Positions 1 through 64,000 of a DNA stretch of 64,000 bases are shown here, piece by piece. The stretch is from positions 2,542,001 to 2,606,000 of the forward strand of contig NZ_AP022618.1 of NCBI RefSeq assembly GCF_010731615.1, given 5' to 3'. The position numbers were made by a program, and so were the translations under genes. How positions within the stretch are numbered: the stretch's first letter is position 1; every line of letters begins with the position of its first letter. Source of the DNA: Mycolicibacterium insubricum. Its GTDB lineage: Bacteria > Actinomycetota > Actinomycetes > Mycobacteriales > Mycobacteriaceae. The notes below the pieces were generated by a model that was not told where the DNA came from, did no database searches, and saw only the letters and a program-made list of their open reading frames with translations.

Positions 1-647
1 CGATCAAGCAGGCCGAGGGCCAGAAGCAGTCGCAGATCCTGGCGGCCGAGGGCGCCAAGCAGGCCGCGATCCTGGGCGCCGAGGCCGAGCGGCAGTCCCG
101 GATCCTGCGCGCCGAGGGTGAGCGGGCCGCCCAGTACCTCAAGGCCCAGGGCGAGGCGAAAGCCATCGAGAAGACGTTCGCGGCCATCAAGGCCGGCCGG
201 CCCACCCCGGAATTGCTGGCCTACCAGTATCTGCAGACCCTGCCGGAGATGGCCAAGGGCGAGGCCAACAAGGTGTGGCTGGTGCCCAGCGACTTCGGTT
301 CTGCGCTACAGGGTTTCACCAAGATGCTGGGGGCACCCGGAGACGACGGCGTGTTCCGCTACACCCCGTCACCGGTCGATCCGGCGCCGACGGGCACCGA
401 CGACGAGGACGTGGCCGACTGGTTCACCGGCGGCACCGATCCGGGCACGGCGCGGGCCGTCGCCGCCGCCGAAGCGGCCGCCGCGGCGCCGTCACCGACG
501 TTGCCGGGCACCCCGCCGTCGATCCCGGGCGGACCCGCTGTGCCGCCGCAGGGATTGGCCTCCCCGCCGCCCGGGTACCCGCAGCCGACGGGAACTCCGC
601 AACCCGGCGTGCCGCAATCCGGAATGCCGCAACACCGAAGGGACTGA
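1..647 (+). CDS. SPFH/band-7 family membrane-associated protein, C-terminal part (Rv1488-like)
   Basis: The gene enters from the left edge and is read in the frame whose first full codon is at 3; only the last 214 codons are present. The visible part opens with the alanine- and glutamate-rich coiled-coil repeats (AEGAKQAAILGAEAERQ) typical of the end of the SPFH domain, followed by the conserved LLAYQYLQTLP and a segment reading NKVWLVPSDFG. The tail is rich in proline, glycine and glutamine and is probably disordered. Proteins of this stomatin/prohibitin/QmcA type form membrane-bound oligomers and are linked to membrane quality control. The neighbours match the Rv1488 position of M. tuberculosis. 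The start and N-terminal membrane anchor lie outside the window. Confidence 0.85.
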   Translation, partial: IKQAEGQKQSQILAAEGAKQAAILGAEAERQSRILRAEGERAAQYLKAQGEAKAIEKTFAAIKAGRPTPELLAYQYLQTLPEMAKGEANKVWLVPSDFGSALQGFTKMLGAPGDDGVFRYTPSPVDPAPTGTDDEDVADWFTGGTDPGTARAVAAAEAAAAAPSPTLPGTPPSIPGGPAVPPQGLASPPPGYPQPTGTPQPGVPQSGMPQHRRD

Positions 648-651
648 CCCA

Positions 652-1011
652 ATGCCCGCACTGAACTCCAACCGCACCTACGCCGCGCTGGCCGCGTTCC
701 AGGCCGCCGACGCCGTCGCGTGCGCGATCCCCGCACCGCAGATCACCGCGGCCCTCGACGCGGTGAACTGCCCGCCGGAGATCCGCCCGGTGCTGCCGGT
801 GGTCAAGGCCGCCTCGGCGATCGGCCTGCTGTCGGTGTACCGCTTCCCGGGCCTGGCCCGGCTGACCACCGTCATGCTCACCATCTACTTCACCCTCGCC
901 GTCGGCGCGCACGTGAAGGCCAAGGACTTCAGCCCCGGGCTGGGTGCGGCGTCGTCGTTCCTGGCGCTGTTCGCCACCCTGGCCGCCACGGGCCCGCAGC
1001 GCGAGTCCTAG
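652..1011 (+). CDS. DoxX-like small integral membrane protein
   Basis: A 119-residue protein starting at ATG 652, four bases after the SPFH stop codon, so the two are probably co-transcribed. It is hydrophobic, with about three or four predicted membrane spans: residues near 8-25, 48-65, 70-90 and 97-115. The pattern of a Lys-Ala-Ala-rich helix, then GLLSVYRFPGLARLT, then FTLAVGAHVKAKDF fits the DoxX/DoxX_2 superfamily. No catalytic residues are evident and a precise function cannot be given. The start is chosen because it is the first in-frame ATG after the upstream stop and gives a full-length DoxX fold. Confidence 0.7.
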   Translation: MPALNSNRTYAALAAFQAADAVACAIPAPQITAALDAVNCPPEIRPVLPVVKAASAIGLLSVYRFPGLARLTTVMLTIYFTLAVGAHVKAKDFSPGLGAASSFLALFATLAATGPQRES

Positions 1012-1032
1012 CCGGGCCACTCCTGCTGATTC

Positions 1033-1884
1033 TCAGGCCGCCGGGGCGCTGATCTCATCGCCGTGGTGGGCATGTTGGGCGTGCACATGCCGGCGGTGCA
1101 TCCGCCACTCGTACACCAGCCCGGCGATCCCCACCCCGGCCGTGCACGCCGACACCAGCAGCAGGACCGGGCTGACGGTTCCGGTCATTGCGTCGCCGAG
1201 GACCACCACCGCGGCGGTGCCCGGCAGCAGGCCGGCCATCGTGGCCAGCGTGTAGGGCGCCAGGCGCACCGTCGAGGCGCCCGCCGCGTAGTTGATCACC
1301 GAGAACGGGATCGCCGGGATCAGCCGCAGCGACAGCACCGCCGGCCAGCCGCGCCGGCGCAGGTGCTCGTCGGCGGCCTCCATTCGCGGATGGGCCAGCA
1401 CCCGGGACAACCGCCAGTCGAACGCGCGGACGGCCAGCATGGCCAGTACTGCGCTGATGGTGCTGGCGGTCACCGCGATGAGGACGCCCAACGCCGACCC
1501 GAAGAGCAGGCCAGCGGCCAGGGTGAAGGCGGTGCGAGGGAACGGAAACACGGTGACCAGGGCGTGCGCGGCCAGGAACGCCAGCGGCAGCCACGGCCCG
1601 GCGGCCGCCGACCAGTCGCGCATCTGCATCGCCGAGGGCAGCGGGACCCACAGTACGATCGCCACCAATGCGACCAGCGCAATCGAGGTGAACACCACCC
1701 GCCGGCCGGAGAGTTGGCGGGCGACGGCGAACACGGTGACCGGCAGCGTGCGGAGCACCGCCAACGAGCGTCGCAAACTCCCATCGGGCCCGGCCACGGA
1801 AAACCAGCGTACGGGTTCCCGATGAACAACCGGTGTTACCGGCCGGTAGCCAGCGGCCGGATCGAAACCGCCGGTCACCATCAT
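1033..1884 (-). CDS. TVP38/TMEM64 (SNARE-associated, DedA-like) family membrane protein
   Basis: A 283-residue polytopic membrane protein, the equivalent of Rv1491c by sequence character and position. After a basic N-terminal tail of about 55 residues there is a first span (TSIALVALVAIVLWVPLP). The family core follows: FLAAHALVTVFPFPRTAFTLAAGLLFG, then an RAFDWRL segment, then the conserved LRLIPAIPFSVINYAAG motif. Further spans lie near the C-terminus, which ends in a His-rich cytoplasmic tail (RRHVHAQHAHHGDE). Such proteins are related to DedA lipid scramblases; no specific substrate can be deduced. Two adjacent ATG codons (1884 and 1881) are possible starts. The gene is divergent from mutA with only 37 bp between the starts, so the promoters must overlap. 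Confidence 0.85.
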   Translation of the reverse strand: MMVTGGFDPAAGYRPVTPVVHREPVRWFSVAGPDGSLRRSLAVLRTLPVTVFAVARQLSGRRVVFTSIALVALVAIVLWVPLPSAMQMRDWSAAAGPWLPLAFLAAHALVTVFPFPRTAFTLAAGLLFGSALGVLIAVTASTISAVLAMLAVRAFDWRLSRVLAHPRMEAADEHLRRRGWPAVLSLRLIPAIPFSVINYAAGASTVRLAPYTLATMAGLLPGTAAVVVLGDAMTGTVSPVLLLVSACTAGVGIAGLVYEWRMHRRHVHAQHAHHGDEISAPAA

Positions 1885-1921
1885 TTAGCCTGAGGAGAAC
1901 GCCATTTCACAGGAGCTGCCA

Positions 1922-3804
1922 GTGTCTTCAGGGGTATCCGTCGAGCCCGCCCACCGGGCCGAGTTGGAAAAGACCCGCGCCCAGTGGCGCTCCGGGGTCG
2001 CCAAGGTGCTGTCCAAGACCACCCGCAAAGAGCCCGCCGAGCTCGGCGACGAGCCGGAACGGCTGCTCGACACCCTCACCTACGAGGGCGTCACCGTCCG
2101 TCCGCTCTACACCGCGCTCGACGAGCTGCCCGAGGCCCCGCTGCCCGGGCAGTGGCCGTTCACCCGCGGTGGCGAGGCCACCCGCGACGTGCTGGCCGGC
2201 TGGAAGGTCGCCGACGTGCACCCGCTGCCGGGACTGACGGTCGCCGACGCCAACGCCGCGCTGCTGGCCGAGCTCGGTATCGGCATCAGTGCCCTGGTGC
2301 TGCGCGTCGGGGACGACGGCGTCGCGTCCGGCGACCTGGACCGGCTGCTCGAAGGCGTCTATGTCGAGCTGGTACCGATCATCATGGAAGGCGCCGTGGG
2401 CGCCGAGTACACCGCCAACACCGACGCTTTGCTGCGGCTGGCCGCCGCCGTCAAACCCGAATACCGCGCGTCGGTGTCGATCGACCTGGGCGCCGACCCG
2501 CTGACCGCCGCGCTCACCGGTGCGGCCGCCCCGACGCTGGAGGACGTCACGGCCGTCGCCGTCCGGAGCCACAACGCCGGCCCCGGCATCCGCGCCATCA
2601 CCGTCGACGGCGCCGCCCTGCACAACCGCGGCGCCGACGCCGCCCTGGAACTCGCCGGAGCCATCGCCGCGGGCACCGACTACCTGCGGGCGCTGACCTC
2701 GGCGGGACTGTCCACCGCAGACGCGTTGCGCCAGATCAGCTTCCGCGTCGCGGTGGCCGATGACCAGTTCGCCGGCATCGCGAAACTGCGTGCGCTGCGG
2801 CTGCTGTGGGCCCGGGTGGCCGAGGTGGCCGGCGCCCCGGAAGCCGGCGCCACCCGGGTGCACGCCGTCGCGTCGCTGGCCATGATGAGCCAGCGCGACC
2901 CCTGGGTGAACATGCTGCGCAGCACGCTGGCCGCCTTCAGCGCCGGGGTCGGCGGCGCCGACACCGTACAGCTGCACAACTTCGACGTCGCCATCCCCGG
3001 CGGCGTACCCGGCGCCGCTCCCGGCTTCGCCCGGCGCATCGCCCGCAACACCCAGCTGCTGCTGCTGGAGGAGTCGCACCTGGGCCGCGTCCTCGACCCG
3101 GGCGCGGGATCCTGGTTCGTGGAGGACCTCACCGAGGAACTCGCCGGAGCCGCCTGGACACACTTCCAGGCCATCGAGGCGCACGGGGGATTCAGCGCGG
3201 CAAGTGATTTCGTGAACGACACGGTCGCGCAGGTCCGCGACCGCCGCCGGGCCGACATCGCCCACCGCCGCGTCGCCGTCACCGGCGTCAACGAATTCCC
3301 CAACCTCGGCGAGGACCCGCTGCCCTACACCGAGGACTTGGCCGGCGTCGTGCGCTACGCCGCCGATTTCGAGGCGCTGCGGGATCGCTCCGACGCCTTC
3401 CTGGCCGCCTCCGGCTCCCGGCCCAAGGCGCTGCTGCTGCCGCTGGGCCCGCTGGCTGAGCACAACGGGCGCACCACGTTCGCCGCCAACCTGCTGGCCT
3501 CCGGCGGCATCGAGGCGATCAACCCCGGCCAGCTCGACGCCGCCGGTATCGCCGACGCCGTCGCCGCGGCAACCGAATCCGGCCTGCGCGGTGACATCGC
3601 GGTCATCTGCGGCACCGACGCACGCTACGGCGAGGAGGCCGCGGCGATCGTCGAGGCCGCTCACGGTGCGGGGCTGGCCCAGGTGTTCCTGGCCGGACCG
3701 CAGCGCGCGGTCGCCGAGGCGCCGGTGCAGCCCGACGGCTACCTGAACATGAAAATCGATGCCGTCGAAGCGCTTTCGGCGATGCTGACCCGATTGGGGG
3801 CGTG

Positions 3805-3805
<1 letters not shown>
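1922..3805 (+). CDS. mutA: Methylmalonyl-CoA mutase, small (beta) subunit
   Basis: A 627-residue subunit of the adenosylcobalamin-dependent mutase that interconverts succinyl-CoA and (R)-methylmalonyl-CoA. It has the TIM-barrel domain typical of the family ([77 protein letters not shown]). The C-terminal Rossmann-like domain lacks the cobalamin-ligating DxHxxG motif, as expected of the non-catalytic subunit. It starts at GTG 1922, with AGGAG seven bases upstream. The stop codon shares one base with the mutB ATG (TGATG), giving translational coupling. The position next to a methylmalonyl-using PKS locus is of interest. Equivalent of Rv1492. Confidence 0.96.
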
Positions 3806-6072
<2,267 letters not shown>

Positions 6073-6075
6073 CGC

Positions 6076-7047
6076 GTGGACATCACCAGCCTCGCCGCCG
6101 GGATCCGGGCGGGCGATCGGTCCGTCCTGGCCCGGGCCATCACCTTGGTCGAATCCACCCGCCCCGACCACCGGGACCAGGCCCAGCATCTGCTGCTGGA
6201 GCTGATGCCGGAAGCCGGCAGCGCCATGCACGTCGGCATCACCGGCGTACCCGGGGTTGGCAAGTCGACCTCGATCGAGGCCCTCGGCATGTACCTGATC
6301 GAGGCCGGTCACCGGGTCGCGGTGCTTGCGGTGGACCCGTCGTCCACCCGGACCGGGGGTTCCATCCTCGGCGACAAGACCCGGATGGGCCGGCTGTCCG
6401 TGCACCCCGACGGCTACGTCCGCCCGTCGCCGACGTCGGGCACCCTCGGCGGGGTCACCAAGGCGACCCGGGAGACCATCGTGCTGCTGGAGGCGGCCGG
6501 ATTCGACATCGTCCTGGTGGAGACGGTCGGCGTCGGTCAGTCCGAGGTCGCCGTCGCCGACATGGTCGACACCTTCGTCTTCCTCACCCTGGCCCGCACC
6601 GGCGACCAGCTGCAGGGCATCAAGAAGGGTGTGCTGGAGCTCGCCGACATCGTGGTGGTCAACAAGGCCGACGGCGCGCACAAGATGGAGGCCCGCTCGG
6701 CCGCCCGGGAGCTGGCCGGTGCGATCCGGCTGATCTACCCGCGCGAGACCCTGTGGCGGCCCCCGGTGCTCACCATGAGTGCCCTGGAGGGCACCGGCGT
6801 GACCGAACTGTGGAACACCGTCTGCGATCACCGCCGGGTATTGACCGAGGCCGGTGAGTTCGAAACCCGGCGCCGCAACCAGCAGGTCGACTGGATGTGG
6901 GCGATGGTGCGCGACGAGGTGCTGGACCGGGTGCTCACCGCGCGCGGGGTCAAGGCGATCCGGGCCGACGTCGAGTCGGCCGTTCGGGAGGGCCGGCTCA
7001 CCGCGGTGTTGGGGGCCGAACAGATTCTGGCGGCGGTGGCTGAGTAA
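6076..7047 (+). CDS. meaB: Methylmalonyl-CoA mutase-associated GTPase MeaB (ArgK family)
   Basis: A 323-residue P-loop GTPase that guards methylmalonyl-CoA mutase, gating cobalamin loading and preventing inactivation. Walker A is GVPGVGKST at residues 57-65. The switch region (LAVDPSSTRTGGSILGDKTRM), the DIVLVETVGVGQSE segment and the NKADGAHK specificity motif are all present, and the C-terminal dimerisation arm is intact. The start is GTG 6076, three bases after mutB, so it is co-translated with the mutase genes. It is the equivalent of Rv1496. The stop codon runs into a short hairpin at 7047-7062 that may end the operon. Confidence 0.95.
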   Translation: MDITSLAAGIRAGDRSVLARAITLVESTRPDHRDQAQHLLLELMPEAGSAMHVGITGVPGVGKSTSIEALGMYLIEAGHRVAVLAVDPSSTRTGGSILGDKTRMGRLSVHPDGYVRPSPTSGTLGGVTKATRETIVLLEAAGFDIVLVETVGVGQSEVAVADMVDTFVFLTLARTGDQLQGIKKGVLELADIVVVNKADGAHKMEARSAARELAGAIRLIYPRETLWRPPVLTMSALEGTGVTELWNTVCDHRRVLTEAGEFETRRRNQQVDWMWAMVRDEVLDRVLTARGVKAIRADVESAVREGRLTAVLGAEQILAAVAE

Positions 7048-7062
7048 CCGGAAGTCTCCGGT
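7047..7062 (+). terminator. Candidate hairpin terminator after meaB
   Basis: ACCGGA-AGTC-TCCGGT forms a 6-bp stem with a 4-base loop that begins at the last base of the meaB stop codon. There is no U-tract after it, which is common for mycobacterial terminators, so it is only a candidate. Confidence 0.35.
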
Positions 7063-7148
7063 GTGACCGCGCGGCGGATTTGCGCACGGGGATTTTCTGG
7101 TGTTTTCCGACGGTGCTTCGGCCGAATGAGGTGCCGGCCCGACCATCG

Positions 7149-7207
7149 GACACGGTGTCGTCTCGCCATCCGACGACACCTAGATATCCCATTTCCGACA
7201 CCGTGTC
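7149..7207. promoter_or_regulatory. Pair of GACAC-N-GTGTC palindromes (candidate operators)
   Basis: GACACGGTGTC occupies 7149-7159 and GACACCGTGTC occupies 7197-7207. Both are perfect 5-bp inverted repeats around one base, with centres 48 bp apart. The 12-bp forms GACACGGTGTCG and CGACACCGTGTC are exact reverse complements. They sit about 230-280 bp upstream of the PKS promoter and 90-150 bp after meaB. Function is inferred from symmetry only. Confidence 0.45.
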
Positions 7208-7218
7208 GCGATTTTCGG

Positions 7219-7254
7219 CTACCTAGTCGAAACATGCTACGTAGTCGGAACATG
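7219..7254 (+). repeat. 18-bp tandem direct repeat, two copies
   Basis: CTACCTAGTCGAAACATG at 7219-7236 is followed without a gap by CTACGTAGTCGGAACATG at 7237-7254, with two mismatches in 18. A third AACATG occurs at 7264-7269 inside the palindrome AAACATGTTT (7263-7272). The array lies in the PKS upstream region and may be a set of protein-binding sites. Confidence 0.7.
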
Positions 7255-7430
7255 CTGTGAGCAAACATGTTTTGAATCGCTGATTGGACGCTGGTCGCCA
7301 TCTTTCGGCCTTGGCGGCCATCGGTACAGCTATGAACCCGCTGAGAGTCGGTGATGAAAAGCGTTGAGCTGCAATATGACTTGATCTGTCAAAAAATCGT
7401 GCCGGGGGAGACGTCGCGTCGAGGGAGGCC

Positions 7431-7459
7431 TTGACAGCCTTCCTGGCCGATCCTATGGT
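7431..7459 (+). promoter_or_regulatory. SigA-type promoter of the PKS operon
   Basis: A perfect -35 box TTGACA (7431-7436) is separated by exactly 17 bp from TATGGT (7454-7459), a good -10. Transcription would start near 7466. This predicts a leader of about 145 bases to the chosen PKS start at 7610. Confidence 0.7.
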
Positions 7460-7609
7460 TTGCGTGAAATCAGCGGTATTGCTTGATGTTCGATGACGCA
7501 CATCAAAGAATCGCTCACATTGGTCCGGGACGTCGAAACCTGTCCGGGGCTCATTTCGCGTCCCGCAGTCGCGGCCGCACCTTTATCCGGGCGAGGAGTT
7601 CTGTCAGGC

Positions 7610-10600
7610 ATGTCTGCGTCTTCGTACACGCCCGTCGCAGTGATCGGGATGGCCTGCAGACTGCCCGGTGGCATCGACTCGCCGGACTCGCTGTGGACCG
7701 CCCTGCTGGGAGCAGAAGACCTGGTCAGCACCGTTCCGCCCGGGCGCTGGGACGCCGATGACTACTACGACCCGCAACCCGGAGTGCCCGGTCGGTCGGT
7801 GTCCAAGTGGGGTGGGTTCATCGACGATGTCGCCGGATTCGACGCCGAATTCTTCGGTATCGGCGGGGCGGAGGCCACCGCGATCGACCCACAACACCGG
7901 GTACTGCTCGAAACCGCCTGGGAAGCAGTCGAACACGCGGGGATCGACCCGAAATCCCTGGCCGGCACCCGCACCGGAGTGTTCGTGGGCATGACCCACG
8001 GCGACTACCAGTTGCTGGCCGCCGACGCCAATGTCATCGAGGGCCCATACGGGTTCACCGGCACCAACTACAGCCTGGCTTCTGGTCGGATCGCCTACGC
8101 GCTGGGTGCCTGCGGCCCCGCCTACACGGTGGATGCGGCCTGCTCATCGGGTTTGCTCGCAGTCCACCTCGCCTGCCGCAGCCTCGATGACGGCGAAAGC
8201 GACACCGCGCTGGCCGGCGGGGTATCACTGCTGCTGGACCCGCGCAAGATGGTGTCCGGATCCGCGCAGGGCATGCTGTCGGCGACCGGACGGTGCCGGG
8301 CGTTCGACGTCGCCGCCGACGGGTTCGTCTCAGCCGAGGGTTCGGCCGTCCTCATGCTCAAACGGCTGGCCGACGCTCGGCGCGACGGGGACCGGGTTCT
8401 CGCGGTGATCCGTGGCACCGCCGCCAACCAGGACGGGCACACCGTCAACATCGCCACCCCGTCCATGTCGGCGCAACGGGCGGTATATACCACCGCACTG
8501 ACTGCGGCCGATGTCGATCCGTGTAGCGTCGGAATGGTCGAGGCGCACGGCACCGGCACCCCGGTGGGTGACCCCATCGAGTACGAGAGCCTGGCCGGCG
8601 TCTACGGAACCGCCGGACCATGCGCGCTGGGATCGGTGAAAACCAATGTGGGACACAGTCAGTCAGCCGCCGGTGCAGTCAGCCTGATCAAGGCGGTGCT
8701 GTCGGTTTCTCACGGCATCGTGCCAGCGAATCTGCACTTCTCCGGCCTGCCCGAGAAACTCCAGTCGATCCCGACCGGTCTGTTCGTGCCCCAACAGACC
8801 ACCGATTGGCCGGTCACCGGGGACGGACCCCGCCGGGCCGCGGTCTCGGCCTACGGCTTGTCCGGCACCAACGTACACGCCGTCATCGAGCAGGCTCACG
8901 ACGAGATCCCGCAGCCCGCACCCGGAGCCGACACCGCGCCGGCTCTGTTCACCGTTTCGGCGAGCTCGGAAGAGGAGCTGCGACGCAGCGCGATCCGCCT
9001 GGCGCAGTGGGTGTCCGGACCATTCGAAGACACCGGTGCCGGGCTGGGAGATCTTGCCTACACGCTGGCCCGCCGCCGTGGCCACCGGCGCCATCGGGTG
9101 GCGGTGACGGCCCGCGACAGCGCCGAGTTGGGGACCGCGCTACATGATGCGGGGGCACTGGCGCACCCGGCCGCGGTGGGGAACGACGACCGCGGGCCGG
9201 TCTGGGTGTTCTCCGGCCATGGCTCCCAGTGGCCCGCGATGGGCGCAGGATTGTTGCGCACCGAGCCCGAATTTGCTTCAGCCATAGCTGAACTGGAACC
9301 GTTGATGGTAGCGGAGGCGGGCTTTTCGATCACCGAACTGCTGACCGACCCCGCGCCCGTCACTGCCATGGACCGGGTCCAGCCGGCGGTGTTCGCCGTA
9401 CAGATCGGGCTGGCCGCGACGCTACGGGGCCACGGCGTGCACCCGGCCGCGGTGATCGGTCATTCCATGGGTGAGGTCGCCGCCGCAGTCGTGGCCGGTG
9501 GACTGTCGCTGCGCGACGGCGTCGCGGTCATCTGCCGCCGCTCGGCCCTGATGGCCTCGATCGCCGGCTCCGGAGCCATGGCATCGGTGGAACTGCCCGC
9601 CGCCCAGGTCCTCTCCGAGCTCGCCGGTCGCGGTATCGGTGATGTAACCCTGGCGGTGGTGGCCGCACCGGGCTCCACCGTCGTCGGGGGCAACCGGGAT
9701 TCGATCCGGCAGTTGCTCGCCGACTGGGCCGCGCGGGACATCGCTGCGGCCGAGGTGGCCGTCGAGGTCGCCTCCCATTCCCCGGAGGTCGCGCCGATCC
9801 TCGACGACCTGATCGAGGCTCTGACCGATCTGAACCCCGGGGAACCGCATTGTGACTATTACTCGTCGACGCTCTACGACCCGCGCGACCGGGCTGATTG
9901 GGACGCGTATTACTGGGCGGACAATCTGCGACACACGGTCCGCTTCGCGGCAGCAGTCCAGGCCGCACTCGAGGACGGCCACCGCGTATTCGCCGAACTG
10001 TCCCCGCACCCCCTGCTGACCCACGCCGTCGACCAGACCGCGCGGGACCAGGACACCTCCGTGGCCACGGTGGCAGCCATGCGCCGCGACCAGGATGGGG
10101 CTGGCGGGTTGCTTCCGGTGGTCGGCGCCCTGTACGCCGCCGGAGCCGCGGTGGATTTCGGAGCGATCCTGCCGGACGGGTCCATGGTGGACGCGCCGCT
10201 GCCCAGCTGGACCCACCAGCACCTGATGGTCGACCGCGACGAAGCCGGACCGACTGGCCCGACCGTTGCCGCGCACCCACTGCTGGGCGCCCACGTGCGG
10301 CTGGCCGAGGAACCCGAACGCCACGTCTGGCAGGCCGATCTGGGGACCGACGTCCAGCCGTGGCTGGCAGACCACCGGGTGCACACCGCCGCAGCGTTGC
10401 CCGCGGCGGCGTACTGCGAAATGGCGCTGAGCGCGGCAAGCGCCGTGCACGGACCGGGTGCGATCGCCACCGATATCACCTTCGAGCAGCTGCTGCTGCT
10501 CGATCCCTCCACCACCGTGTCCAGCACGGCGAGCGTGGCCGTCGGTGGCGGCAGCGCGTTCGTCGTGGAGACCGGCGGTGACGGTGGCGCCGTGCGCCGA

Positions 10601-13600
10601 TCCGGGGCCCGACTAGCTCCGGCATCGCAGGAGCGTCCCGGTCGCCGCGACATCACGGTGCTGCGCGATACGCACCCCCAGCACATGGGCGGGGACGAAC
10701 TGCGGGCCTGGTTCGCCGAGCGCGGGATCGACTACGGCCCGGCGTTCACCGGACTGACCGCCGCCTATACCGGCGGCGGACCGACCGTCCTCGCCGAGGT
10801 CAGCCTGCCCGTCAAGCTGCGATCGGCCCAGCGCGGCTACCTTATCCACCCCGCCTTGCTGGATGCCTGCTTCCAAGCCGCCGGCGCACACCCCGATCTG
10901 CAGGCCGACCTCACCGGGATGCTCGCGCTGCCACTGGGTGTGGCGCGGCTGCAGGTGCACGCCGACCCCCGGGCGGCCCGCTACTGCCTGCTCCGGATCA
11001 ACCGGATAGACCTGACCGAGATCGACGCCGATATCGAGGTCCTCGACGAATCCGGTGCGGTGCTGGTCACCGTCACCGGTCTGCGCCTGGGTACCGGGCT
11101 GTCCCTGGGGTCGCGCAGGGCCCGCATCCTGGACGATCGCCTGCTGACCATCGATTGGGCCGCCGCACCGAATCCGACGCCATCGGCGGGCCAGGCCGGC
11201 CGCTGGCTGCTGATCGCTGCAACCCCGGGAACTGCCGGGCGGCTGGACACATTGGCCGCAGCGCTCCGCGACCACGGTGCGGCCGTCGAGACGCTGGCCC
11301 TTGCACCCGATACCGCCTGCGCGACGGACATGGCGGCACTCACCGAACTGCTGGCCCGCGAACGCTTCGCCGGGATCGTGATCCGCACGGCACCGACAGC
11401 CGACCGCGACACACCGGTAGCCGGCCTAGACCAGGTCGGCCGGTTGGTACCGGTACTGGCGGCCGTCGCCCAAACCCCCGGCGAGCACGGTGTTTTCCTG
11501 GTCACCGAGAACGCCCAGCAGGTACTGCCCGACGAGCCGATCGATCTGTCGCAGGGCGGGCTGCGCGGCTTGGTCCGGGTATTCGCCATGGAACAGCCCG
11601 GCACCGCGACCGTCCAGATCGACCTCGACACCGACTCCGACGCGTCGGATGTCGCCGCGCAGTTGCTGTCCGGCGCCGCCGAGGATGAAAGTGCCTGGCG
11701 CGCCGGCCACTGGTACGTGGCACGACTGCGGCCGACGCCGTTGCGACCCGACGAACGACGGAGCGTGCGCGCCGATCACGCAAGCGACGGGTTGCGCGTC
11801 GAGATCCGCACGCCGGGCGACCTGGAATCGGTCGAGCTGGTGGCCGTTGACCGGCATCCACCGGGACCCGGCCAGATCGAGGTCGCCGTCGCCGCATCGG
11901 CCCTCAACTTTGCCGACGTGCTCGTCGCACATGGCCGCTACCCGAGCTTCGAGGGACGACTTCCGCAGTTCGGGGCGGACTTCGCCGGAGTGGTGACGGC
12001 CGTCGGAGCGGGCGTCGTCGAACACCGCGTCGGCGATCGGGTCGCCGGAATCACCGGCCAGGGCGCGTGGGCGAGCTATCTGACCTGCGATGCGAGCCTC
12101 GCCGTACGCCTCGACGATTCGATCACCGACGGTGTCGCGGCTGCCGTACCCAGCGCCCACGCCACCGCCTGGTACTGCCTGCACGAACTCGCGCGGATCC
12201 GCCGGGGCGACAAGGTGCTCATCCACTCCGCCACCGGCGGCGTCGGCCAGGCCGCCGTCGCCATCGCGCGCGCTGCCGGCGCCGATATCTTCGCCACGGC
12301 CGGCAGCCCGGCGCGTCGTGATCTCCTGCGGCAGTGGGGAATCGACCACGTCTACGATTCCCGTAGCACGGCCTTCGCCGACGAGATCCGGGCCGACACG
12401 GCCGGTTACGGCGTGGACATCGTGCTCAACTCATTGCCCGGTGCGGCGCAACGCGCCGGTCTGGAGCTGTTGTCGTTCGGCGGCCGGTTCCTGGAAATCG
12501 GCAAGCGTGACATCTACGGGGACACCCGCTTGGGATTGCTGCCGTTCCGGCGCAACCTGTCGTTCCACGCCGTCGACCTCGCCCTGCTCACCCTCACCGA
12601 ACCGGATGCCGTGGCCCGAGTGTTGACCTGCGTGTATCGCGCCATCGCCGACGGCGTGCTGCCGGCACCGGCCACCACCGAATATCCACTGTCGGAAGCG
12701 GCGACCGCACTGCGGACCATGGCCGCGGCCGGCCACACGGGCAAGCTGGTCCTCGTCGTGCCCCGCACGGGCGCCAGCGAGGTGGTACTTCCCCCCGAGC
12801 AGGTTCCGGTCTACCGGCCCGACGGTGCGTACCTGATCACCGGTGGTCTGGGCGGGCTCGGGCTGCACCTGGCTCAGCGTCTCGCGCAGGCGGGCTGTGG
12901 ACGTATCGTGCTGAACGGCCGATCGGCGCCGACCGCCGAGGCGTCGGCCGTGCTGGCCGATATCGGCGCCACGGGCACCGAGATCGTGGTCGTCCGTGGC
13001 GATATCGCCGCCGAAGGCACCGCCGCGTGGCTGGTCGAGGCGGCGATGGCCACCGGATTGCCGGTGCGCGGCGTTCTGCACGCGGCAGCGGTCATCGAAG
13101 ACGCGACCGTACCCAACATCACCGACGAGTTGCTGAAACGGGACTGGGGCGCCAAGGTTCACGGCGCCTGGCACCTGCAGCAAGCCACCGCGGACTCGCC
13201 GCTGGATTGGTTCTGCGTGTTTTCCTCGGCGGCCGCGATGGTTGGGTCCCCCGGACAGGGCGGGTACGCGGCCGCCAACAGCTGGCTGGATTCCTTCACC
13301 CGCTGGCGTCGCACGCAGGGGCTGCCGGCAACGGCCATCGCCTGGGGTGCCTGGGCGCAGATCGGACGCGGTCAGGCTCTGGCCGGGACAGTCACCGACA
13401 TGGCCATCGCGCCCGACGACGGCGCACATGCCTTCGAAGCGGTGATCCGCTCTGATCGGGCATACACGGGTTACGCGCCGATCGCGGGAACGTCGTGGGT
13501 CCGGGCATTCGCCCGGTCCAGCAAGTTCGCCGAGGCGTTCGCCGCGCTCGGCGCAGGCACCCCCGGGACCAGCGCTCTGCGGGCGGAATTGCGTGAGTTG

Positions 13601-13873
13601 CCGCCGCACGAATGGCCGGCCCGGCTGCGCCGATTGGTCACCGAACAGATTGGGCTCATTCTGCGTCGCAGCGTCGAGCCGGACCGTCCGTTGACCGAAT
13701 GCGGTCTGGATTCACTGGGCAGCCTGGAGATCCGTACCCGCATCGAGAAGGAAACCGGTGTAAGGGTGGGTGGCACGGCGATCACCACCGTGCGCGAACT
13801 CGCAGACCACCTCGCCGGTGCGATCGCCGCCCAGGACGACGCCGCGACATCGGGACCGGCATGGTCGCGATAA
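7610..13873 (+). CDS. pks: Reducing type I polyketide synthase, Mas/Pks2 type (KS-AT-DH-ER-KR-ACP)
   Basis: About 2087 residues with all domains of a mycocerosic-acid-synthase-like iterative PKS. KS has active Cys178 in [10 protein letters not shown] has GHSMGE near residue 616, with the VASH motif near 720 that marks methylmalonyl-CoA selection. The DH region has [11 protein letters not shown] has [13 protein letters not shown] near 1535. KR has [14 protein letters not shown] near 1743 and [11 protein letters not shown]. The C-terminal ACP has its phosphopantetheine Ser in GLDSLGS. There is no thioesterase, so release needs a PapA partner. It most resembles M. tuberculosis Pks2, which makes phthioceranic chains. 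Start choice: ATG 7610 is preceded by GAGGAG and opens the KS domain ([16 protein letters not shown]). An in-frame ATG at 7493 would add 39 unrelated residues and lacks a ribosome-binding site. The gene overlaps papA by 13 bases. Confidence 0.93.
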
Positions 13874-15333
13874 CGGCAATCGGGGACTGGAACGGCGAGC
13901 CGGGGGAGTTGACCTCCTGGCATCCTTCGCCGGCCAGCCGGGCCCGATTGGCGTCGGCGCCGGTGAGTCCCATCCCGGTCAGCTATCAGCAGGAACAGCA
14001 TCTGCGCGCGTTCCGTTCGCACACCGCTCGCGGCACCGAGATGGCCAGGTTGAACATCCCGGCCTGGGATATGCCCGGTCGCTGCGACGTGCGGGCGATG
14101 TCCCACGTGATCAACGCCTACCTGCGCCGGCACGACACCTACCACAGCTGGTTCGAGTTCGGCGCCGACGACTCCGTGGTACGTCGGACCGCGCGCAGCC
14201 CCCGCGACATCACACTGGTGCCGGTGGCTCACGGTGAGCTGACGGCGGCACGGTGGCGCGAACACGTGCTGTCCACGCCGGGCCCGCTGCAGTGGGACTG
14301 TTTCGGATTCGGGGTCATTCAGCGCAAAGACCATTTCACGTTTTACCTCGCCATCGACCACGTGCACACCGATGCGATGTTCATGGGTCTGGTACTTACC
14401 GAGATTCACCTCATGTACACCGCACTGGTCGGTGGACGACCGCCGATTCCGCTGACCCCCGCCGGCAGCTACCACGACTACTGCCTTCGGCAGCGCGCCT
14501 ATACCGAATCGCTGAGCCTGCAATCACCGGAGGTTGTCGAGTGGATCCGATTCGCGCAGGGCAACGACGATGTGCTGCCGCACTTCCCGCTGCCATTGGG
14601 GTCAACCGACCACGCCTGGGGAGGTGACCTGATCACCGTCGACCTGCTCGACGCGGACCAGGGAGCCCGGTTCGAATCGGCGTGTGTCCGGGCCGGCAGC
14701 AGATTCTTCGCCGGGGTGCTCGCCTGTGCAGCTCTCGCCGAGACCGAACTCACGGGACGACGAAAGTATTTCGCGATCACACCGACGACGACCCGGCGGT
14801 CCGCCGAGGAGTTCATGACTACCGGCTGGTTCACCGGACTGGTGCCGGTCACGGTCGAGGTGACACCGGACTCGTTTGCCGACACCGCCCGATCCGCACA
14901 GCATTCCTTCGACGCCAACGTCGCGCTGGCCGATGTACCCGTCGAGCGGGTACTCGAACTGGCTGCGCCACTGGGCATCACCGCGCCCGCGCCGGGAGTG
15001 ACCATGGTGTCCTTCCTCGACGCGGGGCTGCCGCCGCTCTCACCGGAAATCATCGACGCATGGGAAGGTATGAACGGAAAGCTGTTCTTCGACAACCGAT
15101 CCGCATACCAGGTAGGCGTCTGGGTGAACCGGACCGCGCGGCGAACCACCGTTACCGTGGCGTTCCCGGACAATCCGGTCGCCCGAGCCTCGGTGACCCG
15201 CTACCTGGAGGTGCTGGTGCGGGAGTATCGCGACACCGCCAGCGGCGAGGGATACGGCAACGGCCCGTCGCGGGCGGTTCGGGTCCGGGCACACCGACCC
15301 GGGATACGTGCCGAAGCGCCGGTTGGCGGCTGA
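13861..15333 (+). CDS. papA: PapA-family polyketide-associated acyltransferase (PapA1-like)
   Basis: A 490-residue member of the condensation/acyltransferase fold that moves a PKS-made chain from the ACP to an alcohol acceptor, usually a trehalose hydroxyl in this subfamily. It resembles PapA1 throughout: an N-terminal [18 protein letters not shown], then [21 protein letters not shown], then [23 protein letters not shown]. The catalytic HxxxDG motif reads HVHTDA at residues 167-172. The base His and the Asp are kept, but the Gly is Ala. The C-terminal half has [13 protein letters not shown] and [13 protein letters not shown]. The start ATG 13861 overlaps the PKS stop by 13 bases, so the two are translationally coupled. 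The acceptor is inferred from family, not shown. Confidence 0.88.
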
Positions 15334-15336
15334 CCG

Positions 15337-16695
15337 ATGGCCGCACCGGCGCACCCGGATCTGCTCGACTATCTCGACCAGGCGATGTTCCTCGGACTGC
15401 GGGCGACCGGTCAGGCCGCGGTCATGCAGTGCATCTGGATCTACCAACGCGCGGTAGATCTGGACGGCGTACACCGATTCCACCGCAACTTCGGACGGGG
15501 ACTGGCCGGGCGTCGGATCGAACCCTCGCCACTGCCGTTCGGCCGGCACCGTTGGGCCTCCGGCGCTCCGGGTGCGTTGGATGTCGGCACCGACCCCATC
15601 CCGCGCTCCGATGTCGCGGACTGGCTGGATCACCGTGCCCGATTGCCGATCGACCCGCAGTGGGGCCCGGGTTGGCACCTGGCGGTGCAACCGCTGACCG
15701 ACGGTGGCACCGTCATCAGCCTGGTCGGCTCGCACTGCCTGGCCGACGGAGGCGGGGGAGTTCTGGAGATCCTCAACGCGGTCAACGGCACACCCCGCAC
15801 CCTCGGGCACCAGCCGGTCGGGGCCCGAACCCGCCGCCGGGCACTGGCCGCCGATGCCCGCCAGCTGGTGCGCGATCTGCCCACCGCCGGACGGGCTCTG
15901 CGCCAAGCCCTCCGAACCGTGGCCCGCGACAATGAGCGCCGAAGGCGTCCAATCCGGTCCGCGGAACCCCGCCGTCGCGACGCCGTCCCCACCGATCACG
16001 GCAACGTCGTTGTCGCATCGGTCACCTGCATCGTGGCAGCAGACCGATGGCGCAGCCGCGCCGAGTCGCTGGGCGGAAACTCGCACTCGCTGCTGGCCGG
16101 ATTCACCGCCCGGCTCGGCCACCGGATGGGCAGAGGTACCGGACCGGACGGCACCGTCGCCCTGATCGTCCCGATCAACGACCGCCGCAGCCTCGACGAC
16201 ACCAGGGCCAATGCGGTACGGCTCGGCGACGTCCGGATCGACCCGCGACGGGTTACCACCGACCTGAGCGTCGCGCGCGCCGACATCCGAGAAGCGCTGG
16301 ACCGGCTCGACCGGGCACCGGACCCGACACTGCACCTGCTGCCGCTGATTCCGTACGTGCCCAAGCGGGCCGTCGGGCGGCTGGCCGAAACGGCGTTCGG
16401 GTTCGCCGACCAGCCCGCCTCCTGCTCCAACATGGGCGTCCTCCCTGCCGAGGTCGCCCGCCTCGACGGCGCCGATGCGGACTACGTCGCGATGCGCGGG
16501 ATCGACCGCCATATCACCCGGTCGGTACTCGAACAGCGCAGCGGCCTGCTGACCGTGGTCGGTGCGCAGGTGGGCGCGCACCTGTCCATCGCGGTGGTGG
16601 GCTACCAACCCGGTGCGGTCAACACCCGGGCCTGGCTGGCAGATCTGGTGGCCGCAACGTTGTCGGATTTCGCGCTCGACGGCGTCGGCATCTGA
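15337..16695 (+). CDS. Condensation-type acyltransferase-like protein, copy 1
   Basis: A 452-residue protein I cannot assign to a characterised enzyme. It has an HxxxDG motif (HCLADG, residues 133-138) after a GTVISLVG strand and a later SCSNMG segment, consistent with the chloramphenicol-acetyltransferase/condensation/WS-DGAT fold. It is clearly related to the next gene. The block around residues 48-73 (FHRNFGRGLAGRRIE, then SPLPFGRHRW) is nearly identical in both, as are DTRANAVR and a VGYQPG..NTR end. No signal peptide or membrane span is seen. It starts three bases after papA and its stop overlaps the next ATG (TGATG). Context suggests an acyl transfer step in making the lipid of this locus; the acceptor is unknown. 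Confidence 0.75.
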   Translation: MAAPAHPDLLDYLDQAMFLGLRATGQAAVMQCIWIYQRAVDLDGVHRFHRNFGRGLAGRRIEPSPLPFGRHRWASGAPGALDVGTDPIPRSDVADWLDHRARLPIDPQWGPGWHLAVQPLTDGGTVISLVGSHCLADGGGGVLEILNAVNGTPRTLGHQPVGARTRRRALAADARQLVRDLPTAGRALRQALRTVARDNERRRRPIRSAEPRRRDAVPTDHGNVVVASVTCIVAADRWRSRAESLGGNSHSLLAGFTARLGHRMGRGTGPDGTVALIVPINDRRSLDDTRANAVRLGDVRIDPRRVTTDLSVARADIREALDRLDRAPDPTLHLLPLIPYVPKRAVGRLAETAFGFADQPASCSNMGVLPAEVARLDGADADYVAMRGIDRHITRSVLEQRSGLLTVVGAQVGAHLSIAVVGYQPGAVNTRAWLADLVAATLSDFALDGVGI

Positions 16696-18005
16696 TGTCG
16701 GTCCGTCTCGGCTATCTCGATCAGGCCGCGCACCTGTCGATGCGAGCCACCGGGCGGCGGCAGCTGGTCCAGCTCGGGTGGTTGTATCGACGGCCGGTGG
16801 ACCCCGAGGGAATCGCCCGATTCCATCGCAACTTCGGCCGTGGCCTGGCGGGCCGCCGCATCGAGCGCTCACCGCTGCCGTTCGGCCGGCACCGCTGGGT
16901 CGCCGCTCCCGATCCCGCTCCGCTGAAGTTCAGCGAAATTGTCAGGCCCGGTGAGGAACTCGGCGACTGGTTCGACGAACGGTCGCAGATCCCGGTCGAT
17001 CCCGAGCACGGTCCGGGCTGGCACATGGCGGTGCAACCGTTCAGTGCCGGCGCAACGGCCGTCACCGTCGTCGGATCGCATTGCCTGCTCGACGGGGTGG
17101 CGGTGTTGACGGCCGCCGCGCACGCCGCTGACGACCGCGCCGAACCCATGGACTGGCCGCCGCCGCGTTCCCGGTCACCGGTGCGCGCGGTGCTGGCCGA
17201 TCTGGCCCAGACCTGCCGCGACATCCCGGATCTGGTGGCTGCCGCGCGTGCCGGCCTGCGCGGTATCGGCGGCGAACCGGGAGACAGAACCGGGGTGGTC
17301 GTCGAGGCGGCCGACGGTGACCGGCTGGTCCGGGTGCCCGCCCTCAACGTGTTTGTCAGCGCCCGGGCCTGGGACGAGGTCGCTGCTCGATTCGGTGGCA
17401 ACGGTTACAGCCTGCTCGCCGGGCTGGCCGCCGAGTTGGGGCGCCGGATGCGCCGCTGCGGCGACGGCCGGGCCGCCGAGTTGCTCATCGCGCTCAGCGA
17501 GCGAACCGTCGGCGACACCCGCGCCAACGCGCTGCGGATGGCCACCGTGCGGGTCGACCCCGCCACAGTCACCACCGATCTGACTGCGACGCGCACTGCG
17601 ATCCGCGCCGCTGTGGCGGACGCGCGCACCACCGGCGACGGCATGTTCGCGATGCTGCCGCTGGCCCCCTTCGTCCCGCTGCGGGTGGCCCGGCGGCTGG
17701 GTGCCGCCATGTTCGGAAGTCAGCCGATATCGTGCTCCAACCTCGGCGAACTGGACCCGGCGGTGTGTCGCCCGGACGGCACCCCCGCCGACAGTCTCTT
17801 CCTTCGCCCGGTGGACCAGAACGTCCGCGAGCACGAAATCACCACCGGCGGAGGACAACTCGTCGTCGTCGCCGGGCGTGTCGGCGGCGTGGTGACGATC
17901 GGTATCGTCGGCTACACACCGGGCGGGGACAACACCCGGGCCGGTCTGCGGGCATTGGTCGACGCCGCGCTCGGCGCGTTCGGCCTGATCGGTGAGTTCG
18001 TTTGA
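16695..18005 (+). CDS. Condensation-type acyltransferase-like protein, copy 2
   Basis: A 436-residue paralog of the preceding gene. It keeps the HxxxDG motif (HCLLDG, residues 129-134), the FHRNFGRGLAGRRIE..SPLPFGRHRW block (43-68), the DTRANALR motif, SCSNLG and the VGYTPG..NTR C-terminus. The middle part (about 140-200) is divergent between copies. The start ATG 16695 overlaps the stop of copy 1 by one base, and its own stop overlaps the mmpL start, so it is translated in series. The tandem copies suggest an old duplication followed by specialisation, for example two acyl groups or two positions on one acceptor. An alternative is that one copy is a non-catalytic partner. The specific function is unknown. 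Confidence 0.75.
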   Translation: MSVRLGYLDQAAHLSMRATGRRQLVQLGWLYRRPVDPEGIARFHRNFGRGLAGRRIERSPLPFGRHRWVAAPDPAPLKFSEIVRPGEELGDWFDERSQIPVDPEHGPGWHMAVQPFSAGATAVTVVGSHCLLDGVAVLTAAAHAADDRAEPMDWPPPRSRSPVRAVLADLAQTCRDIPDLVAAARAGLRGIGGEPGDRTGVVVEAADGDRLVRVPALNVFVSARAWDEVAARFGGNGYSLLAGLAAELGRRMRRCGDGRAAELLIALSERTVGDTRANALRMATVRVDPATVTTDLTATRTAIRAAVADARTTGDGMFAMLPLAPFVPLRVARRLGAAMFGSQPISCSNLGELDPAVCRPDGTPADSLFLRPVDQNVREHEITTGGGQLVVVAGRVGGVVTIGIVGYTPGGDNTRAGLRALVDAALGAFGLIGEFV

Positions 18006-21000
18006 CCCAGTCGCACCCCGGACGGGTGCTGCCGGCCATCGGCCGGCTGGTGGTTGCGCACCCGGTGCTGGTGATCCTGGCGTGGGTCGCGACAGCGGTG
18101 GTCCTGACACTGACCATCCCGCCCCTGGCGGTGGTGGCGCAACGCAACCCACCACCGCTGCTACCCGCCGACGCCCCGGTACTGATGGCCGGCAACGCCA
18201 TGCAATCCGCATTCGGGGAGGCCGGCTCCGGCAACGTCGCCGTGGTGGTGCTGCACGACGGCCACGGTCTGAGTCCCGGTGACGAATCTGTCTACCGGGA
18301 TCTGGTCGCCCGCTTGCGCGCCGACACCGACGACGTCGAATCGATCCAGGACTTCGTCGCCATCCCCGAGCTGCGCGAGGTGATGACCAGCAAGGACCAA
18401 CAGGCCTGGACCTTGCCGATCAGTCTCACCGGGACCATGGGTACACCGGGCGGCCAGGCGGCGTTCCGGGGCGCCATGCGCATCGTCGAGGAGGCGACCG
18501 CGCACACGGCGCTCACCGCCGATGTCGTCGGGCCGGCCGCCACACTGGAAGACGTCAACGACATCGGTGCCGGCGATCAGCACCTCATCGAGATCGCCAC
18601 CGTTGTCCTGGTGCTCACCATCTTGATCCTGGTGTATCGCAACGTCGCTGCCATGCTGATGCCGCTGCTGACCATCGGAGTGTCACTGGTGGTCGCACAG
18701 CAGGTGGTGGCCGGACTGGGCCTGCTCGGGTTGGGTCTGGGACCCCAGACGCTCATGCTGATGACCGGAATGATGATGGGAGCCGGGGTCGATTACGCGG
18801 TATTCCTGTTCAGCCGCTATCAGGAGTTGCTGCGCGCCGGTCAGCGATCCGACGACGCCCTGGTCGCCGCGCTGCAGACGATCGGGGAAGTGATCACCGG
18901 TTCGGCCGGAACAGTCGCGCTGACCTTCGTCGGTTTGGGGCTGGCCACCCTGGGGGTATTCGCGACCGTCGGACCCGCTCTCACCGTCACCATCGCCACC
19001 GGTTTCCTCGCCTCGATGACATTGCTGCCGGCTCAGATCGTGATCGCCGGCCGGCGGGGCTGGATCGCACCGCGCCGGGACCTCACCGGTCGACTCTGGC
19101 GGCGCACCGGCGTGGCTGTGGTCCGCCGGCCCGGCCGTTACCTGGCCGTCAGCCTGGCGGCACTGCTCGGGCTGGCTGCCTGCACCGGATTTGCCAAGTT
19201 CAACTTCGACGACCGGATCACCTTGCCGGCCGAAGCGGCGAGTAACCGTGGCTACGACGCGATGACCGCGCACTTCCCGATCAGCACCACCCTGCAGCAA
19301 TTCGTCGTCATCCACGCCCCGGATCAGGATCTGCGGAGTCCACGGGCCCTCGGCGACCTCGAGCAACTCGCCGCGCGGGTAGCCCAACTACCAGGTATCG
19401 ACGCCGTTCGTGGCTTGACCCGGCCCACCGGCGAAACTCTGGAGCAAAGCCGCGCGACCTACCAGGCCGGTGAGGTCGGTGGAAAGCTGCGTGACGCTTC
19501 GTCGCAGATTGCCCGGAACGACGGAAATCTCAGCCAGCTCAGCGACGGGGCCGACAAACTCGCTGAGGTGCTCGGTCAGGTCCGCGACCAGGTCAGCGGA
19601 TCGCTGGGCAGTATTCGCATTCTGCTCGGCGCCCTCACCGAGTTGCAGACGAAGGTGGGCGGCGGCCTCACGCTGGCCGAAATCGACCGCACCGCCACGC
19701 TCGTCGACAATATGCAGACGATGGGCGGCGCCCTTGATCAAAGCATCGAGCGGATGAGCCGGTTGCACACCTGGGCCGCACCGATGGTTACCGCGCTCAA
19801 CGCCAGCCCCGTCTGTGACGCGGACCCCGGGTGTGTGGCCGGCCGTGCCGATCTGACTCAACTGGCCGAATCCGGCGACAATCCGCCGATGCAGGCGCTG
19901 AAGGCCCTGGTGCAACAGCTCAAGAATACGAAATCCTCTACAACTCTTGGGGATTCGGTACGCAAACTGGGCCGCAGCCTGGCAACGGTGTCCGCCTCGG
20001 CCCGAAGTCTGGGTCTCGGCGGCGCCGGAGGCACCCAGAACAAACTCGTCGAGGCGCTCAACGGGGCCGGGACACTGGCCGAGTCCAGTCGAAAGCTCGC
20101 CGACGGCGTGCAGCTACTGGTCGACCGGACCAGGGAAGTCGGCGGTGGTCTGGATCAGGCGTCGCAGTTTCTGCTGGCGATGAAACGCGACGCCGCGACC
20201 CCGTCGATGGCTGGCTTCTACATTCCGCCCGAGGTACTGAGCCACTCGGAGTTCGAGAAGGCCGCCAAGCTGTTCGTATCCGCCGACGGGCACACGGTGC
20301 GCTATCTGGTGCAGACAGCGCTGAACCCGTTCGGTACCGAGGCGATGGACCAGGTGGATCAGATCATCGGGGCCGCGCGCAGCGCACTGCCCAACACCAC
20401 CCTGGCGGGCGCCGAAATCTCGATGGTCGGGTTCTCCGCGGTGAACCATGACATCCGCGACTACTACACCAGCGACCTGCGGTTCATCGTGGTGTTGACC
20501 CTCGTGGTGGTGTTTCTGATCCTGGCGCTGTTACTCCGGGCCGTCGTTGCCCCGCTGTATCTGGTGGCCTCGGTGGTGCTGTCCTACGCCTCGGCGCTGG
20601 GCATCGGAGTCGCGGTCTTCCAGTTCGGGCTGGGACAGCACCTGCACTGGAGTGTGCCCGCAATGGCGTTTCTGGTACTGGTGGCGGTCGGCGCCGACTA
20701 CAACCTGCTGCTGATTTCCCGTATTCGCCAGGAATCCGGGCGGGGGGTACGCACCGGCACCATTCGCACGGTGGCGGCCACCGGCGGTGTGATCACCTCT
20801 GCCGGTCTGATATTCGCTGCCTCCATGCTGGCACTGACGGTATCCAGCATCAGCACCGTGGTCCAGATGGGTTTCGTGATCGGTGTCGGCCTGCTGCTGG
20901 ACACATTCCTGGTGCGGACCGTCACCGTGCCAGCGCTGTGCGTGTTGGTCGGCGATGCCAACTGGTGGCCGTCGGGGCGCTACCGTACCCGCTCGAAGGC

Positions 21001-21013
21001 GCCGCTGACGTAA
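18002..21013 (+). CDS. mmpL: MmpL-family (RND) lipid transporter
   Basis: A 1003-residue RND-type inner-membrane transporter of the MmpL8/MmpL10/MmpL12 lipid-export kind. A first span lies near residues 20-45, followed by a periplasmic loop (about 46-185). A first block of spans carries the motif GAGVDYAVFLFSRY. A long second periplasmic domain (about 395-815) is rich in helical repeats such as ARSLGLGGAGG. A second block of spans carries VAVGADYNLLLISRIRQE. The paired Asp-Tyr motifs are the proton-relay residues of the family. The proposed TTG start at 18002 overlaps the upstream stop by four bases (TTGA); a GTG at 18026 is an alternative. It is the last gene of the PKS operon and overlaps the end of the facing fadD by 34 bases. 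It presumably exports the finished or nearly finished lipid. Confidence 0.93.
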   Translation: MTQSHPGRVLPAIGRLVVAHPVLVILAWVATAVVLTLTIPPLAVVAQRNPPPLLPADAPVLMAGNAMQSAFGEAGSGNVAVVVLHDGHGLSPGDESVYRDLVARLRADTDDVESIQDFVAIPELREVMTSKDQQAWTLPISLTGTMGTPGGQAAFRGAMRIVEEATAHTALTADVVGPAATLEDVNDIGAGDQHLIEIATVVLVLTILILVYRNVAAMLMPLLTIGVSLVVAQQVVAGLGLLGLGLGPQTLMLMTGMMMGAGVDYAVFLFSRYQELLRAGQRSDDALVAALQTIGEVITGSAGTVALTFVGLGLATLGVFATVGPALTVTIATGFLASMTLLPAQIVIAGRRGWIAPRRDLTGRLWRRTGVAVVRRPGRYLAVSLAALLGLAACTGFAKFNFDDRITLPAEAASNRGYDAMTAHFPISTTLQQFVVIHAPDQDLRSPRALGDLEQLAARVAQLPGIDAVRGLTRPTGETLEQSRATYQAGEVGGKLRDASSQIARNDGNLSQLSDGADKLAEVLGQVRDQVSGSLGSIRILLGALTELQTKVGGGLTLAEIDRTATLVDNMQTMGGALDQSIERMSRLHTWAAPMVTALNASPVCDADPGCVAGRADLTQLAESGDNPPMQALKALVQQLKNTKSSTTLGDSVRKLGRSLATVSASARSLGLGGAGGTQNKLVEALNGAGTLAESSRKLADGVQLLVDRTREVGGGLDQASQFLLAMKRDAATPSMAGFYIPPEVLSHSEFEKAAKLFVSADGHTVRYLVQTALNPFGTEAMDQVDQIIGAARSALPNTTLAGAEISMVGFSAVNHDIRDYYTSDLRFIVVLTLVVVFLILALLLRAVVAPLYLVASVVLSYASALGIGVAVFQFGLGQHLHWSVPAMAFLVLVAVGADYNLLLISRIRQESGRGVRTGTIRTVAATGGVITSAGLIFAASMLALTVSSISTVVQMGFVIGVGLLLDTFLVRTVTVPALCVLVGDANWWPSGRYRTRSKAPLT

Positions 21014-22677
21014 CGTTCGACGCACGCCTGCCGGCGGATCTTTCCGCTTGTGGTCAGCGGGATCGCACCACGCGACACCAGGACCAGCTCGCTGGCGGCG
21101 ATGCCGTGCGACTCCGAGATCGCCGAATGCACGGAGTTCTCGATCTGGGCCAGATGCTCGCGGATCTCATCTTCGGTGTTGCCGCGCTTCTTGGTCTCCA
21201 CGATCGCGACGAGCTCCTCGGCGTCGGCGCCCTGCACCACGAGCGCCACCGACCGGCAGCCGGAGATCGCGGTGATCGTGGCCTCGATGTCGTCGGGATA
21301 GTGGTTACGGCCACGCACGATCAGCAGATCCTTGATCCGCCCGACTATGAACAGCTCGCCGTCGGAAAGGAACCCGAGATCGCCTGTGCACAGCCAGCTT
21401 TCGGCTGGAGTATCCGATGTCGGTTCCACGATGACACCGGCGAAGGTGCGAGCGGTCTCTTCGGGTTTGTTCCAGTACCCCTGGCAGACATTGTCGCCGC
21501 GAACCCAGATCTCGCCGATTTCCCCATCGGCGCACTCCCGATGGGTCTGCGGATCGATGATGCGCACGGCGGGGGAGTCCGGGCAACCGTAGGAGACCAG
21601 CGTGGTTCCGGTTTCGGAGCGTTCGGCGACACCGTCGGAGAGCCGGTCCGGATCGAAATGCACGACGGTCGGGGCGGCTGCTGGGGCCGCGGTTGCGACG
21701 TACAGTGTGGCCTCGGCCAAGCCGTAGGACGGGCGGATCACACCGGCGGACAGCCCCAGCGGCGCGAACCGGCGCGTGAAGCGATCCAGCGAGCCGGGCA
21801 ACACCCTTTCGGCACCGTTCATGATGGCCAGCACCGAACTCAGATCGCAGCCGGGCAGTTCGTCGTCGCCGACTCGCGCGGCGGACAGGTCGAAGGCGAA
21901 GTTCGGTGCGGCACTCAGCGCATGGGGATGGGCGGCAAGCAGCTGCAGCCAGCGGGACGGACGGGCCAGGAACGCCAGAGGGGTGGTGAATACCGTGTGC
22001 CAGCCACCGAGAATCGGTGCGCAGATGCCCAGTAACAGGCCCATGTCGTGGTAGAAGGGCAGCCAGGACACCACCGTTGTGTCGGCGGGCGCCACCCCGC
22101 CATGGTGTGGGAAGAAGTACCGGATCATCTGCCGGTAGTTGGCTACCAGGTTGCGGTGCGAGACCATGACGCCGGCCGGTACCCGGGTTGATCCCGAGGT
22201 GTACTGCAGATAGGCCACGTCCTGAGTGGATCGGCGGCGGCGTGTCCCGGACCCCCGGGTCGGTGCTTCTGCCCGGGCGACGTCGATGATGGTTGCCGCC
22301 GGCGCTGCTGCGGCATGCGCGGCGACGGCCGCTTCCGTGGCCGAATCTGTCAGCAGTACCGCCGGTTGGGCGTCGGCGAGGACTGCGAGCACCCGCTCGT
22401 CGGCGGTCCCGGAGGCCGGAGGCGAAAGCGGTACCGCGATCAGGTCGGCTTCCAGGGCCGCGAGAAAACCGACCAGATAGTGCAGGTTCTGCGGGGTGAG
22501 GATCGCGGCGCGGTCGCCCGGTTGGGCGCGGTTGCGCAACACCCCGGCGAGATCGGTCACTCGGCGATAGAGCTGCGCCCAGGTCAGCTCATGGGCGACG
22601 CCGTCCCAATTCGTGTCGTAGTCGATGAAGGTGAACGCGGGGTCATTGGGTTGCAGGCTGGCACGCTCCCGCAGCAC
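20980..22677 (-). CDS. fadD: Long-chain fatty acyl-AMP ligase (FAAL), FadD23-like
   Basis: A 565-residue ANL-superfamily enzyme that turns a fatty acid into acyl-AMP and hands it to a PKS. Motifs seen are the P-loop-like YTSGSTRVPAGVM, SWLPFYHDMGLLLG, SAAPNFAFDL, RPSYGLAEATLYVA, LCTGDLGFL and IKDLLIVRGRNHYPDDIEAT. C-terminally, TTSGKIRRQAC contains the catalytic Lys. Overall it resembles FadD23/FadD21 of the sulfolipid and polyacyltrehalose loci, so it probably primes the adjacent PKS. The drawn GTG start at 22677 has no ribosome-binding site. AAAGGAA lies six bases before an in-frame ATC codon at 22701, which would restore the eight missing N-terminal residues. The gene is convergent with mmpL and divergent from lipL. 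Confidence 0.92.
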   Translation of the reverse strand: MLRERASLQPNDPAFTFIDYDTNWDGVAHELTWAQLYRRVTDLAGVLRNRAQPGDRAAILTPQNLHYLVGFLAALEADLIAVPLSPPASGTADERVLAVLADAQPAVLLTDSATEAAVAAHAAAAPAATIIDVARAEAPTRGSGTRRRRSTQDVAYLQYTSGSTRVPAGVMVSHRNLVANYRQMIRYFFPHHGGVAPADTTVVSWLPFYHDMGLLLGICAPILGGWHTVFTTPLAFLARPSRWLQLLAAHPHALSAAPNFAFDLSAARVGDDELPGCDLSSVLAIMNGAERVLPGSLDRFTRRFAPLGLSAGVIRPSYGLAEATLYVATAAPAAAPTVVHFDPDRLSDGVAERSETGTTLVSYGCPDSPAVRIIDPQTHRECADGEIGEIWVRGDNVCQGYWNKPEETARTFAGVIVEPTSDTPAESWLCTGDLGFLSDGELFIVGRIKDLLIVRGRNHYPDDIEATITAISGCRSVALVVQGADAEELVAIVETKKRGNTEDEIREHLAQIENSVHSAISESHGIAASELVLVSRGAIPLTTSGKIRRQACVERYVSGAFERVR

Positions 22678-22891
22678 AGCCGTCAGTGACGTTTCGATGA
22701 TTCCGGGTTCCTTTCAGTATCGCACCGACGGCGCATGGCAATTCTACTGATCGACGGCGCTGGCCGGGGTGCTCGCGCGCCCAGCCCTTCGCACCACCTC
22801 CGCCTACCCGATGGTCGAACCGCCCGGTTGGTCGCGGGCGGTCCCGCTTCGGTAACGGTCCGGCCAATTCCCGCCCAACTGGACCATAAGT

Positions 22892-22909
22892 CTGACTACG
22901 GTCAGTGTT
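22892..22909 (+). promoter_or_regulatory. Leaderless promoter with overlapping palindrome in front of lipL
   Basis: CTGAC-TACG-GTCAG (22892-22905) is a perfect 5-bp inverted repeat. Its centre contributes TACGGT (22897-22902), a -10-like hexamer seven bases from the lipL ATG, as in leaderless mycobacterial transcripts. No clear -35 is seen. Confidence 0.35.
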
Positions 22910-24178
22910 ATGAACGAGACAGCTGTCCTCACCCGTGGCAGTGGGTTGCCGCGCGGGGTACGCGGTGCGGCGGATCCCGCGTTCGCCTGGGCGGTGCGCC
23001 AGTTCGCCGCGATGTTCCCGCACCGGCGCTTCGGCGGCGGTGCGTTGTCGGTCTACCTCGACGGTGAACCGGTCGTCGACGTGTGGACCGGCTGGTCGGA
23101 CCGGGCCGGCCGGCAGCACTGGGACGCCGACACCGGCGCGATGGTCTTCTCGGCGACGAAGGGGGTGGCCTCGACGGTCATCCACCGGCTCGCCGACCGC
23201 GGCCTGATCGACTACGACGCTCCCGTCGCGGAGTACTGGCACGAGTTCGGTGCCAACGGCAAGGCCGACATCACGGTTCGGGAGATGATGAGCCACCGGG
23301 CCGGGCTGTCCGGGCTGCCGATCAAAGCCGGCGACGACGTCCGCGACCATCTGCAGATGGAGGAACGGCTGGCCGCCGCACCGCACAGCGCGCTGCGCGG
23401 CCATCCCGCCTACCACGCACTCACCTACGGCTGGCTGACGTCCGGGCTGGCCCGCGCCGTGACCGGCAGCGGGATGCGGGAGCTGTTCCGGTCCGAGATC
23501 GCCGCGCCACTGGGTACCGACGGTCTGCACCTGGGCCGCCCGCCGGCCGGAGCCGCCACCCGAGCCGCCGAGATCATCGGGCCCCAGAAGATCCCCGGGC
23601 TGCCCGGCATCGGCTCGTGGGCGCCCACGGTGGCCCGGCATCCGTCGTCGGCGTTCTTCGGTGCGGTCTACTTCCCGTCGATGACCCACGCCATCCGCGG
23701 AGACACCCCGCTGCTGGACGCCGAGATCCCCGCCGCCAACGGGGTGGCCACCGCGCGCAGCCTGGCCCGCATGTATGCCGCGCTGATCAACGGTGGTGAG
23801 GTCGGCGGCGCCCGGCTGCTGTCGGCGGAGCGGGCTGCGGGACTGCGCGGACGAGTTGATCTGACCCGTGACCGCAACCTCGGTCTGCCGATGTCGTTCC
23901 ACCTCGGCTATCACGCTTCCCCGGTGCCGGGGGTGCTCCCCGGATTCGGGCACGTCGGGCTGGGCGGTTCGCACGGCTGGGCGATGCCGGACTCGGGTCT
24001 GGCCATCGGTTTCGTGCACAACCGGCTGCTGACCCCGTTCTTGATCACCGACCAGGCCGGGTTCCTCGGCACCGCGCAGTTGATCCGCCGAGGCGCGGCG
24101 ACCGCCCGCGCCCGCGGCTACCGGACCGTGTCGGACTTCGGGGCGCCCTATCAGCTGCCCGCCGCGGTCGCCGGCTGA
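22910..24178 (+). CDS. lipL: Beta-lactamase-family serine esterase LipL
   Basis: A 422-residue serine hydrolase of the class C beta-lactamase/esterase family, equivalent to Rv1497. The nucleophile motif SxxK is SATK, in AMVFSATKGVASTVIHRLADRG. ALTYGWLTSGLARAV supplies the second-site Tyr, and GLGGSHGWAMPDSGLAIGFVHN is the C-terminal active-site strand. Other family landmarks are WTGWSDRAG and MMSHRAGLSGLP. It has no obvious signal peptide. By family it hydrolyses short to medium acyl esters. The start ATG 22910 probably belongs to a leaderless message. In M. tuberculosis this gene follows the meaB homolog directly; here the lipid locus lies between them. It is convergent with the DUF202 pair. 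Confidence 0.9.
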   Translation: MNETAVLTRGSGLPRGVRGAADPAFAWAVRQFAAMFPHRRFGGGALSVYLDGEPVVDVWTGWSDRAGRQHWDADTGAMVFSATKGVASTVIHRLADRGLIDYDAPVAEYWHEFGANGKADITVREMMSHRAGLSGLPIKAGDDVRDHLQMEERLAAAPHSALRGHPAYHALTYGWLTSGLARAVTGSGMRELFRSEIAAPLGTDGLHLGRPPAGAATRAAEIIGPQKIPGLPGIGSWAPTVARHPSSAFFGAVYFPSMTHAIRGDTPLLDAEIPAANGVATARSLARMYAALINGGEVGGARLLSAERAAGLRGRVDLTRDRNLGLPMSFHLGYHASPVPGVLPGFGHVGLGGSHGWAMPDSGLAIGFVHNRLLTPFLITDQAGFLGTAQLIRRGAATARARGYRTVSDFGAPYQLPAAVAG

Positions 24179-24182
24179 GGAC

Positions 24183-24198
24183 CCGGCCGTCCGGCCGG
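24183..24198. terminator. Candidate bidirectional terminator hairpin
   Basis: CCGGCC-GTCC-GGCCGG forms a 6-bp all-GC stem in the 21-bp gap between the convergent lipL and DUF202 genes. It has no U-tract. Confidence 0.4.
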
Positions 24199-24199
24199 A

Positions 24200-24481
24200 C
24201 TAGTCCAGTTGGAACAGGATCAGCAGCACCAGCGCCAGTGCCCCGATGCTCCAGCCCACCAGCGGGATCGCGACCGTCGCCGGTTCGCTGCGCCGGCTCC
24301 GCAGGCGGCCGGCACCGAAAATCACCAGTGACAGCAGCCCGGTCACGGCCGCGAACGGCGCCCAGACCGCGTCGATCTCCCGGAACAGCACGATCCCGGC
24401 CAACGCAGCGACACTGAGTGCGGTGCGTTCCCAAGCCAATTCGGTGCGCTCGTTCTGCAGGCAGGGGGGTTCGTCGGTCAT
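24200..24481 (-). CDS. DUF202 small membrane protein
   Basis: A 93-residue protein with the DUF202 signature NERTELAWERTALSV at residues 10-24, followed by three predicted membrane spans (about 22-38, 40-58 and 73-91). DUF202 proteins often occur as adjacent pairs, as here: this gene starts two bases after the stop of the next DUF202 gene. Function is not established for the mycobacterial pair. Confidence 0.8.
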   Translation of the reverse strand: MTDEPPCLQNERTELAWERTALSVAALAGIVLFREIDAVWAPFAAVTGLLSLVIFGAGRLRSRRSEPATVAIPLVGWSIGALALVLLILFQLD

Positions 24482-24483
24482 CG

Positions 24484-24810
24484 TCAGGCCCGGAAGATCA
24501 ACAGTGCCGCCGCGGTCAGTGCCGTCAGCACCAGCACCACGCCGAGCAGCACCGGCAACCGGCTGGGCGGCAGTTCGACACCGGCGTTCATCGCCTCCTG
24601 CACCTGGCGCCAGCGGCGCACCGAGAGCACGGCCAGCAACCCGCCCATGGCGATCAATCCCGCGCTCAGTCCGTGGCGCACGCCGGGGATCCCGAGGCTC
24701 GGCAGGATCATCAGCGCCACCCCGCCGCCGATCAGCGCCAGCGCGGTACGCGTCCAGGCCAGGAACGTCCGCTCGTTGGCCAGGGTGAACCGGTAGTCGA
24801 GCTCGGGCAC
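24484..24810 (-). CDS. DUF202 small membrane protein, first of pair
   Basis: A 108-residue protein opening with VPELDYRFTLANERTFLAWTRTALALI, the DUF202 consensus, and three predicted spans. The start is taken as GTG 24810 because the family begins a few residues before the NERT motif; a second GTG at 24819 would add three residues. It forms a two-gene operon with the downstream DUF202 gene and is divergent from the ileS leader. No function is known to me. Confidence 0.78.
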   Translation of the reverse strand: MPELDYRFTLANERTFLAWTRTALALIGGGVALMILPSLGIPGVRHGLSAGLIAMGGLLAVLSVRRWRQVQEAMNAGVELPPSRLPVLLGVVLVLTALTAAALLIFRA

Positions 24811-24849
24811 GCCTGCCACCCTAATTAGGTCAACCGTTAGAATCGACGT

Positions 24850-25054
24850 AACGGCACCGATCCGGCCATCACCGGGGAGCCTTCGGAAGAACCGCCACCG
24901 TCGGTGGCCAACTAGACCCGAACGGGCCGGCCCGTCACAGCCTGCGAGTTGAGCGGCGTGCGCAAGCACGCAAGCGGGGTGGTACCGCGGCGCTCGCGCA
25001 CACCGCGCGTCCGTCGTCCCCGTGCCGGAACATCAGGCACAGGAGACGACCGCC
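24850..25054 (+). promoter_or_regulatory. ileS T-box riboswitch (actinobacterial translational type)
   Basis: The leader contains the short Stem I of actinobacterial ileS T-boxes. CCGGCC and ACCGG flank the isoleucine specifier ATC at 24868-24870, followed by GGGGAGCCTTCGGAAGAAC. The T-box consensus GGGGTGGTACCGCGG lies at 24976-24990. Downstream, GTCGTC (25013-25018) can pair with GACGAC (25045-25050), and GTGCC (25022-25026) with GGCAC (25036-25040). That hairpin would enclose the AGGAG ribosome-binding site at 25041-25045. Uncharged tRNA-Ile is expected to favour the antisequestrator and open translation. A TAGAAT -10-like box at 24838-24843 could drive it. Confidence 0.93.
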
Positions 25055-28000
25055 GTGGCCGACACCCCGCAGGCTTACCCCCGCTTCGCCGGCGGCACCC
25101 CCAACTTCCCCTCGCTGGAACTCGACGTACTGCGGTACTGGTCCGACGACGACACCTTCCGGGCCAGCATCGCCCGCCGCGAGGGCGCCCCCGAGTACGT
25201 CTTCTACGACGGCCCGCCATTCGCCAACGGCCTGCCGCACTACGGGCACCTGCTCACCGGCTACGTCAAGGACATCGTGCCGCGCTATCGCACCATGCGG
25301 GGCTACAAGGTGGACCGCCGGTTCGGCTGGGACACCCATGGCCTGCCCGCCGAACTCGAGGTGCAGCGCCAGCTCGACATCCACGACAAGGCCCAGATCG
25401 AGGCGATGGGCATCGGGGCGTTCAACGAGGCCTGCCGCGAATCGGTGCTCAAATACACCAAGGAGTGGGAGGCCTACGTCACCCGCCAGGCCCGCTGGGT
25501 CGACTTCGACAACGATTACAAGACCCTGGATCCCACCTTCATGGAGTCGGTGATCTGGGCGTTCAAGCAGCTGTGGGACTCCGGCCTGGCGTACGAGGGC
25601 TTCCGGGTGCTGCCGTACTGCTGGAACGACGAGACCCCGCTGTCCAACCACGAGCTGCGGATGGACGACGACGTCTACCAGTCCCGCCAGGACCCCGCGC
25701 TGACGGTCGGTTTCCTGGTGCCCGACGGGCCGCTGGCCGGGGCCCGCCTGCTGGTCTGGACGACGACCCCGTGGACACTGCCGTCCAACCAGGCCGTCGC
25801 CGTGCACCCCGAGGTCGACTACGCCGTCGTCGCCGCGCCCGACGGCAACCGCTACGTGCTGGCTAAGGCCCGGCTGGACGCCTACGCCCGGGAACTGGGG
25901 GAGGAGCCGCAGATCGTCGCCTCCTACACCGGCGCCGAGCTGCTCGGGACGCGCTACCAACCGCCGTTCCCGTACTTCACCACCGGGGACACCGCGGTCA
26001 ACGCATTCCAGGTGCTGCCGGCCGATTTCGTCACCACCGAGGACGGCACCGGCATCGTGCACATGGCCCCGGCCTACGGCGAGGACGACAAGGCCACCAC
26101 CGACACCGTCGGCATCACGCCCGCCAACCCGGTCGATTCCCGCGGCCGGTTCGACGCCACCGTTCCCGACTACGCCGGACAGCAGGTCTTCGACGCCAAC
26201 CCGAACATCATCCGGGATCTGAAGAACCACACCGGATCCGCGGCGGCGGGCGGCGCGGTGCTGCTGCGCCACGAAACCTACGAGCACTCCTATCCGCACT
26301 GCTGGCGCTGCCGCAAACCGCTGATCTACCGCGCGGTTTCGTCATGGTTCGTGCAGGTCACCGAGTTCCGCGACCGGATGGTGGAACTCAACCAGCAGAT
26401 CACCTGGCACCCCGAACACGTCAAAGACGGCCAGTTCGGCAAGTGGCTGTCGGGCGCTCGCGACTGGTCCATCTCTCGAAACCGCTATTGGGGCAGCCCG
26501 ATCCCGGTGTGGAAGTCCGACGATCCGCTCTACCCGCGGATCGACGTGTACGGCAGCCTGGACGAACTCGAACGCGACTTCGGCGTGCGGCCGGACAACC
26601 TGCACCGGCCCTACATCGACGAGCTGACCCGGCCCAACCCCGACGACCCGACCGGCAAATCCACCATGCGCCGCATCGAGGACGTCTTCGACGTGTGGTT
26701 CGACTCCGGGTCGATGCCGTTCGCGCAGGTGCACTACCCGTTCGAGAACCAGGACTGGTTCCACACCCATTTCCCCGGGGACTTCATCGTCGAGTACATC
26801 GGCCAGACCCGCGGCTGGTTCTACACCCTGCACGTGCTGTCCACCGCCCTGTTCGACCGCCCGGCATTCAAAACCTGTGTGGCACACGGGATCGTGCTCG
26901 GCAACGACGGTGCGAAGATGAGCAAGTCGCTGCGTAACTACCCGGACGTGTCCGAGGTGTTCGACCGCGACGGCTCCGACGCCATGCGCTGGTTCCTGAT
27001 GGCCTCGCCGATCCTGCGCGGTGGCAACCTGATCGTCACCGAACAGGGCATCCGGGAGGCGGTGCGCCAGGTGCTGCTGCCGCTCTCCAACGCCTACAGC
27101 TTCCTGGCCCTCTACGCCCCGAAAAAGGGTGTGTGGCGCACGGATTCGCAGAACGTGCTGGACCGCTACATCCTGGCCAAGCTCGCCCGGCTGCGCGACG
27201 ACCTGACCGCGGCCCTGGATTCGTGCGACATCTCCGGGGCCTGTGAACAGTTGCGCCAGTTCACCGAGGCGCTGACCAACTGGTATGTGCGACGGTCCCG
27301 CAACCGGTTCTGGGAGGAGGACGCCGACGCCATCGACACCCTGCACACCGTGCTGGAAGTAACCTGCCGACTGGCCGCACCGCTGCTGCCGATGCTCACC
27401 GAGGTGATCTGGCGCGGCCTGACCGACGGGCGGTCGGTCCACCTGACCGACTGGCCCGCCGCCGATCTCCCGCACGACGAGGACCTCGTCGCGGCCATGG
27501 ACCGGGTGCGCGACGTCTGCTCGGCGGGCTCCGCGCTGCGCAAGGCCAAGAAACTGCGGGTGCGGCTGCCCCTGCCGAAACTCACCGTCGCGACCGACGA
27601 CCCGGACCAGCTGGCCCCGTTCGCCGAACTCATCGCCGACGAGCTCAACGTCAAGGGCATCGAGCTGACCGACGACATCGACGCACACGGCCGGTTCGAG
27701 TTGACCGTCAACGCCCGGGCCGCCGGACCGCGGATCGGCAAGGACGTGCAGGCCGCGATCAAAGCCGTCAAGGCGGGCCAGGGGGTGCTCAATCCCGACG
27801 GCACCCTGACCGCCGGCCCGGCAACCCTGATCGAGGGCGAGTACACCTCGAAACTCGTTGCCGCGGACCCGGAATGGACCCACGCGCTGCCCGACGGCGC
27901 CGGCCTGGTGGTGCTCGACGGCACCGTTACCGAAGAACTGGAGGCCGAGGGCTGGGCCAAGGACCGCATCCGCGAGCTGCAGGAACTGCGCAAGACCACC

Positions 28001-28192
28001 GGGTTGGATGTCTCCGACCGGATTCAGGTGGTGCTGGCGGTGCCCACCGACAAGGCCGCCTGGGCGCGTACCCACGCCGGTCTGATGGCCGGGGAGATCC
28101 TGGCCACCGGCTTCGAGATCGTCGAACCCGGCGCCCTGCCCGATGGCACCGACATCGGCGACGGCGTGCTGGCCCGGCTGACCAAGGCTTGA
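25055..28192 (+). CDS. ileS: Isoleucyl-tRNA synthetase
   Basis: A 1045-residue class I synthetase of the long, eukaryote-like type. The HIGH motif is seen as GLPHYGHLL, the KMSKS loop as [13 protein letters not shown], and the editing domain as [28 protein letters not shown]. The anticodon-binding region includes [17 protein letters not shown]. The start is GTG 25055, chosen because AGGAG sits nine bases upstream inside the T-box expression platform; an earlier in-frame GTG at 25022 would lie within the regulatory hairpin. Expression should respond to tRNA-Ile charging. Equivalent of Rv1536. Confidence 0.97.
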
Positions 28193-28202
28193 CCGCGTCG
28201 AA

Positions 28203-28409
28203 TCAGCGGACCTGGACCTGCCGGCGGTCGTAGCCGACGACATCGCCGGATTTCAGTTGCCGGCCGCGGCGGGTCTCCACCTCGCCGTTGACGCTCACCA
28301 GCCCGTCGCCGATCACCGCCTTGGCGTCGGCGCCCGAGTCGATCAGGTTGGCCAGCTTCAGGAACTGCCCCAGCCGGATACCGGCGTCGCGGATCGGCAC
28401 CTCTTCCAT
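28203..28409 (-). CDS. S4-domain RNA-binding protein (YaaA/YbcJ-like)
   Basis: A 68-residue protein that is almost entirely an S4 domain. It contains [23 protein letters not shown], then [23 protein letters not shown]. Small S4 proteins bind structured RNA, often ribosomal. The start is ATG 28409; it is separated from the divergent polymerase IV gene by only 18 bp (28410-28427), which contain the inverted repeat CCCGTC (28411-28416) / GACGGG (28423-28428). It is convergent with ileS, with a 10-bp gap. Confidence 0.82.
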
Positions 28410-28427
28410 GCCCGTCAGACTAGACGG

Positions 28428-29744
28428 GTGGCTCGCTGGGTTCTGCACCTCGACATGGACGCGTTCTTCGCGTCCGTCGAGCAGCTGACCCGCCCCACCC
28501 TGCGCGGTCGCCCGGTCCTCGTCGGCGGGCTGGGCGGGCGCGGCGTGGTGGCCGGGGCCAGCTACGAGTCGCGGGTGTACGGGGCGCGTTCGGCGATGCC
28601 CATGCACCAGGCCCGCCGCCTGGTCGGGGCGACGGCGGTGGTGCTGCCGCCGCGCGGCTCGGTGTACCGGGTGGCCAGCCACCGGGTGTTCGACACCGTC
28701 CGCGCCCGCATCCCGGTGCTGGAACAACTGTCCTTCGACGAGGCGTTCGGTGAACCCGTCGCGCTGGCCGGCGCCACCGCAGAACAGGTCGACCAGTTCT
28801 GCGCCGAGCTGCGCGCGGTCGTACTGGCCGAGACCGGCCTGATCGCCTCGGTCGGCGCCGGATCCGGCAAACAGATCGCCAAGATCGGCTCCGGCCTGGC
28901 CAAACCCGACGGTGTCCGGGTGCTGCGCCCCGACGAGGAGCGGATCCTGCTGGACGGCCTGCCGGTCCGCAAACTGTGGGGGATCGGTCCGGTCGCCGAG
29001 GAGAAACTGCACCGCCTCGGCATCGAAACCGTCGGCCAGTTCGCCGCCCTGGCCGAATCCGAGGCCGCCAGCATCCTGGGTGCCGGGATCGGGCCGGGCC
29101 TGCACCGGCTGGCCCGCGGTATCGACGACCGGCCGGTTGCCGAGCGGGCAGAGGCCAAGCAGATCAGCGCGGAGTCGACGTTCGCCGAGGACCTGCGGAC
29201 CCTGGACCAGCTGCGCGACGCGGTCGGCCCGATCACCGAGGCCGCCCATCGCCGGTTGCTGGGCGACGGCCGCGGCGCGCGCACGGTCACCGTCAAACTG
29301 AAACGCTCGGACATGTCGACGCTGACCCGCTCGGCGACCCTGCCCTACGCCACCGCCGAACCCGCCACGCTGACCGCGACCGCGCTGCGGCTGCTGCTGG
29401 ACCCGGTGCAGATCGGGCCGATCCGGCTGCTCGGCGTCGGCTTCTCCGGCCTGTCCGACGTCCAGCAGGAGTCGCTGTTCCCCGACCTGGACCAGGCCGA
29501 CCCGGACGAACACGGCGGATCCGATGCTCCCGCACCCGAACCCGCGCGCACCGGCTGGCGGATCGGCGACGACGTCAGCCACCCCGAATTCGGCCACGGC
29601 TGGGTGCAGGGCGCCGGCCACGGCGTGGTGACCGTCCGCTTCGAAACCCGCGCCACCGGGCCGGGTATCGCCCGCACCCTGTCCGCCGACGACCCGGACC
29701 TACGCCCCGCCGACCCGCTGGAGAGCCTCGCCTGGGACCGGTGA
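28428..29744 (+). CDS. dinB: DNA polymerase IV, Y family (DinB1/DinX)
   Basis: A 438-residue translesion polymerase. Metal-binding motifs are [15 protein letters not shown] near the N-terminus and LSFDEAF. The steric region is [17 protein letters not shown], the thumb is [19 protein letters not shown], and the helix-hairpin-helix reads [21 protein letters not shown] clamp-binding pentapeptide QESLF is present in [11 protein letters not shown] near residue 345. The last 60 residues ([27 protein letters not shown]) are a tail seen in mycobacterial DinX. The start is GTG 28428, in the first codons of [11 protein letters not shown]. With an 18-bp gap to the divergent S4 gene the message may be leaderless. 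Equivalent of Rv1537. Confidence 0.93.
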
Positions 29745-29745
29745 G

Positions 29746-30666
29746 CTATCCCCAGCGCGCGAATGTCGCCGGCACATCGCGCCCGGCGGCCAGCGTCGCC
29801 ATCAGCAGCACCCGCGCCTGCGGCGGCCGCAACCGCTGAGCCATCACCGCCCCGGCGTCGACCAGCGCCGATCCCGGCCCGTAGTCGGTGCCCACCGCGC
29901 AGAACGGCACCCGGGTGGACACGGCGACCGACACTCCGGCCGCGCAGTGCCGGGCCACCGCGGCGACCACGTCGGGCCCGGCGTTGCCCGATCCCATCGC
30001 CTCCAGCACGATCCCGCGCGCCCCGGCGGCCACACACCCGCTCAGCGCCGCGCCGTCGGCACCCGGATAGGCGGCCACGATGTCGACCCGCGGAGCCGCG
30101 GCCGCCGACACCCTCCCGACCGACAGCCGGGGCCGGTCGGCCGCCGGCGCCCCGGCGAACCCGCTGGGCGCCACCGGTCCGACCTTGTGCAGTCCGTGGG
30201 CGGCGAGCACTTCACCACCCAGGCACACCAGCACGCCGCGGTCGGCGACCGCCGGTTCGGCGGCCAGGCCGATCGCGTCGGCCAGATTGGCCGGACCGTC
30301 GGGCTCGGGATCGTCGGCGCTGCGCTGCGCTCCGGTCAGCACGACGGGCACCGCCACGTCCAGCGTCAGGTCGAGCCACAGCGCGGTTTCCTCCATGCTG
30401 TCGGTCCCGTGGGTGACGACGATCCCGTCGGCGCGGCCGTCGGCCGCGCCGGTCACGGCTTCGGCGATCCGGTCCCAGTCCGCGGGCAGCAGCGCCGAGC
30501 TGTCGACCGACATCAGGTCGACCGTGTCCAGGTCCACCTCACCGAGCAGCTCCGGGTCCACGACGGCGGCCAGCTCGGCGCCCGAGCGGGCGGGGCGCTT
30601 GACCCCGTCGCCGCCGGTGGTGGTGGCGATGGTGCCGCCGGTGGCGATCACGACGATGCGGGGCAT
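29746..30666 (-). CDS. ansA: L-asparaginase
   Basis: A 306-residue type I/II asparaginase that hydrolyses asparagine to aspartate and ammonia. The two active-site motifs are visible: [12 protein letters not shown] at residues 4-15 with the nucleophilic Thr, and [20 protein letters not shown] with the second Thr-Asp pair. [21 protein letters not shown] is also typical. There is no signal peptide, so it is probably cytoplasmic. Start ATG 30666 opens directly on the conserved strand. It is convergent with dinB (1-bp gap) and divergent from lspA (32-bp gap). Equivalent of Rv1538c. Confidence 0.93.
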
Positions 30667-30698
30667 CGTTGCATCATGCCCTGAGGGATGATGGTCGG

Positions 30699-31391
30699 GT
30701 GACGGACACGACCCCCGAGAACGTCGACGACGTGGAGGCGCCCGAGGAGCAGGCTCTGGAGACCGAGGCCGCCGACGAGGCGCCCGAGACCGAGCCCGCC
30801 GAGAGCGGCACCCCGGAAACCGCCGAGGACGAACCCAGCGAGGACGAACCCAGCGAGGACAAGCCCGCCGAGGACGAAGCACCCCGCCCCCGCCCCCGCC
30901 CCCGGCGCCAGGTCCTGCTGCTTCTGCTGGTGGCCGCGTTCGTGCTGGCCGTCGACGTGGCGACCAAGGTGCTGGCCGTCAAGATGCTGACCCCTTTTCA
31001 GCCCGTGGAGATCATCGGCGAGACGGTCACCTGGAACCTGCAGCGCAACTCCGGTGCGGCGTTCTCCATGTTCCGCGGCTCCACCTGGGTGCTGACCCTG
31101 ATCGCGGCGGGGGTGGTGATCGGCATCGTCTGGATGGGCCGGCGGCTGGTGTCGAAGTGGTGGGCGCTGGGCCTGGGCATGATCCTCGGCGGCGCACTGG
31201 GCAACCTCGGCGACCGGATCTTCCGGGCTCCCGCGCCCCTGCACGGACAGGTCGTCGACTTCATCTCCATCGGCTGGTGGCCGACGTTCAACGTGGCCGA
31301 TTCGGCCGTCGTCGGCGGGGCGATCCTGCTGGTAGCGTTGTCGCTGTTCGGTGTCGACTACGACACCCCCGCCCGGCGCGCCGATGACTGA
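30699..31391 (+). CDS. lspA: Lipoprotein signal peptidase II with acidic N-terminal extension
   Basis: A 230-residue protein. Residues 1-70 are a low-complexity acidic tail (about 22 Glu) containing four 5-residue repeats ([20 protein letters not shown]), followed by Arg-Pro repeats. Residues 71-220 are a normal LspA with four spans. The conserved segments are [34 protein letters not shown] with catalytic Asp187, and FNVADSAV with Asp201. It cleaves lipobox signal peptides of prolipoproteins in the inner membrane. The start is GTG 30699. The tail is probably cytoplasmic. Its stop overlaps the next gene by eight bases. Equivalent of Rv1539. Confidence 0.95.
30825..30884 (+). repeat. 15-bp tandem repeat inside lspA
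   Basis: Four 15-base units (30825-30839, 30840-30854, 30855-30869, 30870-30884). The first two are identical (GAGGACGAACCCAGC) and the last two are diverged. They encode the acidic repeats of the LspA N-terminal tail, and copy number could vary in frame. Confidence 0.75.
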
Positions 31392-32310
31392 CCGCGTCAT
31401 GCCGGTGCCGGAAGGGCTGGCCGGTATGCGGGTGGACGCCGGGCTGGCCCGGCTGCTCGGACTGTCCCGCACCGCCGCCGCGGCCATCGCCGAGGACGGC
31501 GGGGTGGAACTCGACGGCGTGCGGGTCGGCAAATCCGACAAGCTGATCGACGGCGGCTGGCTGTCGGTGACGATTCCCGACGCACCGCCGCCGGTGCAGA
31601 ACGTGCCCGAGGAGATCGAGGGCATGACCATTCTGTACTCCGACGACGACATCGTCGCCGTCGACAAGCCGCCGGGTGTGGCCGCCCACGCCGGCGTCGG
31701 CTGGCACGGGCCGACGGTGCTCGGCGGCCTGGCGGCCGCCGGTTTCCGCATCTCCACCTCCGGTGTGCACGAACGCCAGGGCATCGTGCACCGCCTGGAC
31801 GTCGGCACTTCGGGGGTGATGGTCGTCGCGCTGTCCGAGCACGCCTACACCGTGCTCAAGCGCGCCTTCAAATACCGCACCGTCGACAAGCGCTACCACG
31901 CGCTGGTCCAGGGCCACCCCGATCCGTCCAGCGGCACCATCGACGCGCCGATCGGCCGGCACCGCAGCGGAGAGTGGAAGTTCACCGTCGCCGAGGGCGG
32001 CCGCGACAGCGTCACCCACTACGACACCATCGAGGCGTTCACCGCCGCCAGCCTGCTCGACGTGCACCTGGAAACCGGTCGCACCCACCAGATCCGGGTG
32101 CACTTCTCCGCGCTGCACCACCCGTGCTGCGGCGACTTGGTGTACGGCGCCGACCCCACGCTGGCCAAGAAACTCGGCCTGGAACGGCAGTGGCTGCACG
32201 CCCGCTCACTGTCGTTTGCGCACCCCGCGGACGGCCGCCGGATGGAGATCACCGCGCCGTATACCGAGGATCTGCAACATGCTCTCGACGTGCTGCGGGC
32301 CCAGGGATGA
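31384..32310 (+). CDS. RluA/RluD-family pseudouridine synthase
   Basis: A 308-residue rRNA pseudouridine synthase. An N-terminal S4-like domain (residues 8-65) is followed by the catalytic domain with [17 protein letters not shown]; the catalytic Asp is residue 139. [14 protein letters not shown] and [26 protein letters not shown] are also typical. By family it modifies uridines of 23S rRNA, probably like RluD, but the site cannot be named. The start ATG 31384 overlaps the lspA stop by eight bases, and the stop overlaps the next start (ATGA), so lspA and the following genes form an operon. Equivalent of Rv1540. Confidence 0.92.
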
Positions 32311-32954
32311 CGGTCGAGGACCCGTCGGGCCGGCTGGCCGCCAAGGCGCGGCGCCGGCGCTTCATGATGCTGACCGCCGCCGTCATCGGGCTGGCCATGC
32401 TGCTGCCCGGGCTGGCCACCGTCATGCAGCGCGACTCGACCCCGGCGGCAGACCAGGCGACCAGCACCACCCCGGCCGCTCCGGCCATCAAACCGCTCGC
32501 CGTCGTCGTGGTGACCGAGGTCGTGGGCGTCGGACCCGACGGGTGCCCGGCCCCGGGTCTGGGCCCCTACACCGAACACCGGCAACTGTGCGACCTGGAG
32601 AAGAAGGGTCTCTACACCCTCGGCTCGGACCGCATCGAACTGCAGTTGACCGGCGCGTCGGCCGTCCCCCCGTCGCTGGCCGAGGCGCTGAACCCGACGG
32701 CACCCCCGACCACGACCGCCGCCGCGTCCGGCGGCTACACCGTGCACGTGTTGATGACCCCGGAATCGGGGCGGGAGTTCGCCGACTTCACCGCCGCGCA
32801 CCCGGGCAAACAGCTCGCCTTCGTGCGGGATTCGCAGGTGGTGTCGGCGCCGAAGGTCGACGGCCGCATCGAAGGTCAGACGCTGGTGCTCTCCGGTGAA
32901 CTGACCGCCGAGCAGGCCGAACGAACCGCCGCGCTGCTGCGCAACGGCAGCTGA
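32307..32954 (+). CDS. Membrane-anchored protein with SecD P1-head-like domain
   Basis: A 215-residue protein with a short basic cytoplasmic tail, one span (residues 20-40, [21 protein letters not shown]) and an extracytoplasmic part. The C-terminal 70 residues ([15 protein letters not shown], then [18 protein letters not shown], then [25 protein letters not shown]) match the pattern of the SecD first periplasmic (P1 head) domain, without the SecD membrane channel. The middle holds a CPAPG..QLC segment with two cysteines. The role is unknown; it may assist export or bind a substrate. It is coupled to the pseudouridine synthase by an ATGA overlap, and rarD follows one base after its stop. Confidence 0.65.
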
Positions 32955-32955
32955 G

Positions 32956-33840
32956 TTGAGCCACCCGCAGACCCGGTCCGGCGCGGGCCTGCTGTTCGGG
33001 CTCGGCGCCTACGGGCTCTGGGGGCTGTTCCCGGCGTTCTTCCCGCTGCTTCTGCCGTCGGGAGCGATCGAGGTGCTGGCGCACCGGATCGTGTGGACGG
33101 CGGTGTTCATGGCGGTGGTGCTGGCGCTGACCGGCGCCCCCCCGCAGCTGCGGCACCTCGATGCCCGCACCTGGGCGCAACTGGGCGTCGCCGCGGTGCT
33201 GATCTCCATCAACTGGGGCAGCTACATCTGGGCCGTCAACAACGGCCATGTCACCGACGCCGCCCTCGGCTACTTCATCAACCCGCTGTTCAGCGTCGTG
33301 CTCGGTGTGCTGCTCTTCGCCGAACGGCTCAACCGCGCGCAGTGGGCCGCACTCGGCATCGCCGTCGTCGCCGTGCTGATCATCGCCGTCGAGGCCGGCT
33401 CCCCGCCGTGGGTCGCGCTGACGGTGGCCGGCAGCTTCGGTCTCTACGGTGCCGTCAAGAAGGTGGTCCCCGTCGACCCGACCATCAGCGTCGGCGTCGA
33501 AGCGGCGCTGATGACCCCGGTCGCGCTGGGCTATCTCGCCTTCCTGGTGCACGACGGCGGCACCACCTTCACCACACTCGGCGCCGGGCATGTGGTGCTG
33601 ACGCTGCTGAGCGGCCCGGTCACCGCGATCCCGCTGCTGTGCTTTGCCGCCGCCGCCCAGCGCCTGCCGCTGGTGACCCTCGGACTGCTGATGTACCTGA
33701 CCCCGGCGATGGCGATGACCTGGGGAATCGTCGTCGGCCACGAGGTGATGTCACCGGCCCGCTGGGCCGGCTTCGCGCTGATCTGGGTGGCCCTGGCGGT
33801 GTTCAGCGCCGACGCCGTGCGCCGGGCCCGGACCCGGTAG
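32956..33840 (+). CDS. rarD: RarD/EamA-family permease
   Basis: A 294-residue integral membrane protein with ten predicted spans in two EamA halves. It shows the RarD signatures GAYGLWGLFPAFFPLL, LAHRIVWTAVFM, NWGSYIWAVNNGHVTDAALGYFINPLFSVVLGVLLFAE and LGLLMYLTPAMAMTWG. RarD proteins are drug/metabolite superfamily exporters whose substrate is usually unknown. The start is TTG 32956, immediately after the previous stop; no better start fits the N-terminal family pattern. It ends the lspA operon. Confidence 0.88.
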   Translation: MSHPQTRSGAGLLFGLGAYGLWGLFPAFFPLLLPSGAIEVLAHRIVWTAVFMAVVLALTGAPPQLRHLDARTWAQLGVAAVLISINWGSYIWAVNNGHVTDAALGYFINPLFSVVLGVLLFAERLNRAQWAALGIAVVAVLIIAVEAGSPPWVALTVAGSFGLYGAVKKVVPVDPTISVGVEAALMTPVALGYLAFLVHDGGTTFTTLGAGHVVLTLLSGPVTAIPLLCFAAAAQRLPLVTLGLLMYLTPAMAMTWGIVVGHEVMSPARWAGFALIWVALAVFSADAVRRARTR

Positions 33841-33933
33841 CGCCGACACGCCGGGGACGGCACGCCGGACACGCTCGACGCCCCGCGCGGGTGGGCCGAA
33901 TCTGTCGGCGCTCGGTCATAGACTGGTCGTCCT

Positions 33934-36900
33934 ATGGCTACCTCCGGATCCTTCGTGCACCTGCATAACCACACCGAGTACTCCATGCTCGACGGTGCGG
34001 CGAAGGTCAACCCGATGCTGGCCGAGGCCAAGCGGCTGGGCATGCCGGCCATCGGGATGACCGACCACGGCAACATGTTCGGCGCCAGCGAGTTCTACAA
34101 CGCCGCCGTCAAGGCCGACATCAAACCGATCATCGGCATCGAGGCCTACATCGCCCCGGCGTCGCGGTTCGACACCAAGCGCATCACCTGGGGTGATCCC
34201 AGCCAGCGCTCCGACGACGTCTCGGCCAGCGGTGCCTACCTGCACATGACGATGATGGCCGAGAACGCCACCGGCCTGCGCAACCTGTTCAAACTGTCCT
34301 CGCTGGCGTCCTTCGAGGGCCAGCTGGGCAAGTGGCCCCGGATGGACGCCGAGATCATCGCCGAGCACGCCTCCGGCATCATCGCGACGACGGGCTGCCC
34401 GTCCGGGGAGGTGCAGACGCGGCTGCGCCTCGGTCACGACCGGGAGGCGCTGGAGGCCGCCGCCAAGTGGCGCGAGATCTTCGGTCCGGAGAATTTCTTC
34501 CTGGAACTGATGGACCACGGTCTATCCATCGAACGCCGGGTCCGCGAGGGATTGCTGGAGATCGGCCGCAAGCTCGACATCCCGCCGCTGGCCACCAACG
34601 ACTGCCACTACGTGACCCGCGAGGCCGCGCACAACCATGAGGCGCTGCTGTGCGTGCAGACCGGCAAGACGCTGTCGGACCCCACCCGGTTCAAGTTCGA
34701 CGGCGACGGCTACTACCTCAAGTCGGCCGAGGAGATGCGGGCCCTGTGGGATGACCAGGTGCCCGGCGCCTGTGACTCCACCGTCCTGATCGCCGAGCGG
34801 GTGCAGCCCTACACCGACGTGTGGACCCCGGTGGACCGGATGCCGATCTTCCCGGTGCCCGAGGGGCACGACCAGGGCTCCTGGCTGCGCCATGAGGTGG
34901 CCGAGGGCCTGCGGCGCCGGTTCCCCGACGGGGTCCCGCAGGAGTACATAACCCGCGCCGAATACGAGATCGACGTCATCTGTGGCAAGGGCTTCCCGTC
35001 GTACTTCCTGATCGTGGCCGACCTGATCAGCTATGCCCGCTCGATCGGCATCTGGGTGGGCCCGGGCCGCGGATCGGCGGCCGGCTCGCTGGTCGCCTAT
35101 GCCCTGTCGATCACCAACATCGACCCGATTCCGCACGGCCTGCTGTTCGAGCGGTTCCTCAACCCGGAGCGGCCGTCGGCCCCGGATATCGATATCGACT
35201 TCGACGACCGCCGCCGCGGCGAGATGGTCCGCTACGCCGCCGAGAAGTGGGGCAGCGACCGCGTCGCCCAGGTCATCACCTTCGGCACCATCAAGACCAA
35301 GGCCGCCATCAAGGATTCGGCCCGAGTCCACTACGGCCAGCCCGGATTCGCCATCGCCGACCGGATCACCAAGGCGTTGCCGCCGCCGATCATGGCCAAG
35401 GACATCCCGGTCTCGGGCATCACCGACCCGAACCACGAGCGGTACAAGGAAGCCGCCGAGGTACGGGCGCTGATCGACACCGATCCCGATGTGCGCACCA
35501 TCTACGAGACGGCGCTGGGCCTGGAGGGCCTGGTCCGCAACGCCGGCGTGCACGCCTGCGCGGTGATCATGAGCTCCCAGCCGCTGATCGAGGCGATCCC
35601 GCTGTGGAAACGCCCGCAGGACGGCGCCATCATCACCGGCTGGGACTACCCGTCGTGCGAGGCCATCGGTCTGTTGAAGATGGACTTCCTGGGGCTGCGG
35701 AACCTGACGATCATCGGGGACTGCCTGGCCAACATCAAGGCCAACCGGGGCGAGGACCTCGACCTGGAGAAGCTGTCCTTCGACGACGAAAAGACCTACG
35801 AACTGCTCTCCCGCGGTGACACCCTCGGGGTGTTCCAGCTCGACGGCGGCCCGATGCGCGACCTGCTGCGCCGCATGCAGCCCACCGAGTTCAACGACAT
35901 CGTCGCGGTGTTGGCGCTGTACCGTCCGGGCCCGATGGGCATGAACGCCCACAACGATTACGCCGACCGCAAGAACGCCCGCCAGCCGATCAAGCCGATC
36001 CACCCCGAGCTGGAGGAGCCGCTCAAAGAGATCCTCGCCGAGACCTACGGCCTGATCGTCTACCAAGAGCAGATCATGTTCATCGCCCAGAAGGTCGCCT
36101 CCTACAGCATGGGTAAGGCCGATGCGCTGCGAAAGGCCATGGGCAAGAAGAAGATCGAAGTGCTGGAGGCCGAGTACCAGGGCTTCCGCGAGGGCATGAT
36201 GGCCAACGGCTTCTCCGAGGGCGCGGTGAAGGCGCTGTGGGACACCATCCTGCCGTTCGCCGGGTACGCATTCAACAAGTCGCACGCCGCCGGCTACGGC
36301 CTGGTGTCCTACTGGACGGCCTACCTGAAGGCCAATTACCCGGCGGAGTACATGGCCGGGCTGCTGACCTCGGTCGGTGACGACAAGGACAAGGCCGCGG
36401 TGTACCTGGCCGACTGCCGGCGCCTGGGCATCACCGTGCTGCCGCCGGATGTCAATGAATCCGAGGTGAACTTCGCCTCCGTCGGCGCCGATATCCGGTT
36501 CGGCATGGGCGCGATCCGCAACGTCGGCGCCAACGTGGTTACCTCCCTGATCGAGACCCGGAAGGCCAAGGGGCACTTCACCGATTTCTCCGACTACCTG
36601 AACAAGATCGACATCTCGGCGTGCAACAAGAAGGTCACCGAGTCGCTGATCAAGGCCGGCGCGTTCGACTCGCTCAAACACGCCCGCAAGGGTCTGTTCC
36701 TGGTGCACACCGATGCCGTCGACTCGGTGCTGGGCACCAAGAAGGCCGAGGCCGTGGGGCAGTTCGACCTCTTCGGCGGCGGCAGTGAAGACGGGGCGGA
36801 GGGTGTCGACTCCGTCTTCACCATCAAGGTGCCCGACGAGGAGTGGGAGGACAAGCACAAGCTCGCCCTGGAACGGGAGATGCTGGGGCTGTACGTGTCC

Positions 36901-37482
36901 GGGCACCCGCTCGACGGCGTCGCGCACCTGCTGGCCAACCAGGTCGACACCCAGATCCCGGCGATCCTGGAGGGCGATGTCGCCGACGGTACCACCGTGC
37001 TGGTGGGTGGCATCCTGGCCGGCGTGAACCGGCGGGTCAACAAGAACGGATTGCCCTGGGCCTCAGCGCAACTGGAGGACCTCACCGGTGGTATCGAGGT
37101 GCTGTTCTTCCCGCAGACCTACTCGATGGTCGGTGCCGACGTCGCCGACGACGCCGTGGTGCTGGTCAAGGCCAAGGTCAATATGCGCGACGACCGGATC
37201 TCGCTGATCGCCCACGAACTGATCGTCCCGGATTTCAGCAGCGCCAACGGTAACCGGCCGCTGGCGGTCAGCCTGCCCACGCGGCAATGCACGATCGACA
37301 AGGTCAGCGCCCTCAAGCAGGTGCTGGCTCGGCATCCCGGGACCACCCAGATCTACCTGCGGTTGATCAGCGGCGAACGGATCACCACCCTGGAACTCGA
37401 CCAGGGCCTGCGGGTGACCCCGTCCTCGGCGCTGATGGGGGACCTGAAGGCACTGCTCGGACCGGGCTGCCTGGGCGGCTGA
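33934..37482 (+). CDS. dnaE1: DNA polymerase III alpha subunit, replicative DnaE1
   Basis: A 1182-residue C-family polymerase. The PHP domain is intact ([14 protein letters not shown] with His9, His11 and His13; TDHGNMFG with Asp44 and His45), so the intrinsic 3'-5' exonuclease known for mycobacterial DnaE1 is expected to be active. Palm catalytic aspartates lie in [15 protein letters not shown], and [15 protein letters not shown] is the other signature. The C-terminal part has the beta-clamp peptide QFDLF followed by the OB fold ([18 protein letters not shown]). The start is ATG 33934, about 90 bp after rarD. It is convergent with the acyl-CoA dehydrogenase gene. Equivalent of Rv1547. Confidence 0.97.
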
Positions 37483-37550
37483 GCATTCTGGCCGTCGCCC
37501 GTCAGTGCAGCAGGCTGACCGCGCGGGCGAACGCCAGCGCGACCTTTCCA

Positions 37551-37566
37551 GTCGGTCGCTACCGAC
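37551..37566. terminator. Candidate hairpin between dnaE1 and the facing dehydrogenase gene
   Basis: GTCGGT-CGCT-ACCGAC gives a 6-bp stem located at the end of the minus-strand dehydrogenase gene and about 70 bp after dnaE1. It could stop transcription in either direction; there is no U-tract. Confidence 0.3.
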
Positions 37567-38692
37567 CGGGACGGGTCAGCGCCGCATACCGGGTGCGGTG
37601 ACGGTCGGTGCTGCCGAACTCGTACTGCACGGCGGTCAGCCGCTTGAAGTAGTCACCGATCGCCAGCTCCTCGGTCATCCCCATCGCGCCGTGCAGCTGC
37701 ACCGCTTCCTGACCGATCAACCGGGCCGCCCGGCCGACGGTCACCTTCGCGGCCGACACCGCGCGGGCCCGCGCCGTCGGTTCCGCGTCGAGGTTCAGCA
37801 CCGCCAGGCACACCGCGGCGACGGACTGCTGCAACTCCATGTACATATCGGTCATCCGATGCTGCAACGCCTGGAAACTGCCGATCGGCGCCCCGAACTG
37901 CTGGCGCGTCTTGGCGTATTCCACCGTGTCCGCCAACACGTTTCGCATGCACCCGACGGCCTCAGAGGCCACCGCCGTGGCGCCCTCGTCGAGCGCCCGC
38001 GCCAGATTCGACTCCGCGCAGCCGGCCTCGCCGAGCAGCGCGGTGCCCGGCAGCCGCAGTCCGTCGAAGGAAAGGTCCGCGGCGCGCCGGTCGTCGATGG
38101 TCCGGTAACCGTGCACCGAAACCCCGGGAGGAGATGCGGCCGCATCGAATTCGCAGACGAACAGCGACAGGCCCTCGTCTGTCCGCGCGGAGATGATCAG
38201 GTGATCGGCCAGTGGCGCGTCCAGGACGACGGTCTTCGCGCCGTCGAGCACCCACTCGTCGCCGTCGCGGGTCGCGGTGGACACCGGGGCCAGTTCGTCG
38301 ACGGAACCGGCCTCGGTGGCGGCCAGCGCGACGACCGCATCGCCGGCGGCGATCCGCTCCAGCAGCGCGTGCGCGGTCTCACCGCCGGCACGGCGCAACA
38401 GGCCACCGCTCACCACGACGGTGCCGACATAGGGCTCGATCACCAGGGCCCGGCCCAGCTCCTCGGCGATGACCATCAACTCGACGGCCCCGCCGTCGCT
38501 GCCGCCGACGTCGGCGGGCAGGGTGGCACCCAGGATCCCCAACTCGTCGGCGAACGAACGCCAGATGTCGGGCTGCCAGCCGGCGCCGGTTCGGGCGGTG
38601 GCGCGGCTCGCGGCGAGGTCATAGCGGGCCGAGAGGAACCGGGCGAGCCCGTCGCGCAGCAGTTCCTGCTCGTTGTCGAGTCTGAAGTCCAT
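37559..38692 (-). CDS. Acyl-CoA dehydrogenase, second subunit of a pair
   Basis: A 377-residue FAD-dependent acyl-CoA dehydrogenase. Landmarks are FRLDNEQELLRDGLARFLSARYDL at the start, ELGILGATLPADVGGSDGGAVELMVIAEELGRAL, and LHGAMGMTEELAIGDYFKRL near the C-terminus. The usual central FAD-contact segment is weakly kept, as in the partner chains of mycobacterial alpha2beta2 FadE enzymes. Its ATG follows the stop of the upstream dehydrogenase gene with no gap, so the two probably make one heteromeric enzyme. The substrate is unknown. In M. tuberculosis this interval between dnaE1 and ilvA holds other genes. Confidence 0.85.
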   Translation of the reverse strand: MDFRLDNEQELLRDGLARFLSARYDLAASRATARTGAGWQPDIWRSFADELGILGATLPADVGGSDGGAVELMVIAEELGRALVIEPYVGTVVVSGGLLRRAGGETAHALLERIAAGDAVVALAATEAGSVDELAPVSTATRDGDEWVLDGAKTVVLDAPLADHLIISARTDEGLSLFVCEFDAAASPPGVSVHGYRTIDDRRAADLSFDGLRLPGTALLGEAGCAESNLARALDEGATAVASEAVGCMRNVLADTVEYAKTRQQFGAPIGSFQALQHRMTDMYMELQQSVAAVCLAVLNLDAEPTARARAVSAAKVTVGRAARLIGQEAVQLHGAMGMTEELAIGDYFKRLTAVQYEFGSTDRHRTRYAALTRPGR

Positions 38693-39925
38693 TTACAGTC
38701 CTAGGGCGGCTTTGGCGAGAATGTTGCGTTGAATCTCGTTGCTACCGGCGTAGATCGAGCCGGCGCGGTCGTTGAAGTACCGCAGGGGTGCCACCGCCTG
38801 CCACGGTTGACCGCTGAGGTGTCCGTCGGCCGGGGGTTCGTAGTCGCTGATCGGTCCGCCGGGTGCGGTGGCATGCGGCTGGTACACCCGGCCGCGCGGC
38901 CCGGCCGCCTCCAGCGCCAATTCGGTGATCGCCTGACTCAGCTCGGTGCTGATCACCTTGAGCATCGACGAGTCGGTGCCGGGGTTTCCGCCGGCGGCCA
39001 CCGCTGCCAGGGTGCGGAATTCGAGGATTTCCAACACCTCGGTGCGGATCCGCGCATCGGCGAGCTTGGCGGCGAAGGCAGGGTCGTCGATCAGTGCGCC
39101 ACCGCCGGGCCCGGGCTGCACGGTGGCGGCCGCCGCGATCTCGTCGGCCATCACCTGCAGCGCAGGCGCGGTCACCGAACCGCCGCGCTCGAACTCCAGC
39201 AGATACTTCGCGACGGTCCAGCCGTCGTCGATCTCGCCGATCACGTTGCTCTTGGGCACTCGCACCCGGTCGAAGAACACCTGGTTCTGAACCCGCTCGC
39301 CGGAGGTCATCACCAGCGGATGGACTTCGATGCCGGGGCTGGACATCTCCAGGAGCAGGAAGGTGATGCCCTGCTGTTTGCGCGGGCCGCGGGTGGTACG
39401 CACCAGGGCGAACATCCAGTTGGCCTCGGTGGCATGGGTGGTCCAGATCTTCGAGCCGGTGCAGACCAGGTGATCGCCGTCGTCGACCGCTGCCATCTGC
39501 AGCGACGCCAGATCCGATCCGGACTCCGGCTCGGAGTAGCCCTGGCAGAAGAAGACCTCACCGGTGAGGATCCGCGGCAGGAAGTAGGCCTTCTGTTCCT
39601 CGGTGCCGTACCGGATGATCGCGTGCGCCACCATCCGGATGCCCATCGGGGAGAGCGGGGGAGCGCCCGCCAGCTGCGATTCGCGACTGAAGATGTAGTG
39701 CTGGGTCAGTGACCAGTCACAGCCGCCGTATTCGACCGGCCAGGCCGGCGCGGCCCAGCCACGCTCGTGCAGGATCGCCTGCCACGCCATGCTGGCCTCG
39801 TGGTCGGCATAGACGCTGGTCATCCGGTGACCGGCGCGTTGCAACTCCGGGGTCAGCTTCTCGGCGAGGAACGTTCGTACCTCGTCGCGGAATGCGCGGT
39901 CGTCGTCCGACCAATTCAGATCCAT
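38693..39925 (-). CDS. Acyl-CoA dehydrogenase, first subunit of a pair
   Basis: A 410-residue FAD-dependent acyl-CoA dehydrogenase of the FadE17/FadE26 size class. It shows WAAPAWPVEYGGCDWSLTQHYIFSRE, then GTEEQKAYFLPRILTGEVFFCQGYSEPESGSDLASLQ, then GSKIWTTHATEANWMFALVRT, with FNDRAGSIYAGSNEIQRNILAK at the C-terminus. The start is ATG 39925, with AGAGGA upstream. The stop TAA abuts the ATG of the second dehydrogenase. The upstream region contains a TATGGT -10 and a CAACCGGTTG palindrome that suggest TetR-type control. Such pairs often act in steroid or branched-lipid side-chain oxidation, but no substrate can be deduced here. Confidence 0.9.
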   Translation of the reverse strand: MDLNWSDDDRAFRDEVRTFLAEKLTPELQRAGHRMTSVYADHEASMAWQAILHERGWAAPAWPVEYGGCDWSLTQHYIFSRESQLAGAPPLSPMGIRMVAHAIIRYGTEEQKAYFLPRILTGEVFFCQGYSEPESGSDLASLQMAAVDDGDHLVCTGSKIWTTHATEANWMFALVRTTRGPRKQQGITFLLLEMSSPGIEVHPLVMTSGERVQNQVFFDRVRVPKSNVIGEIDDGWTVAKYLLEFERGGSVTAPALQVMADEIAAAATVQPGPGGGALIDDPAFAAKLADARIRTEVLEILEFRTLAAVAAGGNPGTDSSMLKVISTELSQAITELALEAAGPRGRVYQPHATAPGGPISDYEPPADGHLSGQPWQAVAPLRYFNDRAGSIYAGSNEIQRNILAKAALGL

Positions 39926-39961
39926 CGGTGTCCTCTGCGGGCGCTCGTTCGAAGTCCCTAG

Positions 39962-39977
39962 ACCATACAACCGGTTG
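39962..39977 (-). promoter_or_regulatory. Promoter -10 with overlapping CAACCGGTTG palindrome for the dehydrogenase operon
   Basis: On the minus strand TATGGT (complement of 39962-39967) is a good -10, placed about 37 bp before the start of the first dehydrogenase. The perfect 10-bp palindrome CAACCGGTTG (39968-39977) abuts it within the -35/-10 spacer, a classic repressor position. The divergent Ddn-like gene begins at 40024, so the site may control both. Confidence 0.5.
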
Positions 39978-40023
39978 GTAGAGTGGGGAAGGTCCCGTCG
40001 GTTCGGGGCGTAGGCTGGAGGCC

Positions 40024-40458
40024 ATGCCACTGACCGGAGAATACGAACCGAGCACGCTGGACTGGGCCCGTAAGAACGCCGAGGAGATCATGGCCTCCGG
40101 CGGCACCCAGGGAATGCAGATGCGCGGGATGGCCGTCATCCTGCTCACCACGATCGGCGCCAAGACCGGCAAGATCCGCAAGACCCCGCTGATGCGCGTC
40201 GAGCACGACGGCGAATACGCCATCGTCGCCTCGCTGGGCGGGGCACCGAAGAACCCGGTCTGGTACTACAACGTCAAGGCTCACCCGCGCGTCGAGCTCC
40301 AGGACGGCACCGTCACCGGCGACTACGAGGCGCGCGAGGTGTTCGGCGACGAGAAGGCCATCTGGTGGGAGCGCGCCGTTGCTGCCTACCCGGACTACGC
40401 CGACTACCAGGCCAAGACCGACCGGCAGATCCCAGTCTTCGTGCTCACCCCTGCCTGA
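40024..40458 (+). CDS. F420-dependent nitroreductase-fold protein (Ddn-like, Rv1558 type)
   Basis: A 144-residue protein of the deazaflavin-dependent nitroreductase family. Diagnostic stretches are [51 protein letters not shown] and VFVLTPA at the end. Family members bind F420H2 at the split-barrel core and reduce quinones or nitro compounds; the best known is Ddn, which activates pretomanid. The physiological substrate of this paralog is not known. The start ATG 40024 has GGAGG close upstream. It precedes ilvA, as in M. tuberculosis (Rv1558-Rv1559). Confidence 0.9.
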
Positions 40459-40488
40459 CCCGCGTCTGCGGCGTGGCACCATATACCG

Positions 40489-41766
40489 GTGTCCGCCGCG
40501 CCGAGCCAGTCAGCCCAATCGGGCCTGTCCGCCACCGAGGTGGAGGCTGCCGCGCGCCGGATTGCCGACCTCGTCACGCCCACCCCGCTGCAGCACAGTG
40601 ACCGACTGTCGCAGCTGACCGGTGCCCGGGTCTACCTCAAGCGCGAGGACCTGCAGGTCGTCCGCTCCTACAAGATCCGCGGCGCCTACAACCTGCTCAT
40701 GCAGCTGCGCCCGAGCGAGGTCGCCGCCGGCGTCGTGTGCGCATCGGCGGGCAACCACGCCCAGGGCTTCGCGCTGGCCTGCCGCTCCATGGGTATCCAC
40801 GGCCGGGTCTACGTACCGGCCAAGACCCCGAAGCAAAAGCGCGACCGGATCCGCTACCACGGCGGCGACTTCATCGAACTGATCGTCGGCGGCTCCACCT
40901 TCGACATCGCCGCGGCCGCGGCCGCGGACGACGCCGCGCGCACCGGTGCAACCCTGGTTCCGCCGTACAACGACCTGCGCACCATGGCCGGACAGGGCAC
41001 CGTTGCCGTGGAGATCCTGGAACAACTCGGTCGCGAGCCCAACCTCGTCGTCGTTCCTGTCGGCGGCGGTGGCTGCATCAGCGGCATCACCGCCTACCTG
41101 GCCGAGCGCACCCAGTCGACCGCGGTGCTGGGCATCGAACCGGCCGGCGCGGCGTCGATGGTGGCCGCGCTGGCCGCGGGTGAGCCGGTCACCCTGGAGC
41201 ACGTCGACCAGTTCGTCGACGGCGCCGCGGTGGCCCGTGCCGGTGACCTGCCCTTCCAGGTGCTGTCGGAGGCCGGGGACATGGTGTCGCTGACCACCGT
41301 CGACGAGGGCGCGGTGTGCACCGCCATGCTGGATCTGTACCAGAACGAGGGCATCATCGCCGAGCCCGCCGGCGCGCTGTCGGTGGCCGGACTGATGGAA
41401 GCCGACATCGAACCCGACACCACCGTGGTTTGCTTGATCTCCGGCGGCAACAACGACGTGTCCCGCTACGGCGAGGTGTTGGAACGCTCCCTGGTGCACC
41501 TGGGCCTGCGGCACTATTTCCTGGTCGACTTCCCCCAGGAGCCCGGCGCGCTGCGCGGCTTCCTCGACGAGGTGCTCGGCCCCAACGACGACATCACCTT
41601 GTTCGAGTACGTCAAGCGCAACAACCGGGAGACCGGGGCGGCGCTGGTCGGCATCGAATTGAGCTCTGCCGGAGACCTTCCCGGGCTGTTGGAGCGGATG
41701 AAGACCTCCGAATGCCACATCGAGATGCTCGAGCCCGGAACGCCGGCGTATCGCTATCTGACCTGA
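40489..41766 (+). CDS. ilvA: Threonine dehydratase (biosynthetic)
   Basis: A 425-residue PLP enzyme that deaminates threonine to 2-oxobutanoate, the first step of isoleucine synthesis. The PLP Lys62 is in RSYKIRGAYN. The ligand loops CASAGNHAQGFALA and VVPVGGGGCISGI are present. The C-terminal ACT-like regulatory domain is short (LRHYFLVDFPQEPGALRGFL, about residues 340-425), as in other actinobacterial IlvA proteins, and would give isoleucine feedback. The start is GTG 40489. It lies near ileS, but the two are separately controlled. Equivalent of Rv1559. Confidence 0.95.
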   Translation: MSAAPSQSAQSGLSATEVEAAARRIADLVTPTPLQHSDRLSQLTGARVYLKREDLQVVRSYKIRGAYNLLMQLRPSEVAAGVVCASAGNHAQGFALACRSMGIHGRVYVPAKTPKQKRDRIRYHGGDFIELIVGGSTFDIAAAAAADDAARTGATLVPPYNDLRTMAGQGTVAVEILEQLGREPNLVVVPVGGGGCISGITAYLAERTQSTAVLGIEPAGAASMVAALAAGEPVTLEHVDQFVDGAAVARAGDLPFQVLSEAGDMVSLTTVDEGAVCTAMLDLYQNEGIIAEPAGALSVAGLMEADIEPDTTVVCLISGGNNDVSRYGEVLERSLVHLGLRHYFLVDFPQEPGALRGFLDEVLGPNDDITLFEYVKRNNRETGAALVGIELSSAGDLPGLLERMKTSECHIEMLEPGTPAYRYLT

Positions 41767-41801
41767 GACAGCGCACAGCTGCGGCCAGTACGGTGGGAGT
41801 C

Positions 41802-42491
41802 ATGACCACGTTGCAGAGCCCTGCCGTCGCTACCGTCCTGGATCGGATGTACGCCGAGAGCGGTGCCCAGTTCGAGCAGTTGCGCTCACCGGACTCGCCG
41901 CTGCGCGCCGGGATGAAACGGCTGGCGGGCGCCAGCGCGCAGGAGCGCGCCGACGCCCTGGCCGAGGTGTACATGCCGGTGTCCCCGGAGGCGGGCCGGC
42001 TGCTGTACTCCCTGGTGCGCGCCACGAGACCGGCGGTGGTGGTGGAATTCGGTATGTCCCTGGGTATTTCGGCGATCCACCTGGCCGCCGGGGTCCGTGA
42101 CAACGGGACCGGCCGGGTGATCACCACCGAACTGTCGGCGGTCAAGATCGCCGCCGCCCGCGCGACGTTCGACGAGGTGGGGCTGGCCGAGGAGATCACC
42201 ATCCTCGATGGCGACGCCACCCAGACCCTGGCCGACGTGGACGGGCCGGTCGGGCTGGTGCTGCTGGACGGGTGGAAGGAGCTCTATCTGCCGGTGATCA
42301 AGCTGCTGGAGCCCAAACTCGCCCCGGGTGCGCTGATCCTGGCCGACAACACCAGCCACGCCGAAACCCAGCCCTACCTCGACTACGTACGGGAGCCCGG
42401 CAGCGGCTACGTCAGCGTGAACATCACCGAGAACAAAGGCGGGGACGACCCCGACGGCATGGAGATCACCTGCTGGACGGCCCGGGGCTGA
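41802..42491 (+). CDS. SAM-dependent O-methyltransferase, class I
   Basis: A 229-residue methyltransferase. The SAM-binding motif I is VVVEFGMSLGISAIHLA at about residues 79-95. Motif II is VITTELSAVKIAAARATFDEVGL, and the DGPVGLVLLDGWKELYLPVIKLLEP stretch carries the metal/substrate Asp of the COMT-like O-methyltransferase 3 family. The start is ATG 41802, with GGGAG just upstream. Its end overlaps the end of the facing YeeE gene by 26 bases. The substrate is unknown. Confidence 0.85.
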   Translation: MTTLQSPAVATVLDRMYAESGAQFEQLRSPDSPLRAGMKRLAGASAQERADALAEVYMPVSPEAGRLLYSLVRATRPAVVVEFGMSLGISAIHLAAGVRDNGTGRVITTELSAVKIAAARATFDEVGLAEEITILDGDATQTLADVDGPVGLVLLDGWKELYLPVIKLLEPKLAPGALILADNTSHAETQPYLDYVREPGSGYVSVNITENKGGDDPDGMEITCWTARG

Positions 42492-43929
42492 CGGAACGGG
42501 CCGCCACCGTCGCGGCCAGCACCAGGGCCACGACGATCGCCCACGGCACCAGCACAGCGACCAAGGGCAGCAGCGCGGCGGTCCCGGTGAGCCACGCGGC
42601 GCTCGCCAGCATCGCGACCAACGCCACGGCGGCCACCCCGATCAGGGTGAGGCGGCTGAATCGTCGGCCGGCGACCAGGGCAGGGGCCGGCTGGGTGTCT
42701 ACGGGATGGGTGGCCCAGTCGGCGTCGCGGTACACCAGTCGCGCGGTCAGCACCATCGCCACCAGCACCACGGCGGTGAACACCCAGGCACTTAGCGCCA
42801 GCTGAACACCGCCGCTGAGGATGTGCCCGCTGGCGCACCCGCCTGCCATCCGGGCGCCGAACAACACCAGGAACGACCCACCGAACGCTGCGGCGGCCCG
42901 GCGCCCGGTGCTCGCGCCAAACCGGTTGCGCCACGACGGCGGCAGCACCGGCCGGAAGCCGCCGAACCGGCGGGCGATCAGCACCGCGGACACCAGGCCG
43001 CCGAACATCACCCCGACGTCGGTCAGCGGCTCCCAACCGATGCCGCGAACCACCTCGGCGGTGTAGTCGTAGCCGGGCAGCACCAGCTTGCCGACCAGCC
43101 ACGAATACGTGGTGGACTGGCCGAAGATCTGCCGCAGGAAGATCGCGGCGACGACCAGCGTCGCCACCGAGGCCGCCACGATCAGGATCCGCCGGGCGTA
43201 GAAATCGTCCGACGTCACCAGGTCCTTGTCGCCGGCAGTGCCCCCACCGCCACTGTCGCGGACCAGATCGACGGTCCCTTCCCGCAGGTAGGCGTTGGTA
43301 TCGGCCATCCGGGCGCGGTCGTGCTCATCTAGGCTGCAGCTGCGCAGGTGCCGCAGGCAACTACTGGTGCCGCCGGAGTAGCGGGGCAGGAACAGCAGGG
43401 CGCCGAACATCAGCACCGCGTAGCCGACCGCCACCAGGAACGTCAGTCCCGGCCGGAAGCTGTTGATGTTGCCGGTGACGATCAGATCCCCGTAATTCGC
43501 CGCGTGCACCAGCCATTTTCCGACCGGCGTCTGGTACAGCAGCGTCCAGGCCACCGCGCCCAGCAGTGCGCCGGGAATGGCGTACAGCGCGTCGCGGCGC
43601 CCCTCGCCGAACGCGATCCACTCGGTGCCGGGGAAGTAACCGCTGATCGCGACGCCGATCCCGAACAGCAGGCCGCCGAGCAGCACACCCCACAGGTAGA
43701 GAGGCTTGGGCCCGAAATGCATGGCGAAGCCCAGCGCGTGCAGGCCGTAGAGCAGTACCGCGCCGATCGCGGTGACCGAGGCGAAGCAGCCGATGATCAG
43801 TCGGTCGAGCAGACGTGCGGTGCGGATGACGGTCTCCGGGTTGCCGATGCCCCAGTGTGCGGCCGGAATGCCGAAACCCATCCCGACCAGCAGGCCCACC
43901 CACAGGGGTGCGGTGACACCGATATGCAT
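42466..43929 (-). CDS. YeeE/YedE (TsuA-like) sulfur-compound transporter
   Basis: A 487-residue polytopic membrane protein with two DUF395/sulf_transp repeats. The first half has GMGFGIPAAHWGIGNPETVIRTARLLDRLIIG and GLLFGIGVAISGYFPGTEW. The second has GGLVSAVLIARRFGGFRPVLPP and FGARMAGGCASGHILSGGVQLALSAW, with the conserved Cys of GGCASGH that relays thiosulfate in TsuA. A soluble loop of about 50 residues (SCLRHLRSCSLDEHDRARM) joins the halves. It probably imports thiosulfate or a related sulfur compound. The start is ATG 43929. A CsoR/CstR-like operator lies 28 bases upstream, supporting a link to reactive sulfur. It lies 43 bp after treZ on the same strand. Confidence 0.85.
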   Translation of the reverse strand: MHIGVTAPLWVGLLVGMGFGIPAAHWGIGNPETVIRTARLLDRLIIGCFASVTAIGAVLLYGLHALGFAMHFGPKPLYLWGVLLGGLLFGIGVAISGYFPGTEWIAFGEGRRDALYAIPGALLGAVAWTLLYQTPVGKWLVHAANYGDLIVTGNINSFRPGLTFLVAVGYAVLMFGALLFLPRYSGGTSSCLRHLRSCSLDEHDRARMADTNAYLREGTVDLVRDSGGGGTAGDKDLVTSDDFYARRILIVAASVATLVVAAIFLRQIFGQSTTYSWLVGKLVLPGYDYTAEVVRGIGWEPLTDVGVMFGGLVSAVLIARRFGGFRPVLPPSWRNRFGASTGRRAAAAFGGSFLVLFGARMAGGCASGHILSGGVQLALSAWVFTAVVLVAMVLTARLVYRDADWATHPVDTQPAPALVAGRRFSRLTLIGVAAVALVAMLASAAWLTGTAALLPLVAVLVPWAIVVALVLAATVAARSVSPGPSSR

Positions 43930-43943
43930 GCCGCGCAGTGTAA

Positions 43944-43974
43944 TCAGGAAACCTGAATACCCCCTGGGGTTTTT
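43944..43974 (-). promoter_or_regulatory. CsoR/CstR-like operator and inverted repeat upstream of the sulfur transporter
   Basis: On the plus strand ATACCCCCTGGGGTTTTT (43957-43974) contains ACCCC-CT-GGGGT, the G-tract dyad of CsoR/RcnR/CstR operators. Next to it is TCAGG-AAA-CCTGA (43944-43956), a perfect 5-bp inverted repeat. Both precede the minus-strand transporter start, and a TACACT -10-like box lies between the inverted repeat and the gene. No CsoR-type gene is in the window. Confidence 0.6.
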
Positions 43975-45781
43975 ACTGTGACGGTGTTCTCAGTACCGCG
44001 AACGACTCGCCGGCCAGCACCGTCGCACCCTCGCCGACCTGGGGATCTCCCCAGGCATAAACGATCTCCCCGGTCACCGGCACCGCCACCGGATCCGGGC
44101 CGAAATTGCCGGCGATCGCCAGCGAACCCCGGTGCATCACCAGCCAGCGGGCGTCCTCGTCGAAGTCGACCCGCAGGTGATCGAGCCGGAAGTCCGCCAG
44201 ATCCTCCTCGGAGCGGCGCAGTGCGATCAGCTCCCGGTAGCAGTCGAGCAGCCGGGCATGCGACCCCGATCCCAGCTCCGTCCAGTCCAGTTTCGAGTCG
44301 GCGAAGGTGCGCTCATCCTGCGGGTCGGGGATCTCCTCGGCGTCCCAACCGTGCTCGGCGAACTCCGCGCGGCGCCCGACCCGGGTGGCCTCGGCCAGCT
44401 CCGGCTCCGGATGCGAGGAGAAAAACTGAAACGGGGTCGACGCGGCCCATTCCTCACCCATGAACAGCAGCGCGGTGAACGGGCTCAACAGTGCCAGCGC
44501 CGCACTGAGTGCCAGCTGCCCCTCGCTCAGGTATCCACTCGGCCGGTCACCGGCCGCCCGATTGCCGACCTGGTCGTGCGTGCAGGTGTAGGCCAGCAGC
44601 CGATGCCCCGGAATCGCGGCGGTGTCCAGCGGCCGGCCGTGCCGGCGCCGGCGGAACGACGAGTAGCTTCCGGCATGGAAGTAACCGTTCTTCAAGGTCT
44701 CCGCCAGGGTGGCCAGTGAACCGAAATCGCCGTAGTAGCCGTGGCGTTCGCCGGAGACCGCGGTGTGCAGCGCGTGGTGGATGTCGTCGTCCCACTGCGC
44801 GGTCAGTCCGTAGCCGCCGTCGGCGCGCGGGGTGATGAATCGCGGGTCGTTGCGGTCGCTTTCGGCGATCAACGTCAGTGGACGGCCCAACTGCCCTGCC
44901 AGCGCATCGGTTTCGGCCGCCAGCTCCTCCAGGATGTGTACCGCGGTGGTGTCCACCAGCGCGTGCACCGCATCCAGCCGCAACCCGTCGGCGCCGAAGT
45001 CCCGCAGCCAGCCCAGTGCACAGTCGATGATGTAGCGGCGCACCTCGTCGGAATCGGCGTCGGCGATGTTGATCCCGTCGCCCCACGGGTTGCTGGCCGC
45101 CGACAGGTACGGACCGAACCGCGGCAGGTAGTTGCCCGACGGGCCCAGGTGGTTGAACACCACGTCCAGCAGCACCCCGAGACCGCGGGCATGGGCACCG
45201 CGGATGAACCGCATCAGTGCATCGGGGCCGCCGTAGGGTTCGTGCACGGCGTACCACAACACCCCGTCGTACCCCCAGCCGTGGCTGCCGGCGAACGCGT
45301 TGACCGGCATCAGCTCGACGAAATCGACCCCGAGATTCACCAGGTGATCCAGCCGGTCGATGGCCGAGTCCAGCGTCCCGCCGGGCGTGAACGTGCCGAT
45401 GTGCAACTCGTAGATCACCGCGCCCTCGAGGTGGCGGCCGGCCCAGCCGGTCTCCGTCTCATGCGGGTGACCCCGGCTTCCCCTCGGCTCCGCCGGCGCT
45501 TCGCGACCGCTCCGCCGAGCCTCGCCGGACCACCCGGAAGCCGGTGGCTGCCACAGCGCCGAGGCGGCGTGCACGCCGTCGGGCTGGCGCCGCGACCGCG
45601 GATCCGGCAGCAACGTCGGGTCGTCGTCGAGCAGGAAGCCGTACCGGCTGCCGTCGCCCGCCTCGACCGTCGCGCGCCACCAGTTGTCCTCATCGCGGCG
45701 CATCGGGTGGGCGACCCCGTCGACCTCGACGCGTACCCGCTCGGGCCGCGGCGCCCAGACGGCGAACTCCTGCTCAGCCAT
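43973..45781 (-). CDS. treZ: Maltooligosyltrehalose trehalohydrolase
   Basis: A 602-residue GH13 enzyme that cuts maltooligosyltrehalose to free trehalose and a shortened glucan. Features are the N-terminal immunoglobulin-like domain (EFAVWAPRPERVRVEVDG), GAVIYELHIGTFTPGGTLDSAIDRLDHL, LLDVVFNHLGPSGNYL, the nucleophile region GADGLRLDAVHAL and CTHDQVGNRAAGDRPS. Compared with the roughly 580-residue M. tuberculosis protein there is an in-frame expansion of about 22 residues at 85-106 (rich in Arg, Gly, Glu and Pro), just before the catalytic barrel. It overlaps the treY stop by eight bases and so is translated after treY. Equivalent of Rv1562c. Confidence 0.95.
   Translation of the reverse strand: MAEQEFAVWAPRPERVRVEVDGVAHPMRRDEDNWWRATVEAGDGSRYGFLLDDDPTLLPDPRSRRQPDGVHAASALWQPPASGWSGEARRSGREAPAEPRGSRGHPHETETGWAGRHLEGAVIYELHIGTFTPGGTLDSAIDRLDHLVNLGVDFVELMPVNAFAGSHGWGYDGVLWYAVHEPYGGPDALMRFIRGAHARGLGVLLDVVFNHLGPSGNYLPRFGPYLSAASNPWGDGINIADADSDEVRRYIIDCALGWLRDFGADGLRLDAVHALVDTTAVHILEELAAETDALAGQLGRPLTLIAESDRNDPRFITPRADGGYGLTAQWDDDIHHALHTAVSGERHGYYGDFGSLATLAETLKNGYFHAGSYSSFRRRRHGRPLDTAAIPGHRLLAYTCTHDQVGNRAAGDRPSGYLSEGQLALSAALALLSPFTALLFMGEEWAASTPFQFFSSHPEPELAEATRVGRRAEFAEHGWDAEEIPDPQDERTFADSKLDWTELGSGSHARLLDCYRELIALRRSEEDLADFRLDHLRVDFDEDARWLVMHRGSLAIAGNFGPDPVAVPVTGEIVYAWGDPQVGEGATVLAGESFAVLRTPSQ
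45464..45529. repeat. GC-rich palindromic insertion within treZ
   Basis: This 66-base segment encodes the extra Arg/Gly/Glu/Pro-rich stretch of TreZ. It contains CTCGGC (45483-45488) and GCCGAG (45514-45519) as inverted arms around a CGC-TTC-GCG core. It may be a small mobile palindromic element inserted in frame. Confidence 0.4.
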
Positions 45782-48050
45782 CGGCGCGCTCCAACAGCGC
45801 CACGGCTGCAGCGTCGAACAGCACCGCCAGCGGCACCCGCCCGGACACCGCGCCACCCCCGACCAGATCGGCCCAGCGCCCCGGAGGCAACTCCAATGTG
45901 GTGTTCTCCCAGCCGGTCTGCGCCAGGGCGACGGTCCACCGGGACACCGCGACGACGACGTCGTCACCCCGGGCAAACGACACCAGGTGCGCCGCGCGGG
46001 GCCCGTCGGCGATCAGCGGACGGTACTCGCCGGACAGCAACGACGCCGGACGGCGGCACCGTAACCGCAGCGCCGCGGTCACCACGTCGAGCTTCGGGTG
46101 GCCGTCGGCCAGCGCGGCGCGGCGGGCGGCGAAGTCGACCGGCCGCCGGTTGTCCGGATCGACCAGACTGTCCTCCCACAGCTCGGTGCCCTGATAGACG
46201 TCCGGCACGCCGGGAACGGTGAGGGCCAGTAGCTCCTGTGCCAGCGCGTTGTCGCGGGCGTGCGGGGACAGCTGAGCCACCAGCATGCTCAGCCCGTCGG
46301 CAACCGGTCCAGCGCACACCGCGTCGATCCAGGCGTGCACGGCCGCCTCGAACTCGGTATCCGGATCGGTCCAACTGGTGTGCAGACCGGACTCCCGGAT
46401 CGCCTTCTCGGCGTAGGCGTGCAGCCGGGACCGCAGCTCGTCGTCGACGTTGCCGTCTTCCGGCCACACCCCGAAGATGTTCTGCCACAGGAACAAACCG
46501 GTCATCGGATCGGGGGAGGAGGCCACTTCCTCCCATGCCGCCACCTGGTCGGCCCAGACGTCGGGAACTTGCGACAGCACCGAGATCCGGGCGCGCACGT
46601 CCTCGCCGCGCTTGGTGTCGTGCGTGGTCAGCGTCGTCATCGACGATGGCCAGTACCGGCTGCGCTGCGCCGCGGCGCGGTGGAACTCCGCGGCGCTGAC
46701 GGCGAATCCGCCCGGACTGCAACCGACTTCGTTGCCCGACACCAGCACCGGGTCGCGGTAAAACAGGCAGTCCTCGACCGCCTTCGCCGTCACCGCGCCG
46801 CACAGCTGCTGCAGCCGGGCGGCCGGCTCCGGCTGCTGCACCGCCGCCGACACCAACAGCAGCGGGTCGGCCAGCTCCGGCCGGGCGAGGACCACCTCGG
46901 CGATCACCCGGCCCAGCATCGCCGAGAGCCCGTGGTAGTCGCAGCGGTACACCGGGATCCGGGAGACCAGCGCGACGATCGCCTCGGCCAGCAGCTCGTG
47001 ATCGTGGCCGACGGCGGCGATCACGCACCGGCGCAGCCGCGACAGCTCCGCCGGCAGCGTTTCGGTCGCAGCCGAGCACTTGAGCTCGGTGACCGTCGCC
47101 GCTACCCGGGTCCGATCGAATCCGGCGGCGCCGGCCAGCGCGGTCAGCGCCGGCTCGCCCGCGGGATCGACGAGTACGCCACCGATCTCCCGCAGCGCGT
47201 CGTAGCCGGTGCTGCCCTGGACTGCCAGCGTCGGCTCCAGCGCCTCGTCGGCGGCCAGGATCTTCTCGACCACCAGGTAGGCGTCCGGGCCGACCAGCCC
47301 GCGCAGCCGGTGCAGATACCCGGCCGGATCGGCCAGTCCGTCGGGATGATCGATGCGCAGCCCGTCCACCAGCCCCTCGTCGAACCAGCGGCGCACCTCG
47401 GCGTGGCTGGTCTCGAACACCTCCGGATCCTCCTGGCGCAGCCCGGCCAGATCGGTGATGGAGAAGAACCGGCGATAGCCGCATGCCCCGGTGCGCCAGT
47501 CGACCAGCCGGTAATGCTGTCGGGCGAGCACCTCCACCGGATCGCCACCCCCGGTACCCGCGGCGATCGGAAAGGCCTTGTCCCACAACCGGAGGCGATC
47601 GCCGTCGATTCTCAGCCCGGCCAGATCATCCTCGGATCCCAGCACCGGCAGCACGATCCGGCCCTCATCCAGGGCCCAGTCGATGTCGAAGAACCGGGCG
47701 AACCGCGACGACCGGCCGTGGGCGAGAACGTCGGACCACCACGGGTTGTACTGCGGCAGTGCCACACCCAGGTGATTGGGCACAATGTCGACGATCAGCC
47801 CGATACCCCGGTCGCGCGCAGCCGACGAGAGTCGCGCCAGCCCCTCCGGGCCGCCGAGCGCCGACGACACGCTGGTGGGATCGGTGACGTCGTAGCCGTG
47901 CTCGGAGCCGGGTGCCGCAGTCAGGATCGGCGACAGGTACAGGTGTGAGATCCCGAGGTCGGCGAAGTAGTCCAGCAGGTCGGTGGCCTCGTCGAATCCG
48001 AAGCCGGGCCGCAGTTGCAGACGGTAGGTCGACAACACCGGGAACGCCAT
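45774..48050 (-). CDS. treY: Maltooligosyltrehalose synthase
   Basis: A 758-residue GH13 enzyme that isomerises the reducing-end alpha-1,4 bond of a glucan to the alpha,alpha-1,1 bond of trehalose. Landmarks are VLSTYRLQLRPGFGFDEATDLLDYFADLGISHLYLSP at the N-terminus, GLIVDIVPNHLGV, the active-site strand LVDGLRIDHPDGLADP, VVEKILAADEALE and the C-terminal LTLPGVPDVYQGTELWE region (here LALTVPGVPDVYQGTELWEDSLVDPDNRRPV). ATG 48050 is three bases after the treX stop. It is in the operon treX-treY-treZ. Equivalent of Rv1563c. Confidence 0.96.
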   Translation of the reverse strand: MAFPVLSTYRLQLRPGFGFDEATDLLDYFADLGISHLYLSPILTAAPGSEHGYDVTDPTSVSSALGGPEGLARLSSAARDRGIGLIVDIVPNHLGVALPQYNPWWSDVLAHGRSSRFARFFDIDWALDEGRIVLPVLGSEDDLAGLRIDGDRLRLWDKAFPIAAGTGGGDPVEVLARQHYRLVDWRTGACGYRRFFSITDLAGLRQEDPEVFETSHAEVRRWFDEGLVDGLRIDHPDGLADPAGYLHRLRGLVGPDAYLVVEKILAADEALEPTLAVQGSTGYDALREIGGVLVDPAGEPALTALAGAAGFDRTRVAATVTELKCSAATETLPAELSRLRRCVIAAVGHDHELLAEAIVALVSRIPVYRCDYHGLSAMLGRVIAEVVLARPELADPLLLVSAAVQQPEPAARLQQLCGAVTAKAVEDCLFYRDPVLVSGNEVGCSPGGFAVSAAEFHRAAAQRSRYWPSSMTTLTTHDTKRGEDVRARISVLSQVPDVWADQVAAWEEVASSPDPMTGLFLWQNIFGVWPEDGNVDDELRSRLHAYAEKAIRESGLHTSWTDPDTEFEAAVHAWIDAVCAGPVADGLSMLVAQLSPHARDNALAQELLALTVPGVPDVYQGTELWEDSLVDPDNRRPVDFAARRAALADGHPKLDVVTAALRLRCRRPASLLSGEYRPLIADGPRAAHLVSFARGDDVVVAVSRWTVALAQTGWENTTLELPPGRWADLVGGGAVSGRVPLAVLFDAAAVALLERADG

Positions 48051-48053
48051 GGG

Positions 48054-50249
48054 TCAGCCCGTCTTCCGCCAGACCAACACCGACCGGCCGGGCAGCGTGA
48101 ACGTTTCGCCCGCGCCGAGCATCCGATCACTGAACCCGTCGGGCGCGGAGGTGTCCAGCGCCGCCGTCCACTGCCGGGCATAGCTCTCATCCGGCATCGC
48201 CACCGGGATCGCGGCCAGGTGGGCATTGAAGCACAGCAGGAAGGAATCGTCGACGACCCGCTCGCCGAGGTGACTGGGTTCGCGGATGGCCGCCCCGTTG
48301 AGGAACACGGTCACCGACTTGAAACCGGAATACCAGTCGCCGTCGGTCATTTCCAGGCCGTCGCGGGTGAGCCAGGCGATGTCGCCGATCTCGTCGGCGG
48401 TGTGGACCGGCTTGCCGTTGAAGAACCGGCGCCGCCGGAACACCGGGTGGTTGCGCCGCAGTTCGGTCGCCCGGCGGACGAAGGCCAGCAGGTCGGCGTT
48501 GGTGTCGCGCATGGACCAGTCCATCCAGGACAGCGGAGAGTCCTGGCAGTAGGTGTTGTTGTTGCCCAGCTGGGTGCGCCCGATCTCGTCGCCGTGACTG
48601 ATCATCGGGGTGCCCTGACTGACCATCAGGGTCGCCATCATCGCGCGCATCTGCCTGCCGCGCAGTTCCAGGATCCTCGGATCGTCGGTGGGGCCCTCCA
48701 CGCCGCAGTTCCAGGACCGGTTGTGGCTTTCGCCGTCGCGGTTGTCCTCGCCGTTGGCCAGATTGTGCTTCTCGTTGTAGGACACCAGGTCTGACATGGT
48801 GAAACCATCGTGGGCGGTGACGAAGTTGATGCTGGCGCTGGGCCGGCGCCCGGTGGCCTCGTACAGGTCCGACGAGCCGGTCAGCCGGGACGCGAACTCG
48901 CCGAGGGTGGCCGGCTCCCCGCGCCAGTAGTCGCGCACGGTGTCGCGGTACTTGCCGTTCCACTCGGTCCACAGTCCGGGGAAGTTGCCGACCTGATAGC
49001 CGCCCTCGCCGACGTCCCACGGCTCGGCGATCAGCTTGACCCGGCTGACTACCGGATCCTGCTGCACCAGGTCGAAGAACGCGGACAGCCGGTCGACGTC
49101 GTGCAGCTCGCGAGCCAGCGTGGAGGCCAGGTCGAACCGGAACCCGTCGACGTGCATCTCGGTCACCCAGTACCGCAGTGAGTCCATGATCAGCTGCAGG
49201 GTGTGCGGGTTGCGGGCGTTGAGACTGTTACCGGTACCGGTGTAGTCCTTGTACAGCCGCTGGTCCTCATCGAGCCGGTAGTAGGCGGCGTTGTCGATGC
49301 CGCGGAAGTTGATCGTCGGTCCCAGGTGGTCGCCCTCGGCGGTGTGGTTGTAGACGACGTCGAGGATCACCTCGATGCCCGCCTCGTGCAGGCCCTTGAC
49401 CATCAACTTGAACTCGGCCACGGCGCCGCCGGCGTGGCGGGTCGCGGCGTACTGATAGTGCGGAGCGAAGAAGCCAACGGTGTTGTAGCCCCAGTAGTTT
49501 CGCAATCCCAGGTCCAACAGCCGGTGGTCGTGCAGGAACTGATGGCACGGCATCAGCTCGAGCGCGGTCACATTCAGCGACTTGAGGTGGTCGATGATGA
49601 CCGGATGCGCCAGCGCGGCATAGGTGCCGCGGATGGCGTCCGGGACGCCGGGGTGGGTCAGGGTCATGCCCTTGACGTGCGCCTCGTAGATGATCGTCTC
49701 GTGGTACGGGATCCGCGGTGCCCGGTCGTTGTCCCAGGCGAAGTACGGGTTGATCACCACCGAGGACATCGTGTGCCCGGCCGAGTCCACCCCGGGCGGC
49801 ACCCCGCCGGTCGCAAGATCCTCGGCGTTCAGGTCGTAGGAATACAGCGCCTGGCCGAAGCTGAAGTCGCCGTGGAAGGACTTGCCGTACGGATCCAACA
49901 GCAGTTTCGACGGGTCGCAACGCTGGCCGGCGCTCGGATCCCACGGGCCGTGCACCCGGAATCCGTACCGCTGCCCGGGCGCCACCCCCGGCAGGTACGC
50001 GTGCCAGACGTGGCCGTCGACCTCGTCGAGGGTGATGCGGGTTTCGGTGTCGTCGTGGTGCAGCAGCGCCAACTCGACCTTTTCGGCCACCTCGGAGAAC
50101 AGCGCGAAGTTGGTGCCGGCCCCGTCGAACGTCGCACCCAGGGGATAGGGCGACCCGGGCCACATGGAGGTGATGCCGGACTGGCTGCGGTCGGCGTCCG
50201 CTCCGACGGGAAGCTTGCCTGCAGATACATTCGCCCGGCCGACGCTCAT
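48054..50249 (-). CDS. treX: Glycogen debranching enzyme (isoamylase type)
   Basis: A 731-residue GH13 debranching enzyme that removes alpha-1,6 branches of glycogen and supplies linear glucan to TreY and TreZ. Motifs are YPLGATFDGAGTNFALFSEVAEKVEL, IIYEAHVKGMT, LDVVYNHTAEGDHLGPTINFRG, the catalytic region HVDGFRFDLASTLARE, KLIAEPWDVGEGGYQVGNFPGLWTEWNG and NFVTAHDGFTMSDLVSYNEKHN. Start choice: ATG 50249 gives a short tail before the conserved WPGSPYPLG; a later ATG at 50165 starts exactly at that motif and is possible. Equivalent of Rv1564c. Confidence 0.95.
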   Translation of the reverse strand: MSVGRANVSAGKLPVGADADRSQSGITSMWPGSPYPLGATFDGAGTNFALFSEVAEKVELALLHHDDTETRITLDEVDGHVWHAYLPGVAPGQRYGFRVHGPWDPSAGQRCDPSKLLLDPYGKSFHGDFSFGQALYSYDLNAEDLATGGVPPGVDSAGHTMSSVVINPYFAWDNDRAPRIPYHETIIYEAHVKGMTLTHPGVPDAIRGTYAALAHPVIIDHLKSLNVTALELMPCHQFLHDHRLLDLGLRNYWGYNTVGFFAPHYQYAATRHAGGAVAEFKLMVKGLHEAGIEVILDVVYNHTAEGDHLGPTINFRGIDNAAYYRLDEDQRLYKDYTGTGNSLNARNPHTLQLIMDSLRYWVTEMHVDGFRFDLASTLARELHDVDRLSAFFDLVQQDPVVSRVKLIAEPWDVGEGGYQVGNFPGLWTEWNGKYRDTVRDYWRGEPATLGEFASRLTGSSDLYEATGRRPSASINFVTAHDGFTMSDLVSYNEKHNLANGEDNRDGESHNRSWNCGVEGPTDDPRILELRGRQMRAMMATLMVSQGTPMISHGDEIGRTQLGNNNTYCQDSPLSWMDWSMRDTNADLLAFVRRATELRRNHPVFRRRRFFNGKPVHTADEIGDIAWLTRDGLEMTDGDWYSGFKSVTVFLNGAAIREPSHLGERVVDDSFLLCFNAHLAAIPVAMPDESYARQWTAALDTSAPDGFSDRMLGAGETFTLPGRSVLVWRKTG

Positions 50250-50283
50250 ACGAGTGACCCTAACCGTCCCGGCGTCGCGCGTC

Positions 50284-52449
50284 TCACCACCAGCCGGTGG
50301 CCTCGCCCATCTGCCTGCCCAACTCATCGGTCATGGACCGCATATAGGTCGCGGTGAAGTGGTGGGAGTCGTGGTAGATCAGCACGTTGCCCTCAACGGC
50401 GCGGCAGAAGTCCGGCCGGCACACCGCATCGCTCATGTCCAGCGGGCGCAGCACCGGGTACTCGCCCAGATAGTTCAGTGTCGGATTGGTGTCGGCCAGC
50501 ACCACGTCACGCTTGATGCCGCAGGAGACCGCGTTTCCGCCGCGGGACAGGCAATCCCGCGGAAAGAACGGGTTGCCGTTCTTCACCAGCCACGGCGTGT
50601 CGCGCATGGCCAGCACCGGTATTCCGGCGTTGTTGAGGATGTCCCAGATACCGACGTAACCGGCCGGCATCACGTCCCCGGGCTTGATGTTCCACGGCCG
50701 GGTGGAGGTGGTGAAGACGAAGTCGGGCTGGTCGTTGACCAGATCGGTCATGGTCTTCTCCACCCACTGGTGGCATTCGGGGTAGGGGGCGTTGTTGCCC
50801 ATGATCAACGGCACCGGCTCGGTGGTCAGCGCGCAACCCATCTTCAGGTAGGTGACGATCTTGAAGTGGTGAGCCTTGCCCAGCAGATCCAGTGCGGTGA
50901 TCCAGTGCTCGGCGTGTGAACCGCCGGCCAGGGCGACCGTCCGGGTGGCGTTGGCGTCGCCGTAGACGCATTTGATGACGTCGACGTTCTTGAAGTCGCT
51001 GATGCAGTTGTCGGCGGTGGTGACCGGTACGTCGTCCTTGGCCTCCATCGGTGTCGGGCGCATCGGCACCTTCGGCACCCGGACACCGCGCAGCAGTGCG
51101 CGCGCACCCGGGTAGTCCCGCGGATTCAGGGTGGCCAGCGCGGAGTTGTTGGCCCGCTGGGCCACCACCTCCTTGCTCCAGGCGATCGACGTGCCCACCA
51201 GGCCGGCCGCCAGGGCAACGATCACCACGGTCAGCGCCGCGACGGGCCGCAGGAACTGGAATCGCAGCGCCGGCCGGGCCAGGCTCGGCGCGTCGGGGAC
51301 GGGATTCTGGTGCCGCAGCGGCTCCTCCACGAACCGCATGGTCAGATACGCCAGCACACCCGATATCAGCAGGATGACGGCGCCGTCGAGGAAGCCGGCG
51401 TGCGGCCGCCCGGTCCCGGCCAGCCAGAAGATCAGCAACGGCCAGTGCCACAGGTACAGCGCATAGGCCATCGAACCCAGCGTCACGAACGGCGACCACG
51501 CCATCAGCCTGCTGACCGCCGGCAACCGGTCCCGGGTGCGACGGTCGGCCTGCCGGTTCGCCGCGGCCAGGATCATCAGCACCGTCGCGCCCACCGGCAC
51601 CAGGGCCCACGGGCCGGGGAACTCCTTGACCCCGTTGATCCACATTCCGCAGGTCAGGATCAGCCCCATCGCGACGAAGGCGGCGACGTTACGCAGCCAC
51701 ATCGGCCAGCGGACCAGGGGAACCGCGGCGCCGGCCAGTGCACCGGCCAGCAGTTCCCAGGCGCGCGCGAAGCTGTCGTAGTAGGCGCGGGTCTGGTCGG
51801 CCCGATGCTCGAAGATCGCGTAGACGAACGACGCCACCGTCGCCGCGATCAGCACCACCAGGAACACCGTGCGCAGCTTCGGGCCGCGCCAGGGCCGCAG
51901 CAGCGTTGCCAGTCCGAGCACCAGGATCAGCATCGCCAGGTAGAACTGGCCCTGCACCGACATCGACCAGATGTGCTGCAGCGGACTGACGGCCTCCCCG
52001 GCCCGCAGGTAGTCCGCGGCGGTGTTGGCCAACTCCCAGTTCTGGTAGTAGCCGAGACTGGCCAGCGTCTGGTCGGCGTAGGTTTCCCACCGGGTCTGCG
52101 GCTGGATCCACACCGTCAACACCGCGCCCGCGGCGAGCACCAGGATCAGCGCCGGGAGCAGGCGCCGCACCAACCGGGTGAACTGGTGCACGGGCCGCAG
52201 CGGCGCCGCCGGGTTCAGGGCGGTACGCAGCAGTTTCCCGCCGAAGAAGAAGCCGGAGAGCACCAGGAAGACGTCGACACCACCGGACACCCGCCCGAAC
52301 CAGACGTGGAACAGGGCGACCAGACCGATGGCCACACCGCGAAGGCCGTCGAGATCGTGTCGGTAGAAGCCCGTCTTCCTGGTCCCCATCACGGCCGGGG
52401 TGCCAGGCTCGGCGGGCGGAACCGGCCGATTCGGGGTCGAGGTAGCCAT
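50284..52449 (-). CDS. Membrane acyltransferase (family 3) fused to SGNH hydrolase-like domain
   Basis: A 721-residue OafA-type protein, equivalent to Rv1565c. Residues 30-370 form the acyltransferase-3 membrane domain with ten or so spans, beginning RHDLDGLRGVAIGLVALFHVWFGRVSGGVDVFLVLSGFFFGG and including SPLQHIWSMSVQGQFYL and AYALYLWHWPLLIFWL. The C-terminal extracytoplasmic domain (about 450-721) has SGNH landmarks: ALAGGSHAEHWITAL for the nucleophile block and YHDSHHFTATYM for the Asp-x-x-His block. Such fusions O-acylate extracellular glycans or glycolipids. It is 34 bp ahead of treX on the same strand, so trehalose or a glucan is a possible acceptor, but this is inference. Confidence 0.9.
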   Translation of the reverse strand: MATSTPNRPVPPAEPGTPAVMGTRKTGFYRHDLDGLRGVAIGLVALFHVWFGRVSGGVDVFLVLSGFFFGGKLLRTALNPAAPLRPVHQFTRLVRRLLPALILVLAAGAVLTVWIQPQTRWETYADQTLASLGYYQNWELANTAADYLRAGEAVSPLQHIWSMSVQGQFYLAMLILVLGLATLLRPWRGPKLRTVFLVVLIAATVASFVYAIFEHRADQTRAYYDSFARAWELLAGALAGAAVPLVRWPMWLRNVAAFVAMGLILTCGMWINGVKEFPGPWALVPVGATVLMILAAANRQADRRTRDRLPAVSRLMAWSPFVTLGSMAYALYLWHWPLLIFWLAGTGRPHAGFLDGAVILLISGVLAYLTMRFVEEPLRHQNPVPDAPSLARPALRFQFLRPVAALTVVIVALAAGLVGTSIAWSKEVVAQRANNSALATLNPRDYPGARALLRGVRVPKVPMRPTPMEAKDDVPVTTADNCISDFKNVDVIKCVYGDANATRTVALAGGSHAEHWITALDLLGKAHHFKIVTYLKMGCALTTEPVPLIMGNNAPYPECHQWVEKTMTDLVNDQPDFVFTTSTRPWNIKPGDVMPAGYVGIWDILNNAGIPVLAMRDTPWLVKNGNPFFPRDCLSRGGNAVSCGIKRDVVLADTNPTLNYLGEYPVLRPLDMSDAVCRPDFCRAVEGNVLIYHDSHHFTATYMRSMTDELGRQMGEATGWW

Positions 52450-52472
52450 TGTCGCCTGACAGGTTACCCAAC

Positions 52473-52484
52473 TCACCTGGGTGA
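52473..52484. promoter_or_regulatory. TCACC-TG-GGTGA dyad between the acyltransferase and bioA
   Basis: A perfect 5-bp inverted repeat around two bases lies 24 bp upstream of the minus-strand acyltransferase start and 138 bp from bioA. It could be an operator or a short hairpin; nothing else supports it. Confidence 0.25.
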
Positions 52485-52621
52485 ACTCGAACTGCGACAA
52501 CGGGCCTTTTGCGTTGAGACAGAGCCCACGCCGGGAAAACCAGGGAAATTTCGGCGTGAATTCTGGATGAACGGGGAATGCCGGTCTCGGCAGTGCAGCG
52601 CTGCCGATACCCTGGCAACCC

Positions 52622-53950
52622 GTGCAGCCGCCCGCGATGTCCGCGTCCCAGATCAGTGCGATCGACGCCGCGCACATCTGGCATCCGTACGCCCGGATCG
52701 GTGCGGCCGCGCCGGGCGACGGCGGCGAGCTGGCCCCCGTCGTGGCCACCGCGGCCCGCGGCGCCGAGCTCACCCTGCACCACGACGGCCGCGAGATCGT
52801 CGCCCTCGACGCGATGGCCTCCTGGTGGACGGCGGTGCACGGCCACGGGCACCCGGTCCTCGACGCGGCCCTGACCCGCCAGCTCGGCGTGCTCAACCAC
52901 GTCATGTTCGGCGGTCTCACCCACGAGCCGGCCGCCCGGCTGGCCCAGCTACTGGTGCAGATCACCCCCGAACCCCTGCAGACCGTGTTCTTCTCCGACT
53001 CCGGCTCGGTGGCCGTCGAGGTCGCGGTCAAGATGGCGCTGCAGTATCAGCGGGCCCGCGGACTGACCGGCAAACACCGGCTGATGACCTGGCGCGGCGG
53101 CTACCACGGCGACACCTTCACCCCGATGAGCATCTGCGATCCCGACGGCGGCATGCACACCATGTGGAACGCCGGCGAACACTCCCTGCTGGCCACCCAG
53201 ATCTTCGCGCCGCAGGTCCCCACTCACTACGACCCCGCCTACAGCGCCGCCTTCGAGGGGCAGCTGGCCGCGCACGCCGCCGAGGTCGCCGCCGTCGTCG
53301 TCGAACCCGTCGTCCAGGGCGCCGGCGGGATGCGGTTCCACGACCCCCGCTACCTCACCGACCTGCGCGCGGCCTGCGACCGCCACGACGTGCTGCTGGT
53401 GTTCGACGAGATCGCCACCGGCTTCGGCCGCACCGGGGAACTGTTCGCCGCCGATCACGTCGGTGTCAGCCCCGACATCATGTGCGTCGGCAAGGCGCTG
53501 ACCGGCGGGTACGTCACCCTCGCGGCGACCCTGTGCAGCACCGAGATCGCCGGGGTGATCAGCGCCTCGGACGACGGCGCGCTGATGCACGGCCCGACCT
53601 TCATGGCCAATGCGCTGGCGTGTGCGGTATCGGTGGCCAGCGTCGAGCTGCTGATCGGACAGGACTGGCGGGCCCGGGTCGCCGAGATCGGCGACGGGCT
53701 GCGCGATGGCCTGGGTCCGGTCGCGAACCTGCCCGGGGTGGCCGACGTCCGCACCCTCGGGGCCATCGGGGTCATCGAGTGCGATCGGCCCGTCGACGTC
53801 GCCGCTGCCACCCGCGCCGCGTTGGACCGCGGCGTGTGGCTGCGGCCGTTCCGCAACCTGATCTACGTCATGCCGCCGTTCATCTGCACCCCGGCCCAGA
53901 TCGAGCAGATCACCCTCGCCATGACGGCGGCCGTCCGTGCGTTAACCTGA
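52622..53950 (+). CDS. bioA: Adenosylmethionine-8-amino-7-oxononanoate aminotransferase
   Basis: A 442-residue class III PLP aminotransferase that makes 7,8-diaminopelargonate in biotin synthesis. It shows HIWHPYARIG, DAMASWWTAVHGHGHP, VMFGGLTHEPAARLA, FFSDSGSVAVEVAVKMALQY, LLVFDEIATGFGRTG and the PLP Lys in MCVGKALTGGY. The start GTG 52622 is preceded by TACCCT (52608-52613) eight bases upstream and no ribosome-binding site, which suggests a leaderless message; ATG 52637 is an alternative. The stop codon is covered by the first BioQ operator. bioF follows 25 bp later. Equivalent of Rv1568. Confidence 0.96.
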   Translation: MQPPAMSASQISAIDAAHIWHPYARIGAAAPGDGGELAPVVATAARGAELTLHHDGREIVALDAMASWWTAVHGHGHPVLDAALTRQLGVLNHVMFGGLTHEPAARLAQLLVQITPEPLQTVFFSDSGSVAVEVAVKMALQYQRARGLTGKHRLMTWRGGYHGDTFTPMSICDPDGGMHTMWNAGEHSLLATQIFAPQVPTHYDPAYSAAFEGQLAAHAAEVAAVVVEPVVQGAGGMRFHDPRYLTDLRAACDRHDVLLVFDEIATGFGRTGELFAADHVGVSPDIMCVGKALTGGYVTLAATLCSTEIAGVISASDDGALMHGPTFMANALACAVSVASVELLIGQDWRARVAEIGDGLRDGLGPVANLPGVADVRTLGAIGVIECDRPVDVAAATRAALDRGVWLRPFRNLIYVMPPFICTPAQIEQITLAMTAAVRALT

Positions 53951-53962
53951 ACACCGTTCAGG
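53946..53962. promoter_or_regulatory. BioQ operator, site 1 (bioA end / bioF leader)
   Basis: CCTGAACACCGTTCAGG is a 7-bp inverted repeat around three bases. It covers the bioA stop codon and lies just before the bioF ribosome-binding site. It is identical to the site between bioQ and bioB and matches the TGAAC-N3-GTTCA type of site known for mycobacterial BioQ. Confidence 0.85.
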
Positions 53963-53975
53963 AGGGAGTCCGAAG

Positions 53976-55121
53976 GTGACGCGAGCCGCCCTATCGCCAC
54001 TGGCCTGGCTCGACCGCGTCGCCGAACGCCGCCGCGCCGCGAACCTGCGCCGCAGCCTGCGCACCCGCGGACCCGTCGGGACCGAGCTGGACCTGGCGCG
54101 CAACGACTACCTCGGCCTGACCGACCACCCGGAGGTGATCGCCGGCGCCGTCGACGCGGTGCGCACCTGGGGCGCCGGATCCACCGGATCCCGGCTGGTC
54201 ACCGGCAACACCGAACTGCACGAGCGGTTCGAGACCGAACTGGCCCGATTCGTCGGCGCCGAGTCGGCGCTGGCGTTCTCCAGCGGCTACACCGCCAACA
54301 TCGGCGCGGTGGTGGCACTGACCGGAACCGACTGCCTACTGGTGTCCGACGAGCTCAACCACGCCTCGCTGGTCGACGCCGCCCGGCTGTCGAAGTCCCG
54401 GGTGCAGATCAACCCGCACCGCGACACCGCCGCCGTCGAGAAGATCCTGGCCGCCCGCGACGAGGAACGCGCCGTCGTGGTCACCGAGTCGGTGTTCTCC
54501 ACCGACGGAGTCCTGGCACCGCTGCGCGAACTGCACAGCGCCTGCCGCCGCCACGGCGCACTGCTGCTGGTCGACGAGGCGCACGGGCTGGGCGTCCGCG
54601 GCGCCGGCGGGCAGGGCCTGGTGCACGAGCTCGGCCTGGCCGGGGAACCGGACATCGTCGTCACGGCGACGATGTCCAAGGCGCTGGGCAGCCAGGGCGG
54701 CGTGGTGCTCGGCCCGGCGGCCGTGCGTGCCCACCTGATCGACGCCGCCCGGACCTTCATCTTCGACACCGGGCTGGCGCCGGCTTCCGTCGGCGCGGCG
54801 CTGGCCGCACTCGGCGTGCTGGAACGCCACCCCGAACTCGCCGCGGCCGTGCTCGACAACGCCGCGGCCCTGGCCGGCGCCTGCGGTGCCGATCGCCGCC
54901 CGGAATCGGCCGTCGTCTCGGTCATCCTCGGCGATCCGCAGCGGGCCCTGGACGCGGCGGCGGCGGCCCTGGAGCGCGGTGTGCGAGTCGGGGTGTTCCG
55001 GCCGCCAACCGTGCCCGAGGGCACCTCCCGGCTGCGGTTGACCGCCCGCGCCTCGCTGACCGCCGACGAGCTTACCCAGGCGCAGCAGGTGCTGACCGAC
55101 GTGCTGCGTCCCGGTTCCTGA
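53976..55121 (+). CDS. bioF: 8-amino-7-oxononanoate synthase
   Basis: A 381-residue PLP enzyme of the alpha-oxoamine synthase family that joins pimeloyl thioester and alanine. Motifs are LDLARNDYLGLTDHPEV, GSTGSRLVTGNTELHERFE, FSSGYTANIGAV, LLVDEAHGLGVRGAGGQG and the PLP Lys in VTATMSKALGSQGGV. The start GTG 53976 has GGAGGG nine bases upstream. It should be repressed by BioQ at the site over the bioA stop. bioD follows after six bases. Equivalent of Rv1569. Confidence 0.96.
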   Translation: MTRAALSPLAWLDRVAERRRAANLRRSLRTRGPVGTELDLARNDYLGLTDHPEVIAGAVDAVRTWGAGSTGSRLVTGNTELHERFETELARFVGAESALAFSSGYTANIGAVVALTGTDCLLVSDELNHASLVDAARLSKSRVQINPHRDTAAVEKILAARDEERAVVVTESVFSTDGVLAPLRELHSACRRHGALLLVDEAHGLGVRGAGGQGLVHELGLAGEPDIVVTATMSKALGSQGGVVLGPAAVRAHLIDAARTFIFDTGLAPASVGAALAALGVLERHPELAAAVLDNAAALAGACGADRRPESAVVSVILGDPQRALDAAAAALERGVRVGVFRPPTVPEGTSRLRLTARASLTADELTQAQQVLTDVLRPGS

Positions 55122-55127
55122 GGTCCC

Positions 55128-55850
55128 GTGAGCCTGCTGTTCGTCACCGGCACCGACACCGGAGTCGGCAAGACCGTCGCCACCGCGGCGCTGGCCTCTC
55201 ACGCCCGGCAGGCCGGACTCGACGTCGCGGTGTGCAAACCTGCGCAGACCGGTACCGCCGACGGCGACGACGATCTGGCCGAGATCGGCCGGCTCGCCGG
55301 CGTCACCCGGCTGTCAAGCGGTGCGCGCTACCCCCAGCCGCTGGGGCCGGTCGCCGCGGCCGAAGTGGCCGGCATGGCGCTGTGGGACGCCGACGAACTG
55401 CTCGCGGTGATCCGCGCCGCCGATGCGCCGGGCCGGTTGACCCTCGTCGAAGGCGCCGGGGGGCTGCTGGTCGCCCTCGGTGCGGGCGGGGTGACGCTGC
55501 GCGATCTGGCCCGGCGCTTGGGCGCCCCGGCGCTGGTGGTGGTCCGCGCCGGGCTGGGCACCCTTAACCACACCGCCCTGACCTTGGAAGCGCTTGCCGC
55601 CCAGGGGATTTCGTGTGCCGGATTGGTCATCGGGTCGTGGCCGGCGCAGCCGGGGCCAGCCCAGGTGAGCAACCGCGAGGCGCTGGCCGGCCTGGCGCCG
55701 GTGCGGGCGGTGCTGCCCGCCGGTGCGGGGACGTGCACATCGGCGGACTTTGCCGCGCTGGCCCGCGACTCGTTCGATCCCGGTTGGGTGGCCGGGCTGG
55801 TGGCCGGCACCGGGGGAGCGGGATTCCGAGCGTTCCCCTCGTTTCATTGA
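55128..55850 (+). CDS. bioD: Dethiobiotin synthetase
   Basis: A 240-residue P-loop enzyme that closes the ureido ring of dethiobiotin using CO2 and ATP. Walker A is GTDTGVGKT at residues 8-16. The substrate region [15 protein letters not shown] and [13 protein letters not shown] are also typical. The start is GTG 55128, six bases after bioF. The C-terminus is a little longer than usual, with the last 15 residues ([14 protein letters not shown]) unlike the family. A damaged second copy of the last 100 bases of the normal 3' end lies downstream at 55964-56060, so the tail may have been remodelled by a local duplication. Equivalent of Rv1570. Confidence 0.94.
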
Positions 55851-55963
55851 CGGTGGCCGGCAAGGCCGGCAGCACCGCGCTGGCTACCGCCACGGTCCGC
55901 GCCGCCGAATCGCTGCAGGCGGGAATGCTCGTCGATGGTGAACCTCAGCACCGATAAGCGGCG

Positions 55964-56060
55964 GTGCGGGCGGTGCTGCCCGGCGGTGCGGGTGCCTGTC
56001 TCCGCCGGACTTCGCCGCGCGTGCGGCCACCGCCTTCGATCCCGGCTGGGCCGCGGGGCT
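55964..56060 (+). pseudogene. Frameshifted duplicate of the bioD 3' end
   Basis: This stretch repeats bioD positions 55701-55799: GTGCGGGCGGTGCTGCCC and TTCGATCCCGG recur in both. A single-base deletion in the middle puts the halves in different frames, so it cannot encode the BioD end. About 110 unique bases (55851-55963) separate it from the intact gene. It looks like a relic of duplication or of a former larger bioD allele. Confidence 0.7.
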
Positions 56061-56071
56061 ACTCTCGGCGG

Positions 56072-56557
56072 GTGCGCAAACCGCAGGCGGCCGCGACGTC
56101 TCTGGGTCTGATCGTCCTGGGTCTCACACTGCTCGGCTGCAGCCGCCCGCAGGCGCCGGACCGCGACACCGAAAATGATTCGGCGGCAATCGAATCCGCT
56201 CTGCGCCAGTGGTCACACGATTTCACCGCCCGCAACCTCCCGGCGGTGTGTGGACTGTTCGCCGACGATGCGGTACTGGCCTATCCGGGTGCCCCCGACC
56301 GCGACCGGAAAGCATTCTGCAATCAGATCGGCGCGCTGTTCGCCGACCCGGCGAAGCACTACAGCTACGCCGAACCGGAGATCTCCGGGATCCTGGTCGA
56401 CGGCGACCTGGCCGTCGTCCGCCTGGTGTGGACCCTGACGACCAGCGACGTATCGGACGCCGTCGTCGACACCAGTCGTGAGGATGGGCTCGACGTCTTC
56501 CGGCGCCAGCCCGACGGAACGTGGAAAATCTACGTCTCGCACGCATTTCCGCGATAG
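56072..56557 (+). CDS. Putative lipoprotein with SnoaL/NTF2-like domain
   Basis: A 161-residue protein with a lipobox signal peptide: basic VRKPQ, a hydrophobic stretch, then LLGCSR with the acylated Cys near residue 22. The mature part has the SnoaL/DUF4440 pattern: AIESALRQWSHDFTARNLPAVCGLFADDAVLAYPGAP, then a central strand and a C-terminal FRRQPDGTWKIYVSHAFPR. Such domains bind small hydrophobic ligands. The start GTG 56072 is seven bases after a TACTCT -10-like box (56060-56065), so it is likely leaderless. Role unknown. Confidence 0.75.
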   Translation: MRKPQAAATSLGLIVLGLTLLGCSRPQAPDRDTENDSAAIESALRQWSHDFTARNLPAVCGLFADDAVLAYPGAPDRDRKAFCNQIGALFADPAKHYSYAEPEISGILVDGDLAVVRLVWTLTTSDVSDAVVDTSREDGLDVFRRQPDGTWKIYVSHAFPR

Positions 56558-56671
56558 TGCCCATCGAGTCAGCGGCCACGCAGGCGGCGATCCGCCGTAT
56601 TGGCAGCGATCGGTGCTGCGTCCGTGATCTCGAAGGGGTGGCCGATTGCCAGGCACGGCCGGTGGCGTGGG

Positions 56672-57307
56672 TCAATCGCGCGGCAGCGTGAGGCGGCTGC
56701 ACGCCGACGTACCGCATCGAGCGGCGATCCCGTCGATCAGCAGCATGAGCCCGAACGCGAACCGGGTGCCGGCGTCGTCGTCGAGCACCGGTGAGTCGCC
56801 GGGCAACGCGGCACCGGCGGCGTCCCACTGCAGCCGGGACTGCTCGTCGACGGTGAAGCCCAGCACGTAGTAGACGACGGTGCGGGCGGCCAGCGCCGGT
56901 TGGTCCCCGGTCAGCCCGGCCTCGGCCGCGGCCGCACCGAGGCGGTCGACGATCACGCGCACGGCCGTGGACTGTCCCGCGGCGAAGCCGGCGGAGACGA
57001 GTTCGGCGCCATCGGTCCGCGACAGCAGCGCGTCGCGCAACCGTCGCGCCACCGCACCGATGACGTCGGGCCAGTCGCCGGTCAGCCCGGCCAGTTCCTC
57101 GACGGCCGGGCGCAGCAGCTCGTCGGCCACCGCGCCGAGCAGCTCCTGCTTGCTGGTGAAATGCCAGTACAGGGCGCCGACGGTGACGTCGAGCTCACGG
57201 GCCAGCCGGCGCATGGTCAGGTCCGCGATACCGTAGGCGTCGAGGACCTCGGTCGCCTTGGCGACGATGGCCGATTTTTGGTAGGGGTCGCGTTTGTGCT
57301 GTGGCAC
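56672..57307 (-). CDS. bioQ: TetR-family biotin repressor BioQ
   Basis: A 211-residue TetR regulator. The helix-turn-helix is in residues 10-55 (KATEVLDAYGIADLTMRRLARELDVTVGALYWHFTSKQELLGAV), followed by a ligand-binding C-terminal half. It is divergent from bioB, and a 17-bp palindrome identical to the one before bioF lies between them. This is the arrangement described for M. smegmatis BioQ, which represses bioFD, bioB and itself. The start is ATG 57307. Its promoter region is the operator, so it is likely autoregulated. Confidence 0.9.
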   Translation of the reverse strand: MPQHKRDPYQKSAIVAKATEVLDAYGIADLTMRRLARELDVTVGALYWHFTSKQELLGAVADELLRPAVEELAGLTGDWPDVIGAVARRLRDALLSRTDGAELVSAGFAAGQSTAVRVIVDRLGAAAAEAGLTGDQPALAARTVVYYVLGFTVDEQSRLQWDAAGAALPGDSPVLDDDAGTRFAFGLMLLIDGIAARCGTSACSRLTLPRD

Positions 57308-57320
57308 GGCGCTAGCCTAA

Positions 57321-57337
57321 CCTGAACACCGTTCAGG
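57321..57337. promoter_or_regulatory. BioQ operator, site 2 (bioQ-bioB intergenic)
   Basis: The same CCTGAACACCGTTCAGG palindrome as at 53946-53962, and the match extends a few bases beyond on each side. It is 14 bp from the bioQ start and 22 bp from the bioB start, so one dimer could shut both promoters. Confidence 0.88.
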
Positions 57338-57359
57338 ACAAGTGTGCAGGAGGATGCGG

Positions 57360-58367
57360 GTGACGCAGGCGGCGACCGATGTGCTGGGCCTGGCCCGCGA
57401 GCAGGTGCTCGAGCGGGGCGAGGGACTGTCCAAGGATCAGGTCCTGGAAGTGCTTCAGCTGCCCGACGACCGGCTCGAAGAACTCCTGGCGCTGGCCCAC
57501 GAAGTGCGCATGCGCTGGTGCGGCCCCGAGGTCGAGGTCGAGGGCATCATCAGCCTCAAGACCGGCGGCTGCCCGGAGGACTGCCACTTCTGTTCCCAAT
57601 CCGGCCTGTTCGCCTCCCCGGTACGGAGCGCGTGGCTGGACATCCCCAGCCTGGTCGAGGCCGCCAAGCAGACCGCCAAGTCCGGCGCCACCGAGTTCTG
57701 CATCGTCGCCGCGGTCCGCGGACCCGACAAGCGACTGCTGTCCCAGGTCGCGGCCGGCATCGAGGCGATCCGCAACGAGGTCGACATCCAGATCGCCTGC
57801 TCGCTGGGCATGCTGACCCAGGAGCAGGTCGACGAGCTGGCCGCCATGGGCGTGCACCGCTACAACCACAACCTGGAGACCGCGCGCTCCTTCTTCCCCA
57901 ACGTGGTCACCACCCACACCTGGGAGGAACGCTGGGGGACGCTGGAGATGGTGCGCGAGGCCGGCATGGAGGTCTGCTGCGGCGGCATCCTCGGCATGGG
58001 TGAGACCCTGGAGCAGCGCGCGGAATTCGCCGCCGACCTGGCCGCCCTCAACCCGCACGAGGTGCCGCTGAACTTCCTCAACCCGCGCCCGGGCACCCCG
58101 TTCGGTGACCTGGAGGTGCTGCCGGCCGCCGATGCGCTGCGCGCGGTCGCCGCGTTCCGGCTGGCGCTGCCCAAGACCATGCTGCGCTTCGCCGGCGGCC
58201 GGGAGATCACCCTGGGCGACCTTGGCGCCAAGCAGGGCATCCTCGGCGGCATCAACGCCGTCATCGTCGGCAATTACCTCACCACCCTGGGCCGCCCGGC
58301 CGAGTCGGACCTGCAGCTGCTCGACGATCTGCAGATGCCGATCAAGGCGCTCAACGCCAGCCTGTGA
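57360..58367 (+). CDS. bioB: Biotin synthase
   Basis: A 335-residue radical-SAM enzyme that inserts sulfur into dethiobiotin. The CxxxCxxC cluster motif is in [17 protein letters not shown], and [23 protein letters not shown] and [15 protein letters not shown] are all present. The start GTG 57360 has AGGAGG six bases upstream; an ATG at 57354 would be too close to that site. Its stop shares a base with the next ATG (TGATG), so bioB and bsaP are coupled. BioQ site 2 controls it. Equivalent of Rv1589. Confidence 0.97.
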
Positions 58368-58606
58368 TGACCGACCAGCTGCCGGAGATCGTCGGCGCCG
58401 GAAAGTTCAACGTCTACACCGGAATCGCCGCCGATTCCGCGGCCGGCGCCAAGGTCCCCACGGCCGCTCAGCTCGGCCTGGAGGCGCCGCGGTTCTGCGC
58501 GGCCTGCGGACGACGGATGGTGGTGCAGATCCGGCCCGACGGCTGGTGGGCCAAGTGCTCCCGGCACGGGCTGGCGGATTCCACGGAGCTGGATACACAG
58601 CGGTAA
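58367..58606 (+). CDS. bsaP: Biotin synthase auxiliary protein
   Basis: A 79-residue protein equivalent to Rv1590, which has been reported as an iron-sulfur partner needed by mycobacterial BioB. Cys44 and Cys47 (FCAACGRR) and Cys64-x-x-His67 (KCSRHG) form a CxxC...CxxH arrangement suited to a cluster or metal. The N-terminal part ([18 protein letters not shown]) and the PDGWWAKC region are the other recognisable parts. The ATG 58367 overlaps the bioB stop by one base, which fits a stoichiometric partner. Confidence 0.85.
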
Positions 58607-58634
58607 GTCGCAACCCGGGCTACGGTTTCCTGCT

Positions 58635-60077
58635 ATGCCCACGCGATGTTTCCGGCGAATCCTCTACCTGCTCGTCGTATTGTTGATCGCCGGGACCGGT
58701 GCATTGGTCGGTGGCGTGCCCGCAGCGTCGGCGGAGGGCCGGCACTACGTCATCGCCACCGATATCACCTTCCCACCGTTCGAATTCCAGGACGAGCGCG
58801 GCAACTTCGTCGGCATCGACATGGATCTCATCCACGCGATCGCCGAGGACCAGGGCTTCCAGGTCGACATCAAACCGCTGGGCTTCGACGCCGCGCTGCA
58901 GGCCGTGCAGGCAAACCAGGTCGACGCGGTGATGGCCGGCATGTCCATCACCGACGAGCGCCGGCAGACGTTCGACTTCTCCGACCCGTATTTCGACTCC
59001 GGCATACAGATGGCCGTGCTGGCCACCAACGACGACATCCGGACCTACGCCGACCTGCGGGGCAAGCGGGTCGCGGTCAAGAACGGCACCGAGGGCGCCG
59101 CGTTCGCCGAATCCATCAAGAACCACTACGGTTTCAGCACCGTCTCGTTCGCCGACTCGTCATCGATGTACGACGAGGTGCGCACCGGCAACTCGGTGGC
59201 GGTCTTCGACGACTACCCCGTGCTGGCCTACGGAATCGAACAGGGCAACGGGTTCAAGACGGTGACCGCCAAGGAAGCCGGCAACAGCTACGGGCTGGCG
59301 GTCAACAAGGGCCGCAACGCCGAATTCCTGCAGGCCTTCAACGCCGGCCTGCGCAATCTCAAGGACTCCGGGCGCTACGACGAGATCGTCGAACGCTATC
59401 TCGGCGCCGCAGCCATCACCCCGGACAACTCATTCCTCGGCCTGCTCAAGAGCACCTTCCCGCTGCTGATGCTGGGCCTGCGGATGACGCTGATCCTCAC
59501 CGCGGTGTCCATCGTGATCGCATTGGCGCTCGGTGTGCTGTTCGGGCTGCTGCGGGTGTCCCGGTCGGTCTGGCTACGGGCCATCGGCACCACCTACGTC
59601 GACATCTTCCGCGGCACGCCGCTTCTGGTGCAGGCCTTCTTCATCTACTTCGGCATCCCCACCGCGCTGGGGATCCAGATGTCGGCGATGACGGCCGGCA
59701 TCATCACGCTGTCGCTGAACGCCGGCGCCTATATGACCGAGATCGTCCGCGGCGGCATCCTGTCGGTGGACAAGGGGCAGATGGAGGCCGCCCGCAGCCT
59801 CGGCATGGGCTACCTGCCGACGATGCGCAAAGTCATTCTGCCGCAGGCGTTCCGCACCATGATCCCGTCGTACATCAATCAATTCGTGATCACCCTCAAG
59901 GACACCTCGATCCTGTCGGTGATCGGCATCGCCGAACTCACCCAGACCGGGCGGATCATCATCGCCCGCAACTTCCAGTCCTTCACCATGTGGCTGATCA
60001 TCGGCATCATCTACTTTGTCGTGATCATGACGCTGACCAAACTCTCGGACCGGATGGAGAAGAGGTTGGTGAAATGA
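58635..60077 (+). CDS. Polar amino-acid ABC transporter, fused substrate-binding protein and permease
   Basis: A 480-residue fusion. Residues 1-34 are a signal peptide ending VPAASA. Residues 37-265 are a family 3 solute-binding domain ([33 protein letters not shown], then [18 protein letters not shown], then [21 protein letters not shown]). Residues 270-480 are a HisM/GlnP-type permease with about five spans and the ATPase-contact EAA loop ([37 protein letters not shown]). The order suggests import of glutamine, glutamate or another polar amino acid. Its stop overlaps the ATPase start by four bases. There is no equivalent at this place in M. tuberculosis. Confidence 0.92.
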
Positions 60078-60826
60078 CCCAGGACACGGCTGCGGATACC
60101 GTCAAGATCCGAATCGAGGGACTGCACAAGTCTTTCGGTGACCTGGTGGTGCTCGACGGCATCGACACCACCATCGCCCACGGCGAGGTCGTCTGCGTGA
60201 TCGGGCCGTCGGGATCGGGCAAGTCGACGTTCCTGCGTTGCCTGAACAAGCTGGAGGACATCACCGCCGGGCGGGTCATCGTCGACGGGTTCGACCTGAC
60301 CGACAAGCGCGTCGACCTGGACCGGGTGCGCCAGCACATCGGCATGGTGTTCCAGCACTTCAACCTGTTCCCGCACCTGAGCGTGATCGACAACGTCACC
60401 CTCGCGCCGCTGGTCACCAAGAAGATGGACCGGTCGGCCGCCGAGCGGCGGGCGATGGAGCTGCTCGGGCAGGTCGGCCTGGCGGACAAGGCGCACGTCA
60501 AGCCGTCCACGCTGTCCGGCGGGCAGAAGCAGCGGGTGGCGATCGCCCGGGCGCTGGCGATGAACCCATCGATCATGCTGTTCGACGAGGCCACCAGCGC
60601 CCTGGACCCGGAGATGGTCGGCGATGTGTTGGAAGTGCTGCGGGAACTGGCCCGCGGCGGCATGACGATGGTGGTGGTGACCCACGAGATGGGATTCGCC
60701 CGGGAGGTCGCCAGCCGGGTGATCTTCATGGCCGGCGGGCACATCGTCGAGGAGGGCCCGCCCGCCGAGATCTTCGACCACCCCAGACATCCACGGCTGC
60801 AGGACTTCCTGTCCAAGGTGCTGTAG
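60074..60826 (+). CDS. Polar amino-acid ABC transporter ATPase (GlnQ-like)
   Basis: A 250-residue ABC ATPase of the polar-amino-acid type. It has Walker [10 protein letters not shown], the Q-loop [14 protein letters not shown], the signature [19 protein letters not shown], Walker [16 protein letters not shown] and the H-loop [10 protein letters not shown]. It is coupled to the fused binding-protein/permease gene by an ATGA overlap, and together they form a complete two-gene importer. The substrate is not fixed by the sequence. Confidence 0.94.
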
Positions 60827-60978
60827 CGCTCAGTCCCGGGCTGCGATCTTCCCGGCGATCATCGTCGCGACGGCGTTGGCCCGGTGCTCAGCCATTGATC
60901 CACTACCGCGTCCACCGACCGAGTATCGACCCGCCGCGGGTAGGGTCGGAACGGTTGTTTGACGGAAAGGGCGGCGCG

Positions 60979-61590
60979 GTGACCGAGCAGACACTGGCTC
61001 CACGGTTGTCCCCGGAGCGTGCGCTGCTCCGGGTGGTCGGCGTGCAGACCGTGCTGGGCGCACTGCTGGGGGCCCTGTGGGCCCTGCTGGCGCCGCCGGT
61101 GCACGGCGTGGTCGCGCTGACCAAGACCGGTAAGCGGGTGCACGCCTACCTCGGCAGCGAGGCCGACCACTTCTTCCTGTCCGCGACGCTGATGCTGGGC
61201 CTGGTTTCGGTGCTGGCCGTGGTGACGGCGGTCGCGGTTTGGCACTGGCGGGCCCACCGCGGCCCGGTGATGGTGCTGACCGTGGTGCTGGGATCGATCA
61301 CCGCGGCCGGGGCGGCCGCGGGTGTGGGGACGGTGCTGGCCTGGCTGCGCTACGGGTCGCTGGATATCGACGGCGCGCCGGTCACCCCGGAGCACAAGCT
61401 GCACTTCGTCACCGAGGCCCCGTCGGTGTTCTTCGGTACCCAGCCGCTGCAGATCGCGCTCACCCTGCTACTTCCGGCCGTCGCCGGTGCGCTCGTGTAC
61501 GCGATCGCCGCAGCAGGCAGTCCGCACGACGACCTGGGCGGCTATCCGGCTCAGAGGGAACCGGACCTCGCCCCGCACGTCATCATGTGA
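60979..61590 (+). CDS. DUF2567 membrane protein (Rv1591-like)
   Basis: A 203-residue protein with four predicted spans (about 19-42, 67-90, 96-122 and 155-178) and a short extracytoplasmic loop reading LTKTGKRVHAYLGSEADHFFL. It matches the position and size of Rv1591 (DUF2567). The start GTG 60979 has GGAAAGG upstream. The upstream 150 bp after the ATPase gene hold no gene. A 10-bp tandem repeat begins immediately after its stop codon. Function is not known. Confidence 0.8.
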   Translation: MTEQTLAPRLSPERALLRVVGVQTVLGALLGALWALLAPPVHGVVALTKTGKRVHAYLGSEADHFFLSATLMLGLVSVLAVVTAVAVWHWRAHRGPVMVLTVVLGSITAAGAAAGVGTVLAWLRYGSLDIDGAPVTPEHKLHFVTEAPSVFFGTQPLQIALTLLLPAVAGALVYAIAAAGSPHDDLGGYPAQREPDLAPHVIM

Positions 61591-61650
61591 GCGGGTTGCG
61601 GCGGGTTGCGGCGGGTTACAGCGGGTTGCGGCGGGTTACAGCGGGTTGCG
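61591..61650. repeat. Six-copy 10-bp tandem repeat (VNTR-like)
   Basis: Exactly six contiguous 10-base units: four GCGGGTTGCG and two GCGGGTTACA, plus a partial seventh. It starts right after the DUF2567 stop and runs into the end of the facing lipase gene, whose stop codon (61636-61638) lies inside a GCGGGTTACA unit. Copy-number change would alter the lipase C-terminus or shift its stop. Confidence 0.85.
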
Positions 61651-62982
61651 GCGGACCATCTGCCCGCCGACCAGGCGCACCAGCACGGCGCCCAGGCGGG
61701 CCATACCGGCGTAGGTGATCGGGTTGAGCAGGGTCGGCCACACGGTGCGGACCATGTTGTCGGTCACCGGCCGGTTGTCGAACCGGTCGGTCAGCCAGCG
61801 CAGCGCCATCGGCGCCGCCAGCGGATGCAGCGACAGGTGCTCGCTGAACAGGTCTCGGTGGTAGGCGACCTGCGCGCCCCCGGCCGTGTACGTGGCGGTC
61901 AGCTCGTCGATCGCGTCGACGGCGATGATCTGGTCGTGCACGGCCTGCACCACCAGCAGCGGCATCTCGGGCACGTTGTGGCCGAGCCGGATCTCGTCGA
62001 AAATCCGCACCAGTTCCGGTGATTCGGTCAGTTCCTCCAGCGGGCAGTCCACCAGATCGTCCATGTCCTTGCGGAACATGCTCAGCACGGCCTGCACGGT
62101 GGAGAGCTTCTCGATCCGGGCCAGCATCGCCTTGCCGGTCGCGTTGGCGTGGGTGTCGATCAGCTTGTGCAGCTCGGGATAGACGTGGGTCAGCGCGGCG
62201 ACGACGGTAGCGGGCAGTCCGGAGAAGGTGCTCCCGTTGAGGCGGTGGAAGGTCTTGCCCAGATCGCCGACGGGGGAGCCGAGCACGGCGCCGACGATGT
62301 TGAGCTCGGGGGCGTAGTAGCCGGCCAGCTCCGCGGTCCATCCGGTGGCTAGACCGCCGCCGGAGTAACCCCACAGCCCGATCGGGGCGTCGGGCGGAAC
62401 CGCCGCCCGCTCGAAGGACAGCGTCGCCCGCAGCGCGTCGAGGGAGCGGTAGCCGGGCTCGGCCGGGGCGCCCCACCGCCCGTTGAGGCCCTCGTGGTCG
62501 GGTACCGAGATGATCCAGCCCTCGGCCAGCGCCGCGGCGATCATCAGGAAGTCGATGTGCACGACCGAGCCGAGCGAGGTGGCGTCACGGCGCAGCCCGG
62601 AACCCTGGCGCAGGGCGTACGACGGGAAACAGCGGTCGGCGACGGCATCGATGGCGCACTGGTAGGACAGCACGGGGGTGGGGTAGCGCGAAGACCGCTG
62701 CGCCGGGATGAGCACCGTGGTGACCGCGGCCTCCGGTGCGCCGGTGCAGTCCTGGGTGCGGAAGAGCAGCTGCACGGCGGTGATGCGCTGCGGGATGATC
62801 CCGAACAGACCGAGCTGCACATCTCGGGTGCGCAGCACCGTGCCGGGCTCTGCGTGCTCGAACCCCTCGGGGGCGATGAAAAAGGGATCCTCTGAGGGAA
62901 GCAGCGGTACGCCGGTGGCACGATCCCACTGTTCGGGGACATCGATCCACCTGGGACACGCGATGGCTTCGGCGACGGTCAT
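61636..62982 (-). CDS. Lipase of the secretory lipase (LIP) family, Rv1592c-like
   Basis: A 448-residue alpha/beta hydrolase. The nucleophile elbow is GLWGYSGGGLATGW. The upstream region has VLSYQCAIDAVADRCFPSYALRQG and IAAALAEGWIISVPDHEGLNGRW, and the C-terminal MPLLVVQAVHDQIIAVDAIDELT and HLSLHPLAAPMALRWL place the acid and His residues. It belongs to the secretory-lipase family of fungi and actinobacteria, but no classical signal peptide is seen. The start ATG 62982 has GGAGGGAG just upstream. The last four codons and the stop come from the tandem repeat. It probably hydrolyses acylglycerols or similar esters. Confidence 0.88.
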   Translation of the reverse strand: MTVAEAIACPRWIDVPEQWDRATGVPLLPSEDPFFIAPEGFEHAEPGTVLRTRDVQLGLFGIIPQRITAVQLLFRTQDCTGAPEAAVTTVLIPAQRSSRYPTPVLSYQCAIDAVADRCFPSYALRQGSGLRRDATSLGSVVHIDFLMIAAALAEGWIISVPDHEGLNGRWGAPAEPGYRSLDALRATLSFERAAVPPDAPIGLWGYSGGGLATGWTAELAGYYAPELNIVGAVLGSPVGDLGKTFHRLNGSTFSGLPATVVAALTHVYPELHKLIDTHANATGKAMLARIEKLSTVQAVLSMFRKDMDDLVDCPLEELTESPELVRIFDEIRLGHNVPEMPLLVVQAVHDQIIAVDAIDELTATYTAGGAQVAYHRDLFSEHLSLHPLAAPMALRWLTDRFDNRPVTDNMVRTVWPTLLNPITYAGMARLGAVLVRLVGGQMVRRNPL

Positions 62983-63053
62983 GGGGCTCCCTCCGGGCTT
63001 CGTACATAGTTCCTTAACGAACCCTTAAACACAAGTACCCTTATGGTGAGTGT

Positions 63054-63746
63054 CTATGCAGGTGGGCGCAGTGCGGCGAACTCGTCGGTAACCCGCAGTT
63101 CGTCGTCGGTGAACCGGAATAAGGCCGCTGGACGTCCGCCCGAGCGCCCCGAGGCGGCCGTCGTGCCGGTACGGGTGATCACCCCGCGTCGCGCCAGCAC
63201 CCGTTGCAAATTGGTGGCGTCCACCTGGTGGCCGAGTGCGGCACTATAGATGGAACGCAATGTGGACAGCACGAATTCCCTTGGCGCCAGTGCGAATCCG
63301 ATATTGGTGTAGGACAGTTTGGCGATCAGCCGGGCATGGGCGTGGGTGACCATCGGTCGGTGGTCGAACGCCATCGGGGGCAGGTCGTCGACCGGGTGCC
63401 AGCGGGTGTCCGGCGGCAGTTCGGGTTGTGCGGGGGAGGGCACCAGGCCCAGGAACGTCGACGCGATGGTCCGCACTCCGGGCACCCGGTGCGGATCGGA
63501 GAACACCGCCAGCTGCTCAAGGTGGGCAATCTCACGCAGGTCGACCTTCTCGGCGAGTTGCCGGCGCACGGACGTGGTGAGGTCCTCGTCATCGCGCAGA
63601 CGGCCGCCGGGCAGCGCCCACGCGCCGCGCTCGGGATCCAGCGCCCGCTCCCACAGCAACACGCTGAGCTGCGGTTTTCGGGTGTCCAGGCCGCGAACCT
63701 GGAAGACGACGGCGAGCACCTCGTGCGCGGTGCTAAACTGTGACAT
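63054..63746 (-). CDS. nrtR: Nudix-fold transcriptional regulator of NAD synthesis (NrtR/NadR type)
   Basis: A 230-residue protein with an N-terminal Nudix-like domain (about 8-145) and a C-terminal winged helix (about 155-230, [33 protein letters not shown]). The Nudix box reads GRLRDDE followed by RQLAEKVDL. Glutamates expected in REUxEE are Gln and Lys at two positions, which suggests a sensor rather than an active hydrolase. It is divergent from nadA and equivalent to Rv1593c. The start ATG 63746 is seven bases from a TATGAT -10 inside the operator, so it is probably leaderless and autoregulated. An ATG at 63758 would lie within the operator. Confidence 0.87.
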
Positions 63747-63769
63747 GTTTTCGATCATAAGTCGAAAAC
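63747..63769. promoter_or_regulatory. NrtR/NadR operator between the regulator and nadA
   Basis: GTTTTCGA-N7-TCGAAAAC is a perfect 8-bp inverted repeat that abuts the regulator start and is 23 bp before nadA. It contains the regulator -10 (TATGAT on the minus strand), so binding would block it and probably nadA as well. Confidence 0.8.
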
Positions 63770-63792
63770 CTCGAACTCCGAAAGGAGCGGTC

Positions 63793-64000
63793 ATGACCGT
63801 CACCGACCGCATGGATGTCGCCAGCACCCTGGCCGACGCCATCATCGAGGGCCCGCGCGGGTACGACGGCGTCGTCGGCGACGCCGCCTGGGCCGCCGAG
63901 ATCCGCCGGCTGGCCGACCTGCGCGGCGCCACCCTGCTGGCGCACAACTACCAGCTCCCGGCCATCCAGGACGTCGCCGACCACGTCGGGGACTCGCTGG
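63793..64000 (+). CDS. nadA: Quinolinate synthase, N-terminal part
   Basis: Only the first 69 codons are in the window; the gene runs off the right edge. The visible part ends in [27 protein letters not shown], the first of the three repeated folds of NadA, which condenses iminoaspartate and dihydroxyacetone phosphate using a [4Fe-4S] cluster. Start ATG 63793 has AGGAG upstream. The first 35 residues are a variable N-terminal extension. NrtR/NadR control is expected from the operator. Equivalent of Rv1594. Confidence 0.93.

Follow-up and report, generated by a model that had tools for sequence, protein, structure and literature searches.

The chromosome of Mycolicibacterium insubricum carries a block of six lipid genes between meaB and lipL, and the question it raises is whether the block encodes a pathway of a separate kind or a variant of a known one. 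We analysed a stretch of 64,000 nucleotides around it (the window; contig NZ_AP022618.1), for which an earlier note, made by a model from the letters, had listed a reducing polyketide synthase (PKS), a PapA-like acyltransferase, two condensation-like genes, an MmpL and a facing fatty acyl-AMP ligase (FAAL). Profile matches bear this gene set out: positions 7610-22677 hold six intact genes, namely a MAS-type PKS, a PapA-like acyltransferase, two WS/DGAT-like acyltransferases (DGa and DGb), an MmpL exporter and a convergent FAAL, flanked by meaB and lipL (Table 1). The six genes fill the block and leave no room for a PE-PPE/Chp gene; within it we find no glycosyltransferase gene, sulfotransferase, second PapA or Chp1, the last three being sulfolipid-1 locus genes, in line with the note's statement that glycosyltransferases, a sulfotransferase and a Chp-type transferase are missing. 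Upstream of meaB, mutB is a possible source of methylmalonyl-CoA.

Table 1. Features of the block and its surroundings, in window coordinates.
Feature	Position	Strand	Remarks
mutB, methylmalonyl-CoA mutase large subunit	3802..6072	+	NF006944 1275 bits, cut-off 876; left-hand synteny marker
meaB	6076..7047	+	PF03308; NF006958 500 bits; left border of the block
AT-rich stretch 5' of the PKS	7201..7400		lowest-GC 200 bp of the window
Promoter-like TTGACA-17-TATGGT	7431..7459	+	G394 has similar boxes at the corresponding position
MAS-type iterative reducing PKS, KS-AT-DH-ER-KR-ACP	7610..13873	+	longest ORF from 7493
PapA-like acyltransferase	13861..15333	+	PF00668; DHVHTDA = HxxxD
DGa, WS/DGAT-like acyltransferase	15337..16695	+	invariant HxxxDG (H133, D137, G138)
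DGb, second WS/DGAT-like acyltransferase	16695..18005	+	HCLLDG; weak PF03007, TIGR02946
MmpL/RND exporter	18002..21013	+	PF03176, TIGR00833; 4-base overlap with DGb
FAAL, FadD21/FadD28-like fatty acyl-AMP ligase	20980..22677	-	NF004509 827 bits, cut-off 775
lipL	22910..24178	+	NF052353; right border of the block
Class I tRNA synthetase, ileS by synteny	25022..28192	+	PF00133; right-hand marker of the site in related loci

The PKS domains span its full length, and the catalytic residues of KS, AT, DH, KR and ACP are all kept. It shares with the MAS of PDIM its domain order and the VASH and GHS(M/L)GE motifs of the AT, whereas the MAS rows of our tree (L128 and L129, labelled from the PDIM-type MmpL and FAAL beside them) fall outside its clade. 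Although the PKS scores above the NF041183 cut-off, we rejected the NCBIfam label Pks2 (sulfolipid) because the model does not discriminate, giving higher scores to other MAS-like PKSs, including those at LOS-type (lipooligosaccharide) sites, and up to 4137 bits in genome G222. The FAAL overlaps the end of the MmpL gene and scores below 1100, the cut-off of both the FadD21 and the FadD28 model; its best model is the general FAAL. The PapA motif is identical in 32 of 46 relatives. DGa combines the acyltransferase superfamily fold with its motif and has a relative in 242 of 297 mycobacterial genomes, and both profile matches of DGb are under cut-off.

We surveyed 40 regions from other mycobacteria, each taken from around a top-ranking relative of DGa, and found the PKS-PapA-DG-DG set in 37, of which 36 also carry a UDP-glycosyltransferase. 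When five loci were inspected further, GT2 and ABC genes were present in four, and a pyruvyl transferase in two of them. The gene order that the earlier note had suggested searching for recurs in its PKS-PapA-DG-DG part, with a glycosyltransferase present in nearly all of the relatives, and the note's view of the locus as a separate kind is not supported in that form, since gene order and trees both place the block inside a widespread glycosyltransferase-bearing family. These fast-grower LOS-type loci, of which the M. smegmatis island is the studied example, resemble the window in their PapA, DG genes, MmpL, mostly a FAAL, and a MAS-like PKS in sister clades; the difference is that the window genome (G000) and M. 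fallax (G394), identical to each other in gene order, have neither the glycosyltransferase nor the pyruvyl transferase, and no close relatives of the ABC genes. The DGb-MmpL junction, where relatives have the glycosyltransferase, is the same in both genomes. The block is best read as a member of this family whose sugar genes were lost.

Phylogenetic trees of the individual genes, which the earlier note had called for in the case of PKS and MmpL, place both proteins within the fast-grower LOS-type family. The window PKS lies inside a 30-row family clade (support 100). Its sister group (94) is formed by the loci with the PKSs that best match PDB 5bp1/5bp4, which we take to be MSMEG_4727, the MAS-like PKS of M. 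smegmatis that is linked to LOS. Among the loci compared, the PKS of L081 is the closest to these structures, and those of L126 and L127 were ruled out as the M. smegmatis PKS by comparison; the link to M. smegmatis was drawn from the 5bp1/5bp4 scores and from taking these structures to be MSMEG_4727. The window MmpL belongs to a 34-row clade (100) and there groups with six loci (98; L114, L115, L131, G246, G142 and G218), the same six with which the PapA groups (86) inside a 40-row clade (100), and the FAAL groups with G157/G204 (99). The PKSs of L001, L079 and L082, which have the same gene order, fall outside the window PKS clade, so that gene order and PKS descent are not in full agreement. 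In the first tree the end branch of the window PKS was 0.5. A long-branch artefact was rejected for PapA and MmpL on rerunning their trees with G394, where the branch was shorter and the placement unchanged; the PKS and FAAL trees were built without G394. In M. smegmatis, the LOS island MSMEG_4727-4737 consists of 11 genes, and Lsr2 silences it (PMC11139207, PMC8125055).

The LOS loci of slow growers, with MmpL12 in M. marinum, which we labelled from site and content, share with the block the chromosomal site, in their case beyond lipL towards ileS, and a pks, papA, fadD and mmpL content. Their MmpL and PapA are on separate branches from those of the window, the window MmpL falling outside the L117/L130 branch (rows taken provisionally as slow-grower references for the MmpL12 type), and the window is without their sugar genes. 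The proposal that this neighbourhood is a recurring home for such loci is supported: in 26 of the 37 related loci the fast-grower version follows lipL, which stands directly before the PKS, and multi-PKS clusters, LOS-type by site and content, occupy the stretch from lipL to ileS in G006 and G064, while G203, G222 and G105 have theirs beyond lipL. The meaB-lipL gap of G175 (probably M. brumae) holds pieces of another PKS; we dropped the idea that they are a remnant of the window locus, as they read by eye as another PKS with thioesterase-like and monooxygenase-like pieces. That the block sits between meaB and lipL stands, but its insertion there is one of two readings, the other being that lipL moved. 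meaB and lipL lie side by side with no block between them in L114, L115, L131 and G246, as seen in the flanks, and coordinates likewise place them adjacent in G142 and G218; this arrangement in the six loci of the MmpL and PapA groupings favours a move of the block into the gap, which the PKS tree does not resolve.

Could the sugar steps be encoded elsewhere, so that the LOS-type pathway is complete and its arrangement alone differs? In G087, the locus is without a glycosyltransferase and three paralogues lie elsewhere in the genome, so absence from the locus need not equal loss of the step. We consider genome-wide searches, which covered the locus glycosyltransferase, the pyruvyl transferase, the ABC permease and one GT2, a part of the glycosyltransferase families. 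The locus glycosyltransferase query matches 236 of 297 genomes of the genus at E<=1e-110, but finds no relative in G000, G394 or G175 at E<=1e-3, with four other genomes matched in the same run. No pyruvyl transferase was detected in G000 or G394, whereas 5 of 7 genomes searched had matches, and the ABC permease query gave only a distant match in G000 (29%) and none in G394. With a G142-type GT2 as query, G394 again had no match and the matches in G000 were all distant, although this query barely recovers the GT2 genes of G207 and says little on other GT2 genes in G000. Taken together, supply of the sugar steps in trans appears unlikely, and the trees point to loss of the sugar genes in the window lineage rather than a later gain in the relatives.

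The remaining genes are maintained. All six block genes are under purifying selection between the window and G394 (dN/dS 0.13-0.32), with dN/dS of 0.18 for PKS, 0.15 for PapA, 0.32 for DGa, 0.28 for DGb, 0.13 for MmpL and 0.24 for FAAL, and flank genes at 0.14 (mutB), 0.15 (meaB), 0.21 (ileS) and 0.24 (lipL). These ratios and the kept gene order exclude chance or degenerate ORFs.

With the sugar genes of the relatives missing and the acyl and export genes intact, the product may be a simpler fatty trehalose, and we consider it rather probable that the block is a LOS-type locus cut down to acyl assembly and export, and that its product is a methyl-branched acyltrehalose without glycosylation. 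The FAAL would activate a fatty acid as acyl-AMP and load the PKS, which would use methylmalonyl-CoA to extend the starter into a methyl-branched fatty acid; PapA would put one or two acyl chains onto trehalose, DGa and DGb would add the others, replacing a Chp-type transesterase, and MmpL would export the resulting non-glycosylated multi-acyltrehalose. We infer the acceptor and the number and kind of acyl chains for the window locus from its genes. It probably works like the DAT/PAT locus (Pks3/4, PapA3, FadD21, MmpL10, Chp2) and the TPP locus, with a FAAL that feeds the PKS, a PapA that acylates trehalose and an MmpL that exports (PMC4183827). Given these similar core enzyme types, and FadD21 as the second-best model of the FAAL, a pks-papA-mmpL-fadD locus of DAT/PAT or TPP type might be thought to sit here by chance. 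This is very improbable: the block has two WS/DGAT-like acyltransferases in place of a Chp/PE-PPE gene, whereas L124 and L125 have a PE-PPE/Chp gene beside mmpL and showed no such WS/DGAT-like pair, and the window PapA and MmpL branch away from theirs.

A different acceptor would be conceivable if PapA and the DG enzymes made a wax ester, an acylglycerol or another neutral methyl-branched lipid, a reading in keeping with the WS/DGAT superfamily membership of DGa and DGb, the lack of any remaining sugar gene in the block and the lineage-specific changes of PKS and FAAL. We regard it as improbable, because relatives that bear sugar genes keep two or more DG copies alongside them, and the related MmpLs otherwise neighbour a glycosyltransferase.

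Returning to the reduced LOS-type locus, we observe that its enzymes have diverged unevenly. The identity to relatives is 64 for the window PKS against 73 for other pairs, 63 against 69 for PapA and 79 against 82 for meaB; relative to meaB, PKS and PapA show lower identity than other pairs, whereas MmpL and LipL do not. At 11 positions that do not vary among 49 other PKSs, the window and G394 PKSs share a change, and their FAALs share 9 changes at invariant positions. Together with the extra divergence of PKS and PapA, these shared changes suggest that the substrate or product may have shifted. A bolder proposal, which we advance tentatively and at somewhat less than even likelihood, is that the M. 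fallax lineage converted the LOS pathway to the production of a new lipid of the cell surface. This lipid would be a tri- or tetra-acyl trehalose with methyl branches and no glycosylation, completed by a single PapA together with two WS/DGAT-like enzymes in the absence of a Chp-type transesterase, and its exporter would be an MmpL descended from carriers of glycosylated lipids. If so, the shared PKS and FAAL changes would mark the new acyl chain.

A literature search, with subscription papers mostly outside its reach, found no description of the block in M. fallax, M. insubricum or M. brumae, and PMC5047892 added nothing. The lineage seems to have dropped the sugar genes of a LOS-type pathway with the acyl half under selection, and M. 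fallax, with the locus, and its relative G175, without it, form a natural pair for testing whether the acyl part has a function on its own, which could also show the role of the common DG acyltransferase pair and which part of its cargo, sugar or acyl, the MmpL recognises. In M. smegmatis, LOS-type lipids influence both colony form and the adsorption of phages (PMC8125055, PMC11139207).

Finally, the AT-rich stretch upstream of the PKS has a GC fraction of 0.50 against a window mean of 0.69 (200-bp windows, steps of 50) and may be a candidate Lsr2-type silencing site. Lsr2 binds upstream of MSMEG_4727 (PMC8125055), and Lsr2 on the AT-rich stretch of the window may keep the locus silent. The neighbouring boxes are called promoter-like because of their position and their conservation in G394, and not because of the match count, one such match being no more than expected by chance (mean of 1.3 in shuffles).

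We found in the window (C1:2542001-2606000 of G000, a genome of one contig and 4,577,045 bases) all six genes that the earlier note had claimed, each intact in ORF and domain searches, with neighbouring block genes abutting or overlapping throughout. To the left lie mutB and meaB, and to the right lipL, two DUF202 genes and a class I tRNA synthetase gene (ileS). The DUF202 genes are adjacent on the minus strand (24200-24969) between lipL and ileS, likewise in the related genome G394. The PKS is the sole match above the NF041183 cut-off among 25 matches in G000; a second large PKS region at C1:1828593-1842477 (L006, L007) has frames of 2997 and 863 aa and several partial PKS-model matches. For DGa, one of two WS/DGAT-like acyltransferase (DG) genes, the protein has no Pfam hit, despite relatives in 242 of the 297 mycobacterial genomes of the genus sample (E<=1e-3).

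Genes of the block in the window
Gene	Position	Strand	Remark
PKS	7610-13873	+	longest ORF starts 7493
PapA-like	13861-15333	+	
DGa	15337-16695	+	
DGb	16695-18005	+	
MmpL	18002-21013	+	
FAAL	20980-22677	-	opposite strand

A wider sample of 396 genomes yielded one close relative, G394 (taken as Mycolicibacterium fallax), with DGa 75% identical; 13 further genomes also reach E<=1e-155, with DGa identities of 58-60%. Window and G394 share the order meaB-PKS-PapA-DGa-DGb-MmpL-FAAL(-)-lipL-DUF202-DUF202-ileS, with protein identities of 74-88% for the six block genes; the block is genuine and intact, and both species conserve it. Between them, dN/dS (Nei-Gojobori counting, by script) is 0.13-0.32 for the six block genes and 0.14-0.24 for mutB, meaB, lipL and ileS, and the PKS motifs of KS, AT, DH, KR and ACP are all kept. 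Judged from the sequences, the block is maintained.

Related loci were examined in 40 regions fetched around high-scoring DGa matches, a sample selected on score rather than randomly drawn. Of these, 37 contain PKS, PapA and two or more DG genes, the latter mostly in tandem pairs, and three (L056, L068, L076) a lone DG gene. lipL immediately precedes the PKS in 26 of the 37 loci, preceded by meaB in 25 (within the stretch or from coordinates; meaB was not seen in L065). The remaining 11 comprise G002, in which meaB adjoins the PKS and lipL was not seen, six loci at a distance of 34-36 kb from meaB, one broken by a contig end and three elsewhere in the genome. The PKS frames of L064 (G231, 1094-9328) and L130 (G105, 39-5277) are split into several pieces, by assembly error or decay.

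A UDP-glycosyltransferase (PF06722, PF03033) accompanies 36 of the 37 loci, in 35 cases inside the 20 kb retrieved and for G077 in the adjoining stretch; the sole locus without one, across its ileS-to-meaB stretch, is that of G087, which has three paralogues elsewhere in its genome. The stretch beside MmpL was examined further in five loci: G207 carries a nitroreductase-like protein, a polysaccharide pyruvyl transferase, UDP-glucose dehydrogenase, two GT2 and DrrAB-like ABC genes; G142 and G246 carry GT2 and ABC genes; G002 carries ABC genes, GT2 and pyruvyl transferase; and the one ORF scanned in G087 had no Pfam match. On the far side of MmpL in G077, the two ORFs scanned are DUF899 and YkuD. 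The G087 locus (L078/L141) is a second, apparently independent family locus without glycosyltransferase, with FAAL between DG and MmpL.

The locus glycosyltransferase, a query matching 236 of 297 genus genomes at E<=1e-110, found no match in G000 or G394 at E<=1e-3, with four of seven genomes matching in the same run. Pyruvyl transferase was likewise absent from both (five of seven genomes match in the same search), and the ABC permease query gave only a 29% match in G000 and none in G394. The G142 GT2 query gave two weak matches (28-29%) in G000 and none in G394; it barely detects the GT2 genes of G207, and other GT2 genes may therefore be present.

In trees with SH-type branch support (no bootstrap), the window PKS falls within a 30-row clade of related loci (100), sister to G077/G011/G133 (94). 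Slow-grower LOS (lipooligosaccharide), MAS and PE-PPE-linked rows, labelled from site and neighbouring genes, lie outside it, as do L001, L079 and L082 despite the same gene order. Against PDB 5bp1/5bp4, which we take to be MSMEG_4727 of M. smegmatis, the G011 PKS scores 1558/1717 bits, above four other related PKSs (1322-1390/1456-1528) and the window PKS (1247/1285). With G394 added, the MmpL and PapA trees pair it with the window (100), beside the six loci located away from lipL (98 and 86, respectively); the FAAL tree (15 rows) places the window with G157/G204 (99). When glycosyltransferase state is followed along the PapA tree, it changes twice, once on the branch leading to the window and G394 and once in G087.

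The 49 other PKS rows share 391 invariant positions; the window departs from them at 14, and G394 departs at 11 of the same 14. For FAAL the window departs at 14 of 173 invariant positions, 9 of them shared with G394. Divergence exceeds the meaB-based expectation for the window PKS and PapA, but not for MmpL and LipL. The acyl half may have changed function in the window/G394 lineage.

The earlier note's view of this neighbourhood as a recurring home for such loci is borne out. LOS-type PKSs lie between lipL and ileS in G006 (lipL a partial match) and G064, beyond lipL at about 26-72 kb in G203 and G222, and on the corresponding side of lipL, itself on the other strand, in G105. Other PKS matches about 3 kb from lipL (G073:C1, G016:C1) are further use of the site. 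In G175 (meaB 87% identical), PKS-like fragments lie between meaB and lipL, with no match above the PKS cut-off. Read by eye, its region L113 holds KS pieces, a thioesterase-like piece and a monooxygenase-like piece at about 16517-19046. The fragments look like remnants of another PKS locus at this position, in the genome that by meaB is the nearest sampled relative. G175 also lacks the glycosyltransferase (same run, E<=1e-3) and has no PKS of the block type at all. Excerpts of PMC9850167 give M. fallax, then M. insubricum, as closest to M. brumae, and state that M. brumae lacks LOS, DAT and PAT; G175 without the block would fit, if it is M. brumae.

In DAT/PAT synthesis, PapA3, FadD21 and Pks3/4 are cytosolic, MmpL10 exports and Chp2 acts outside (PMC4183827, in part). 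By comparison, the block has all steps for making and exporting acyltrehalose except a Chp-type enzyme, in place of which it has two DG acyltransferases. The predicted product is an acyltrehalose, with acceptor, chain type and chain number all putative. In an M. marinum mmpL12 mutant, LOS-I to LOS-III pile up inside the cell (a section of PMC12507525), and therefore the MmpL12 exporter moves glycosylated lipid; the window MmpL, whose family members elsewhere sit next to a glycosyltransferase, is expected to export unglycosylated cargo. What makes the locus interesting is the apparent loss of its sugar genes with the remaining genes maintained, together with the little-studied DG pair; our literature search found no paper naming two of MSMEG_4728-4730.

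The PKS ATG at 7610 and its ribosome-binding site are kept in G394, but the ATG at 7493 is not. Upstream, at 7201-7400, GC falls to 0.50 (mean 0.69), the lowest of any 200-base segment across the 64 kb in steps of 50. A promoter-like TTGACA-17-TATGGT occupies 7431-7459, and G394 has similar boxes. Chance alone yields about this many matches in 17 kb (one observed, shuffles mean 1.3), and the one argument for this putative promoter is position and conservation. The LOS cluster of M. smegmatis is repressed by Lsr2, which binds upstream of MSMEG_4727 (parts of PMC8125055 and PMC11139207); by analogy, Lsr2 is a candidate regulator of the block. Third-position GC of the six block genes is 0.80-0.84 vs 0.92-0.94 for mutB/meaB/ileS in the window, and 0.89-0.93 vs 0.95-0.96 in G394. 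A second AT-rich stretch, at 59801-60200 (GC 0.545-0.585 in 200-bp windows), surrounds the end of ORF 58635-60077.
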